Assembly (NCBI RefSeq): GCF_020379485.1
Contig: NC_063452.1
Span: forward strand, 24,744,770-24,808,769
Length of the DNA stretch: 64,000 nucleotides
DNA from: Brassica napus
Taxonomy: Eukaryota > Streptophyta > Magnoliopsida > Brassicales > Brassicaceae
Direction of reading: 5' to 3'
The translations under genes were made by a program, and so were the position numbers. Each line of letters starts with the position of its first letter. Positions within the stretch are counted from its first letter, which is position 1. The notes below the pieces were generated by a model. That model worked only from the letters and a program-made list of their open reading frames with translations, was not told where the DNA came from and did no database searches. Of this stretch, positions 1 through 64,000 are shown one piece after another.

Positions 1-176
1 CTAGACATCAAGCAGGACGCCCCTGTGTCTCAGGAGTAGCATAAACAACCTCTGAGCAATCCATAGCTCGAAGGTGAAGTCCATCCGCCATCCAAGAAAC
101 CTACAATCTCTTGATCCTTTCACCCACGCCCCTTCAAGTGATTCAGGGACTAGACAGCCTATCCAGGGCCGCACCA
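1..176 (+). repeat. 5' LTR, 3' portion only
   Basis: This is the end of the left LTR. It matches 2650-2825 base for base except position 172 and ends in CA at 176, three bases before the primer-binding site. Confidence 0.85.
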
Positions 177-178
177 AG

Positions 179-190
179 TGGTATCAGAGC
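179..190 (+). other. Primer-binding site, initiator tRNA-Met type
   Basis: TGGTATCAGAGC directly after the left LTR is the usual minus-strand primer site in plant LTR retrotransposons. Confidence 0.85.
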
Positions 191-343
191 CTCTTGAGGG
201 TTAGGGTTTGAAGTTTTAACAAGGGAGCACAAAATCTATCAGTTAACAAGCTGTATTCTATATCTGGATATGAACAAGAGCTTACAATTCCATTCTTCTA
301 TGGAAAGATTGATACAGAGGCATACCTTGATTGGGAAAAGAAG

Positions 344-2189
344 ATGGAGTTTCTCTTTGGACTCCAATACTACACTGAAAAGAAAAAGGTATGTCTAGCA
401 GTCAATGGACTCTGTGGAAGTGCATTCTCATGGTGGCAGAGAGTTTCTCAGACTAGGAGATTTGACAAAAAAACCACAAATTATTTCATGGGTGGAGATG
501 AAGACCTTGATGAAGAAGAGGTTTGTCTCGCAGTGGAAACTTCCAAAACTAAAACCAGAAGCAGCAACGAAGCTTACTACTTTAGATCAGCCTGCCTATT
601 GGTCTGAATTGACATTAAAATCGGCTGAGAGAAGATTTGTGGTTCCTGTTTTATCATTGAAACAAGAGGAGGAAAAGCTGCAAGCTTCTATATTAGCTTC
701 TCCAATAAAACAGATTGAGGAGAGTCATAAAACTGAACTAGAACCAACAACTCTTGGTTTAAAACTCGAGGAGGAGGCAGAAGTTGCAGAAGCTGAGTGT
801 GGCCACGTGCCTGATCAAATAAAACAAGAAGAAAAAGTTCCTGGAGGGTCATCTAAAGCTCTTGAATTGGTGCTTCCTACTGTTGAGCAAGGTGATAACT
901 TTAAGTCTTTAGCTTGTGAGTTACTAATCAGACCTTTGGTATGTCTTCAGCTCAGCTTAGTGGAACATCTGAGAGTTGTTAAGGGCCTGCAGCAAGTTGT
1001 TTTTGAACCAGGAGGAAGCTTCAGTGTTAGTATAAGAAGTAACAACAATCTGGTGCAGAAAACAGTTACATACAAGCTTGATCTGCAAGGTTTCTTCACT
1101 CCTGAAAAACAAGATTTGAGGTCAAATCTTTTTGAAGGGAAAGAGGATGATGTGATCTTGAGTATCTGCAGTAAAAATAGAGGAGAAATAGGAGGTAACA
1201 CGCCCTTGATTAGTCCCATAACTAATCAGAACCAGCTGAGATCAACAAAACAGAAACTTGCTGTGGTTAAAAAGATGCCAAAGCTTGAGAATGAATATGG
1301 GGATCATTACACACGACCACCAGACCCTATGCAGCATGAGAACCAAGTTATAATGAGCATTGGGCAAGGTGTATTGAGAGAAATCATAGATATTCTCCTA
1401 GGCAGCCACAAGGAGCTAGTTCGGCCACCAGATCAATCAGCAAGGTTTCTGCTTGTTTTTAGAGATCTAATGCTCTCATTCTATCCGGGAGAGCATAGAA
1501 CACATGCTGAGACAGCCATGGTAGAGGCGTGCTTATGGAGTAAATGGAGAAAATCTTTTGCAGCAGCAGCTGGTTATGAGTTAAATGGAAAGGAAAGTTT
1601 TGTTTGCTACATACTAAGGCACGTGAGGGGCTTAGAGATGATTGAGCAAGGTTCCAAGAGCTCGCTGAAGCATGGAAAAGGATTGCAGTCCTGGGGATTT
1701 GATCCAGGAGATGATCATGTTTCTATCATCTTACAAGTCTCGGATTTGAGGACAAATCCTTTTGAAGGGAGAGAGGATGGTGTGACCCTGATCAGCTCCA
1801 TACTAAAGAACATGAAGTCAAGGAGAGAAGGAGCTAGGAAATGGATCTTGACACGACCTGATGAGCTTTATGGAAAGCTAAAAGGCTTGATCCATGAGGT
1901 ACTGGACCGAGAAAAGGCTATGGGCCTTGATGTGGCCTTTATAAAGCATGGACTGACTTTAAACAATCATGGACGACCTGTGACAACCCTGATTGACAAG
2001 GAAATGGATAGGATGAAGCTGGTTAGACAGGAAATGGAATGGGAGATTCAGTCTGATCGAGAAATGGACTGGTCAAACCGACATATGCGAGAATTGAGTT
2101 GGAAATGGAAGATTGAGAACCAGAGCAGGAACTGGAACATGATGAGGACCTTTATCATCCAAATGAGCATAAGGAGCAGCTTGGTCTGA
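344..2189 (+). pseudogene. Frameshifted gag-like gene of the gag-only element
   Basis: The N-terminal part is a Retrotrans_gag domain: codons before 344 read in the same frame (YLDWEKKMEF), followed by LCGSAFSWWQRV. The domain then continues in another frame from about 468 (IISWVEMKTLMKKRF). The break falls in a run of seven A at 467-473 and is explained by a one-base length change. The second frame stays open to 2189. It carries a motif resembling DLRTNPFEGREDGV twice (about 1113-1157 and 1741-1787); similar motifs occur near the polyprotein C terminus in Brassicaceae gypsy elements, as I recall. The structure therefore looks like a deletion derivative joining gag to duplicated tail sequence. 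No pol domains are seen. Confidence 0.7.
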
Positions 2190-2280
2190 CCTGGAACAAG
2201 ATGGATCGAGCCCAAGAAAGAGTTGTTCGAAAAAGGCCTTTATCGGCCCAAAAAGTGGAAGGACAAGCCAGCTTGGTTTA

Positions 2281-2825
2281 TGATTGGCCCAATATGATTA
2301 TGCACGACCATTATGGTCTATTTTAAGTGTATTTGGTTTTATTATTTATGTAAACTCATTAGGAAGAGGTTTTGGGCTTTATAAACCCATTAGGAGTCGG
2401 TTTGGTGTTTTAAATCAATTAGCAATAGGATTTGGTTTTGGTTTTCCTAAACCACATTGGTTTAGGCTTAGGGTTTTATGTTTTATGCTTTTAAACAGCA
2501 GCACCACGTCCATGTAACTTTGAATCATTCTTTTTATCAATAAACTTCTTTTTGGTGCAAACCAGTCTTGAGACGACACTATCTCCTTTGTTCACAAGTG
2601 GTGAACGTTTATATCACACTAAGGGAGAGTTAATCTTCTGTGATCCATCCTAGACATCAAGCAGGACGCCCCTGTGTCTCAGGAGTAGCATAAACAACCT
2701 CTGAGCAATCCATAGCTCGAAGGTGAAGTCCATCCGCCATCCAAGAAACCTACAATCTCTTGATCCTTTCACCCACGCCCCTTCAAGTGATTCAGGGACT
2801 AGACAGCCTATCCAGGGCCGTACCA
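2281..2825 (+). repeat. 3' LTR (left border approximate)
   Basis: The segment 2650-2825 is certain from its match to 1-176. The outer border is inferred from a TG start near 2281. Inside are a TATAAA box at 2380-2385 and an AATAAA signal at 2539-2544, as expected for U3 and R. No clear polypurine tract was found before it, so the start could be off by tens of bases. Confidence 0.6.
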
Positions 2826-3384
2826 TTACGTAACCCGTAAAAATGCAGGACCAAGGCGAAATGTGTTTCTGCCTATTCACAAAAGGAATCTAAGTTAGCT
2901 CTCTCGACCTGCCGCATCGCTTGTGTAGATGTAGTACATGACTGTGATGAAAACGAAGCATGATGAGTTCAACTTCCTTAACTCACCATAAAATAAGAAC
3001 AGTGACTTGCATAAAACCATATGACTCCAAAATTTCTAACCTGCTATCGAACTCCTAGAATGAGAACAAAATTTAGCAAACACTTATCCCCCACAAGAGT
3101 ATACTGGAGTATATATGTCAGCAAAACTGGCCTACCAACAGAGTTTAACATATGTAAATCTTAGTTTCCACAAAAATCATTACCATTGTAGAGATTCAAG
3201 CAAAAGCTTCAACCACCAAGCCACTTTTTTTTGTAAATTTAAGGACGAAGATGAAGCACTTTCTTTATATTTATCTTTATCTAACGCTAAAGAACTTTTA
3301 TCCCCATAAATTAATATTCAAGAGAAATTGTTTTAATTTTGGTATCAAACCAAAATGAGCAATGGACGAAATATATATATATAT
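2826..3384. other. AT-rich spacer, no gene recognised
   Basis: Flank of the first element. The few open frames are short and show no family signal. An AT dinucleotide run occurs near 3370-3389. Confidence 0.5.
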
Positions 3385-3582
3385 ATATAGTATAATCTTT
3401 TTAAATTAATACTCTATAAATTAATATACACTAAAATTTTTTATAAAATAATATAATTTTATAGTCTCAAATTGAGTTTTTGGTTCAATTAGTATATAGA
3501 TAAATTAATATCTCTATAAATTAATAAAAAAATTATAGTTTTGGGGTAATCCCAACATTATTAATTTATAGAGGTTTCACTG
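3385..3582. repeat. Small dispersed AT-rich repeat with CTATAAATTAATA motifs
   Basis: The motif CTATAAATTAATA recurs near 3412 and 3510, and its inverse ends the unit near 3558-3576 (TTAATTTATAGAGG followed by TTTCACTGTG). This mirrored structure is typical of a MITE or solo end of a Brassicaceae DNA transposon. No unambiguous target duplication was found. Confidence 0.4.
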
Positions 3583-3890
3583 TGTGTATATATATACCAA
3601 ATACTGTAATATGGTCCCACAAAATTTCAACAAACCAAATGAAAAAGCTGACCTAAACAAAATTTACAATACGTACACAAAACCAGTAATAATGCAACAA
3701 TTATCCTTTTTTTTTTATGAAAAAAGAATGGAGATAATTGATACCTCGAAACTAGGGTTTTGCGAGCCGGGAAAGAGGCAGAGGAGAATATAATGCAACA
3801 ATTATCGAAAGAACAAGAGCAAGATAAAACTAAAAACAGGAAAAATCAACAAACATAAGCCGGATAGTACTTGATGTCTAATAAACCAAA

Positions 3891-3970
3891 CAAACCCGAC
3901 CCAGATGAACCCAGACCGATTCAAACCAAACAAACCCGACCCAGATGAACCCAGACCGATCCAAACCAAA
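3891..3970. repeat. 40-bp tandem duplication
   Basis: Two adjacent 40-bp copies (3891-3930 and 3931-3970) differ at one position near their ends. They open a longer stretch, to about 4640, rich in AACCAAACC and CCGAACC motifs, probably the subterminal part of a non-autonomous DNA transposon. Confidence 0.8.
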
Positions 3971-4640
3971 TCAAATTATATGTTTATCCCATTTGGTTCA
4001 AGATTTTATCAACCTAAATAGTTCAGTTTGGTTTTAAACCGAACCAAACCGGAAAACCGAAGTATTTTTTAATTAGATTAATTAAATATACTAATAATAT
4101 TAAGATTTAAAATAGTCAGCCATAATTTTATACATTTTACTTTTAAATGAATAGAATAAACACAATTAAAAATAAAATAGAATAATATGAATTTCATACA
4201 TTAACATCAAAACGGACAAGTTATTTTATAATATTTATATTAGGTTTGAAGATAATAATATAAAATTATTGAATTACATTTTCTACATATTTATTGTGAT
4301 GTTTGATTTTACGTTTTAAATATAAAGTAAATAATGATATAGTATCAAATGGTGATTTATTTATGTTTTTATAAATCATATTTTTTTAATTGAACTAGAA
4401 CAAAACTAAAAAAATCAACTCGGTTGAAATGAAAAATACAAATAAAACCAAATTAAACCCAACCAAAAACAAACCAAACCAAACTAAAACCGAACACAAA
4501 CCAAACAGAAATTAAAACCTAACCAAACCGAACATAAACCAAGCCATATTAATTTGGGCTGATTTTGGTTCAAGTTTTCTTAGACCCAAATAACTCAAAC
4601 CGAACCTTTAGTTAAACCGAAATGCCCGCCCTTAATCTTA
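3971..4640. repeat. AACC-rich transposon-like spacer
   Basis: Both margins carry runs of AACCAAACC or GGTTTGGTT type around an AT-rich core. The right margin ends in a GCCCGCCC motif near 4623-4632. I could not pair it with a left terminus, so the element is probably truncated. Confidence 0.35.
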
Positions 4641-4739
4641 ATATCACTTCAAAAGGATGATCCAATTGAAAAACCATCGAAGTCGTAGCGAACAAACAAA
4701 AAAATGGTTGCAAAATAAAGTATATTTTGAACAAAAAAA

Positions 4740-4767
4740 CATGCGCGTAGCGCGGACCGGCCCTAGT
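4740..4767 (+). mobile_element. Candidate Helitron 3' terminus
   Basis: A short GC hairpin (GCGCGTAGCGCG) is followed about ten bases later by CTAG and then T. This is the arrangement of plant Helitron 3' ends (hairpin, CTRR, insertion before T). No matching 5' TC end was identified, so only the terminus is called. Confidence 0.5.
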
Positions 4768-4915
4768 AATTAAATATAGTTTTTTTGACAAATAATAATT
4801 GAATATAGTTGTAAGAAGAAAGTAGTTGAAATATTAACGATGATATAGACAATTATCTTGATCACATCCAAGATAAAATGATACCACTCCTCATTAATAT
4901 TCTTCATCCAGTATC

Positions 4916-4924
4916 TCTATAAAA
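4916..4924 (+). promoter_or_regulatory. TATA box of the MLP-like pseudogene
   Basis: CTATAAAAG lies about 100 bp before the MLP-like ATG at 5022. Confidence 0.55.
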
Positions 4925-5021
4925 GCAGTTACGAACTCGATAGGGCTGTACTCATTCACATTGAAAATCCATTAAATCCATCTAATAGGTGACCTTGAAA
5001 AACAAAGCAACGGGAGAAAGA

Positions 5022-5647
5022 ATGGTAGAGGAGGAAGTTAATGTAGACGTGGAGATCAAATCTCCGGCTAATAAGTTCCACATGTTCGTCGGAAGATTAC
5101 AACATTTGCCCAAAGCAACTCGCTACGTTCAGGGTTGTGATTTGCTCGAAGGGAACTGGGGCATGGCTGGAAGCATAGTCTTGTGGAAACTACTTTTTGG
5201 TAATGGCATCACTTTATCCTTTTTAATTTTATTTATTAATTTGTTTTCGTTTTTTTTCTTCTTTGATTTGAATCCGAAGATCATTTTTTGTTGAAAAAGC
5301 TGGTGAGAACTTGGATATAGCTGGAACATAGGATTTTAAACGATTTTCTGTTTTGCTTGTTTCTTTGATTTCAATCCCAAGAAAACATGTTTTGGTTTAG
5401 ATGGAGAGGTAAGAGTGTCGAAAGATAGGATCGAGGCGATGGATTTTGAGAAGAAAGTGATTCAGTGGAGAGTATTAGAAGGACCTCTGAAGACAGAATA
5501 CAACAGCATGGAGGACCAGGAAGTATGGTAAATTGGAACGTGAAATACGAGAGGATTGATGAGAAGGTTGCTCACCCTGAGAGACTGCTCCAGTTCTTGG
5601 TCGAAGTGACTAAAGAGGTCGACGGATACCTCTTATCTGAGGAATAA
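5022..5647 (+). pseudogene. MLP-like protein pseudogene (Bet v 1 / major latex protein family)
   Basis: Family members are small cytosolic proteins of about 150 residues with a hydrophobic ligand pocket. Exon 1 (5022-5199) begins MVEEEVNVDVEIKSP and runs to LWKLLF. A GT-AG intron spans 5200-5400. Exon 2 (5401 onward) reads GEVRVSKDRIEAMDFEKKVIQ and then EGPLKTEYNS. At that point roughly eleven codons normally present are missing and the frame is lost, giving a TAA about eight codons later. The expected C-terminal part (NVKYERIDEKVAHPERL to YLLSEE) follows in another frame, ending at 5647. The break lies near 5505. Transcription is possible from the TATA box at 4916, but a full protein cannot be made. 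Confidence 0.85.
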
Positions 5648-6118
5648 AGGTTCTTCGGCCTGGCAATATCTAAATAATTAATGCTTGACATACCACATGT
5701 TTCTGTGGGAGAGTTATCGTTACGTAATAGAGGACTCCTCTTGTGTGTTTGTATATCTTTCTCAATAATATGACATATCTCGGATTTAATGTTTCTTTGA
5801 TTTACAAAACCTATAAACAAAAGTATTACAGTTTTATCAGATTACTAAACTCATTTCATAATAAACCCCATAAATTATAAATAACACACTTAAAATGGTA
5901 ATAGTTTTAGGTTTGAAGGCAAAAATAACTGAATATATTCCACAAAAGAAGGACAAAACGAAGAAAGAACAATAAAATAAGCCAAACTATAATTGGTTTA
6001 ATATGCAATAAAACAAACAGAGAGTTTTTAAAACCAATGGCTATCAAATCATTACTCTGTTAATCGATGATCCTCCATTAATGTCTTTCATCTTCCCTCT
6101 CTCTTTCAAGCTCCTTGT
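5648..6118. other. Spacer and pectate lyase promoter region
   Basis: 3' flank of the MLP-like pseudogene followed by AT-rich DNA leading to the pectate lyase TATA box. No gene recognised. Confidence 0.5.
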
Positions 6119-6125
6119 TATAAAA
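6119..6125 (+). promoter_or_regulatory. TATA box of the pectate lyase gene
   Basis: TATAAAA lies 118 bp before the ATG at 6243. Confidence 0.6.
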
Positions 6126-6242
6126 GCAAACGATGAATCTAATCATCTATTTCTAAGCCCTGGGCCGACCAGAAAACTTTTTGGACGACCCAAGAAGTTT
6201 CAAGGGTTCTTCACCCGAATAAAACAAATAAAATAAAATAAA

Positions 6243-7977
6243 ATGGCGGTTGCTTATTTGAACTTTGGGAGCCACGTTTTTGCCTTCCTCTCCTTGTGTC
6301 TCGCTGTGGTGGCTCCATCGGTTCAAGCTCACGTCGCGGTCTTCGATGAATACTGGACCCAACGTCAATCCGACGCGTTAAGACAAACTATAGAATCTTA
6401 TGACCCGAATCCTTTTAATGTCACGGACCATTTGAACTACCATGCCGCATTGTACGTTCTCAAAAATAAACCTAACTTCTTGTACAAGTAACCGAATGTT
6501 TTTTGTTTTTGTTTTCCTGTTCCTGCTCAGAGCCATGGAGACAACTGGTGCAGAAAACGGAACAAGGAGAGAGCTCGGACAAGTTGGAGACGGTCGAAAA
6601 ACAAAGAGACGTGGAGGAAGGTACCATTCCCTCAACGCTATCGATAAATGTTGGCGAGGACACAGGAACTGGCATAAAAACCGGAAAAAGTTAGCGGACT
6701 GCGTCCTAGGGTTCGGTCGGAAGACAACCGGAGGCAAGAAGGGACCGATCTACGTAGTCACCGACGCATCCGACGACGACCTGATGAACCCCAAGCCAGG
6801 AACCTTAAGATACGCAGTGACACGCGACAGACCGCTTTGGATCATATTTGGTAGAAGCATGATCATAAAACTGCAACAAGAACTGATCATAAACAGCGAC
6901 AAGACCATCGATGGTCGAGGAGCGAATGTTCATATAACAGGAGGGGCAGGTTTAACGTTACAGTTCGTGAAGAATGTGATCATACACAACATTCACATCA
7001 AGACGATTATACCTGGAAACGGTGGGATGATTAGAGACTCTGAACATCATTTTGGGCATCGAACAACAAGTGATGGTGATGGGATCAATATTTTTGGATC
7101 GACCAATGTTTGGATCGATCATGTCTCCATGACGAATTGTACTGATGGAATGATAGATGTCATCATGGGATCGACCGCGATTACTATCTCCAATTGCCAT
7201 CTCACCGACCATAACGAGGTAAAGAAGGCCAAGGCATACCAATAGAATTAAAACAACGAGGAGTTATAAACATTTCTTAAAAACCGTTATAACTTTTTTT
7301 TTTATAATAATTTGGAGGCTTATTATATACATAAAAAATTTGGAGGTCAAGGCCAATATTTCATTGGGCTTGGTCAGATCCGGTCTTGAACTCCCTGACT
7401 TACCAGTGTTTTGTCGGTTTCGCAGGTGATGCTGTTTGGGGCCAGAGAAGAGGATGTTATTGACAAGAAAATGCAGATAACGGTAGCTTTTAACCATTTT
7501 GGCAAGAGATTGGTTCAAAGAATGCCAAGAGCCAGATTTGGTTTGGTCCATGTGGTCAACAATGACTATACTCATTGGGAAATGTATGCAATTGGTGGAA
7601 ACATGAATCCTACCATTATAAGTCAAGGCAACCGTTTCACTGCTCCTCCTAAAGAAAATTGCAAGCAGGTAAAAGAGACCACTACACTCTCTACTACCCA
7701 ACAACACTTGAGACACAACTGAGAGATTTTATTGCAGGTTACAAAGAGAGAGTACGCAAAGTATTCAGAGTGGAAATCATGGAACTGGCAATCAGAGAGA
7801 GATTACTTTTTGAACGGAGCTTACTTTGTAAAATCAGGAAGGGCAAACGCGTGGAGCCCTGCCCCGGAAAATCCAATTCCTAGACATTTTGCAATCCAGC
7901 CACAGCCGGGAACAGGGGTAAGAAGACTAACCAAAGATGCTGGTACGCTTGGTTGCAGACCAGGCAAGTCCTGCTGA
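6243..7977 (+). CDS. Pectate lyase, polysaccharide lyase family 1 (At2g02720-like), four exons
   Basis: Cleaves de-esterified pectin by Ca-dependent beta-elimination in the cell wall. Exons are 6243-6451, 6531-7218, 7426-7668 and 7738-7977, all with GT-AG borders, giving 459 codons, normal for plant members that carry a Pec_lyase_N region. Residues 1-29 form a signal peptide (hydrophobic [17 protein letters not shown]). The N-terminal pectate lyase extension follows ([15 protein letters not shown]). The catalytic core shows [17 protein letters not shown] with [11 protein letters not shown] for Ca binding, and RMPRARFG with the catalytic arginine. No break was found. It is convergent with the DUF1664 gene, the stops being 309 bp apart. 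Close similarity to the pollen-type AT59 group suggests floral or pollen expression, which is inference. Confidence 0.93.
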
Positions 7978-8286
7978 TACATAATTCATTTGTCGTCCGA
8001 GTGCTGTTATGGTAGTAACACACAAGAAAGGACTGAACAAGAATTGTTATTTGTTGTGAATAATGCAGTACGGATAAATGGGTTAGGCTTCATTCTTTTT
8101 TTTTTTTTTGGCTTTGTATAAAAAAAAAAATCAATGAAAAAAGCACATTCTTTTTGTTTTTCATATCTTTCTTTATTTGCCCTAAAAGGGCATTAAATTT
8201 TAAACAACAAAAAATACATAAATAATCAATTCTATTTCTCAGTATCCTATACTACACATCAGATCCTTAAATTGGTGCCATATGAA
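7978..8286. other. Convergent intergenic spacer
   Basis: Shared 3' region of the pectate lyase and DUF1664 genes, with T and A homopolymers at 8097-8108 and 8122-8131. No other feature seen. Confidence 0.6.
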
Positions 8287-10116
8287 TCAGCCTTCAATAA
8301 GCTCTATCTTATCGCTTTCTTTCAAACCCTGAAACATGTCAAAACACAGATCAGATGGAGGTTAAAAATTAATCTAATTACTGCATCAAAACATATCAGT
8401 GACGGTGACTGCATATTTTGATAAAATGTATTGATCAGACAATACCTCAGAGCTTGAAGTTTCTTCGTTTGTAAGTACTATACATGTGTTTGACTTCCCA
8501 GAAAGTCGAAGCTTCTCCTGTAAAGACCACATGTTGAAAATTATCACAAAAAGTCCAGGGACAAAATGAAAACAGTTAAGAGGTAATGTAATACCAGCAG
8601 ATAATGCGCATTGTTCATTTCATACTTACCTGCATCATTATATCAGGCATATTGTGATTTTCTCCGCCCATAGAGTCGCACAGATGCATTAAACCCATAT
8701 TCGCAATATTCTCCACAGAGGGAAAAAAACAGAAGACAAATAAGTAAACCATACAAATGTCATTTGAGTTAATATTCAGAACCCAACAAGAATGAAAATG
8801 AAGATACCTGTTTGTACTCAATACTGTCTAATGTTCCACCCTGAAAGAAATAGGAATTAGATAGAATCAGTATGCAATAACAACCACTATTAGGTTAACG
8901 TCGAGTTATAAGTAAGAAATAAAGAGAGTCCCATTGGTGGGTCACACGCACCATACCACCAAACATGTTATGCATTGCATAAAAATCATCTCCAATCTTA
9001 GCAAGGTCCTCTAGAGTCAAACCCACCTGTTCCATAGATCTTAAAAACTTATTAAATACCACCGTGAAAAATAGAACAGCTTTTGAAACTAGGTTATATC
9101 ACATTCGTACATTGTCCTGGACTCCCTTTAAGAGATCCTTCTGCGATTCCAGCTTATCGTCTGTCTTCTTAAGCCGCTCAGACAAGTGCTTCTTAGCATT
9201 CTGACCAACAACAATAATCATACAATTAGAATCCCTTTAAAAAGATCATATATACTTACAAGAGGCAGCCTACAGAAATAGCTTCTGAAACGGTGGTCAA
9301 ATGCTTGGTCAAGTTGGAGACAGCATCTTCCATGTTCTTCTTTGTTACGCACATGATGTCAGAGAATGAAATACCCTAAACCACAGGAAACAAACATCAT
9401 CAGCTTCAGAGAAATCATTGTAAGAAAACTTTGGGAACTCTAATAAGAGATACCTTGTACCACATGTAGCCATAGCCTATAGCTCCTAATGTCGCTGCGG
9501 GAACTATAAGTGGGGTGAAGTCAGCTGGAGAATGAAAGCAGAGAATGTCAGAGATTACATTAAAAAAAAAAAAAAACACATTCGTTAAAAAGACAAAAAA
9601 AAACAAACCTCCTTGAGCTCCTCCATTGACAACAGTTATCTGCCGGGAGGAGGACATTTGCCGGATCTCCATAGCTAACCGTTGCATCTACACAACCTCC
9701 CACACATAGTTACTTGCTATCTCTTCACCTCAAGATACACACAGAAAGTTAGTTACCTGAGTAGCCATGGGATCAGAATCGTCATCTGAATGATCTCCTG
9801 ATCTCTCAAACCGCTTAACCAAAGCCTTCAAAACAAAAAGGAATCAGTTTTTTTTTTTTTTTTTTTTTAACAATTCAAAACTTCAGAAGAAGAAAGCTTT
9901 AACTAACCTGTAGCTCCCCCAAAAGATCAGACATCTTCCCATTCTTCACTAGGATCGTACCTGTATAACCTTCAGATTCGAAAACACCAATTAGTCAAAA
10001 AAAAAAAAAAGGATTGAATAAATCGTCAACAGAGTGATGATGATCGAGAAACCCTAGTTACCTGCTCCAGCTAGAATCAGAATCCTCGATAACCCAATAC
10101 CGGATTGCACAGCCAT
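8287..10116 (-). CDS. DUF1664 family protein (At2g02730-like), twelve exons
   Basis: Function unknown. Exons on the minus strand are 10116-10062, 9969-9908, 9825-9757, 9687-9609, 9524-9454, 9375-9274, 9200-9111, 9026-8952, 8840-8808, 8710-8630, 8517-8446 and 8328-8287. All have GT-AG borders, the phases close, and they give 276 residues. The N terminus (MAVQSGIGLSRILILAGAGY) has a hydrophobic segment. A second one lies at about residues 88-108 (TPLIVPAATLGAIGYGYMWY). It is followed by a predicted coiled coil (about 113-185, including KHLSERLKKTDDKLESQKDLL) and a charged tail ending ELIEG. This is the DUF1664 layout: membrane-anchored, coiled-coil. Gene order supports orthology with At2g02730. 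No defect was found. Confidence 0.9.
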
Positions 10117-10900
10117 CGTCAATAAAGTTGTCTTCTTCTTCGTCAAGTTCTAAAATTTTCGTCCGCCGGCGTAAGAAACTGTCAAAGCTTTTTGCTCAAT
10201 GTCGGTCGTTTTACATTAAACGGTGTCGTTTTTTAGCTTTTCTCCCGTAGCTGTAACTGGCCCTGCACTAAACTAATCTTGTCCGTTGATGATACACAGA
10301 AGCCAGCATATGTAAATAAATCTGAACCGCGAATTTAGGTGAATTATGCAATATTGAAAAGTTCTTGGGCCAATTTTGTTAATATTATATTGAAATGCGA
10401 ATTAATGCAAAAGTTCTCTCTATAGGTGAAATTTGAAAGATTATTTAGAATTACAGACAACCTTGCAAACTTGGTTCTTGTGTCCATCCTCATCTTTTTA
10501 TTATTACAATCAATGAGTCGTTGATAGAGACAACCAAAGGAAACATAAAGTAGCAGTGGAGAATGAAATAGTGTTTACAACAAATAGAATGTGTTGTTGT
10601 GTAGAAAAAAACTCATTTTATGTTATACAATTTGCCCTGACCCAAGAGCAAACAAACACTATTTTGTTAATACAAGAATCAATCTACTTTTGTCTCATCT
10701 TTGATTTACAAATAAATATTCATCACAAAGGGTCTTCAACTCTTCAGTGCAAGTAACCGGTTCATTATAAGAAGGCAGATACTGGTCTCTGTATCATCTG
10801 CTTAATAGGCTCCAAATCATGATGACCATGCCAATACTCCCCGAAGGGAACCCTGTCTGGGCTCTGCAGTAAACCTCTCTGCACCACCAAGTCCATATAC
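10117..10900. other. Intergenic region, DUF1664 promoter to PPR 3' flank
   Basis: In Arabidopsis WHY3 lies between these two genes; I see no Whirly coding remnant here. On the minus strand, 10899 to about 10768 has an open stretch just past the PPR stop (begins YMDLVVQRGLLQSPDRVPFG), one base out of frame with the PPR gene. It may be 3'UTR or a lost C-terminal extension. Confidence 0.5.
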
Positions 10901-12757
10901 CTAACCAGACAAACTAACACCCGGAAGTTTTACTAGTTGCTTCTCATCTATTACACGCCTGATACTCTCCACATCTTCCCATCTTTCTAATGCAGCATAT
11001 ATGCTTGACAAGATCACAAACGGAGCCGGATTCTCTGGCTCTAGCTCAGCTAGCTTCATCGCTGCTTCCTCCCCAAGCACTGGATCCAGGTGCTGCCTAC
11101 AGGCACCGAGCAGAGAAGAGTAAACCGAAGATGATGGTTCCGACATTTGATCTATTACCTCCTTGGCCTCTCTCAATCTCCCAAAGCGACACAAGAGATC
11201 AACCATACAACCAATGTGGTCTGTACTAGGTTTGAATCCATAATCTTCCTGCATCAAACTAAAAATTTCAACTCCCTTTTCGACGTCGCCACAGTGACTA
11301 CAAGCAGATAGAACAGCAGTAAAGGTTGCTAAACTCGGTTCTACTTTCTCCTCTCTTAGTAGTTCAAAGATTTCAATTGCAGATTCACACTCACCATGTT
11401 TACCATAGCCGGATATCATAACGTTCCAGAACACCGGATCCTTGGGTTTCGGTTCAAACCGGTCAAAGATTAGCCGTGCCCATAACGACAACCCACATTT
11501 CATGTACATGTCCATGAGAGACGTAGAAACAAATGTATCCCTCTCAGCTGCAGCTTTAATGACGTATCCATGGATCTCTTTGCCGTTCTTTAAAACCCAA
11601 GTATCTGAACAAGCCGATAGAAGGCTAGTGAGACATTTCAAACTAGGAGCCACAACTACGGATATCATTCTCTCAAAGAACTTGAAAGCTTCCACTACTC
11701 TCCCTAACTGCGAAAAGCCACTGATCAGCGAATTCCACGTGGCGGAATCTGGCTTAAGCCCCTCTGAATCAAGCTGTTCGAACAGCTCAACTGCCACCTC
11801 ATGCTGTCCGTTAATCATCATCCCAGAGATAACAGAGTTCCAAGAAATCAAGTTCCTGGTACCTTTCATCTCTGTGAAAACGCCGTACGCTGATTCCCAA
11901 CACCGGCATTTCGAATACATATCAATGAGAGACGTACCGACCATTGTATCAAACCGAAACGGTTTTTTCATGACAAGACCATGGATTTGCCTAGCGTACT
12001 GGAGATGCATAAGACTAGCGCAAGCAGATACGGCATTGATGAAAGTAACAGCGTTTGGTTCTTCATCTGAAAACTTCCTCATGAGATTGAAGACGCTAGG
12101 AACCAAACGTGGAACTCCATTCTCCATCAATCCGGAGATGAACGCATTGTACGTCACAACACTCTTGTGAGGAACCGTTTCGAACATCCTCGCAGCTAAA
12201 ACCCACTCCCCACACCTCGAATACATTGAAACAAGAGATGTCCCAACGTATACTTCCGTCTCAAAACCTGACTTCATCGCCAAGCAGTGCACCTGCATCC
12301 CTCCTTCTACATCATCGCAGCTACTCAAAACGCTAGCCACCGTAACAGAGTTGGTACCAGACCCACTAACCCTAGCTTCCCCGAACATCCTAAACGCTTC
12401 TCTAGCAAACCCGTTCTCCAAAAGCCCGGAAACCGCCGCGTTAACACTCGCGACGCTCCTCTCGGGCATTTCGTCGAGCAGGTTGAGTGCGTCCTTCGTC
12501 TGCTTCACCTTCATGTACATGCTCACCAGAGCCGTCGCGGTGAAATGATCGACGAGAAAGCCGGTCTTTATGATCTGGGCGTGCAGGTTTCGGCCTTGGG
12601 TGGCGTCGCCGAGCTTCGCGCATGATTTGAGAAGAGGCGGGAATGTGAACTTGTCGGGAGAGTGAGCAGAATAGTGGCGGCGCGTGTACAACGCTGCATC
12701 TAGTGAAACCCCACTGGTCACGAGGTTAGTGACTCGGTGCCTCGTGAGGTTTATCAT
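10901..12757 (-). CDS. Pentatricopeptide repeat protein, E subclass (At2g02750-like)
   Basis: Intronless, 618 residues. PPR proteins bind specific organellar transcripts in mitochondria or plastids for editing, splicing or stability. PPR arrays of PLS type fill about residues 35-530. Typical units include DKFTFPPLLKSCAKLGD, TALVSMYMKVKQTKDAL, NLISWNSVISGMMINGQ and ATFTAVLSACSHCGDVEKG. An E motif closes the protein (SSVYSSLLGACRQHL to LVKLPGVSLSG), with no DYW domain. The start is the first ATG (MINLTRHRVTNLV), in a basic, hydroxylated leader that fits organelle import. The gene points away from UBC2; their starts are 762 bp apart. No internal stops. The target RNA cannot be read from the sequence. 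Confidence 0.93.
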   Translation of the reverse strand: MINLTRHRVTNLVTSGVSLDAALYTRRHYSAHSPDKFTFPPLLKSCAKLGDATQGRNLHAQIIKTGFLVDHFTATALVSMYMKVKQTKDALNLLDEMPERSVASVNAAVSGLLENGFAREAFRMFGEARVSGSGTNSVTVASVLSSCDDVEGGMQVHCLAMKSGFETEVYVGTSLVSMYSRCGEWVLAARMFETVPHKSVVTYNAFISGLMENGVPRLVPSVFNLMRKFSDEEPNAVTFINAVSACASLMHLQYARQIHGLVMKKPFRFDTMVGTSLIDMYSKCRCWESAYGVFTEMKGTRNLISWNSVISGMMINGQHEVAVELFEQLDSEGLKPDSATWNSLISGFSQLGRVVEAFKFFERMISVVVAPSLKCLTSLLSACSDTWVLKNGKEIHGYVIKAAAERDTFVSTSLMDMYMKCGLSLWARLIFDRFEPKPKDPVFWNVMISGYGKHGECESAIEIFELLREEKVEPSLATFTAVLSACSHCGDVEKGVEIFSLMQEDYGFKPSTDHIGCMVDLLCRFGRLREAKEVIDQMSEPSSSVYSSLLGACRQHLDPVLGEEAAMKLAELEPENPAPFVILSSIYAALERWEDVESIRRVIDEKQLVKLPGVSLSG

Positions 12758-13518
12758 CTAGAGAGGCGAAAGCGAGCACCAGGGCGCATCAACGGCTCTC
12801 TCCACTGTCGTCCTCCTCGACAAGAGATCTTTTTTTTTTTATCACAACGGATCAACGGCTCGACAAGAGATCAAAGCAACAATTTATTGTTGGTTACTAC
12901 GACAGTACGGTTTAACGGTTTATCATCGGTTAAGCAATCTCGTGCTGGATTAAATCGGTTATCATTTTCATGTACAAGGGATCAAAGCAACATTATATTG
13001 TTGGTTCATGTCTGGTTTAAACCGGTTATTGCAACATTTGATTCAAACGGTTTATTATCGGTTAAGCACCGCCTGAGGCAAATATCCGAGTCTGGTTTAA
13101 AGTGATGTTCTTTGATTGATCACCACTGCGTGCACGGTGAATTTTGAGGATCGATAGGAGACTTTTCTGTCATCACCGGTGGTCATCATCGTCGCTTAAA
13201 CTTCCCTCCTTTCGTCGCGGCAAGGAAAGATGCTCGCTTGACGTCGACCTCCGCCGTTCTTTACCTTTTTAGCTCAACAGTGAGAGATCCCTCTGTTTCT
13301 TTGTTAGATCCGGTGTTTCTACTTAGTTTTCATATGGGCCTATCAAAAGTTTCGATCTTTATGGTGAATTGATCCTGTCTTAAGCGCTTCATAGGTTAAA
13401 GAGAACTGTGTGGTTTTGATTTGCTTCTAAAAGCTTTTCTGTTGAAGCTGATTGAAACTACAATTCAGAACACATTGAAAATCTTGATTTTGAGTTCTGT
13501 GATACAAGTGAGAGAAGG
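12758..13518. promoter_or_regulatory. Divergent PPR / UBC2 promoter region with imperfect duplication
   Basis: Shared upstream region of the two genes. Two similar segments (about 12870-12937 and 12970-13063) each run from GATCAAAGCAAC to a CGGTTTATYATCGGTTAAGC motif, an imperfect tandem duplication of roughly 105 bp. A possible UBC2 leader lies near 13200-13518. Confidence 0.45.
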
Positions 13519-13754
13519 ATGTCGACACCAGCGAGGAAGAGATTGATGAGGGATTTCAAGAGGTTGCAGCAGCAAGACCCACCTGCAGGAATCAGTGGTG
13601 CTCCACAAGACAACAACATCATGCTCTGGAATGCTGTTATTTTCGGGTAAATAAATTTTGATTACAGAAAACATTCTCCAAGTCTTCCACTGTTCTTATT
13701 TACGCCTTGTTTTTTTGTGGATTTGCAGGCCTGATGATACCCCATGGAGTGGAG
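13519..13754 (+). pseudogene. UBC2: UBC2-like (RAD6-type E2), exons 1-2, separated from the rest by a Copia insertion
   Basis: UBC2 is the RAD6-type ubiquitin-conjugating enzyme that works with HUB-type E3 ligases on histone H2B. Exon 1 (13519-13646) encodes [20 protein letters not shown] through NAVIF. Exon 2 (13729-13754) encodes PDDTPWSGG. The family has a near-invariant PWDGG here; the Asp is changed to Ser. The donor GTAAAA at 13755 is intact, but 23 bp into the intron a 7.45-kb retrotransposon begins. The remaining exons lie at 21293-21836. Together with the damage in exon 4 this copy is unlikely to make a working enzyme. Confidence 0.88.
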
Positions 13755-13772
13755 GTAAAAGTTTTGTTAATT

Positions 13773-13777
13773 GTAAT
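13773..13777 (+). repeat. Target-site duplication GTAAT, left copy
   Basis: The same five bases occur at 21233-21237, immediately after the other end of the Copia element. Confidence 0.85.
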
Positions 13778-14783
13778 TGTAGAAGCCGGATAACCATACT
13801 GAATAAACGAAATAATAAAAGCGATATGTTAAGAAAATAAACGATTCGTAAAAAGCGAATACAATAACGATAAAAAATCGTATTCGCAAATGAACATGGA
13901 CTCGAGATATAATCTCTTTCTTTAACTCTAAAAATTCACTTCGTTAGTGAGACTGTACTGTACGAATATCGAGTCACAGGATACAACCATGACAGACGAA
14001 TCACGCCTCACTCGTGATCGCCCTATCGAATTATAAACTCTACGAAACACTCTCTAGACTTACGTTGAGGGATTTGGTGATTTTTTGTTGCGTAAAAACT
14101 TAAAGAGAAATGAAGGAGGAGACGAGTTTATAAAGAAGAGAAGACGAGCCACTTTCCGTATATGATGCCGCGAGGATCTTGGAGGCGAGGCATTACGAAA
14201 CTTCCTCCGCAAGATCTTTTCTCGTTTAAACTTATCGTCAAGAAGAGAGACAGCGTGTTGTTTTTAAACGAACTACGTGTTGTTTAAAATAAAATGCATG
14301 TCGTTTTTTCGGAAATTAAATGGCAATACGTTAAGCTTAACTTGGTCCAAAAAGAATATTCTTATCGGGCCGGAGGTCCTCCACCCAAGCCCAAGCCCAC
14401 GCCCACGCCGACCCGAGACGGCCGGACGGCGGCGCGCGCGTGGGGAATCCTCTCTCTACCTGAGCCGTTTACACCCATATGACACAAGACCATATTTATA
14501 CTGCTTTTTGACTCTTGTATTCCCCGATGTGGGACAATTGTTGGTTATGTCATTTTGACAAAACTTGCAGTGTTACATACACCAAGCTACCAACTTCTTA
14601 GCATCATTTCTCATTCAATATTTATCTGTTTTTGAAGTGTGGATATACCAGGTTGTAGTGCTCATTATAATCTTTACAACGAGCTGATGATCTGAGCGGA
14701 ATAACCACTGGTGTAGCTGGAAAAGTCACCGGAAAATCAGAAAACATCAGCTTCTATATTCTTTGTAAAACAGAGTTCCAAAA
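13778..14783 (-). repeat. Copia 3' LTR (left on the plus strand)
   Basis: Matches 20210-21232. In the first ~205 bp I count by eye about 15 substitutions and one 5-bp length difference, so the insertion is not recent. It ends near 14783 with a degraded form of GAGTTCCAACA. Confidence 0.88.
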
Positions 14784-15557
14784 TTCCCCCACATGAATAG
14801 AAATGACTCTTCTAAACATATGCAGACTAAATGCAGACTCGATAGACTCTAAAAAAAATACTAATACTAATCCTGACTAGACTAGACAGACTTGTCGAGA
14901 GTGTGCGAAAAATTCACTGTGTTTGAGTTGGTGGCATTTTTAAGCCTTGAACCACTCATAGTTAATATTTGTTGGGTTTACTATACCAGAAGGTGAACAT
15001 GATGTCTTGAACCAACCGGTGTTTTATGTAGACCGAGACAACATGCATAACGCAGCTTCATTTTCTCGCAGAACTTAGTTCTCTATTGTGTTCATTGTGG
15101 CCATGAACTATTCCTGGTTTTCATGAGTGAACTTAGAGAATATAGCCTTGCATTCATTCTCCTAGAAACGGCCCCATTTCACACTCATTAGGTGATTGAC
15201 CATGAAAAGTATTGAGTAATACTCCGCTTAAGAAGCTATGAAATCATTAAAAGCTTATGCTTATCCTTCTCACATTTGTTAGCACTTTTATCATCTTAGG
15301 AGCTGAGAAGAGACTATTTGTCTCAAGTGCTTTGCTTAGATTCTGTTTGATTTTGTTTTCCTTTTGAACCTACGTCTTGGGATCTCCAGTCATGATAGGT
15401 AGGGTTGCAATCAAGCATCCTCATTCGTTATAGGCTTTAAACCCATTCCTTTTGATAATTTAGCAACAACATCTCGTGGCAAACCTTTAGTAAATGGATC
15501 CGCTAGGTTGTCAGCCGATTTGATGTAGTCTATTGTGACTACACCAGTTGAGATAAG
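14784..15557 (-). other. Copia 3' untranslated region with block shared with the second Copia
   Basis: Lies between the RNase H remnant and the 3' LTR. The part 14925-15245 is clearly similar to 27425-27770 of the second element, although the LTRs differ and that element's pol is nearly erased. Confidence 0.7.
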
Positions 15558-18500
15558 TTATCTAATGGCTTTATGTTGTCTTCTGATGTGACGAGATTTA
15601 CCATTGTAGAGATTACTCTCAGCCCGAGCTATAGATGATTGACTATCACAATGTATGCGTATAGCTGGCACATGTTTCTCCCACATAGGAATATCTTCCA
15701 AAAAAATTCTAAGCCATTCAACTTCTTCTGCTGCTTTGTCTAAGGCTATGAACCCAGATTCCATGGTTGATCTGGGTAACACTGTTTGTTTGGTAGATTT
15801 CCATGATATTGCTGCTCCTCCTAGTGTAAAGACATATCCACTCGTGGATTTTGAGTTTTTTGAATCTGATATCCAGTTAGCATCACTGTATCCTTCTAAA
15901 ACTGCTGGTTCTTTACCATAAGGAAGCCCAAAATCTTTGGTGTAGCGCAAGTAATTGAGTACCCTCGTTATAGCTTTCCAGTGTGTATGACCTGGATTAC
16001 TTGTATATCGACTAAGTATGTTTACTGCATGCGCTAGATCTGGTCTAGTACAATTGGTCAAGTACATGAGACTTCCGATCACACGTGCATACTCGTTTTG
16101 TGAAACCGCTTCACCTGAATTCTTTGTCAAGTGCATTTGGGGATCTAACGGAGCCGTACTATTAGAGTAATTTTTAAACCTCTCTAATATTGTTTGAGCA
16201 TAATGAGATTAGGTTACGATAATTCCGTTTGAATTTCTTGTGACTTTAATCCCGAGAATTACATCTGCTAATCCCAAGTCTTTCATCTCAAATGTCCCTT
16301 TGAGCATGTTTTTTATTTGATTGATAATGTCTTTATTGCTTCCAATAATGAGCATATCATCTACATATAGACATAGCAAACCATACGCATTTTTTGTAGT
16401 TTTGTAGTATATGCATTTGTCACATTCATTTATTTTGAAACCATTTGACATCATTGTATTGTCAAATTTTTGATGCCATTGTTTAGGAGTTTGCTTAAGT
16501 CCATAAAGTGACTTTACAAGTCGGAATACTTTGTCTTCCTGTCCGGGAACGACAAAACCTTCAGGTGGTTTTATGTAAATTTCCTCTTCTAAATCACCAT
16601 TTAGAAGAGCGGTTTTTACATCCATTTGATGGATTTCTAGGTCTCTTAAGGCTGTGATTGCTATCATCAGTCTTATTGATGTTATTCTCGTTACTGGAGA
16701 ATATGTATCGAAATAGTCCAAATCTTCCTTTTGTCTTGAACTACAAGCCTAGATTTGTATTTTCCACCAGGTTTTCGTGTCATTATCCATTTATTTCCTA
16801 ATGCTTTGCAGCCAGGTGGTAAATCTGTTATGTACCATGTATAATTTTGCATGATAGAATCAAATTCACTCCTGACAGCTTCGTTCCAAAATGGAGCTTC
16901 AGGTGAAGCCATGGCTTCTGCCAAAGTTTTTGGAACATTTTCCACTAAAAATGCCTTTAGGAAATTTTCACCAAATTTTTTTTTTCTTTCGAGCTCTTTT
17001 GCTTCTTCGAGGTTCATCTTTTTCTTCATTTTCTGAAATATCATTTGTAGAAATCTCGACGTTTGTCTCAGTTTCTGAGTTTTTGACATTTTCTCTTTCT
17101 TCTCGAGTTCGTTTTGAATCTTGTTTTTCCTTATATGGAAAAATATTTTTGAAGAAAGATGCATTTCTTGATTCTATTACTGTATTTTCATGAATGTCTG
17201 ATATTACAGATTTGTGTACCAGAAATAGATAAGCATTACTGTTATGTGCATGTCCGATGAAGATGCAATCCACTGTTTTAGGTCCAATAGTGACCTTCTT
17301 TGGTGGCGGTACCGCAACTTTTGCCAAGCACCCCCACACTTTGAGGTATTATACGAAGGTAAATTACCTTTCCGTAATTCATATGGAGTTTTGTCAGTTA
17401 CTTTGTGTGGAATTTTGTTGAGGATATAATTAGTGGTAAGCAACGCTTCCCCCCACATGTTCTGGGGTAACCCAGATTCCTGCAACATTGCATTCATCAT
17501 CTCTTTTAGAGTTCGATTTTTGCGTTTAGTAACTCCATTGGATTCTGGTGAATAAGGAGCTGTAGTTTGATGGATTATTCCATGTTCTTTACAGAATGCA
17601 TTGAATGGACCATCATACTCGTCTCCTTTGTCGCTTCTAACTACTTTAATAGTTGTTTTAAGCTGATTTCCGACCTCGAGTTTAAATTCTTTGAATTTTT
17701 CTAAGGTTTCATCTTTGCTATGTAACAAGTATACATAACAATATTTTGTGCAGTCATCTATGAAGGTCACAAAGTATTTTTTCTCACCTCTAGTTTGTAT
17801 GTATTTTAAATCACATAAATCGGTGTAAATTAAATCTAGAGGTTTATTAGTTCTTTCGACACGAGGTGATGGCGTTTTTGTGAGCTTAGCCTGTACGCAT
17901 ACTTCACATTTTTGTTTAGTTGTTTTGCATTTAAGAATTAGATTTAAATTCATTAATCTTTGTATAGATTTATTGTTTACATGGCATAATCTTTCATGGC
18001 ATATATTAAAAGACTCAACCAAATAAGCAACTGGCTCTTTTTTATTCATTGAAACTTTTGGAGCTACAACTTTCGGAGGGACTGTCTTTACATTCAACTT
18101 GACAAGTCCACCCTTAACATACTCATTTCCCAAATACATCCCATTCTTCATAATCACGAGTTTGTCCGCCTCAAAACTTATGGCAAATCCATTCTTGCTG
18201 AACAAGGTTCCTGAGACCAGGTTCTTCCTCATGTCAGGCACATGCTTCACATTCGTCAGAGTGAACTCACGTCCAGATGTCATCTTCAAAATCACATTGC
18301 CGCGTCCTTCAATCTTGGAGACTGCAGTGTTTCCCATCCTGAGCTTCTCCTGAGTCTCGCTTTTCTGATAGGTGCTGAACATCGCCCTATCGGTGCAAAT
18401 GTGGGTGGTTGCACCAGTGTCATACCACCATTCCTTGGGGTTGTTGCTTTCAACCATGTTGGCTTCAGTCACCACAACAACGAGATCCTCCTCAGTGAGA

Positions 18501-18598
18501 TTTGCCTGAGCCTTCTCATCTTTGATCTTTTTGCGACACTCAACAATCATGTGCCCCACTTTGTGGCAGTAGTGACATTTCTCCTTCAACTTCTCCAC
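15558..18598 (-). pseudogene. Copia pol region: protease, integrase, reverse transcriptase, RNase H, in several broken frames
   Basis: From 18598 downward: a zinc knuckle (CHYCHKVGHMIVEC), the protease motif DTGATTHIC, the GAG-pre-integrase segment (CHERLCHVNNKSIQRL), and the integrase core with YTDLCD and VRSDKGDEY. The third catalytic acidic residue is replaced by Lys in GVTKRKNRT (codon at 17525-17527). The frame then breaks near 17330, 17100, 16725 and 16200. Reverse transcriptase (16209-16721) keeps CLYVDDMLIIGS. RNase H (15558-16136) keeps [10 protein letters not shown] and [13 protein letters not shown] but is shifted at its end. Domain order and YVDDM fit Copia. No intact polyprotein remains. 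Confidence 0.9.
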
Positions 18599-18611
18599 AT
18601 TCGCATTGATC

Positions 18612-19626
18612 TCAATACCTTTGTTCTTGAAGTTTTTTTCCAGAAGCCTTCAAGGCTGCAGCAGTCTTGGAAGGCTTGGCAGGAGAATTAGCCTGTGTCT
18701 TTCCTTTGCCTTTGTGCTCAGCCATGTTGACACTGTGCTCCTTAGCAGTGACCTTGTCAGCAGTTCGGTTTCTGGATTCCATCTGAAGCCTCATGATGAG
18801 CTCCTCGAGCCCCATCTTCTTCTTCTTGTGCTTCAAGTAGTTCTTGAAATCCGCATAGTTTGGAGGAAGCTTTTCAATGAAGCTGAGAGTTGTGAATGTC
18901 TCACAGATGGACATTCCTTCAGCAGCGATTTCATGGCAAATGAGCTGAAGCGCTTCCACCTGATACATGATGGGTTTTGAATCCACCATTTTGAAGTCGT
19001 GGAATTTTGTGACCACATACTTCTGGCAGCCAGCGTCCTCACCTCTGTACTTCTTGTCCAGTGATCTCCATAGCTCTTTTGCCGTGGGGATCTCACAGTA
19101 GACCCAGTACAATGGGTCAATGAGACGACCAAAAATGTAACCTTTGCATATGAAGTCGGAATGCATCCATATGTCATCAGTTGCGAGACTGTGAACATCA
19201 TCAATCCCGTAAGGCATAAGGTGCTTGTCCTCCTGGATGAACTTGTCCAGCTTCATCGTTGTTAGGAAGAACATCATCTTCTTCTGCAACGTTTTGAAGC
19301 CTTTGCCATCAAACTTGTCTGGCATCAGTCCTTGAGTGAACACACTAGGGACAACCGGAGGAGTTTGAACTGCCACCGGACCACTTGCAGTTGCTGAAAC
19401 TGAACCCGTCTTGTTAAAGTCCGGCACCGAATAGGCTACGGCGAGTGGTTTCATCAGCAGCATTTTCCGCAGGGAGGATAGTGCTTGTTGTTGACGCTGT
19501 GATGTTTCCAACGTTTGTCACAGTTGCATCAGTTGCTGCAACGTTGAGTGGAGTCTGATTGACATTTGTGGTGTCAATGGGGGTGTTGTTATCGTTCGTC
19601 ATTGTTTTTCCTATAGAGAAAACCAT
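18612..19626 (-). pseudogene. Copia gag, broken frame
   Basis: The start is probably at the ATG near 19602 (MTNDNNTPIDTTNVNQT) within a frame beginning at 19626. That frame is lost near 19440 and continues in another with MPDKFDGKGFKTLQKKM and FICKGYIFGRLIDPLYWVY, typical of Copia gag (UBN2/DUF4219 type). A second break sits in a run of seven T (plus strand 18633-18639), just before the zinc knuckle at the start of the pol frame. Confidence 0.85.
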
Positions 19627-19739
19627 GAAGGCGAATCAGTACTCCATTCAACAAATAACATATTATTTTAAAGAAAAATAATAGTTTAAAATCGATGGTC
19701 ATTTTTGGTGTTTGAACAAAATCATATCAATATTAGTCT

Positions 19740-20195
19740 GGAAAAACCGTTTCGCAAACTCGCTTAGAGAAGCGTTTGCAGAAACCGTTTTGTATAGACT
19801 TAGAATGTTTCATAATCTCGCTTAAGAAAGCGGTTATGGAAACGATTCATATACTTTGTTTTAAGAATCGTATATCAAAAAACTTTTCACGATAATGCTA
19901 GAAAGCAATCCGCAAATCGTTATGAAATACATAGGAAACGTTTCGCGGAAGTGCTATAAAGCAATTCGCAAACACGTTTACAAAAGAACAAAGAAACGTT
20001 TTGCGGATAAGCATAGAGCAAATCGCAAACATCGTTTTGAACGAAACCAGGAAAGGTTTATATGTATCATATATCAATAAACGGAACGTTTCGAGGAAAT
20101 GCTGCCGAGCAAATCGCAAACAGCGTTCTAATAACCGTTAACAAATCTTTGTTGAACCGTTTTTCAATCCGATAACGCTTTAAATAGAAAGCGAA
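19740..20195 (-). repeat. Degenerate short repeats in the Copia 5' leader
   Basis: Between the 5' LTR and gag, variants of GAAACGTTTYGCGG followed by AGCAAWTCGCAAAC recur about four times (near 19900, 19935-19975, 19995-20030 and 20085-20125), spaced roughly 65-90 bp. They lie where packaging or dimerisation signals are expected, which is only inference. Confidence 0.55.
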
Positions 20196-20209
20196 ATTAG
20201 AGTTAAGAT

Positions 20210-21232
20210 TGTAGAAGCCGGATAACCAGACTGAATAAATGAAATAATAAAAGCGATATGTTAAGGAAATAAACGATTCGTAAAGAGCGAAGCGAATACA
20301 AGAACGATAAGAAATCATATTCGCAAATGAACATTGAGTCGAGATATAATCTCTTTCCTTAACTCTAAATATTCGCTCCGTTAGTGAGACGGTACTGTAC
20401 GAATATCGAGTCCCAGGATACAACCATGGCAGACGAATCACGCCTCACTCGTGATCGCCCTATCAAACTATAAACTCTAAGAAACACTCTCTAGACTTAC
20501 ATTGAGGGATTTGGTGATTTTTTGTTGCGTAAAAACTTAAAGAGAAATGAAGGAGGAGACGAGTTTATAAAAAAGAGAAGACGAGCCACTTTCCGTAACT
20601 GATGCCGCACGTGCGCACGTTGGCGGAAGTCTCGCGAGGATCTCGGAGGCGAGGCGTTACGAAACTTCCTCCGCAAGATCTTTTCTCGTTTAAACTTATC
20701 GTCAAGAAGAGAGACAGCGTGTTGTTTTTAAACGAACTAAGTGTTGTTTAAAATAAAATGCATGTCGTTTTTTCAGAAATTAAATGGTAAAACGTTGAGC
20801 TTAACTTGGTCCAAAAAAAATATTCTTATCGGGCCAGAGGCCCTCCACCAAAGCCCAAGCCGACCCGAGCCGGGAGGCGGTGGCGCGCGTGGGGAATCAT
20901 CTCTCTACCTGAGCCGTTTACACCCATATGACACAAGGCCATATTTATACTGCTCTTTGACTCTTGTATTCCCCGATGTGGGACAATTGTTGGTTATGTC
21001 ATTTTGACAAAATTTGCAGTGTTACATACACCGAGCTACCAACTTCTTAACATCATTTCTCATTCTATATTTATCTGTTTTTGAAGTGTGAATATACCAG
21101 GTTGTAGTGCTCATTATAATCTTTACAACGAGCTGATGATCTGACCGGAATAACCACCGGTGTAGCCGGAAAAGTCACCGGAAAATCAGAAAACATCAGC
21201 TTCTATATTCTTTGTAAAACAGAGTTCCAACA
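20210..21232 (-). repeat. Copia 5' LTR (right on the plus strand)
   Basis: Partner of 13778-14783. It ends in CA at 21232, followed by GTAAT. In element orientation the sequence after the LTR is ATCTTAACTC and lacks the common TGG-starting primer site. Confidence 0.9.
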
Positions 21233-21292
21233 GTAATCACTTATCTTGAGATTCGTATCTATTCTTCTATCTCTTTTGAATGATCTTATCAG

Positions 21293-21836
21293 GGACTTTC
21301 AAACTCTCACTGCAGTTTTCAGAAGATTATCCAAACAAACCACCAACGGTTCGGTTTGTTTCACGGATGTTCCATCCAAATAGTAAGTTAAATATAACTA
21401 ACACTAACCTTTCTTATTCTGAGGGCATGTGATTCACCAAGCTTGCACTTGGCCATTGTTGTGTGGTAGTATATGCTGATGGGAGTATATGCTTGGACAT
21501 TCTCCAAAACCAGTGGAGTCCAATATATGATGTTGCTGCTATACTTATATATTTAGAAATGCTTCTCATATCCTGTTTCTCAATAAAACCATTGATGATT
21601 GCTGTTTTTTCTGCTTCCATTTTTAAAATTTAAAGTGTTGGTGTTGTGGATATGATCACCCTTGGCTGAACAATCTCTCTTTTTCTTTTTTTTTTTTTAA
21701 ATCACAGTCATTGCTCTGTGATCCTAATCCGAATTCTCCTGCAAACTTGGAAGCTGCACGAATGTTCAGCGAAAGCAAACGGGAGTACAACAGAAGATTC
21801 CGCGAGGTTGTGGAACAAAGCTGGACTGCTGACTAG
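21293..21836 (+). pseudogene. UBC2: UBC2-like, exons 3-5 downstream of the Copia insertion, exon 4 truncated
   Basis: Exon 3 (21293-21382) encodes [19 protein letters not shown] through FHPN. Exon 4 starts at 21470 and keeps the active-site Cys in [17 protein letters not shown]. After AAIL (about 21546) the expected last four codons and the donor splice site are missing and unrelated sequence follows. Exon 5 (21708-21836) encodes [19 protein letters not shown] to EQSWTAD and stop. Loss of the exon 4 donor, the changed PWDGG motif and the retrotransposon together mark a pseudogene. A functional paralogue presumably exists elsewhere in the genome. Confidence 0.88.
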
Positions 21837-22295
21837 TAAAATAATATTTGTTGTAGAGCGTTTGTCTTCTTCGACATTGAACTTAATTCCTCTCTTGTGT
21901 TTCATTCCACCAACACTTATCTCTCTCTTCTTTTAATGCTTTCATGTATTATCTTCACCACATTCATATTCATATTCTGATCTTCACAAAGACGGTTGAT
22001 AGCAAATCCCACTCTGGTCCTCATCAGCGACTCGTAAGAGCATATGATCCTCTCTAATACTCTAGCTGCGAGAAAGAGCCTGCTGCTACTACTTTTGAAC
22101 AGACATGAAAGCTGAAAAATGTGATATTTCATTTCTTCTAGTTTTACCATTATTTTTGTTTGGTTGTTTCTTCACTACTCTGCACATTGCACAACCTCAG
22201 CTCGACAGAACCATAGAGGAACATGACTAGGTATGGTTTTTATTTTTAAAACTTCTAATGCATTGAAGAATATGATTATGGCTTTTTTTATTCTA
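21837..22295. other. UBC2 3' flank, no gene recognised
   Basis: Former 3' region of UBC2 and AT-rich spacer. Short open frames have no family signal. Confidence 0.5.
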
Positions 22296-22420
22296 AACTA
22301 GATCCTAGCGCGGATAATATATTTAAATTTGTTATATTTATCATTTTTATTTGTATGTGAATTTTTTATATTAAATTATATATAACTAATTTTTAAATTC
22401 GATCAAAAAAAAAGGTATGG
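22296..22420. mobile_element. Helitron-like fragment
   Basis: The sequence CTAGATCCTAGCGCGGATAA followed by an AT-rich tail resembles terminal segments of Brassicaceae non-autonomous Helitrons. No complete element is delimited. Confidence 0.3.
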
Positions 22421-22713
22421 AAACTCTTCTCTGTTGTCCTACGCTGGACATAATTAAGTTGTCGTCAATTGATTCTAAATTTGTGATAACTGGAAATACA
22501 TTTTTATGTCTTCTTTACATCATCCTTAATTGGTTTACGGTTCGACCATTTGTAATATACTGAGAGTAACATGATATTAGATGTTGATTATCTCCTTCCA
22601 ATTAGGAATGCACATAATGAGAGAAATTCAAGGTGAGACCACTTTACAATTTTGTCTTCATATCTATATAGAGTTAGTTTATAGATTACTCTATCTGTTT
22701 CAAAATGTAATTA
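22421..22713. other. AT-rich spacer before the tandem array
   Basis: Near 22689 the sequence CTCTATCTGTTTCAAAATG resembles the terminal repeat of Stowaway-like MITEs. It directly precedes the first monomer, so the monomer may derive from such an element. Confidence 0.4.
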
Positions 22714-25700
22714 GTTTTAATTAAAATCTGTAATAATTAAAAGTTATTACTTTAGAAAACTGTCATTTAATATATAAATTTAATCAATTATACAGTAATT
22801 TATATAATTTAACTGGTTACACAATATCTAATAAATATAAAGTTACATTGAAATATAAAAAACAATTTATATAGTGAAACAAAAAATACTTTTAAACCAT
22901 TATATTATAAAACAAAGGGAATATCCAAATTATATTGAAACATTAGAATAGTAAGAATCAGAAAAGCTGAAATCTCAACGTCGATCATTTACGTCGGCTA
23001 TGCCTTAGACCATCTCCAATGTATTCCTCGATTTTTTATCCTCTAAAATAAAGGAATTTCATAATAGAGATGAATTTGTCTCTCATGTATTTTTCTATTT
23101 TCTCTCCTAAAAATGAATATTCTTGATATATTATTTTCTAAGTTTACAAATAATATTTTTTATTTGTGAAATTTGAAAATCAGCCCAATTTATTTTAGTA
23201 TTTTATAAAATTATGATATTATTTACATTAAATATTTCTTTAAAAACTATTATGTAAATAAAAAATATATAATTATATTTATATAAATAATATATTTCAC
23301 TAAAAAATATTTTTGTTTATAATTGTTTAAGTAAAAAGTTAAAGGATCATTTTATAAAAACAAATAGAGGAGAAGACATGCCAAAAATATAGTTTCTCAT
23401 TGGTCGATTATTTTCGCCTACGTAGACACTCTATCTGAGGCTTATATCCTCCAGTTTTAATTAAAATTTGTAATATTTAAAAGTTATTACTTTAGAAAAC
23501 TGTCATTTAATATATACATTTAATCAATTACACAGCAATTTATATAATTTAATTGTTTACACAATAAGTTACATTGAAATATAAAAACAATTTATATAGT
23601 GAAACAAAAAATACTTTTAAACCATTATATTATAAAGCAAAGGGAATATTCAAATTATATTGAAACATTAAAATAGTAAGAATCAGAAAAGCTGAAATCT
23701 CAACGTCGATCATTTACGTCGGCCATGCCTTAGACCATCTCCTATGTATTCCTCTATTTTTTTCTCTAAAATTGAAGAATTTCATAATAGAGATGAATTT
23801 GTCTCCGATGCATTTTTCTATTTTCTCTCCTGAAAAAAAAATATTCTTGATATATTCTTTTCTAAGTTTACAAATAATACTTTTTATTTGTGAAAGTTGA
23901 AAACCAACCCAATTTATTTTAGTATTTTTTAAATTATGATATTATTTACACTAAATATTTCTTTACAAACTATTATGTAAATAAAAAAATACAATTATAT
24001 TTATATAAATAATATATTTCACTAAAAAATATTTTCGTTTATAATTGTTTAAGTAAAAAGTTAAACGATCATTTTATAAAAACAAATAAAGGAGGAGACA
24101 TGGCAAAAATATAGTTTCTCATTGGCCGATTATTTTCGCCTACGTAGACACTCTATCTGAGGCTTATATCCTCCAGTTTTAATTAAAATCTGTAATATTT
24201 AAAAGTTATTACTTTAGAAAACTTTCATTTAATATAAAATTTTAATCAATTACACAGTAATTTATATAATTTAATTGGCCACACAATAAGTTACATTGAA
24301 ATATAAAAACAATTTTTATAGTGAAACGAAAAAATACTTTTAAACCATTATATTATAAAGCAAGGAAAATATTCAAATTATATTGAAACATTAGAATAGT
24401 AAGAATCAGAAAAGCTGAAATCTCAACGTCGATCATTTACGTCGTCCATGCCTTAGACCATCTCCAATGTAATCCTCTATTTTTTCTCTAAAATAGAGGA
24501 ATTTCATAATAGAGATGAATTTGTCTCTGATGTATTTTTCTATTTTCGCTCCTAAAAATTAATATTCTTGATATTCTTTTCTAAGTTTACAAATAATATT
24601 TTTTATTTGTGAAAGTTGAAAACCAACCCAATTTATTTTAGTATTTTATAAAATTATGATATTATTTACATTAAATATTTCTTTACAAACTATTATGTAA
24701 ATATAAAAATATAATTATATTTATATAAATAATATATTTCACTAAAAAAATATTTTCGTTTATAATTATTTAAGTAAAAAGTTAAAGGATCATTTTATAA
24801 AAACAAATAGAGGAGAAGACATGGCCAAAATATAATTTCTCATTGGTCAATTATTTTCGCCTACGTAGACACTCTATCGGAGGCTTATATCCTCCAGTTT
24901 TAATTAAAATCTGTAATATTTAAAAGTTATTACTTTAGAAAACTTTCATTTAATATATACATTTAATCAATTACACAGCAATTTATATAATTTAATTGGT
25001 CACACAATAAGTTACATTGAAATATAAAAACAATTTATATAGTGAAACAAAAAATACTTTTAAACCATTATATTATAAAGCAAAGGGAATATTCAAATTA
25101 TATTGAAACATTAGAATAGTAAGAATCAGAAAAGCTGAAATCTCAACTTCGATCATTTACGTCGGCCATGCCTTAGACCATCTCCAATGTGTTCCTCTAT
25201 TTTTTTCTCTAAAATAGAGGAATTTCATAATAGAGATGAATTTGTCTACGATGCATTTTTCTATTTTTTGTCCTGAAAAAAAAATATTCTTGATATATTC
25301 TTTTCTAAGTTTACAAATAATACTTTTTATTTGTGAAAGTTGAAAACCAACCCAATTTATTTTAGTATTTTTTAAATTATGATATTATTTACACTAAATA
25401 TTTCTTTACAAACTATTATGTAAATAAAAAAATACAATTATATTTATATAAATAATATATTTCACTAAAAAATATTTTCGTTTATAATTGTTTAAGTAAA
25501 AAGTTAAAGGAACATTTTATAAAAACAAATAAAGGAGGAGACATGGCAAAAATATAGTTTCTCATTGGCCGGTTATTTTCGCCTACGTAGACACTCTATC
25601 TGAGGCTTATATCCTCCAGTTTTAATTAAAATCTGTAATATTTAAAAGTTATTACTTTAGAAAACTGTCATTTAATATAAAAATTTAATCAATTACACAG

Positions 25701-26340
25701 TAATTTATATAATTTAATTGGCCACACAATAAGTTACATTGAAATATAAAAACAATTTATATAGTGAAACGAAAAAATACTTTTAAACCATTATATTATA
25801 AAGCAAGGGAAATATTCAAATTATATTGAAACATTAGAATAGTAAGAATCAGAAAAGCTGAAATCTCAACGTCGATCATCTACGTCGGCCATGTCTTAGA
25901 CCATCTCCAATGTATTCCTCTATTTTTTTCCTCTAAATTAGAGGAATTTCATAATAGAGATGAATTTGTCTCCGATGTATTTTTCTATTTTCTCTCCTGA
26001 AAAAAAAATATTCTTGATATATTCTTTTCTAAGTTTACAAATAATACTTTTTATTTGTGAAAGTTGCAAACCAACCCAATTTATTTTAGTATTTTATAAA
26101 ATTATGATATTATTTACACTAAATATTTCTTTACAAACTATTATGTAAATGAAAAATATAATTAAATTTATATAAATAATATGTTTCACTAAAAAAATAT
26201 TTTCGGTTAAAATTGTTTAAGTAAAAAGTTAAAGGATCATTTTGTAAAAACAAATAGAGGAGATGACATGGCAAAAAAAATTTTCTCATTGACCGATTAT
26301 TTTTGTCTACGTAGACACTCTATTTAAGGCTTATATCCTC
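22714..26340. repeat. Tandem array: five ~722-bp monomers with alternating subtypes
   Basis: Monomers start at 22714, 23454, 24176, 24897 and 25619 with GTTTTAATTAAAAT and end CTTATATCCTCC, lengths 740, 722, 721, 722 and 722. Each contains an inner segment that begins ACCATCTCCAATGTATTCCT and holds the inverted motif CTCTAAAATAGAGG. Diagnostic differences alternate: monomers 2 and 4 share GCAAAGGGAATATTC and GGAGGAGACATGGC, while 3 and 5 share GAAACGAAAAAATAC and TTGGCCACACAATAAG. That indicates duplication of a two-monomer unit. No coding potential. Confidence 0.92.
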
Positions 26341-26456
26341 TTTTTATTATTTGTTAGATATAACTTCTATTTCACGTTTCTTATTCTCCGTATTGTATAG
26401 TCAAAGATCTTCAACTTGTTAATAACTAGTTTAGTTGCTTTTGATTCACCGGTGTA

Positions 26457-26461
26457 TATAT
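26457..26461 (+). repeat. Target-site duplication TATAT, left copy
   Basis: Matches 31979-31983 after the right end of the second Copia. Confidence 0.75.
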
Positions 26462-27339
26462 CGTAGGACCTTAATTTACAAAAGGGCGCAATCTGAATAA
26501 TTGTGAGATAGATTATACAGAACATTGAATAAAAACAGAAATACCATGGATTAATCGAAATGGACAATGAGTTTTTGCAGAGTCGAGACTTAGGAATCTA
26601 TTTCCTTAACTCAAAAAAGGCTCCGTAGTGTGACGGTTGTATGGCGATTAGAGTCCCAAAATAAAACTGCATCTTTCTTCTATTCACATCACTTGAATAA
26701 GAAGTTTAGCAAACCTTTATTCTATGTGTACTCTCATTAAAAAATGAAAAATAAATAAAGAGAAAAGTGGAAGAGATTGTTGTTGTTCACTTTTTTCACC
26801 GTATATATTAGTGGAATGAGAGGAAGCGTTATATAGCTTAGGAAAGATGCCAAAAGCGTTTTTGGTCTTAGTAGAGATAAATACTGAATTAATTTTTGGC
26901 ATTAACCACAAAATTAATCAGAAATTAAAAAGACTTTTTTAGCTTGGTGACCAAGTCTCATTCTTAACAAGAATTAATGACTTTTGACCAAGTTTTATTC
27001 TCTAAAAGATTTGTTTATTTTTCTAACCAAATTTTTATTTATGTAGTGATCAATTACATAAAATAAAACTTTGATATAAAAATATAGGTTGTTGGATCAT
27101 GATCCATGTACCCGAACCATTATCTAAACCAAACTCAAGTCCGAGTTCCAATTGACTCAACTTGGTGCCCGCGCTTGGTTTAGTATAAATTCACATCTCT
27201 ATAATTGTCTAAGGTTAGCAACCTTGTTAGACTTCTCCGTACTGTCCATTTGTGCTATTAAAGCAACAATCTTAGGACAAACATTTCTCATTCATACAAA
27301 CTTAAATTTTAACATATGTATTAAAATTGAGTTCCAACA
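26462..27339 (-). repeat. 3' LTR of the second Copia
   Basis: Paired with 31103-31978. Both contain the same segment ending TAAAATTGAGTTCCAACA, with scattered substitutions. Confidence 0.85.
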
Positions 27340-27424
27340 ATCCCCCACATGAATATAAATGATTCTAAACAAATAAAGACTCGATTAAAACACTTTTGAG
27401 AATACAAACGAAAACTCCACTGCA

Positions 27425-27770
27425 AATGAGTTGGTAGCATGTTTCAGCTTTGAACCAGTCATTGACAATAGGTATCGGGTTTACTCGACCAGAAGGTGAC
27501 ATGATGTCTTAAACCCCCCGAACTTTAGTGTAAACCAAGACAACATCTATCGCACAGTTTCATTTTCTCACAAAATTAGGTTCTCTATTGTGTTCATTGT
27601 GGCCATGAACTATTCATGGTTTTCATGAGTGAACTTAGAGAATATATCCTTACATTCATTCTCCTAGAAACTGTCCCATTTCACACTCATTAGGTGATTG
27701 ACCATGAAAAGTATTGAGTAATACTCCGCTTTAGAAGCTATGGAATCATTAAAAGCTAATGCTTATCCTT
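27425..27770 (-). other. Conserved 3' untranslated block of the second Copia
   Basis: Closely similar to 14925-15245 in the first Copia, including a perfect run around CATTGTGGCCATGAACTATT. No open frame explains the conservation on either strand. Confidence 0.65.
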
Positions 27771-28885
27771 AACAACATACAAGTAGCACTGTATAATCAT
27801 CCTAGGAACTGGGCAGAAACCGAAGTCTAAGAGTGCTTTTGGTGGATTAAGTTTGACTTAGTTTTCCCCTTGAACCTATTTCTTGGGATCTCCAATCATT
27901 TAAGTAGAGTTACCGCCAAACGTCTTCTTAATTCATAGGCTTTACACCCATTCCTTTTGATGATTTTTCAATTTGATCTCGTGACACACTTTTATTAATC
28001 CAATTCTTATAGGTTGTCCAACTGGATATAATCCATTGAGATTAATCCGTTTGAGATAAATTTTCTAATGGTTGTTGTCATCTTCTTAAAAGATACTAAT
28101 AACCACTATACATAAAATTTAGTGTCTGATCACTAATTTTTTATATGAAATCTTTTACCAAGTTTTGAAACATTTAGTTCCTTTAGTTTATTGAAAGCTA
28201 TGAACATATGTTTCAAAATTAATCTGTTTCACAGATTTAATTTAGAAAATTGTAATGATGTGATGCATAAAGACAAATCTGTTTGTGGACTTTTAGTTTC
28301 TAGGGATAACCAATTAATATAACTGGATCCTTCAAGATTATTGGTTCTTTTAGAATATCACAAGAAGCTGACTCTTTAGATATAGTTTTCCATTTTTTAC
28401 AACATGGATTACTCATGTGATGCGACTTAGTATATGCACATAGGCCACCAGATTGAGCTTGAGACCAATGATTCCTACCATATCATATTTGAATCTCACA
28501 AATATCATCCTAGCATATGAACTTGAGACAAATGATTCCTACCAGATATGTAGTAATCTATATTACTAGAATCATATTTTGTAACCTCATATGCCATAAT
28601 TGTCAAACTTTCCACTAAAATCATTTTTAGTTTGTTTAAGCAATTTTTATGATGAGATTTACATATCAAATATATATCCGTGTAGAATACTTTTGAAGTA
28701 TATGTATTTAAAAATATGATATTAGCAAATTTTCATATCATTTTTGGACTTAGCTTAAATCCATATAACACTTTCACGTCCATCACTAGGATTTTTATGT
28801 AATTTTGTAATGTCCCAAACCTTATGATTACAGTTATTCTTGGAGTCGAGAGATTTAAACATTGTTTTTTTCGGAAATCTTTGCA

Positions 28886-29263
28886 TCACAAGCCTAACCT
28901 TGCGCTTGTGATCCAGCCACCAATTTTCAAATCCTGTTTCGAAAATATATTAACACTCAAGGCCTTAAACCCGTTTAGTAAATATGCTATGTACCATGTA
29001 TGATTTTTCATAATGGAGTTTATTTTACTATTGATGGTTTCCTTACGTGAAGGCGCCTTTGGTGTATAAACGACATTTGTGAAATTTCTTGGCTCATTTT
29101 CAAGAAGAGAACAATCAAAAAAAACTTCACAATAGAATTTTTCCTTACGAGCTCGTTTGCTACGTCTTGGCTTAATTCTAAATGTGATTTCTTCTCTTTG
29201 TTTATGAGTTTGTTTTAGATTTTTATCATTGTACATACTCATTTTTAAGAAAAGTGTATACAT
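28886..29263 (-). pseudogene. Copia pol remnant
   Basis: The residues RRSKRARKEK, FLLENEPRNF-like text and INSIMKNHTWYIAYL align with the linker between integrase and reverse transcriptase of the first Copia (RRSKRARKKKK and FDSIMQNYTWYITDL). Other parts of pol in 27770-28885 and 29264-30600 are too decayed to delimit. Confidence 0.7.
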
Positions 29264-29352
29264 TCATTCCATGATTATATTAGCATGAATATCGGATTTA
29301 TTTGATCTATTTGATTTATAAATCAGAATCAAAAAGGCACCAAAATTGTGGG

Positions 29353-29383
<31 letters not shown>

Positions 29384-30702
29384 TGATATTGCGATTTTTG
29401 CTATGCACCCCACATTTTAAGGTATTTATACCAATGTATGCTACCTTTCCAAAGTTCATGTGGCCTCTCACCAATGAATATATGCGGTCAGACATGTTCC
29501 CTTCCCATTTCATGAGATAACTCAAAATCATACATATTTGCAGTCATCTTTCATTAAGAGTTAATTTTTTTTTCTTGTTTTTAAAGAAAAATCTACATCA
29601 CTCTTAGGTACATCATTAGTTTCAATATGGTCATGTGAATAAACATTGCTCATGCCACATAAAAATTGAGTTATATCCATCATTAATCATATGCTTATAG
29701 CATTAGACATTAATATGAAAATCTGATAAATATCAAAATTTGATACAATCAATATGTGGCAGGCCACTACCAAACTGAATCTGGGACTCACTAGATTTCT
29801 AACCATTATTTCCTCTACCACAACCGGCGTAAATAGTGTGGACATTAAGATAAAAATCAGAATTCCAATATATATAGCACACATGATCATATATGGCAGA
29901 CCATTTCCAAGATGGGATGTCGACTCATCATATTTTTTTGTCATACTATATTTATTAGTCAATCTTTCACACGAACCAAAAATATAAATGTATTCTTATA
30001 TATTAGATTCAGATTACTAATTTTATGATAATCATACTCAATATTAAACATGTTCAAAACACACATAGTTATATTAGTATGTTATCCAATTTTAGATGCT
30101 TAGTATTACGTATTAAACAATTTAAACAATGTGAATAAATTGCAGTAACAAATTAGATTAAATCTCTAGAATTAATAAATTCTCAGATAACTAATTTCAA
30201 TAAATGCAAAATCTAAAAATTAACCTAATTTATTTCTATAGAATAAATTGCACAAATATTTTAAATTATTGCAAAATATACGGTAAATCAATTGGGAATA
30301 GTGGACAAATGAGAATTGGTCAAAGTTGTTGTTACGTAAATAACACGTTCAGAACTAATAACCTTTAATACCAAGTCAAAACCAATAGCCTTTTTGGTTA
30401 TTACTTAAAAGAGTTCGTTCACCCCAAAACGGTTACCATTTTTTTTGTAGGAAAGCAATAACTCGTTCAAAGCTTAGCAAATCACAAAATTCGTGGAAAG
30501 GATTTTATATTAACAAGCGTAAAACTTTGCATTTCACAGAGAAAAGCATAACGAAACTTTAATACTGTTTTCTTATGATTCCTTTTAGAAACTCCTGAAC
30601 GTTTTTATAAAGGAAATCCTAAATATATTCAATCAGTCAAATTGATTGATTACCTCTGAAATTTTGTTGAAATTTCAACAAGTATCAGACCAGGTAAGAA
30701 GT
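29264..30702. other. Decayed internal Copia DNA
   Basis: AT-rich with a T homopolymer at 29352-29379. Traces of Copia-like sequence occur near 29400-29520 (similar to 17320-17460), but no gene is supported. Confidence 0.45.
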
Positions 30703-30713
30703 TATATTTTATA
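30703..30713 (+). repeat. SINE target-site duplication, left copy
   Basis: TATATTTTATA is repeated at 30890-30900 after the poly(A) tail. Confidence 0.8.
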
Positions 30714-30889
30714 AACCAAGAGCTCGTAGCTTGGTGGTAAAGGAGGTACAGCTGTACTGTCCGCCACCCGGGTTCGAGCCTTGGCCACAACAGATTTAAC
30801 ATCCCTTCCGTTGGGGCGCTTGACCCCTTTCGGAGGGATAGTTGGGAATATGGCTGCCCAGATACCATAGTTATCAAAAAAAAAAAATA
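30714..30889 (+). mobile_element. tRNA-derived SINE nested in the second Copia
   Basis: The 5' part has RNA polymerase III promoter boxes: an A box around TAGCTTGGTGG (30727-30737) and a B box GGTTCGAGCC (30771-30780). A tRNA-unrelated body follows and the element ends in about twelve A. The 11-bp flanking duplication TATATTTTATA confirms retroposition. It fits the Brassica S1/SB class of short interspersed elements. Confidence 0.88.
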
Positions 30890-31102
30890 TATATTTTATA
30901 TAAATAACCGATAAAAATATCAGAATAAATTGCATAAGGTTTGAAAAAATTATCACCGATTATTTTATGGATTTTTGTTGAACTGCTTCAACCATATCTA
31001 CATGATTACATCATATAGAACCTGTTCTTACAACCAAAAACAACTTCACAATTATCAGATCGGTTAGTGCATAAAAGCAATAAACGTTTTTTGAGTTAAG
31101 AT

Positions 31103-31978
31103 TGTAGGACCTTAATTTACAAAGGGGCACAATCTGAATAATTGTGAGATAGATTATACAGAACATTGAATAAAAACAGAAATACCATGGATTAATCGAA
31201 ATGGACAATGAGTTTTTGCGGAGTCGAGACTTAAGAATCTATTTCCTTAATTCAAAAAGGCCCCGTAGTGTGACGGTTGTATGGCGATTAGAGTCCCATG
31301 ATAAAACTGCATCTTTCTTCTATTCACATCACTTGAATAAGAATTCTAGCAAACTTTTATTCTATGTGTACTCTCATTAAAAAATGAAAAATAAATAAAG
31401 AGAATAGTGGAAAAGATTGTTGTTGTTCATTTTTTTGACCGTATATATTAGTGGAATGAGAGGAAACATTATATAGTTTAGGAAAGATGCCAAAAATGTT
31501 TTTGGTCTTAGTAGAGATAAATACTGAATTAATTTTTGGCATTAACCACAAAATTAATCAGAAATTAAAGAGACTTTTTAGCTTGGTAACCAAGTCTCGT
31601 TCTTAACAAGAATTAATGACTTTTGATCAAGTTTTATTCTCTAAAAGACTTGTTTATTTTTCTAACCAAATTTTTATTTATGTAGTGGTCAATTACATAA
31701 AATAAAACTTTAATATAAAAATATAGGTTGTTGGATCATGATCCATGTATCCGAACCATTATCTAAATCGAACTCAAGTCCAAGCTCCAATTAACTCAAC
31801 TTGGTGCGCGCGCTTAGTTTAATATAAATTCACATCTCTATAATTGTCTAAGGTTAGCAACCTTGTTAGACTTCTCCATACTGTCCATTTGTGCTATTAA
31901 AACAACAATCTTAGGACAAACTTTTCTCATTCAAACAAACTTAATTTTTAACATATGTATTAAAATTGAGTTCCAACA
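31103..31978 (-). repeat. 5' LTR of the second Copia
   Basis: Begins TGTAGGACC on the plus strand and ends GAGTTCCAACA. The bases inside it (plus strand GAGTTAAGAT) match those next to the first Copia's 5' LTR. Confidence 0.85.
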
Positions 31979-31983
31979 TATAT

Positions 31984-32492
31984 AACTATTGAAGTGATCA
32001 GAAGACTCGGCAAAACTTCGAAGGATTGACGATCAAATCAAATGTTTTGTTAGGGCTAATACAATTCACAGCTAAACCAGATCATGCGGCACTTAACACG
32101 TTTTCGGTAATTTTCGTAAACTAATTTAATTCATCTTGTTCTTTCTTTTTGCATGGGATCCTTTTTTTTAATGCAACACGTGGAGAAAAATAATTGCTCT
32201 GCTGTCTATAATTGATCAGATTAGAGATGGTTGGTTGGTTCACTTGTCGGTGAGAATGAGATTAAGAAATGAATGTCGTTTCTCCTGAAAGCGATGCCAT
32301 TACGTTTGTTTCATTTTCTTCGAAAGTGTCGAGATTTTAACAATTGTCGAGCTGTATTCTTATGTGCTGATTAACTGTTCATTTACTTTCTCGTAAGATG
32401 AGTTTGAATCTTAAAGTTCTAACCTTTTTTTTTTATTTAAAATTAGCATGCGATTTTGCCGAGTTTGATCTAAGAGCACATAAGTGCATAAC
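31984..32492. other. Spacer, no feature seen
   Basis: Single-copy-looking AT-rich DNA between two transposable elements. Gene order would place At2g02770 and At2g02780 orthologues near here; none is recognised. Confidence 0.5.
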
Positions 32493-32502
32493 ACTAATTA
32501 AT

Positions 32503-33196
32503 AGGGCTGGACACGGATCGAATATCCGGATTTTTGAAGGTATTTGTGATTTGCTTTGTATGTTACAGATATCTAATTTTTCGATTTGCTTTGTTTTGGA
32601 AAAATACGGATACCCGGAAAAACGGATATCCGGAAAATAAATAGATATTTACGGATATTTATGAATACTTACGGATATCTCATCCGCTTTGATTAATACA
32701 AATAATCTTAAAAATTGAATACGAATTTATTTTTTTAATATATTTTTGCATGATATATAAAATAAAAACTAAAAGAAATAGTGAAACTACATATTTTGTA
32801 AATTTCAAACTTAGTTAACAATTATAATAACACAAAACTTAAGAAAAAAGTTATAATTGTTTTATAAAAAAAATTCTCTTCTTTTTCATGTAATACTTTT
32901 ATATAAGTAATAATGTGAATAGAATTTGTCAAATCATATGTTATAATAATAATTATATAAACTTATACATTTAAAACATTAAGTATAATCAATATGTACA
33001 TGTATTTATATATTTCCGGATCGGAGCGGATATCCGCTTCTTAAAATTTTGATATTTGTGATTTGCTTCGATTTTAACGGATATTGATTTTTATTATTTG
33101 TTTTGCTTCGGAAGTCTACGGATATCCAGAAATTTTAGATCGAATCGAGACGAATAACGAATCAAATCAAATTTAACGGATAAAATGTCCAGCCCT
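32503..33196. mobile_element. MULE-type non-autonomous DNA transposon with 10-bp target duplication
   Basis: The termini are inverted: AGGGCTGGACA at 32503 and TGTCCAGCCCT ending 33196. Both are flanked by ACTAATTAAT (32493-32502 and 33197-33206). Subterminal GGATATCCG and CGGATATTTACGG motifs are repeated in both orientations near each end, with an AT-rich, non-coding core. Target duplications of 9-11 bp are characteristic of Mutator-like elements. Length is 694 bp. Confidence 0.85.
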
Positions 33197-33493
33197 ACTA
33201 ATTAATGCCCTAAGTTTAAACCATTAGTCAACTACTCTAAGTGGTTTTTTTTCCATTAATATATATTGGGTTTTCATCTTTTTAGTAAAGAATTGTTAAT
33301 ATTGTTTCTTCAAGAAAGTGTTATGATTTTTTTTTTTCCTGTAAAGTATATATGGATTTTAGACGATGAAGCACATGCAACGGCCTTGGAACAATCGTCG
33401 CTGCCAAAGTACCCTTGAATACTATCTACAACAGGCATTTATATAATTGACCAGAAAAAGCTAAAACAAGCATTTATATACTAACCAAATAGA

Positions 33494-33776
33494 TACTACT
33501 TCCTTTGATTTTACAAAAAAAAAAGGTGTTATGTTAACAATTATGTTGTTATACTCATTTTAAAAATGTAATACAATTTATCCATAATTTAAGTTTAATG
33601 TTAATTGTAAAATAAATGAATTTTGGCATTCAAAAATGCATTAATTTTATAAACAATGTTATTTATTTTAAACATTATAAGTTAAATGAATGTAGTTATT
33701 AAGAACATAAATATACTTTTAATTATTTTATAAATTTATGCCAAAAATATCAAAATTCATGTAACGGAAGAAGTAA
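33494..33776. mobile_element. Stowaway-like MITE (degenerate)
   Basis: The left end TACTACTTCCTTTGATTTT and the complement of the right end TTACTTCTTCCGTTACATG are related to the widespread ACTCCCTCCGTTTC terminal repeats of Tc1/mariner-type MITEs. The interior is AT-rich and non-coding. TA flanks are present but not distinctive. Confidence 0.5.
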
Positions 33777-33779
33777 TAA

Positions 33780-34864
33780 ACATGATGTTGTCAGGGATCA
33801 GCGGGTCAACCACTTAGATATTGACAGCCTGTTTTCGCCCGGTGGCACAGTCTTAATTCTCAGCGCTTCATTAACCAGACAAAAAGGAAAGTTATTTCCG
33901 TTAATTAAAAATTTACACTACGATCTATAACCCATTAACTAGGCCCATTATGAAAAATCAGCAAAAGAGATCATAAACGCTGTCGTTTCAGGACCGTGTC
34001 TGTCTTTTCTCCTTTTTGTTGGTTTACAAACGGTGAGAGTGTGTAATTCTCACTGTAACCACTTTTGGTATTTAGGGCACTGCTCTGCTGCTCCGGCGAG
34101 GAAGAGCAAAAAAAGAAAAGAAAAAAATACTACAGTTTGAAGAAACAAAAAGATACGAGTCCACTCTACATTGGTGACAGACACATCTATTTGAGGTTTG
34201 ACATGTTGAAATTTCATTTTTGTAACACATTTCAGGAAGAAAAAGAACAGTTTCAGCATTTTGATTTCAACCCAGATCTGTTTATTGAATGTTAATCCTA
34301 TCTTCTTTCGCTCTTTTGATTTTGCTTACAACGTCTCTCTGTTTGATTTTGTAATCCGAAAAAGGTTTGGGGGTTTACTGGTAACTGTTTCTTTTCTCGT
34401 TTTCCCGCTTGTTTCTCTCTTAAATCGACACGGGTTTTCGTTTCTTATCGTCAAAATCTCTGCTTTATTTTAATGGGTCTATGCGTTTCTTTACCTTTCC
34501 TTAACTTTTTTTTTTTTCTTCAGTCTCTCTCTCTCTCTCTCTTTTGATTCATTTGCTACTTTACGCTTTAGTTACTACACCGTCGATGTCTGTCTTCGTC
34601 TTGTTTTCCAACTCTTGGGGTTATTCTCTCTCTCTCTCTCTCTCTCTATCTAGTTCATGGTGTTGTGTATGTTACTAGGGTTTGTACTAACAGATTTGTG
34701 ATTCTACTTATATGAAATGTGTTTCCTTGCAGCTATAGATTTACTGAATGTTACTTTAAATTCACAGGCTTTGTTTGTTTCAACTCTCAACTTTAGCCAA
34801 ATATGTGTTTTGCTTATGCAGGTTTCTATTTCTGTAGCGACTTTCTAATTGTAGCCATTAAAAA
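33780..34864 (+). promoter_or_regulatory. IQD29-like upstream and leader region with CT microsatellites
   Basis: CT runs at about 34526-34542 and 34626-34647 are typical of plant core promoters and 5' leaders. A possible leader intron ends at the AG near 34822. Short open frames at 34065-34473 show no family signal. Confidence 0.45.
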
Positions 34865-36812
34865 ATGGGAAAGACTCCAAGTCCTGGTAAATGGATCAAG
34901 TCTCTTCTTGGCAAGAAGTCATCCAAATCTAGTTTGGACAAAGGAACCGACAAATTGGTAACAAAAAAAAAAAAAAAACATATTGTTTTGTTTTCTTCTC
35001 TTCTGTCATAAACACACAATGATATGTAATATTCAACATTGTTCATGTGTGACAGAGATCTGCAAAGAAAGAAGAGCCTGTGGTGAAGGTGAAGGATAAT
35101 AGCAATGTCTCAACCTTACCCACCAATCCCTCTCCGGTACTTTCATCACAAGAAGTTGCAGCTACACAAACCGTACTAGTCCCAGATGTTGTAGTCCTTG
35201 AGAATCAGCCTAAACGCAATGGAACAAATGCAAATCCTGAGTCAGGGGATGACACAGAAGAACTCAAGCTCGAGGAAGATGCTACAAAGGTTTCAAGCTT
35301 GAACTCTTCTTTCTACATTTCAGTATTGAGACATCGGTTCTTATTCTGCTGATACCGTGTTGTTTCTCGGATTTTCTTGAAGGATCGTGAAGAGTTTCAA
35401 ATGCTTAAAGGTGTCATAAAGCTGCAAGCAGTTATCCGTGGTCACTTGGTTAGAAGACAAGCTGTTGCGACGTACTCTTGCATTTGGGGAATTGTGAAGC
35501 TTCAAGCTCTTGTCCGTGGGAAGATAGCTAGATCTTCAGTAACCGGTGTTCATCTTCAGAAAACAAATCCTCAAACTCTGCAAGGAAGCACATACAGTTG
35601 GCTAGAGGGTTCCACTAAGCTATCCATGATTGATAAGGTAACATTAGACATTTTGCTTATTCTGTGAATTGCTCTTTCTTATTTGCTTCTTTGAATTTTT
35701 TTCAGCTTCTAGTTTCCTCACCAATGGTATCACCTCTGAAGATTCATTATGGTCCTGAGGATTCTAACTCAGCCAAGGTGTGGCTTGAGCGGTGGACACA
35801 GTTGCAGGTGTGGTCTCCTGGTCCACTGGTTATTAGGAGCCTGGTTCCTAAATCTCAGACAAAGAAGCCAAGTTTTCAAGCGGTTGAAGCGGACAAGGGA
35901 AAACTTAAGAGAGGTATCAAGAAACCACCCGGTGGTTTAAATACTGGAAGTGGCTCTAGCAGCAGCCGTTCTACAGCTGAAAAGCGAAGTGTGAGGAAGG
36001 CTTCCACGCTTGGTAAAGAGGTTTCAAATGATAAGCCTAAGCAGAGTTCGAGAAAAAGTACAAGCGCCATAAAGGAAGGGTCTTCTTCATTGGAGGTTAA
36101 GGATGAGAAGCCTAGAATTAGTCTCAAAAAGGCTAATGGGATAGAGGTTAAACCTACACGCAAATCCGCAGAGAAGAAGAAAGAGGTTGTTGATTCAGTG
36201 CAGAAAGAAGTTCCTGGTGACAAGGTTTCATCTTCTGTAGTTGATACTCCTGAAGAAGAAGAAGAGGTGAAAGATAGCTCTGAAACAGTTTCCAAAGAGG
36301 TTGATCTCGACAAAGATGAGAAATCACTGGTTTTGGATACCCCAGAGCAAGGTGAGCTCAAAACTGAAGAGAAAAATGACAAAGCTGAAGAAGAGATTCA
36401 AGAGCCAGACGTGCAGATAAGCTCCGAGAATGGAAACGCTGCTTCTGAGTTCACAAAGCAAAGCGATAGACGAGCTTCGCTGCCTGCAAAGATTGAGAAT
36501 CAGCAACAAGACGATGGGGTAACACATAGCGGGAGAAAGATCCCAAGCTACATGGCACCAACTGCATCCGCAAAGGCAAGAGTAAGAGGAGGACAAGGGT
36601 CTCCGAGGTTTGGTGGTCAAGAGAAGCATGAGAAAAATGGGATAACTAGGCGCCACTCTCTTCCTCCTGGAGCCAATGGGAAGCTGAGTGCAATGTCTCC
36701 AAGAGCTCACAGACTTCTCATAGCTTCAGCTAAGGGATCAATGAACAGTGACAGATCTTTTTCTTCTTCCAAGGACATTGGTGGTAAGAAGTCTAAAAAG
36801 CTTTATCCATGA
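34865..36812 (+). CDS. IQD29: IQ67-domain protein, IQD29-like (At2g02790)
   Basis: IQD proteins are calmodulin-binding scaffolds that associate with microtubules, membranes and the nucleus. Exons are 34865-34957, 35056-35289, 35383-35637 and 35706-36812, with intact GT-AG borders and phase-0 junctions, giving 562 residues. The N terminus is MGKTPSPGKWIKSLLGKKSS. The IQ67 domain is at about 112-170, with two IQ motifs (GVIKLQAVIRGHLVRRQ and GIVKLQALVRGKIAR). Its position around an intron is typical of the family. A long basic, Ser/Lys/Glu-rich linker follows. The C-terminal DUF4005 includes RRASLPAKIE and GRKIPSYMAPTASAKARVR. Arabidopsis IQD29 is somewhat longer (from memory), so IQD30-like identity is the alternative; gene order favours IQD29. 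Confidence 0.9.
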
Positions 36813-37196
36813 GCCTCTTCAAAATCTCAACCTTTGCACTGTAATCTACATCCTTTAACCCCATTTTTGTTCATGTTTTATTTCAGATAAATCGACCAAA
36901 GCTGAGTGGAAACGGTGAATTGCTTTTGAGGCAATAGAGAAAGCAATCCTGATCGTCTTACACTGTTGGACAAACCTCTGAAACGTTTCATCATCACTTT
37001 AGCTGTTTTGTTTCTATGTTTCCTGTGTGTGTTTAGTTTGGTTATGATTTGCTTTGGTTTTGGTGTGGTGAGTCTTTGACATGTTCTTTTTAGTTTTACT
37101 CTTAGGTTCTTTGTCTTCACAAACTAAAAGGGTTTTCTAGTATATAGTTCTAACAATGCTTCTCTTTTTTATTTAAGTAACAAATATTATCTCACC
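36813..37196 (+). other. IQD29-like 3' flank
   Basis: Probable 3'UTR and terminator region. No other feature. Confidence 0.5.
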
Positions 37197-37308
37197 AGAA
37201 CTATTTCAGTAATTTTTGTTATTTTGTAAAGCAAAAAGTAAAGAAGCAAAATAGAACTATTTCAGTAATTTTTGTTATTTTGTAAAGCAAAAAGTAAAGA
37301 AGCAAAAT
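37197..37308. repeat. 56-bp perfect tandem duplication
   Basis: Bases 37197-37252 are repeated at 37253-37308 beginning AGAACTATTTCAGTAATTTT. The identity suggests a recent local duplication. Confidence 0.9.
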
Positions 37309-40266
37309 CTCATATAGGAAATTAAAACAACATGCAGACCTACAAGTTCATAAGTTAGTATAGAATAATAATATATTGCATGCTTATTTACTTTTAATTC
37401 TGTACTATAATTATATAATACATAGCCTTGCTAAAAAAGATGCATAGCATGATAAAAGCTAAAAACTGAAAGTATCGTTAAATGTATCTAGTCGACCGAG
37501 TCAAAAAGTGACTCTGATCATCTCAGATGGTTTATTCTATTTTTTTCCTATAAAATAGATCTAACTCTATAATAGAATTAGATGTTGCTTCAATGGTATT
37601 CTATTTTAGAATGAAAAATAAAATGATAAACAAAAAATAAAAAAAATACTCTATAAATAGAGTAAAAAATAGGTTTACACTATTATCTATATATATAAAG
37701 TAGACTTTTTTCTCTTCTTATGGCATGTGGAATGGGGTTTGTTGACATGTGTCCTCTTTTTACATTTTAGATCCTTCTTCTTTTAGACTATTGCAATTTG
37801 GTTCATTATTTTCAAATTATGCACTATCTAATCCTTCTCACACTAACTATCATCATTTGAAGTTTGATAATCTATTTTATTGTTCAAAAAATTGTAAAAC
37901 GAATAAAGAAATAAATAAAAAAATATAAATGTATTTTAATATTTAATTTATTCACTGCTAAAAATAACATAAACTTTCGCTATTTTATTATTTTTTACTA
38001 TTTTCTATTATTTCATTTACAACTATATATTTATCTTAATATTAACCAAACTAAAGCAAAACACATAATCTAAACATAAAACCTCCATAATCATAGAGAA
38101 AAAAATACCAAAGTAACACTAACTCAATAAAGGTCCAGAGCTCAAAGGCGATCAAGAACGAAAATTAACTTACCCGACTTTATCATTGAGTGTCTTGGCC
38201 AGAACAATCAAAAGTCAGAAAAATGTAGAAAGATAATCTTGAGATAAAGCAATCGCTCGAACACAAAGGAGCGTGATCAAAGACCAATGCAAAGAACCAA
38301 GAAAGCGGGTTAGAGGAAAAATAATCAACAGAAGGCTAAAATCACCACGAAACAGGAAGAGACATACATAACGAACGATAAGGACAACCACCAGCTAAGA
38401 GGTAAGAATCACCTGACAAACTAAACAAGCACAAACAAGACGTCTATGCAAGTGAAGAACCACAAAACTCTGGATAGAAGGGACCAAAGCTCCAAGAGAC
38501 TAATACCACACACTTATACTAAGGGAAGCAAGGGAAGAAGAGAACAACCTGAGTGAGGGAGAACGGAAGTCAACCCCCGAGAAACCAGAGCCCAGACTTG
38601 AGACCAGAAACAATCTTCCAAATCTACAGAGCATATTCGGAGGAGAACACTATCCAAATCTGGAGTGGCAAACATGGCGAAAGGGAGAGTCACAGAGACG
38701 CAAGCAGCCATGAAAGTTGCAACGAGATGGGGGAACATAGATGGAAGGGTAGACAAAACGAAATCATTCAATCGCGGAGCCGTCCTCGAGCTATAGAAGT
38801 CAGATCACCAAAAACCATATCTTGAAAACTAAAACGAGAAGGGATTATCGATGGTAAGCCAACGACGAGGAAAACAACTTCAAAGACGACTAAACTCTGA
38901 CCCAACCCAAGGAGATGCAGTTCCTAACATGACCGAAATCTAAGGAAAAAGATGAGAAAAAGGTGAGGAAAAACAAGAGGACATATGTGAGTCTTTTTCG
39001 GTGATGGCGAGAATCACAGCATAATGGAAAGGTAAACGAAATGCATAGATGGTGACGGCTCAATGTAAAAATATAGGAAGAGAGCACAAAACATCTTTAA
39101 AAGGTAATGTTCGAATAATTAGAAAAAATATTAATTTTTACCCTGAAACTATTAGCCTTAAATTCAACAAATGCCTAAATGTAAAATTATTGAAATTCAA
39201 TATGCATTACATCACAAACTTACTCCACCACTAATAAGGTACTATTATACCCACACCAACACACTATTAAAAAACAAACACATAATATGTTAGCATATCA
39301 CCTATTCTAGCAAAGATAGAATCGGTTACGTTATAATCAAGAAAGATGTCTTCGGTATACCTACAGCTCGATAACGATATATAGCCACAACTCAATGATA
39401 TAGGTCAGTTATATTACGTGACGTAACTTGTTTTGCCTTTTACCTTATATGACGCCTACAGAAAGAATACATTTCTCACCTACTATATGGTGTTCTGCTT
39501 AGGTAGTGTACATATTCTAGACAAATCGTGAAAATATGGAAACTTCCATATTCGGTTAAAGAAGTTTCCTAAATCTAAACTAAATCTACCCTAAATCTCT
39601 CAAAATGTATTTGAGAATATTTTCTCCACGTTCTTCTCCTCCTCCTCCTCCCACGATCTTTTTCTCTTCGTTTGTGTTTCTCTCTTCTTCATCCACAAAG
39701 CCACCTCTTCTCTATCAATACAACATGGTTCTAATCTATGTTATTTTGTCTTGTTTATTATATCATTCTCTTACCATAAATACCGAGATTGTATACCTCT
39801 TTACGCTACAAAATTAACGGTGAGAGTTTATGTAAGTGATGACTACTAAATGTTGCCACTTGCTTACCTTTATTGTCCAGTTTTACCATTTTCTTGTTTG
39901 TTTCTGTTTCTTGGAATATAATGTATGCCATGTATCGTATTATTTGTGAAATTTATGTATTGTGTGAAGACGTCAAACAACTTCATGCCAACAAGAAAAG
40001 CAAGACAAACATTCAAGATCAACTTCATGCAAACAACTTAAACAATATGCTATGAAAAAAAAAAGTGAATCAAAGCTGCAATGAGCTAACACTACATGGT
40101 AGGAGTAAAAACAAAAGCTTGGCACTGAACAAGAGTGTAATCAAGCTGCTGCAAAACGCCAGATTTAAATTTCATAGCTGTCTTTATGTTCCAGATTGAG
40201 CTTGCTTGATCACATCAAGACCCTTGCATCAAAGCTATCACAGACTTCGGTTAAACTCAATCTTGG
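37309..40266. other. Repeat-rich spacer of uncertain origin
   Basis: At 37686 the motif TCTATATATATAAAGTAGAC resembles the 5' end of Brassicaceae Helitrons, and the sequence after it is compatible, but no 3' end was paired. The region 38100-39090 is less AT-rich; on the minus strand it has an open frame of about 85 codons (38771-38514) and resembles transposon leader sequence. No gene is supported. The whole stretch may be a Helitron that carries the prolyl-tRNA synthetase fragment. Confidence 0.35.
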
Positions 40267-40937
40267 TTAGCTATCACAGACATCAAGACCATTTCCTTCC
40301 TCACTGAGTCTGACTTGGATTGGTGCAACGTTAGGGGGATTCACCAATCCTTTGTCATCTCCATAAGTCAATATCATCACTCCAATCTTCAAAAAAAATG
40401 TTAGAAACTTCAATAGTAAGTTCCATATGAGCAAGCACAAATACTTTTATAGTTTTATACAAAACTAAAAAAGGATTTTCAAGATTTTCTTACCGTTCTG
40501 GCACTATAAGCCCAAGAATTCCGCCACATCTTTTATTTTTTCCTTCTTTATTTGTGAATGTGATGTCAAACATCTTTGCACCCTGTATACCACAACCAGT
40601 TTCTGGTATGAAAGCCTAAAACATAATCGCATTTACTGATTTGTAAATAAAGAGATTACGTGACAACTTCTTAATACATCAGTCCAAGTTTTTAAATGTA
40701 ATTTTTACCTCTACGCTTGTGGTATAACATGCGCCTGCAAACTTCTTCTCACTCTTCATACCTTTTACAACTGGGACTGCAAAATACTCTTCATAAATGT
40801 GACGGTAATGGTCCAAAGCCTCAAAAACCTAAAAAAATTAAGCACAGAAATTAACATGTTTTTCAAGTATAGAAGTGCTTAAGGTTTAGATCACGAAAGA
40901 AAAAACTAGTGTTACCTCTTTATCTGCGTCTTCTTTT
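40267..40937 (-). pseudogene. Prolyl-tRNA synthetase fragment, part downstream of the CACTA insertion
   Basis: Resembles the class II catalytic core of plant cytosolic prolyl-tRNA synthetase. Pieces on the minus strand are: 40937-40916, the end of an exon reading KEDADKEV; 40828-40709, VFEALDHYRHIYEEYF with VPVVKGMKSEKKFAG; about 40617-40499, AFIPETGCGIQGA, lacking about nine usual residues and then frameshifted before a second-frame MWRNSWAYSART; and 40386-40267, IGVMILTYGDDKGLV through NVAPIQV and a premature stop. The C-terminal anticodon-binding part is absent. It is a truncated, multiply damaged copy, cut further by the CACTA element. It could be a Helitron-captured fragment. Confidence 0.85.
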
Positions 40938-40952
40938 CACTACAAGAAAACA

Positions 40953-41325
40953 CGCCGAATTCCGACGGAGATTCCGACGGACCTCAATGTCGTCGGACGT
41001 TTGTGACGGATTACTGACCAATTTCCGACGAAAACCAAAAATTTTAAGTCGTCGGAATTCCGTCGGCAATTTCCGATGGAATTCCGACGAAACATGGGTC
41101 GTCGGAATATACCGACGAACTTCCGATGATATTCCGATTAACAGTACAGACGTCGGTATTCCGTCAGAATTTTCCGACGAATTTCCGACGAACCATGTGA
41201 CCGTTGCCGACAAATATATATGACCGTTGTATAGCCGTTTGAGATTAGAAAATACCGACGGAATTCCGACGGACTTCTTTACATCCGTCGGAATTTTGTC
41301 GGAAAGTCGTCGGAGGGCCGTAAGC
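40953..41325. repeat. Left subterminal repeats of CACTA 1
   Basis: Many direct and inverted copies of CCGACGGA/TCCGTCGG and CGTCGGAAT. In characterised CACTA elements such arrays bind the TNPA protein. Confidence 0.88.
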
Positions 41326-41416
41326 AATTTCCTATAAATACAGCCTCTCCTCATTCAACTCATTCACACTTCATTCTCTCTTCATTCTCTTTAGTCATAA
41401 CAATTCCGTGAAAATT

Positions 41417-44400
41417 ATGTCTTCAGAAGTTTATTATCATTCGTGGATGGATAAACCTCATTTGGATCCGAACACCAATTTGCTTACGGAAGAATACGTT
41501 CAAGGGATTGAAGAATTCATGAGGCTTGTTCAACAGCAACCGGATGCAAAAAGTGGTATGTTAAGATGTCCCTGCTCTACTTACAATAATAATAAGGTTA
41601 TAAAAGAATTTGATGTTTGGACTCATTTGTATATGAAAGGGTTTTCACGTAATTATAAAGTTTGGTACCTTCATGGGAAAACTGGTTATGAATATGGTAG
41701 TACTAGCGAACCTCAGCCTGTTAGTGAACTTCAGCCTGATATTAGGTTAGAAGAATCTAGAACGGATATAGATTATGGTGTAGGTACTGAGCAGATGGTA
41801 CATGATCATTATAGAGGGGAAGAACCAAATCCCGAATCTAGGAGATTTTTTGACATGTTGGATGCTGGAAAACAACCTTTGTATCAAAATTGTAGAGATG
41901 GTCATTCAGTCTTATCATCTGCAACTGGATTAATGGGTATTAAGACAGACTATAATTTGGCTGAAGAATGTATAGATGCGATTACTGATTTTGTCAAAGG
42001 TATTCTACCTGAGGATAACCTTGCACCGGGTTCATACTACGAGGTTCAGAAACTTGTTGCCGGTCTTCAACTACCGTACGAAGTGATAGATGTATGTATT
42101 GAAAACTGCATGATCTACTGGAGAGCGGATGAGACACGGAATGTATGCAAATTTTGTGAGAAACCTCGTTATCAGGAGACGAGGGGAAGAGTTCAGATCC
42201 CATTCAAAAGAATGTGGTATTTGCCTTTGACGGAAAGATTGAAGAGGTTGTATCAGTGTGAGCGCACAACAAAAGCAATGAGATGGCATGCAGAGCATTC
42301 CACAAATGGTGAGATTAGACATCCTTCAGATGCGAAGGCTTGGAAACATTTCCAGTCAACATATCCAGAATTTGCGGAAGAGAGAAGAAATGTTTATCTT
42401 GGATTATCTACTGATGGTTTCAGCCCATTTGGAAAGCATGGAAGACTGTATTCTCTATGGCCAGTTATTGTGACACCGTACAACTTACGGCCGAGCTTGT
42501 GCATGCGACGAGAGTTTTTGTTTCTCTCAATTCTCGTCCCCGGGCCAGATCATCCTAAAAGATCACTAGATGTGTTTCTTCAACCACTGATATATGAGTT
42601 GCAACAACTATGGGCGCATGGTTTTGAGACATACGATGTTTCGTGCAAAGAAAACTTTCAGATGCGGGCAGTACTTATGTGGACAATAAGTGACTTTCCA
42701 GCATATGGTATGTTATCTGGATGGACAACACATGGGAGGCTATCATGTCCATATTGTCAAGATGACACAAATGCTTTCCAACTAAAGAACGGAAGGAAAA
42801 CGTGTTGGTTTGACTGTCACAGACGATTTCTACCACCTGATCATCCATACCGCAGGAGTAAGACTTCGTTTACGACGAACAAGCAGGTGTTTGATGGTCC
42901 ACCTGAGGAAGTTAGTGGGAAAGATTTGTTGAAGCAGTTTAGGTATTTTGATGCAGAAAGGACGCCAGATGTAGGTGGACATGAAAACATTCGAGTCAGT
43001 GCAGTTGGAGAGCTACATAACTGGCACAAAAAGAGTATTTTCTGGGATCTGCCATATTGGGAGAGTCATCTATTGCGGCATAATTTAGATGTCATGCATA
43101 TTGAGAAGAACTTCTTCGACAATCTGATGAACACAGTCCTTAACATCCAAGGTAAAACGAAGGATAATTTGAAGTCAAGGTTAGATTTAGTCGATATATG
43201 TGATCGTTCTGAAGTTCACGTTGATGAGAACGGTACGGCCCCTTTTCCCATTTATCGGCTGGATGGTGCTAGAAAATAAGAGTTCTTTGATTGGATTACA
43301 GATAAAGTGAAATTTCCTGACGGATATGCATCAAATTTGGGGAACTACGTTTATAGAAGCGAAGGAAAGTTTACTGGCTTGAAGAGTCATGATTGTCATG
43401 TAATTATGCAGCACCTCCTTCCGTTTGCTTTTTCATCATTATTGCCACGTAATGTTCATGAAGCAATTGCAGGTATCTTATATTTTTATAATTTAATTTC
43501 TTTTTATATTTAACAATTATGCTTATAAAAACTTAATACTTACGAAAATTATGTCTTTTTATCTATGTAGGGATTAGTGTTTTCTTCCGCGACTTATGCA
43601 GCAGAGTAGTGACTGAAGAGGGTATTAATAATTTGAAGACAAACGCACCAGTCAGCATGTGCAACCTTGAGAAGATATTTCCTCCATCATTCTTTGATGT
43701 AATGGAACATCTTGCTATTCATCTCGCAAGAGAATTGGAACTTGGTGGTCCTGTGCAGTACATATGGATGTATATTTTTGAGCGTTATATGCATCATCTG
43801 AAGGAGATGGTCAAAAATCAAAGCAGGGTGGAATGATCTATAGTGGCACAGATGATCAATGAAGAAACTGCAATCTTTGCTGAAAATTATTTTCCACCAG
43901 AAGTGCATACAAAACACCGAAGACCTGCTCGACATGATGATAGAGGGGAGAGAGCAACATATCATGTTACTGTCCCAAGCATGTTCAAGGAAATAGGACG
44001 ACTTAGTGGAAAATTCACGAAGCGGAGACTTACGGACACTGAGCACGCTCATTTGCAAACATATTTGCTCACCAACTGTGAAGATGTTCTATAATATGAG
44101 AGGTAAAAATATTTATTCATTTATTGTTAGATTAATATTCAATAAATTTATTTCATATTGATAATATTTTTGTATATAGTGTATATATGGCGGAGTTGCG
44201 TATGACTCACAGGCATGCAACAGAAGATGAGCTTCGACAACTTAGAGATAACGGACTTGCTGCGTGGCTTCGTAGTTATGTGAGTCATATATCATATTAC
44301 CCTATGCAAATGATTAGTTTAAATTTAATATAAACTAATTAACTTTTCAATCATATATGTTTTTAATTTATAGGTGAATGATGGTTTGGCCAGAGGTCTT

Positions 44401-45116
44401 GTGTTCGATGATTGGACACGCGAATTTGTGCAGGAACCAAACTATGTTGTCAAATCATATCCTAAGTTTTGTACGCGAGGATATGCATTCACAAGGAAAT
44501 GTCATTCTAAGACAACATATGATGCTGGTGTTTCATCTTCTTCCGGTGACGATGTCTACTACGGCAACACAAAAGAAATATTGGAAATCCAATTTCCTGG
44601 AATGGTTGGATTGCGTTGTGTAGTATTCTATTGTGATTGGTATGACACCACCCCAGATAGAGGAGTGAAGATTGATGCGTTTGGTGTTACATCAGTTCAT
44701 TCGCGGCGGAAACTTCAATATTATGATCCCTTCATTCTTGGTTCGCAAGCTGATCAGGTATGTCAATCTATTCATAATTTTTTACCAATATAATTAATTA
44801 ATGTTATATATTTTACTAATACTTGTATAATTGATATGTATAGGTGTGCTACATAAGTTACCCTCGGGTGACGTACAGAGACGATCCATGGATCACTGTA
44901 ACGCAAATCAACCCAAGAGGATGAGTGGATGGAACTTCTGATGATGATGATGAACCATTGCAACCAGAGTCTACCAGCAACGCCCAGGCAGTTGAAGATT
45001 TGGAAAATGTTCAACTTGTTGAGAATTTGACTGTGTTTGGACATGATGCTGTTGTACATTCGGAGCCAGAAGCCGAGGTTGGGGAGTTTGATGAAGATTC
45101 AGAAGATTCTGATTAG
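41417..45116 (+). pseudogene. TNPD-like CACTA transposase of element 1, four in-frame stops
   Basis: Begins MSSEVYYHSWMDKPHLDPNT with the transposase-associated cysteine cluster (RCPCSTY). The Transposase_tnp2 core follows (WPVIVTPYNLRPSLC, LMWTISDFPAYGMLSGW, RLSCPYCQDDTNAFQ), then the DUF4218 region and DUF4216 (DAFGVTSVHSRRKLQYYDP). Exons run 41417-43472, 43571-44099 and then three more, about 44180-44279, 44374-44757 and 44844-45116. Stops interrupt the frame at 43277 (TAA), 43834 (TGA), 44092 (TAA) and 44922 (TGA). The intron 43473-43570 has no counterpart in element 2, where the same codons are contiguous. The last exon ends at 45116. Confidence 0.9.
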
Positions 45117-45119
45117 TTT

Positions 45120-45895
45120 TTTTTTTTTTTTTTATTGGTCCGTCGGAAATTCCTCCCAATATACCGACGACATAGCGACGACCAAGGGTTTCGTTGAAGT
45201 TTGTAAAGGTCGTCGGTAATTCGTCGGTATATACCGACGACATTCCGACGAACTAGACAGGTTCGTCGGAATGTTGCCGGTATATTCCGACGAATTACCG
45301 ACGACATGTGTTTCTAAAAAATTTCAATCATAAAAATCTATAAATTTAGATGCCAAAACTATGAAAATAGCACATAATAAGTGTTTAATATAGTATTAGA
45401 TCGCAACCGTTCAAATATAACAACTCATTAAAATATTTATGTATGCATATCATTGTTTTCATAACATCTCATCTTAACACTCATATACTTATACAATCAT
45501 ATTCATATAATCTTACATTACAAAAAATGTTGTTTTGTAAAATCGTGTTATAAAAACATTTTTATTGTTAAATCTTTATGCAAATACTATATATCTTATC
45601 AAAGATATGGATTTTTCATTTAGAAACTTGTAATCAACACCCTAAACACTAAGTCGTCGGAATTCCGTCGGAATTCCGTCGGAATATACTGACGAACACA
45701 TTCCGTCGGAATATACTGACGGACACATTCCGTCGGAATATACTGACGGACACATTCCGTCGGAAATCCAATTTGCCCGGGAGAACCAAACCGCGTGAAA
45801 ATTTTCGCGAATCGCCATTTGGTATATTTTAATTATACCGACAGAATACTGACGAACCCGTATCCGTCGGAATCTTCAGATATAATAACCCTTCT
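45120..45895. repeat. Internal repeat blocks and spacer between the CACTA 1 genes
   Basis: Blocks of CCGACGAA and CGTCGGAAT motifs, identical in type to the subterminal arrays, lie at 45138-45305 and 45653-45875, immediately after the TNPD stop and just before the TNPA leader. Between them is AT-rich DNA. Confidence 0.85.
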
Positions 45896-46023
45896 TCTTC
45901 CTTCTTCGTTATTTCCGCCTCTCTCTCAAGACGAACTCTCTCCGGCGATTTCTCCATCTCTCCGGCGATTCCGGCCGTTCTCCACCTCTCTTCACCGGCG
46001 AATCCTCTTCTCACCCTCATATC

Positions 46024-48249
46024 TCTTCCCCAAACCCCAAATCATGTAAGAATCATCCCAAACCTTCTTTTATATCAATTGTTTAGGGTTTTGGAAGCTA
46101 GATCTCGGATTTTAGGTTGTTTGATTGAAAATTTTAGGATTGAATGAATAGTTTAGGATATATAAGTTAGGATTGTTGTTTGGATTGTTGTTTTAGTTTT
46201 TTTTGGAATTTTTTTTTTTGTTAAAATTCAAAACGTTTTAATATTTTTAAAACGTTTTTTGATTTTTAAAAACATTTTTCAAGTTTCCATTAATGAAATA
46301 TATATAATAAACGTTTTTAAATTTTTTGAAAAATATTTAACAGCATTTTTCTATATTTATAAATTTTTTATTATTTTGTATACATATATATATATATAAA
46401 TCATGCATAATAAAATTTTAAAATTTTTTATAATTTTTATAAGTTTCCACTAATAAACTATGTATAATAAAACGTTTTTTAAAAAAAATTATAAATATTT
46501 AACAATATTTTTCTACATTTATAAATATTTTATAATTGTGTATATATATATATAAATCTTGTATAATAAAGAATTTTAAATTTTTTATTATTTTTTATAA
46601 GTTTCTAGTAATAAACTATGTATAATAAAAGGTTTAATAGTTTTTTTAAAAAAGTTTATAAAACCTTTTGTAAATATATAAATGAAAACATTAAAAATAG
46701 AAATGATTTGAAAATATTTTTGATGTATTAATTTTTTTTATAGGGCCGAGGATGAACCCCGCTTCCGTAGCCCGTCTTCGACGTAGTTCTGTGAGCAGTT
46801 CATGTGCATCGGGATCGTTTCATGAACAAAACTCGGTTCCCGCATATATTCCCGCTCCAGCTCCCGCTGCCCCTCGCGCTGCTGCTCAACAGGATCCGGG
46901 GGTCATGCCAGTTCAACTATTGGTTCAACAACCAGGTCGAGAGCATCTCCCGGTTCTCCAACCCAACCCACGACGAGGACATAGCACTTGGTTAGTATTT
47001 TTTTTATTTGTACCATTATGTTTTTTTTCCTTTAATTAACTTGCTAACTTGTATTTTTTTTAAAGGTTCACCAAGTCGAAAAATGGCATTAGCCGGAACA
47101 TCAACCAGATGATGTACTCCATGCTCCGTTTTGGATATCCAAAGTGGAGTGTGATCCCTTTCGACGAATGAGAGTTGTGGTTTCGTCAGTTTGCGGTATA
47201 GTAACTCTTCATTTTTTTAAAGTTTTTACATTTTTTAAATATATTTACTTATTAAATTATGTTTGTTTTGTAGCAAGAGTTCAACTGGCACTCCGATCTT
47301 ACGGAAACAGTCCGTAAGAAATTCAACGAAAAGACCATGGACTCTTATACGAAGCAGATAAACGCGTGGAAGACAGTTTGGCAGAAGAAAAAGAGGCCAC
47401 GGTTCATCAACGGGATGGTGTGGGAGCAGTTGATAGCTCATTGGGAGAAGGAAGAAACTGCAGAGACGTCTTCTAGGAACTTCAAGAACCGGAAGAGCGA
47501 TCGTGGCGGGAAAGGTATGTATGTGCACAACCTCGGCGCTTGCTCTATGTCTACTAAGGAGGATGAACTTGTAAGTTTTTTTATTATTATTTATCTTTAT
47601 ATTTTTTAAATAAATATTTTATATATTCTTTGGCTAATAATGGCGGTTTTTTTAGATCGAAGCAAATGACGGTAATCCCGTTGATCATCTCCAACTCATT
47701 AAGGTGGCTCACACTAACAAGACGACGGGTCAAATTCAGGACCCCGTGATCAAAGGTGTCGTTGATTTGGTGGAAGCTGAAATAGTATCTCAATCTCAGC
47801 CTCTCTCTGATGACGGCGATTCTACGGGAGCTTCAACCAACTTGTCTCTATTGCAAAAAAAAGAGATGGTTGAAAAGGTAATTTTTTTTATTAATATATT
47901 TTTTTATAATGTCGATTACTAACTTGTCCCTATTTACTAACTTTAAATATTTTTGTAGGCAGTTCCTAAAAAGAAAAGAGGCCGTTTAGTTGGGTTGGCC
48001 CGCCGTGCTTCTTCGTATCCGGCATCTTCTTCGCAAGCTCCGTATGCCGATCCCATGATTCTCGAGGAGCTACATGACAAAGATGAACGGATTGGGGCAT
48101 TGGAGGAGCAGAACACCACTATCCTTTCTGAGAATGCCACTATCCGTTCGGAGAATGCCATTATCCTTGTTGAGTTGGCATCCCAGAAGAAGTTCAACAC
48201 CGAGATAATGCAGAAGCTAGATCGTTTGATGTCTTCGAGATCATCTTAG
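46024..48249 (+). pseudogene. TNPA-like gene of CACTA 1 (PF03004, plant Ptta/En/Spm transposase family)
   Basis: TNPA-type proteins bind the subterminal repeats and assist excision. The leader exon ends CAAATCAT just before a GT at 46025; as in element 2, the ATG would be split AT|G by the intron, but here that start leads to a frameshift before the open frame at 46752. Exons then encode VQLLVQQPGREHLPVL, FTKSKNGISRNINQMMYS, QEFNWHSDLTETVRKKF, then HWEKEETAETSSRNFKNRKS, IEANDGNPVDHLQL and a final coiled-coil segment (LHDKDERIGALEEQ to LDRLMSSRSS). A TGA lies in the third exon (47169-47171, before ELWFRQFA). Introns are GT-AG. Confidence 0.82.
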
Positions 48250-48469
48250 TTTTTTCGGTTTTTTAAAACTTTCTGAATGTTTTTTTTCTATTTCGGTTTG
48301 TATGAATTTTAAACTTTCTGAATGTTTTTTTTTCTATTTTGGTTTGTATGAATTTAAATTCTATAATATTATTAGTTTTAAATTTCTGATTTTTTTAATT
48401 TATTAATTAATTTTAATATAAAAAAATATATAAAAATGCAAAATTAATTCGTTTTTAAAATTGGAATAT

Positions 48470-48943
48470 TCCGACGAACTCTGGGCGTCGGAATATACCG
48501 ACGGACAACGGTTCCTCGGAATATACCGACGAACCAACATCCGTCGGAATTTACCGACGAACCATTATCCGTCGGAATATACCGACGAACAAATATCCGT
48601 CGGTATATTCCGACGAACCAATGTCCGTCGGTATATTCCGACGAACAAACGTCCGTCGGAATATACCGAGGAATCCAGTACGTCGGAATTGTCCGAGGAA
48701 CGCTCTCCGTCGGTACATAGTTTTTCCGATGAACTCTGGTCTCGTGTGTCCGCATCGTAATATCGTCGGAAGTTCGTCAGAATGACGTTTCTCGGTATTC
48801 GTCAGAAAGTCGTCGGAAGTTCTGACGAAGTTTTGACGAATTTTTTTCCGACAAAACGATACCGACAGACAGGTTCGTCAGAAATTTGTCGGAATCGGTC
48901 TATTCCGACGAATTTCTGACGATTTCGGCCATCAGAATCCCCT
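48470..48943. repeat. Right subterminal repeats of CACTA 1
   Basis: About twenty alternating direct and inverted CCGACGAAC and CGTCGGAAT copies, a few with the variant CCGAGGAA near 48665-48700. Confidence 0.88.
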
Positions 48944-48958
48944 TGTTTTCTTGTAGTG

Positions 48959-49003
48959 TTTGTGGCGTGAGCAGTGTGTCCTTCCCAGAGGAACTCTCGG
49001 CTC
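48959..49003 (-). pseudogene. Prolyl-tRNA synthetase fragment, part upstream of the CACTA insertion
   Basis: On the minus strand an acceptor AG before 49003 is followed by SREFLWEGHTAHAT. This exon continues, after the 8-kb CACTA element and counting the TTT duplication once, as KEDADKEV at 40937-40916. No upstream synthetase exons were recognised beyond 49003. Confidence 0.85.
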
Positions 49004-49639
49004 CTGCGATGATTATAATTCAAGATTCAAACACACTTAAAACTATTAAGTGTCTTAACTCAAGAACTTATTAATCTAAGAACACTTTGATTTCGTAATG
49101 AACCATCGAAACTCTTACGATTTCGTTTTTTCGTATGTGAGAACGAAGAGGAGGATGACGAAAACGAGATTAAAGACGAACCATCTGACGAAACACCGAT
49201 GAAGAACAATGATTTTCCAAGAACCCTAAATCGCCATGGATGAAGTCAAGAGCTACGGCAGAGAAAAGAAGATTAAAAAAAAATTAGGGCAACTTTACGG
49301 GTTTTACCTCAACCGTATCTTTTTTTTCCTTTTTTTTTATTTTTAATGCTAAATCAATTACGAAAATAATTGTTATAATTATAATTCATATTAATTGGTT
49401 TATTTTAAGGGTATTATGGTATTTACAAGAATTAAAATCCTATTTTCCTAAATAATCTTCTAAAAATCCCATTGAGACAAATCTAAGTTGAGAATGTCCT
49501 TTTTTCCAATTTTCCCTAAAATAAATACTATATGGAGAATGAAAACCAGATTTTTCTAAAAGCAACATATAAATTTGATTATATTTTCAAAACCAAAAAA
49601 AAAACTACGGTTTTTTTTGATGAAATCTGTCAATATATA
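49004..49639. other. Spacer between the two CACTA elements
   Basis: AT-rich, with poly(T)/(A) runs. No gene recognised. It is flanked by oppositely oriented CACTA transposons. Confidence 0.5.
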
Positions 49640-49669
49640 CACTACAAGAAAACATCAAGGATTCTGAGG

Positions 49670-49915
49670 GAAAAAATCGTCGGAATTTCGTCGGAATATC
49701 GTTATTCCGACGACATACCGACGAAACACGTCGTCGGAAATAATTCCTCGGAATATACCGAGGGAAAAGTTCCTCAGAATAAACAGAGGAACCTGTCCCT
49801 CGGTATAGCCCGAACGTTTTTTAAAAAACGCATCGATCGATGCGTTTTTGAACAAAAACGCATCGATCGATCAAGTGAAAAATATAATTAATTTCCTCGG
49901 AATGTAAAAAATATT
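49670..49915. repeat. Left subterminal repeats of CACTA 2
   Basis: CGTCGGAAT and CCTCGGAAT motifs followed by two CATCGATCGATGCG palindromes (49830-49872), the same palindrome that forms the internal array at 52940-53645. Confidence 0.82.
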
Positions 49916-50054
49916 AATTTTTTTAAAAAAATAAAATTTCTGAAATTTAAATTCGAAAATATGAAATTAAAAGTAAAATTGAAATCATATTAATTAATAT
50001 TCAAAGTTTCACAAATAAAAATAAAACATTCCGAGTTTGTGGAAAAAAAAAAAA

Positions 50055-52250
50055 CTACGGGTCTGGCACGTCCGGGAACACCTCGTTTGGGTACATCCTC
50101 TGCATCATCTCCATCATTTGCTGGTTCAGCCTCCTCTGTGCCTCATAGTCCGCCTGTTGAGCCGCCATCTGGGTCTCTAACAAAGATATACGATCATCTT
50201 TGTCCTTCAACTGGGCCGTAAGTACTTCTGGATCAACAAAGGGCGGTGGTGCAGAAGAAGGTGGAACCGACCGGGTGCGACGACCCAAACCGACCAAACG
50301 TCCCTTCTTCTTTGGAACCGACTGTATAGAAAAAAGCCAAATTTAGAAATTTAAACCAAGAAATAAAAGAATTGAACTTTTAAAAACAAAGAACTTACGG
50401 ATTCAACGATTTCGTTGATTCGAAACCGGGACAAGTTGGTCGAAGCCGTCGAAGCGTCATCCTCGGTTTGAAGCTGAGACACTTCGTCTACCACCTGAGT
50501 TTGGACCAGGTCGACCACGTCCCTCACAAGACCGTCATCAATCTGGCCGGTCTTCTTGTTGGTATACGCCCTCCTCATTAGGGCGAGATCATCAACCGGC
50601 TCGCCATCATTTTTTTCCGCCTTGAAAAAAAACATAAATTAAAGAAACATTAGAAATTAGAAGAAATGCACAATAAATTTAAATTCTGAAACTCAAATAA
50701 TTGAAGAAAAAGCGGTTGAACTTACCATCCGATCTCCGAGAGTGGCAATAGATTGAGCACCCAAGTTATGCTTGTAGATGCCCTTCCCTTTACGGCCGCT
50801 CTTGCGGTTGGTGGAGTTGGTGGAAGAAATTTCTTTCGTCTCTTCCTTATCCCAATGCGCACACAACTCCTTCCAGACCGTGTCGTTTGTCGACTTTGGG
50901 ACCTTTTAATAAAAAAAAAAGAAAAATTTAATAAACTAAAAAATAGTTTAAATAAATTAAAAAATGGTTTAATAAATTAAATCGAACCTTATTGATTTCC
51001 CACTTCTTCTTCCACTCGTGGATCTGCTTCCCATAGTTGTCCATTACTTTATGGACGAAGTGGTGATAGATAAAGAGCGTCTCATCGGAATTCCAGTTGA
51101 ACTCTTGCTGAAAAAAAAACACAATTTGTAGAAAATTTATATTAAAGATTAAAAATATAAGTAAAAAATTAGAATACTTACCGCAAACTAACGAAACCAC
51201 AGAACCTGCTTGTCGGTTGGGAAGTGAGTGAAAGTCGGATGTCCACTGTCGAGGGCCGAGTACATCATACGGTTGATCCATGCGCTGATCCCGTTCCCGG
51301 ATCGGTTGAACCTTATTAAAAGAACAAACGGTTAATAATGAATCCAAATTTAAAGAAAAAAAAATGTTTAATTACCATGTTTGACCCCGTCCATGTGGAT
51401 ACGGAGTGAGATACGGAAGATGGTCACGACCGGGCTGTTGAACCAACTCCGCAACACGCATCACTCCCGGAGGACCCAGAGGAACAGGAGCGGATGCAGC
51501 AGCGGGAGCGAGAGGAGCAGGAGCGGGTGCAGCAGAGGGAGATGTATGGTTGGAGCTGTGGGGCGAAGGGGAATCCTGAAAATGGCTGGAATCCCGAGAC
51601 TGGCTCCCCGTACCACCACGACCACGACGCTGTCGAGGCCGGGTCTGATCATCATGAGACCTGTAAATTTGAAAAATATATTTAATAAATACAGAAATAT
51701 ATAAATTAATTTTTTTTTTTTAAAAAAAAATCCCCAAATAATTTAATCACAAAAGAAGATTTATATATATTAAAATTTTTAATAAATATATAAAAATAGT
51801 TCTAATAAACAAAAAATAGTTGTAATAAATAAAAATAGTTTAATAATTACAAAAAAATAGTTTTAATAATATATATATATTAAAATTATTTTTAAATCCC
51901 AAATAATAGATTTTAATCACAAAAAAAGTTTTATAGATATTTAAAATGTTTTGTAAAATCCAAAAAATCGAATTTATATAGAAAATTTTTTTTTTGTAAA
52001 GTCCAAAAAATCGAATTTATATAGAAAAATCGTTTTGTAAAATACAAAAATCGATTTTATAAATAGAAAAAAAAAATTATAAAAAAATTCTAAATCAATT
52101 CAACAAAACAAATCATTCAACCAAATCACAATTCTAAACCTATTATACAACCAAATCACAATCCTAACCAATCACCCTAAAAAAAATCTATCAAAACCAC
52201 ACAAAAATCTAACAAATAGAACCTAAGAGAGTGGGATAGGGTCCTTACAT
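50055..52250 (-). pseudogene. TNPA-like gene of CACTA 2 (PF03004 family), one in-frame TAG
   Basis: The start codon is split by an intron: AT at 52250-52249, G at 51660. Exon 51660-51376 is Ser/Pro/Ala-rich (TRPRQRRGRGGTGSQSRD) and ends QQPGRDHLPYLTPYPHG. Exon 51311-51182 contains GNGISAWINRMMYSALDSG and a TAG at 51190-51188 inside LWFR-stop-FA, where element 1 has Gln. Further exons are 51107-50988 (QEFNWNSDETLFIYHHFV), about 50904-50727, about 50621-50399 and about 50321-50055, the last coding a coiled coil (LKDKDDRISLLETQM) and ending FPDVPDP. Apart from the TAG the gene looks sound; read-through or a strain difference would rescue it. Confidence 0.82.
51663..52248 (-). other. Start-codon intron of the CACTA 2 TNPA-like gene
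   Basis: AT-rich intron of about 590 bp between AT and G of the inferred initiation codon. The corresponding intron in element 1 is 46025-46743. Confidence 0.65.
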
Positions 52251-52394
52251 GATTTGTGTAAGAGAAGAGGGAGATCGCCGGAGATATCGTCGGATTTCAG
52301 GGGGAAATCGCCGGAGAGAAGAGAGGATTTGCGCAGAAGAAGAAGAAAGAAATGGGGAAGAAGAAGTGGCTCGTGGAAATATTTGCCCGGTAAA

Positions 52395-52500
52395 ATGAAA
52401 ATATTCCGAGGAAATTCCGACGGATAGTAAAATATCCGTCGGAAGTTCCTCGGAATATTCCGAGGAAATACCGAGGAACTAGTGTTTGGGGTTTCAAAAC
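52395..52500. repeat. Internal repeat block upstream of TNPA in CACTA 2
   Basis: TTCCGAGGAAATTCCGACGG-type motifs. The final segment AGTGTTTGGGGTTTCAAAAC recurs at 52909-52928 after similar motifs, a direct repeat around 420 bp apart. Confidence 0.8.
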
Positions 52501-52804
52501 ATCAATTTTTTTTTCCGTATTTCATTTCTTATACAATTGTAATGCATACCATTGAGGATTCTTTGTATAGATGAGCATAAACCATGAAATAAAAAATTTC
52601 AAAACTAATTGAAAGTATTCCCTTTACCGTTCATTAAAAGGTATAAGTGTTTGTCTTATGTTGCGAGATTTCGTTCATACAATCGGAAAAGTGTTAATTA
52701 TACGGTAAAGAACAAATTTTTGACTTCATAATGAACGTATGACACTTAATAAGGGTTATATAGGTGTTATTCAAACGGCAAAACGTTGTTTTCAGTTTAA
52801 AAAC

Positions 52805-53110
52805 CCTATTTCCTCGGAATTTCCTCGGATTATTCCGAGGGAACTCCGAGGAAACCCTCTTCTTCCTCGGAATTTCCTCGGAATATTCTGAAGAAATTCC
52901 GAGGAACTAGTGTTTGGGGTTTCAAAACGTAATTTTTTTTAAATAAACGCATCGATCGATGCGTTTTTGAACAAAAACAAATCGATCGATTACAAAGATG
53001 GACCGGGCCGTAAGATTGTGATCGATCGATGAGAGAATCCCATCGATCGATCGAGAATCTCAATTGTTCCTCGGAATGTCCTCGGAAAATCTTGTATGTT
53101 TTTTTAAAAA
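52805..53110. repeat. Internal repeat block upstream of the ORF-1-like gene
   Basis: Clusters of CCTCGGAATTTCCTCGGA and its complement precede and interleave with the first ATCGATCGAT units. Confidence 0.8.
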
Positions 53111-53645
53111 CGCATCGATCGATGCGTTATAGAACAAAAACGCATCGATCGATTACAAAGATGGACCGGGCCGTAAGATTGTGATCGATCGATGAGAGTA
53201 TCCCATCGATCGATGCGTTATAGAACAAAAACGCATCGATCGATTACAAAGATGGACCGGGCCGTAAGATTGTGATCGATCGATGAGAGTATCCCATCGA
53301 TCGATCGAGAATCTCAATTGTTCCTCAAAATGTCCTCGGAAAATCTTGTATGTTTTTTTAAAAACGCATCGATCGATGCGTTATAGAACAAAAACGCATC
53401 GATCGATTACAAAGATGGACCGGGCCGTAAGATTGTGATCGATCGATGAGAGTATCCCATCGATCGATCGAGAATCTTAATTTTTCCTCGGAATGTCCTC
53501 GGAAAATCTTGTATGTTTTTTTAAAAACGCATCGATCCATGCGTTTCTGAACAAAAACAAATCGATCGATTACAAAGATGGACCGGGCCGTAAGATTGTG
53601 ATCGATCGATGCGTTATAGAACAAAAACGCATCGATCGATGCGTG
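52940..53645. repeat. Tandem array of ATCGATCGAT-bearing units
   Basis: Units of roughly 100-165 bp begin AACGCATCGATCGATGCGTT near 52943, 53109, 53205, 53362, 53526 and 53608. They share CGATTACAAAGATGGACCGG, GCCGTAAGATTGTGATCGAT and TATCCCATCGATCGATCGAG. Each unit carries three or four self-complementary ATCGATCGAT cores. The array ends about 55 bp before the leader of the ORF-1-like gene. Confidence 0.88.
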
Positions 53646-53714
53646 TTCGGAAAACAGAATTATAAGGCAAAACCCGACCTTTTCTGGATCTAAACCTTAG
53701 AACTCTCATCCCCT

Positions 53715-54151
53715 CCGATTTCCCCTATAATTCGCCCCCCCTTTCTCTCTCTATAATCATCCGATTTGAACAATTTTGGGCTCCATTCCACTTGATTTTT
53801 CGAGCTCTACCTGATTCCTACACTCGTCTTCACCCTAAGACAGGTATACTCCGCGAATCTCCACATTCTGAAATCGTGTTCTTGAGCATTTTTTGGGTTT
53901 TGTGAATTTCTTATTTCCGTGTTGATTCCTTGATCAAATATGCATGAAACAGATGTTTAAACATGGAATAGAACACAATTGTCTGTGATCAACGAGTTTG
54001 GAACAGGATTTGAGATGATTTAGGGATTGAGAATTTTTTTCAATTTGGTTTTTTTTTTATCACAACTCGATTTCGCTTTTCATTTTCATGTTGCTTTGAG
54101 TTCTTAATTGATTATAACCATGTTGAGAGCAATGATTCTATTTTGTAGAGA
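53715..54151 (+). promoter_or_regulatory. Promoter, leader and 5'UTR intron of the ORF-1-like gene
   Basis: CTCTCTCTATAATC near 53744-53757 resembles a CT-rich leader with a TATA-like box. A donor (CAG|GTATACTC, intron from 53843) and an acceptor (TTTTGTAG at 54142-54149) define a leader intron ending three bases before the ATG at 54152. This gene-like structure argues for an expressed unit. Confidence 0.55.
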
Positions 54152-55600
54152 ATGAAGCGCACGAAAATGTCAGCAAAGAAGAACACACAAGAAGAGGGTT
54201 CGTCTCAGCGAGAGAAGCAAAGGCCAAAGAAGTGGGATAAGTCTGATACCACCCACTACAACAACATGAAGAAGGTAGCCGTTCCGGCTACACAACTAGC
54301 ATGTCCTGAGACGATGACAATATTGGGAATCCAAGCAGACATTGAAGGACTGTTCCAGAACATGGGTCTAGGCCAACTATGCAACCTCAACGAACCCACT
54401 TATCCGGAGTTGGTACGCCAGTTCATAGCATCCGCATACGTCACCCGTCCCGATGATAGCCATCAGGAAGGTTTCCTGGCATTCGTAGTGCAGAAAGTAT
54501 ACTATGAGGTATCTTTCACAGACCTCTGCAGACTATTTGGATTGAGTGCAGGGGAGAGGACATCTGGTCTTTATTGGACTTCAGAGCTGTTGAACTTCTG
54601 GGAAACGATTGGCACAGGGGTTTATAGATCTTCTCAGGCAAAGGAGTCACTTATCCGGAGCCCAGTACTGAGATATGCCACACGCCTCATTGGCTCATTG
54701 CTATACGGGACAACCACAGCCGCATCAGTCACGCAATGGGAGTTGTGCCTCCTGTACCAAGGTGTGAGGCATTTGCTACCGGCATTTGGAAACTCTACAT
54801 TCCCACCTGCTACTGCCTTCAACATGGGAGCGGTGCTGGCCGCAAACTTAGCAGGATACAAGGGGAAAGTAACCAAATACAAGAGCAATGCATGTGGATT
54901 TGGTGCAGTGATTACTCGGATCCTTAGACATGTGGGTGTAGACTGCAAGAACCAGCAGGTAGCACTGGACAGATCGAACAACATTGCTTGGAACTACCTG
55001 GATGTCATTTCTCTAGTAAGTAAGGAGTTCATAGCTGGTCCCCACTCGAGGATCCATCGGGATGGTCCTTACGTCTACGTATTCCAGGACCGAGCGAAGA
55101 AAACACTCTACTGCCACCTACCTCAGATCGGTCTGACTTCTCTACTTTCAGAGGCTGCAGTTGAGTTCCTACCCCCTGCTACCGCACTAGTAGACAAGCC
55201 ATCCTTCTTCACGCCAAAATATCAGACCAAAGGCAAGGGCGTGGTTGATGAAGAAGGAGAAGATGAGGCTGCACAAGCCATTCCAGATGATTCACAACCC
55301 CATCAGCTACTCCCATCAGACTCCAGCCAGTACAAGCTGCAAGAGCTTCCACCGAACGCCACTTCGCGCCAGCAACAACATTGGAGAGATCAGAGCATAA
55401 AGACAAACAACGACATGCTACACAAGATCTGGGCTGCCATTTCACGTATCAGGCCGTGTCGTTGCCAAAAGGATGATGTAGTTCATCGGGACAACTCTCC
55501 ATCCAGCTCTGGTTCGGGTTCGAGTGGTACACACAGGGTAAGAAAGAGGTCCAAGAGACCCAACGATGCAGGAACATCTGGAGCAGGAGACGAGGAGTAG
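54152..55600 (+). CDS. ATHILA ORF-1-like protein carried inside CACTA 2
   Basis: An uninterrupted 482-codon frame without introns. The N terminus is basic (MKRTKMSAKKNTQEEG). Residues about 45-330 follow the pattern of the ATHILA ORF-1 family (PF03078), the gag-position protein of Athila gypsy retrotransposons: LGIQADIEGLFQNMGLGQLC, YPELVRQFIASAYV, VYYEVSFTDLCRLFGLSAGE, FWETIGTGVYRSSQAKESLI, SPVLRYATRLIGSLLYG. The tail is Gln/Ser-rich and ends in a basic stretch (HRVRKRSKRPNDAG). No LTR, primer site or pol lies nearby; CACTA repeats flank it. It is on the strand opposite to the transposase genes, with its stop 274 bp from the TNPD stop. Function inside the transposon is unknown. The alternative is a relic of a nested Athila insertion. 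Confidence 0.78.
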   Translation: MKRTKMSAKKNTQEEGSSQREKQRPKKWDKSDTTHYNNMKKVAVPATQLACPETMTILGIQADIEGLFQNMGLGQLCNLNEPTYPELVRQFIASAYVTRPDDSHQEGFLAFVVQKVYYEVSFTDLCRLFGLSAGERTSGLYWTSELLNFWETIGTGVYRSSQAKESLIRSPVLRYATRLIGSLLYGTTTAASVTQWELCLLYQGVRHLLPAFGNSTFPPATAFNMGAVLAANLAGYKGKVTKYKSNACGFGAVITRILRHVGVDCKNQQVALDRSNNIAWNYLDVISLVSKEFIAGPHSRIHRDGPYVYVFQDRAKKTLYCHLPQIGLTSLLSEAAVEFLPPATALVDKPSFFTPKYQTKGKGVVDEEGEDEAAQAIPDDSQPHQLLPSDSSQYKLQELPPNATSRQQQHWRDQSIKTNNDMLHKIWAAISRIRPCRCQKDDVVHRDNSPSSSGSGSSGTHRVRKRSKRPNDAGTSGAGDEE

Positions 55601-55804
55601 GAGCTATCACCGGCTATTTTATTTTCTTTTCTATTCTAACGTTTTATGGTCTTATTTTCTGTTAATTTTGAACTGAGTTTTTTTTTGGGTTTCTTAATTA
55701 TGAGTTCGTATTTCTTTTACATGGTTTCTTCGTTTTATTTGGTTGTGTTCTGAGTAGTTTTTAATTCGTATTCAGCTTTGCCTTGCTAGATAAACCAAAT
55801 AACT

Positions 55805-55858
55805 ATTATCCGAGGAAAGAGGTTATATCAAGTGTTCCTCGGAATTTCCTCGGTATTT
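55805..55858. repeat. Internal repeat block between the ORF-1-like and TNPD genes
   Basis: Short CCGAGGAAAG and CCTCGGAATTTCCTCGG motifs sit between the two convergent stops, the same motif class as the terminal arrays. Confidence 0.75.
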
Positions 55859-55882
55859 CTTTAAAAAATAAAATAAATAAGT

Positions 55883-58800
55883 TCAATGGTAGTCTGTTTC
55901 CGAGTCATCATCACCAGATGAATCTGAATCTGGATCTTCGTGAAACTCTCCAATCACTGGTTCATCCTCTACGTGAACGACGGCTTCCTCTCCAAAGTCG
56001 GTTAAATCGACTACAAGGCCAACTCCAGCTAAATCTTCTGCTGCACTTAAGTTGCCGGATGTGCTTGGTTGTAGTGGGTCTTCCAGCTCAGAACTTCCCT
56101 GAACTCGGCCTCTCGGGTTGAGTCTTGTAACAGTAACCCATGGATCATCTCTGTTCCTTACCCGGGGGTACTTGATATAACAAACCTGTAACATTTAGAA
56201 AAATTATAAATTAATACACATGATGATGAATCATTCTGAATAATTAACATTTAATTACCTGATCGGCCTGAGAAGCAAGAATGAAAGGATCATAATATTG
56301 CAGCTTTCGCCTCGAATTTACTGATGTAACACCAAATGCATCTGTTCTCACACCTCGATCTGGGGTGTTGTCGTGCCAATCACAATAGAAAACAGTACAG
56401 CGCAATCCAACCATGCCCAAATACTTAATTTCCAAAATCTCATGTATGTGTCCGTAGTATACATCATCTCCTGATGCAGAACAAACGCCAGCATCATAAG
56501 TCGTACTCGAACGTCTCCTCTTCTGAGTTGTGAATGCATATCCTCGAGTACAAAATCTCGGATATGACTTCACAACAAAGTTTGGTCCAACGACCATCTC
56601 ACGTATCCAATCGTCAAATGTTTCACCTCTGGCCAAACCAGCAGACACCTATTAATAGCACATATATATATATTATATCAATAAATGTGAATTAGTATAA
56701 ATATGTGATAAAATATATTTTAATTTGTTTAAAGCACTCACATAAGTAAACATCCATCCACTAAATTCTCTCTGCTTCATTTCTTCTAGTTCGTCCTCTG
56801 TGGCGTATCTATACTCGAACCGCTTTTCTGCCATGAAAATCCTGTATATGATGACAATAATGTAATTAATTAAGATTTAAATTTCAACTTGTTAAAATAA
56901 AAATTTGTAAGCTCATTTATTTACCTCTCATATTGAAGAACGTCTTCGCAGTTGGTGAGCAAATATGTTTGCAAATGACTGCGCTCCTGCTCAGTAAGTC
57001 GACGGTCCTTTGGTTTTCCGCTAAGTCGTCCAACATCTGTGAAAATGTCTGGAACCGTAACATGATATGTTGCCCGTTCGCCTCTATCATCATGCCGAGC
57101 AGGTCTTCTGTTTTTGGTCTGAACTTCTGCTGGAAAGTAGTACTCGGCAAAGTTTGAAGTTTCTTCATTGATCATCTGTGCGACTATAGAACCTTCCACC
57201 CTACTTAAATTTTTCACCATCTTCTTCAAATGGAACATATACCGCTCATACAGATACATCCATCTATACTGCACAGGACCACCAAGTTCCAATTCTCTTG
57301 CCAGGTGAATAACAAGATGCTCCATAACATCAAAAAATGAGGGAGGAAATATCTTCTCAAGGTTGCACTGAATCACGGCTATGTTAGTCTTCAAATTTTC
57401 AATACCTTCAAGAGTCACTGATCTCGTGCATAAATCGCGGAAGAAACCACTTATCCCTGCAATTGCTTCATGAACATTTCGTGGTAATAGTTCCTTGAAG
57501 GCGAACGGAAGGAGGCGCTGCATCATTACATGGCAATCGTGGCTTTTCAAGCCAGTAAACTTTCCTTCCTTTCTGTCGATACAGTTACGCAAATTTGATG
57601 CGTAACCGTCTGGAAATTCCACATCGTTTGAAATCCAATCAAAGAACGCATCTTTTCCCGCTGCATCAAGTCGGTATATGGGAAAAGGAGCCCTACCATT
57701 TTCATCAACATGAAGTTCTGAACGAGCACATATATCGACTAAATCCAGTCTTGACTTCAAATTATCCTTTGTTTTACCTTGAACATTAAGGATCGTGTTC
57801 ATGAGATTGTCAAAAAAGTTCTTCTCAATATGCATGACATCTAAATTATGCCTTAGCAGATGATCCTCCCAGTATGGCAGATCCCAGAAAATACTTTTTT
57901 TGTGCCAGTTATGTAGTTCTCCAACAGCATCTACCGGAAAACGCTCATGTCCACCGACTTCTGGCGTCCTTTCTGCACCAAAATCTCTTAGTTGTATCTT
58001 CAAATCTTTCCCACAAATTTCCGGAGGTGGACTGTCAAACACCCTCTTGTTCTTCGTAAACAAATTCCTACTCCTACGATATGGATGATCAGGTGGTAGG
58101 AATCTCCTGTGACAGTCAAACCAACACGTTTTCCTTCCGTGTTTTAGTTGGAAAGCATCAGTGTTATCTTGACAATATGGACATGATAGCCTTCCATGCG
58201 TTGTCCATCCAGACAACATACCATATGCTGGAAAATCACTTATTGTCCACATTAGTACTGCCCGCATTTGAAAGTTTTCTTTACACGAAACATCGTATGT
58301 TTCAGCACCTTGAGCCCATAGTTGTTGCAACTCATATATTAGTGGCTGAAGAAACACATCAAGTGATCTCTTAGGATGCTCTGGTCCGGGAACGAGAATC
58401 GAGAGAAACAAAAACTCTCGTCGCAAGCACAAGTTTGGGGGGAGGTTGTATGGTGTAAGAATGACGGGCCATAGAGAATACTGTCTTCCACTCTTGCCAA
58501 ACGGACTAAAACCATCAGTACATAATCCAAGGTAGACATTTCTTCTCTCATACGCAAAGTCGGGATACTTTGATTGGAAATGCTTCCACGCTTTTGCATC
58601 TGAAGGATGTCTGATCTCACCATCTGTTGAGTGCTCCGCATGCCATCTCATTGGTTGCGCTGTGCGTTCAGACAGATACAACCTCTGCAACCTTTCCGTC
58701 AAAGGTAAATACCACATCCTTTTATATGGCACTGGAACTCTTCCACTCGTATCTTTATAACGAGGCTTTCCACAAAATTTGCATGTAACCCGCTGTTCAT

Positions 58801-59500
58801 CCGCCCTCCAATAAATCATGCAGTTGTCGCTGCATACATCTATTACCTGATACGATAAACCAAGACCAGCTACGAGTTTCTGAACCTCGTAGTATGAACC
58901 AGGAGCTACATTATCCTCGGGTAGAATACCTTTTACAAAATCAGCAATCGCATCCACACAGTCTTCAGCCAAATTATAATCTGTTTTAATGCCCATCAAT
59001 CTTGTAGCAGATGATAAAGCTGAATGACCATCTCTGCAACCTTCGTACAATGGTTGCTTTCCAGCATCCAACATATCATAAAATCTCCTAGCTTCTGCAT
59101 TGGGTAAATCTTCCCCTCTAAAATGATCATTTACCATCTGCTCAGTACCTACACCATAATCTACATCCGTTCTAATTGGTTCTTCTAATCTAACCGCTGG
59201 CTGAGGTTCGCTAGTACTACCATGTTCATAATCAGTTTCCCCATGATGATACCAAATTTTGTAACTTCGTGTAAACCCACTCAAATATAGATGAGTCCAA
59301 ACATCCCACTCTTTAATAACCTTTCTATTTTTACAATTAGAGCAAGGACATCTTAACATACCTGTTTTTGCTTCCGGTTGTCGGTGAACTAACCCCATGA
59401 ATTCGGTTATACCTCGTTGGTATTCTTCCGTAAGCAATCTCGTGTTCGGATCCAAATGAGGTCGATCGATCCAAGAACGAAAATAATTTGAAGAAGACAT
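55883..59500 (-). CDS. TNPD-like CACTA transposase of element 2, apparently intact
   Basis: Catalyses excision and integration of CACTA elements. Exons are 59500-56925, 56841-56742, 56648-56259 and 56185-55883, all GT-AG with closing phases, giving 1,122 residues. The N-terminal transposase-associated region has RCPCSNCKNRKVIKEWDVW. The Transposase_tnp2 core includes SLWPVILTPYNLPPNLC, LMWTISDFPAYGMLSGW, RLSCPYCQDNTDAFQLKHG and HNLDVMHIEKNFFDNLMNT. The DUF4218 part includes GLKSHDCHVMMQRLLPFAF and FFDVMEHLVIHLARELELGG. DUF4216 includes CDWHDNTPDRG and DAFGVTSVNSRRKLQYYDP. The C terminus is acidic. No stops or frameshifts were found, unlike the copy in element 1. Confidence 0.93.
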
Positions 59501-59604
59501 ATTTTTTATGAATCAAATTCGTGTGTAAATAGAGTAAGAGGGAGGATGAAGATATGGAGTGAATGAAGAGGAAGAGGAGTGCTTGTATATATAGATTAAA
59601 TCAT

Positions 59605-59930
59605 GCCGACATACCGAGGAAATTCCGACGGAATTCCGACGGAAAAGGCTAGTTCGTCGGAATTTCCTCGGAATTTTGTAAAATCCCCCAACGGCTCTCC
59701 AACGGCTATAATATTTCCTCGGAATTCATCGGTTTTTTCCGAGGAACACATTGTTCCTCGGAATTTCCTCGGAATATTCCGACGGACTGAGGTTTCCTCG
59801 GAATTCTGTCGGTATATTCCGAGGAAATTCCGAGGAACCCCAATTTTGTGTTTCCTCGGAATTTCCTCGGAAATTCCTCGGTATATTCCGAGGATTTCAT
59901 TTTCCGTCGGAATGTCCGTCAGAATACCGC
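59605..59930. repeat. Right subterminal repeats of CACTA 2
   Basis: Dense CCGACGGAATTCCGACGGAA and CCTCGGAATTTCCTCGG motifs on both strands up to the inverted repeat. They overlap the probable TNPD promoter. Confidence 0.88.
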
Positions 59931-59948
59931 TGTTTTCTTGTAGTGATA

Positions 59949-60225
59949 TCATAATTTCTTAAAAATATCTGAGCCGATGATCTATTAATTATATAATACC
60001 AAATTGATCTATGCATTTCTTTTCTGATGGGTCATTTTATTTTATTTTTAAAGAACACGGGATAGCGAAGCAAATCTCAAAACTGGAAGGTTAACTTATT
60101 ACCACCACTGAAAATGACTGGTTTTATAAAGTTTCAAAAAAAAAGGGACTGGTTTTGAACTTCTTATAAAATAGCATTTGAAATAAAGAAAAGTAAAAAG
60201 ATTGGGCATAAGAGATCATGTACAC
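59949..60225. other. Spacer, no gene recognised
   Basis: AT-rich DNA between CACTA 2 and the LINE. It includes an imperfect repeat of GACTGGTTTTATAAAG and GGACTGGTTTTGAACTT. Confidence 0.45.
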
Positions 60226-60258
60226 ATTGAGAAGGAAAGAAGAAGAGAGGGACAAGGG

Positions 60259-60346
60259 GATTCCATTTTGGATTAAAGTCCAGGGTCTCCCCGTACATCT
60301 CTGATTCCATTTTGGATTAAAGTCCAGGGTCTCCCCGTACATCTAT
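60259..60346 (+). repeat. 44-bp tandem duplication in LINE ORF1
   Basis: GATTCCATTTTGGATTAAAG and the bases after it occur at 60259 and again at 60303. The 44-bp unit is not a multiple of three and so shifts the DUF4283 frame. Confidence 0.92.
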
Positions 60347-60414
60347 GGACTGAGGAAACAATCAAATGCATAGGAAACGACATTGGCATCTACGAGAAAG
60401 CGGAGATAACATCT

Positions 60415-61854
60415 TTGGCAGCAAGAATGAGGGTCCATATAGACGGGCTGCTTCCGTTAATCACTAACTCGATACTAGAATTCCCCAATGGAGATGAAGT
60501 CAAGACTAACTTGGTCTATGAAAGATTAGACAAGCACTGTACCAAGTGCCTACGACTAGACCATGACCTTAAGGAGTGTTTGGTAGCTCGCGCAGAAGCG
60601 AAAGCACTGAAAGCAGTTCAAGAAGAGGGGAGGGAAGAATCTGATACTAATCTAAACCTATCAGGATTTACTAGAGGTTTCTCTACTGCTCCACAGCATG
60701 CGAACCGTAATCTAAGGGCCCCTGAGCTCATAAACCAGCAAGCATTTCAATTCTCAACATCTCACAAAGGCTCTGGCCGAGAAAAAAAAATAGAAACTGA
60801 TGCTAGGAATCACCTGCAAAACAGAGGATACAAAACTCAAAATCAATCCTGGCAGGAACGAGGCTCACAGAGACGATCGTACCAAGCAAGAGAAAGATCA
60901 AAATTTGATAGTGACAGATACTCTCGACCTTCCAGAGAGCACCATAGTCAAAGATCCCTCCCTGGCCCCCCAAGCAAAAGTTACTACAGAGAAGTACAAA
61001 AGATCGCTCATGATCCAAGAGACACTGGATTTAGTGCCTCGAAGAGCATCCATGCTAATGTGGAACGGGGGAGTCCCCAACATGCCAGTCAGGGCATGAT
61101 TCCACAAAGCGTTTTAAACGAAGCCAGGGGAGAAGCAAGAGACGTTTTGTTACAATACACGAAGTGCGCTGACCCGACCGAAATGGAAGTCAGAGAAGAA
61201 AGAGTAAGACAAGCTGAAGAAAGAGGCCAAATTGAGGCGAATGCACGGAAGATAGCACGAGCTTCCCTTAATAGTTCAGAAGAGCAGTGGATGAGCCCCG
61301 CTAAGAGTTCTTCAGAACGAGTCCCTGCTTCACAACGACTGGGGCCTAATGAACAAGCTAAGGAGCCTAATGTCGGACTTGTTGTTTCAGAAGGGGCTGA
61401 CAATTCCCGCCGTAGAACCCCAATCTCCCAATGGCTTGGTGATGTAGCTACGTCCCCCATCAAAAGCCCAAGGGTCCCAGCAGTACTTCGCTTAGGCACC
61501 GGGCACTCTGGAAGCCCAAGCAAACTACCAGAGGATAAGATTCCCCTAAAGAGGAAGCCGGGAAGACCACCTGGGCGGGTGAGAATACCAGCTAGCCCGA
61601 CTATTGAAAGAGGATCGCCTGCCAAAAGAAGAGTGCTGTCAACCAAACCCACAAAATGTCGCCAAAAATTAAACAGTGAACCTATGAAAGGTGGGACTAA
61701 AGCGAAAAAAGGAAAGCCGATGGGCGAAACCTCAAGGCCGGCGAATTCAGGGGAACATACCCATTCGTCTGACAACATACCTCTACGCAACATGATCCCA
61801 AAGTTGACTAGGAGGAAGGCGGTTTTTCGAGTCCCGTCTGCTCCAGTTCCTTAG
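60415..61854 (+). pseudogene. LINE ORF1 (nucleic-acid-binding, zf-CCHC_4)
   Basis: Open from 60415 to 61854. Just upstream in the same frame are WIKVQGLPVHLW-type residues of the DUF4283 C terminus. The zinc knuckle is CTKCLRLDHDLKEC (CX2CX4HX4C, near 60539-60580). A long basic, Ser/Arg/Pro-rich tail follows (RKPGRPPGRVRIPASP, FRVPSAPVP), including an AT-hook-like GRPPGR. In L1 elements this protein packages the RNA. The N-terminal part is missing, so it is a remnant. Confidence 0.82.
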
Positions 61855-62761
61855 CGATTGCAAGCTGGAACTGTCAGGGGTTGGGGAATCCCCGGACAGT
61901 TCGACGTCTCAAAGAGATATCCAAGAAATTCCGACCAGATATACTCTTTCTAATTGAGACCAAAAATCCCGATGACTTCGTTCTCCAGAAGTGTAAACAA
62001 CTGAACTACGAAGCGCACTATCTTGTCCCTCCGACGGGGCATGGAGCCGGTGGGTTGCTCTGTTCTGGAATCAAAAGGTTAACCTCACGGTATTGTACTC
62101 TAATGCAAATGTAATGGAAGCAAAAATTGAATTTCAAGGAAGAATTTTCTACTCGAGTTTTGTGTATGGTTGTACCGACAGAGAACAACGCAAAGGTCTC
62201 TGGAACCAACTTCTTGTCTCTGCAGAAGATAGGGACGCCCCTTGGTTCCTAACAGGGGACCTGAATGATCTCCTCACAAGTGATGAAAAAGTCGGGGGAC
62301 CGGATCGACCAGAGGGGTCGTTTTTGGATCTTAGAACCTTCTTCTCGGAGGGAGACCTATACGACCTGCACCACTCAGGAGACCCACTGTCTTGGAGAGG
62401 ACAAAGAGGCACACACTTTGTGAGATGTAGGCTGGATAAGGCGGATGCAAATAGTGCATGGGCGGAGGTTTATCCAACAGCGCGGTGCCAATATCTGGAA
62501 TACGAAGGATCGAATCATAAGCCGTTGCTGACCTTCCTTGATCCCTCAACTTTAAAGCGACGAAAACTGTTCCGATATGATCGCCGCCTCAACTCAAATG
62601 AGGAAGCGAAACAGGTCATTAGAGAATCATGGGCACAGGCTCCGCAAGGAAGAGTTATGGATAAACTATCATCTACAAGAAGCGCCATTGTGGAGTGGAA
62701 CAGGCTCCAATACTGCAATAGTAAAACGCTCATTGAACAGAAGAAGCGGAAGAAGCCCTAA
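61855..62761 (+). pseudogene. LINE ORF2, endonuclease domain
   Basis: The APE-type endonuclease starts ASWNCQGLGNPRTVRRLKE and shows FLIETKN, a frameshift near 62060, then GDLNDLLTSDEK and CRLDKADANSAW. The usual catalytic SDH motif reads SNH (62510-62518), an Asp to Asn change. A stop follows at 62761. Confidence 0.85.
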
Positions 62762-62823
62762 CAAGCCCACAGAACGATACGAGCTTAATCAAGGAGATCA
62801 ACGTTAGTCTGAATGCGGCTTAT

Positions 62824-64000
62824 TTGGCGGAGGAGGCGTTTTGGAAGCAACGGAGTAGGTTGTTATGGCTTCAGTTGGGAGACCGTAACTCAGGCTTCTT
62901 CCACGCGACTACAAAAAACAGACGCCGAGCGAATGCCTTCACCGTGCTTGAAGATAGCGATGGCAAGGTGGTCCATAAGGAGGCTGAGATAGCAGTGATG
63001 ATTGTATCGTACTTCAAAACTTTATTCACCTCGAACCCGGGAGATAGCTTGGAGACAGTACGAGGAGCTATCAAACCAGTCATCACCCAACAGGACAACG
63101 AGGGCCTGATCGCGATACCCACGGCGCTCGAAATAAAGGAGGCAATATTTGCAATTAACGGAGAGAAGGCGCCTGGCCCGGACGGTTTCTCAGCGAGCTT
63201 TTACCATACACACTGGGAGGAAGTCGGCAGACCTGGTGGAGGAGATCCAAAACACATTCCGATCAGGAACCCTCCCACGAGACATCAACAATACACATGT
63301 CTGTCTTATCCCGAAAATTAAGAGCCCACAGCGAGTCTCGGACTATAGGCCAATTGCCTTGTGTAATGTCTATTACAAGGTGTATTCTAAGATTCTCCAA
63401 CGAAGACTGCAGCCGCTGATGGAAAAGCTAATATCGGAGAATCAATCAGCGTTCGTCCCGAGTAGAGCAATTGGAGATAATATCCTTATTACTCATGAAG
63501 TGTTGCACACGTTGAAGACGTCAAAAGCTGAGAAGAGAGTGGCGATGGCCGTTAAGACGGACATGAGCAAAGCATACGACCGCCTCGAATGGAACTTCAT
63601 CTCTGCAGTGCTTGAGAGACTCGGATTTCACCATCTCTGGATTGGTTTGATCATGCAGTGTATCTCGTCAGTTACATATTCCTTCCTCATCAACGGTTCA
63701 CCTAGAGGAAAGGTTATACCGAGCCGAGGAATCTGCCAAGGCGATCCCCTTTCACCCTACATATTCATTCTTTGTAGTGAAGTGCTCTCGGGTCTTTGTA
63801 ACAAAGCACAAGAAGATGGCCTTATCCAAGGGATTCAAGTGTGTAGGGGGAGTCCCCGAATCACCCATCTGCTGTTTCCGGACGATACTATGTTTTTCCT
63901 TAATGCAAACAAGGAATCTACAGCTGCCCTCAAGACGATCCTGGCGACATACGAGGAGGCATCTGGTCAGGTTGTTAACAGAGACAAATCCTCTATCACC
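62824..64000 (+). pseudogene. LINE ORF2, reverse transcriptase domain, partial
   Basis: The first frame (62824 to about 63225) includes QLGDRNSGFFHATTKNRR and EKAPGPDGFSASFY. After a one-base break near 63226 the second frame stays open to the window end with CLIPKIKSPQRVSDYRPIAL, KTDMSKAYDRLEWNF and GICQGDPLSPYIFILCSE. The catalytic motif normally FADD is FPDD (63875-63886). RNase H, if present, would be outside. Confidence 0.88.

Follow-up and report, generated by a model that had tools for sequence, protein, structure and literature searches.

A third gene within a complete CACTA element

We analysed a window of 64,000 nucleotides of the Brassica napus genome (contig NC_063452.1), the whole stretch to which all coordinates refer, and focused on the ORF found at 54152-55600. 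The ORF list of the window gives it as an ATG-started open frame of 482 codons on the plus strand. In 50 single-base shuffles of the surrounding element, the longest stop-to-stop frame arising by chance was 192 codons (mean 124). That element, called CACTA 2, has all the hallmarks of the CACTA (En/Spm) type: inverted termini, a 3-bp duplication, TNPD and TNPA genes and subterminal clusters of short motifs (Table 1). As originally predicted, the 482-codon frame is free of stops and lies inside the terminal repeats of CACTA 2, on the strand opposite to both TNPD and TNPA; the leader intron that was also proposed is predicted from the sequence. The ORF is located between the two canonical genes, in divergent orientation to TNPA and convergent with TNPD.

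Table 1. Positions of the CACTA 2 components and of the neighbouring CACTA 1 in the window
Feature	Position	Strand	Basis or remark
CACTA 1, diverged family, 8,021 bp, TTT target duplication	40938..48958	.	complete ends
CACTA 2 element, complete, 10,306 bp	49640..59945	.	terminal repeats and target duplication
3-bp target duplication ATA	49637-49639 and 59946-59948	.	flanks CACTA 2
Left terminal inverted repeat CACTACAAGAAAACA	49640..49654	+	CACTA 2
Left subterminal region	49640..50049	.	9 CCTCGG/CGTCGG-type motifs and two ATCGATCGAT sites
TNPA-type gene, approximate limits	50050..52300	-	PF03004 Transposase_24 in 50354-50638
Divergent TNPA/ORF intergenic region	52300..53699	.	18 subterminal-type motifs
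Tandem 254/163-bp array	~52950-53650	.	18 of the window's 20 ATCGATCGAT sites
Leader intron, GT-AG (GTATAC...TTTTGTAG)	~53844..54148	+	prediction only; ends 3 bases before ATG
Third gene, 482-aa protein, ATHILA ORF-1 family	54152..55600	+	open frame, PF03078
Subterminal-type motifs (three) where ORF and TNPD converge	55805..55860	.	motif count
TNPD transposase gene	55886..59500	-	PF02992, PF13960, PF13963, PF13952
TNPD exons	main ~56921-59500; others within 56244-56648 and 55886-56194	-	profile matches
Right subterminal region	59501..59945	.	18 motifs
Right terminal inverted repeat	59931..59945	-	15/15 bases complementary to left

Motifs of the CCTCGG/CGTCGG type are also present on both sides of the ORF. 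The 1.4-kb gap that separates it from TNPA harbours 18 of them, compared with a mean of 1.7 and a maximum of 5 in 200 shuffles, and the 285-base gap between the ORF and TNPD contains three, a number reached in none of 200 shuffles. None occurs in the ORF unit itself (53700-55600), two are found in the body of TNPA and one in that of TNPD. The ATCGATCGAT palindromes are similarly distributed, as all 20 sites of the window belong to CACTA 2, two at its left end (49832 and 49862) and the other 18 a short distance 5' of the ORF. The third gene is thus a separate unit on the opposite strand of the TNPD-TNPA junction, flanked by the element's own subterminal-type motifs.

We also considered a second CACTA element nested around the ORF and rejected it, as nothing resembling a CACTA end was found in the stretches that separate the motif clusters from the ORF. 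Exact CACTACAASAA sequences are present at the four ends of CACTA 1 and CACTA 2, and once within the ORF at 54254, which we read as chance. The same sequence with one mismatch is found within TNPD, at 56066-56076. Other elements populate the window. Directly to the right of CACTA 2, at 60277-64000, a LINE-type element contains frames for DUF4283 with a zinc knuckle, an endonuclease and a reverse transcriptase, and frames for a Copia-type gag and integrase are found on the minus strand at 17207-19517.

The encoded protein belongs to the ATHILA ORF-1 family

The profile search suggested along with the original prediction assigned the 482-residue protein to PF03078 (ATHILA ORF-1), with an E value of 5.1e-47 and 161.2 bits over positions 32-424 of the 458-position profile, far above the curated cut-off of 20.2 bits. 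PF20167, a family linked to PF03078 in the part of PMC11728184 available to us, scored 24.8 bits with this protein, below its own cut-off of 45 bits. From its sequence, the product is computed to have a mass of 53.6 kDa, a pI of 9.0 and clusters of basic residues at both ends. No membrane-spanning stretch was detected in it, the highest Kyte-Doolittle mean over 19 residues being 1.16.

Searches of solved structures with this protein yielded a single chance-level match (E 0.79), and single-sequence fold prediction gave a mean pLDDT of 38.6 and no usable fold. There were no matches in Rfam or NCBIfam. Viral contigs searched with the ORF and with TNPD, and prokaryotic contigs and plasmids searched with the ORF, contained no relatives.

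PF03078 genes of the resident retroelements

All 92 PF03078 matches scored in the genome, out of 2259 candidates, rank above the CACTA 2 ORF, and most of them are longer frames. We compared the CACTA 2 protein with eight proteins of retroelements, L001 to L008, whose stop-to-stop frames of 574-597 codons exceed its 482. These proteins form two groups that are 30-31% identical to each other. The CACTA 2 protein is 22-23% identical to all eight over ~460 aligned residues, and it therefore represents an old separate lineage rather than a recent local capture.

The original prediction held that PF03078 genes occupy the gag position of Athila elements, which our analyses do not support. In the two readable Ty3/gypsy-type copies, for which 3 kb further upstream were read, the PF03078 gene is located downstream of pol: reverse transcriptase, RNaseH and integrase precede it in L005, and integrase in L001. 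In L003, whose PF03078 gene is of the L004-L008 type, pol was not seen in the 3 kb upstream, where the longest frame has 139 codons; by eye, the flank resembles an ABC-transporter gene. The published work is in line with a location other than gag, insofar as the accessible sections of the papers go. PF03078 was used to denote ENV in PMC2533021 and is listed among extra ORFs, present in 16% of Athila elements, in PMC6317226. For plant retroelements, the available text of PMC7264820 describes most extra ORFs, the antisense ones, as being of unknown origin and without similarity to other transposons.

The 5' ends of some of these genes resemble that of the CACTA 2 ORF. An acceptor-like site precedes the ATG by three bases in L003 and L005 and by nine bases in L001. 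The site is also present in L002, where the nearest ATG is out of the frame read. With a simple pattern, donor-like sites were found in L005 and L002, and that of L003 falls in flanking DNA. Based on these signals, both the CACTA and the retroelement kinds are predicted to have a leader intron whose 3' end lies shortly ahead of the ATG.

PF03078 genes are characteristic of some Athila-type elements, and the ORF might accordingly be a piece of an Athila element inserted into CACTA 2. Nevertheless, we found no pair of long direct repeats spanning the ORF that could represent LTRs, as only short CACTA-type motifs recur, and these are present on both sides of it. Neither gag nor pol was matched in the stop-free frames scanned inside CACTA 2, including 12 of the 34 short frames (35 codons or more) that flank the ORF. 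The absence of LTRs and of pol remnants in these searches agrees with the original prediction. Given also the low identity to the eight resident retroelement proteins and the identical position of the ORF in all copies examined (see below), we regard a nested Athila fragment as highly improbable.

The gene is a constant feature of CACTA 2 copies

Copies were searched for in the whole assembly (997,428,009 bases in 3,116 contigs). With the ORF protein, 88 copies were scored out of 2255 candidates; all of them cover residues 1-482 at 98-100% identity. This list was ranked by protein similarity and hence favours intact copies, 81 being free of stops and seven having one or two. In all 30 loci of this list retrieved with 1.5-kb flanks, including that of the window, CACTA 2 sequence is present on both sides of the ORF, and the longest flanking piece is 97.7-99.7% identical in the 29 loci other than the window. 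We then looked at the right ends of 20 further copies, 18 of which harbour the terminal repeat at the expected spot (17 exact and one with two mismatches).

Searching with the leader sequence, which belongs to the ORF unit and is thus not independent of the ORF, gave 40 scored copies out of 777 candidates. In 31 of them the leader is followed by an ORF of the 88-copy list, one with a stop. The remaining nine carry the gene at ~99.3-99.6% identity, eight with a one-base deletion and one lacking ~80 bases. An independent sample was obtained with 1.5 kb of TNPD DNA (40 copies scored out of 1560 candidates). The gene is present at the same place in 40/40 of these TNPD-chosen copies. For 25 of them, a gene known from the other lists is found at the expected place (22 open and three broken); for the other 15, reading the expected place revealed it each time, twice without its 5' part. 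In total, the ORF is open in 26 of the 40 copies, one of which has in-frame deletions, and broken in 14. Whether whole or broken, the gene occupies the TNPD-TNPA junction in every copy examined.

The one-base deletions recur: four copies share one site, three another, two a third and two a fourth, and no more than three bases separate the first site from the fourth. Coinciding or closely spaced deletions were noted in L081, L086, L095 to L097, L100, L077, L080 and L088. Because of this recurrence, broken versions of the ORF seem able to spread, unless the same slips happened repeatedly.

These data bear on two proposals of the original prediction. The first was that a DNA transposon captured a gene from a retroelement. 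An ATHILA ORF-1 family gene does belong to the CACTA element, as observed in 40/40 TNPD-chosen copies and 30/30 flanked loci, but the proposed direction from Athila to CACTA does not find support at ~22% identity. The second, that the ORF was kept open while neighbouring transposons decayed, is borne out only in part, in that the TNPD gene of CACTA 1 contains stops. However, the main exon of the CACTA 2 TNPD is also open (859 codons), and more than a third of the TNPD-chosen copies have a broken ORF.

CACTA 1, a related family that lacks the gene

CACTA 1 belongs to a diverged family. Its TNPD differs from that of CACTA 2 with a dS of ~0.61 and a dN/dS of ~0.18. No trace of the ORF was found in the window copy. 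We performed a search for this family with DNA of the TNPD end and the junction, which gave 40 scored places out of 1325 candidates. In all 40, the TNPD-TNPA junction leaves no room for the gene, which is absent there: the junction match is contiguous in 36 places (89-100% identity) and consists of two neighbouring pieces in four. Five places retrieved with 1.5-kb flanks had no ORF match either. The expectation that sibling CACTA elements carry the ORF at the same site thus holds for the CACTA 2 family (40/40) but not for the CACTA 1 family, whose junctions point to either a gain of the gene on the lineage of CACTA 2 or a loss on that of CACTA 1.

CACTA 1 harbours an internal motif cluster (45.0-45.9 kb) between its TNPD and TNPA, as does CACTA 2. 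Since it occurs there without the ORF, such a cluster probably belongs to the basic layout of CACTA elements.

Variation among copies

A non-neutral dN/dS was expected for a gene maintained by the element. In the least biased sample, made up of the 33 TNPD-chosen copies (out of 40) whose ORF sequence was available, we counted 18 synonymous (S) and 53 non-synonymous (N) variants and two stops, a ratio that fits neutrality (P 0.56). No constraint is thus detectable inside the present CACTA 2 family in this sample. An excess of synonymous variants came from sets composed mostly of copies picked by protein similarity, i.e. 54 copies (45 so picked; S 31, N 39, stop 4, compared with neutral fractions of 0.249, 0.702 and 0.050, P 0.001) and 29 copies (20 so picked; S 11, N 12, P 0.014). 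We had taken them as a sign of purifying selection within the family, an interpretation that we withdraw, as the signal comes from the protein-picked copies and the TNPD-chosen ones are neutral. The diversity in 30 copies, 0.0022 for the ORF and 0.0057 and 0.0144 for its flanks, carries the same selection bias. As a control, 570 bases of TNPD yielded only six variants (2 S, 4 N), too few to tell how TNPD behaves. Variants in young copies mostly arise after insertion, so that a neutral ratio is a weak test of function, neither showing nor excluding one.

This neutral ratio is what one would expect if the gene were a passenger, i.e. if one master CACTA copy had gained it and then been amplified, with a useless gene still open only because the copies are young. 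That 14 of 40 copies are broken, some by shared breaks, that copies are 98-100% identical and that CACTA 1 is devoid of the gene all fit such a scenario, to which we give somewhat less than an even chance. Even a useful gene would nevertheless show neutral-looking post-insertion variants in young copies. Furthermore, nearly the whole domain has been kept at ~22% identity to the retroelement versions, which argues for long constraint somewhere, and the ORF unit is embedded in the motif system of the element.

Origin and possible role of the third gene

Our preferred reading, with a probability of about 0.5 for the explanation as a whole, is that the ORF constitutes a standing third gene in a CACTA family of high copy number, which acquired it, or alone retained it, before the burst that generated the present copies. 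It would be a member of an old transposon gene family common to both classes, fixed in CACTA 2 before this recent burst. Counted against it are the neutral ratio, the 14/40 broken copies with recurrent breaks, the gene-less CACTA 1 and the third-position GC content, 0.51 in the ORF compared with 0.36 in the main TNPD exon.

If this standing-gene reading is right, the gene would have passed from one transposon class to the other at the DNA level, in the distant past and in either direction, and it would have been under constraint for most of the time since the transfer, as suggested by the survival of the domain at 22% identity. The ORF would be transcribed divergently from TNPA, and TNPA may bind its promoter region. 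As a guess, the product might be a nuclear helper, acting for example in regulation or in the escape from silencing; were it supplied in trans, copies with a broken gene might spread as well. A bolder proposal is that PF03078 represents a mobile cassette, with its own promoter, a leader intron and a single protein, that plant transposons of Class I and of Class II have passed to each other, and that its product, a trans-acting and likely anti-silencing factor, enabled the burst. We consider this quite unlikely. If true, ATHILA ORF-1 would be a general transposon helper and not an env gene, and the broken copies would live off the intact ones.

A CACTA family holding an ATHILA ORF-1 gene represents a second kind of carrier for this gene family. 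Its residence in CACTA speaks against an envelope role, as there is no retroelement cycle and the protein has no membrane segment. In the literature covered by our search, with most subscription journals outside its scope and sources accessed in part, we did not find an ATHILA ORF-1/PF03078 gene described in a CACTA element.

Comparison with known systems

The CACTA 2 ORF shares with Athila-type Ty3/gypsy elements, where the gene is ENV-like or an extra ORF, the PF03078 family and an intron-like 5' leader. Unlike them, its carrier is a DNA transposon without LTR or pol, and the proteins are only ~22% identical. With En/Spm (TnpA and TnpD), CACTA 2 has in common the terminal repeats, the 3-bp duplication, the TNPD and TNPA genes and the subterminal clusters. 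It differs from it by an opposite-strand third gene and by a motif cluster between genes, the latter being found also in CACTA 1.

Accessory genes common to several kinds of elements have been described elsewhere. According to the accessible part of PMC12730594, one type of accessory gene, coding for TET/JBP dioxygenases, occurs across unrelated groups of fungal transposons, including EnSpm; the product there is a known enzyme, proposed to counteract silencing, whereas the CACTA 2 ORF has no known activity. Similarly, the available text of PMC5408684 reports accessory ORFs, the ORF3 types of bdelloid rotifers, common to different element classes. There, the sharing is among retroelements, whereas here it links one type of retroelement with a DNA transposon.

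Genomic distribution and relation to Bot1

Nearly all ORF copies of the 88-copy list (87) are located on nine large contigs that make up ~521 of 997 Mb, a pattern that looks like one subgenome of an allotetraploid. Alix et al. in 2008 reportedly found the S-locus-linked gene SLL3 inside the CACTA element Bot1. CACTA 2 could then be Bot1 and its third gene SLL3, and our finding would be a re-identification, with the new point that the 'host gene' is a member of a gene family of transposons. The distribution of the ORF is compatible with this: Bot1 of Brassica oleracea is presented as C-genome-specific in the accessible text of PMC3469537, and that of PMC5740159 gives ~956 copies in B. oleracea versus 143 in B. 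rapa for a CACTA of 7,675 bp. Nevertheless, all 40 scored CACTA 1 places are on the same nine large contigs, and the published unit is nearer in length to CACTA 1 (8,021 bp) than to CACTA 2 (10,306 bp), so that the distribution does not identify CACTA 2 as Bot1. SLL3 is mentioned in neither paper, as far as their accessible parts go. CACTA 2 and Bot1 were set side by side by description only, and we find their identity doubtful.

A truncated copy with an open third gene

One copy, L026, has lost ~3 kb of TNPD, so that positions equivalent to 55984 and 58942 of the window are now adjacent; its right end is present and its ORF open. This copy may represent a non-autonomous derivative that carries the accessory gene. 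Together with the natural copies in which the gene is broken, this copy, devoid of most of TNPD, makes the contribution of the third gene to mobility amenable to testing.
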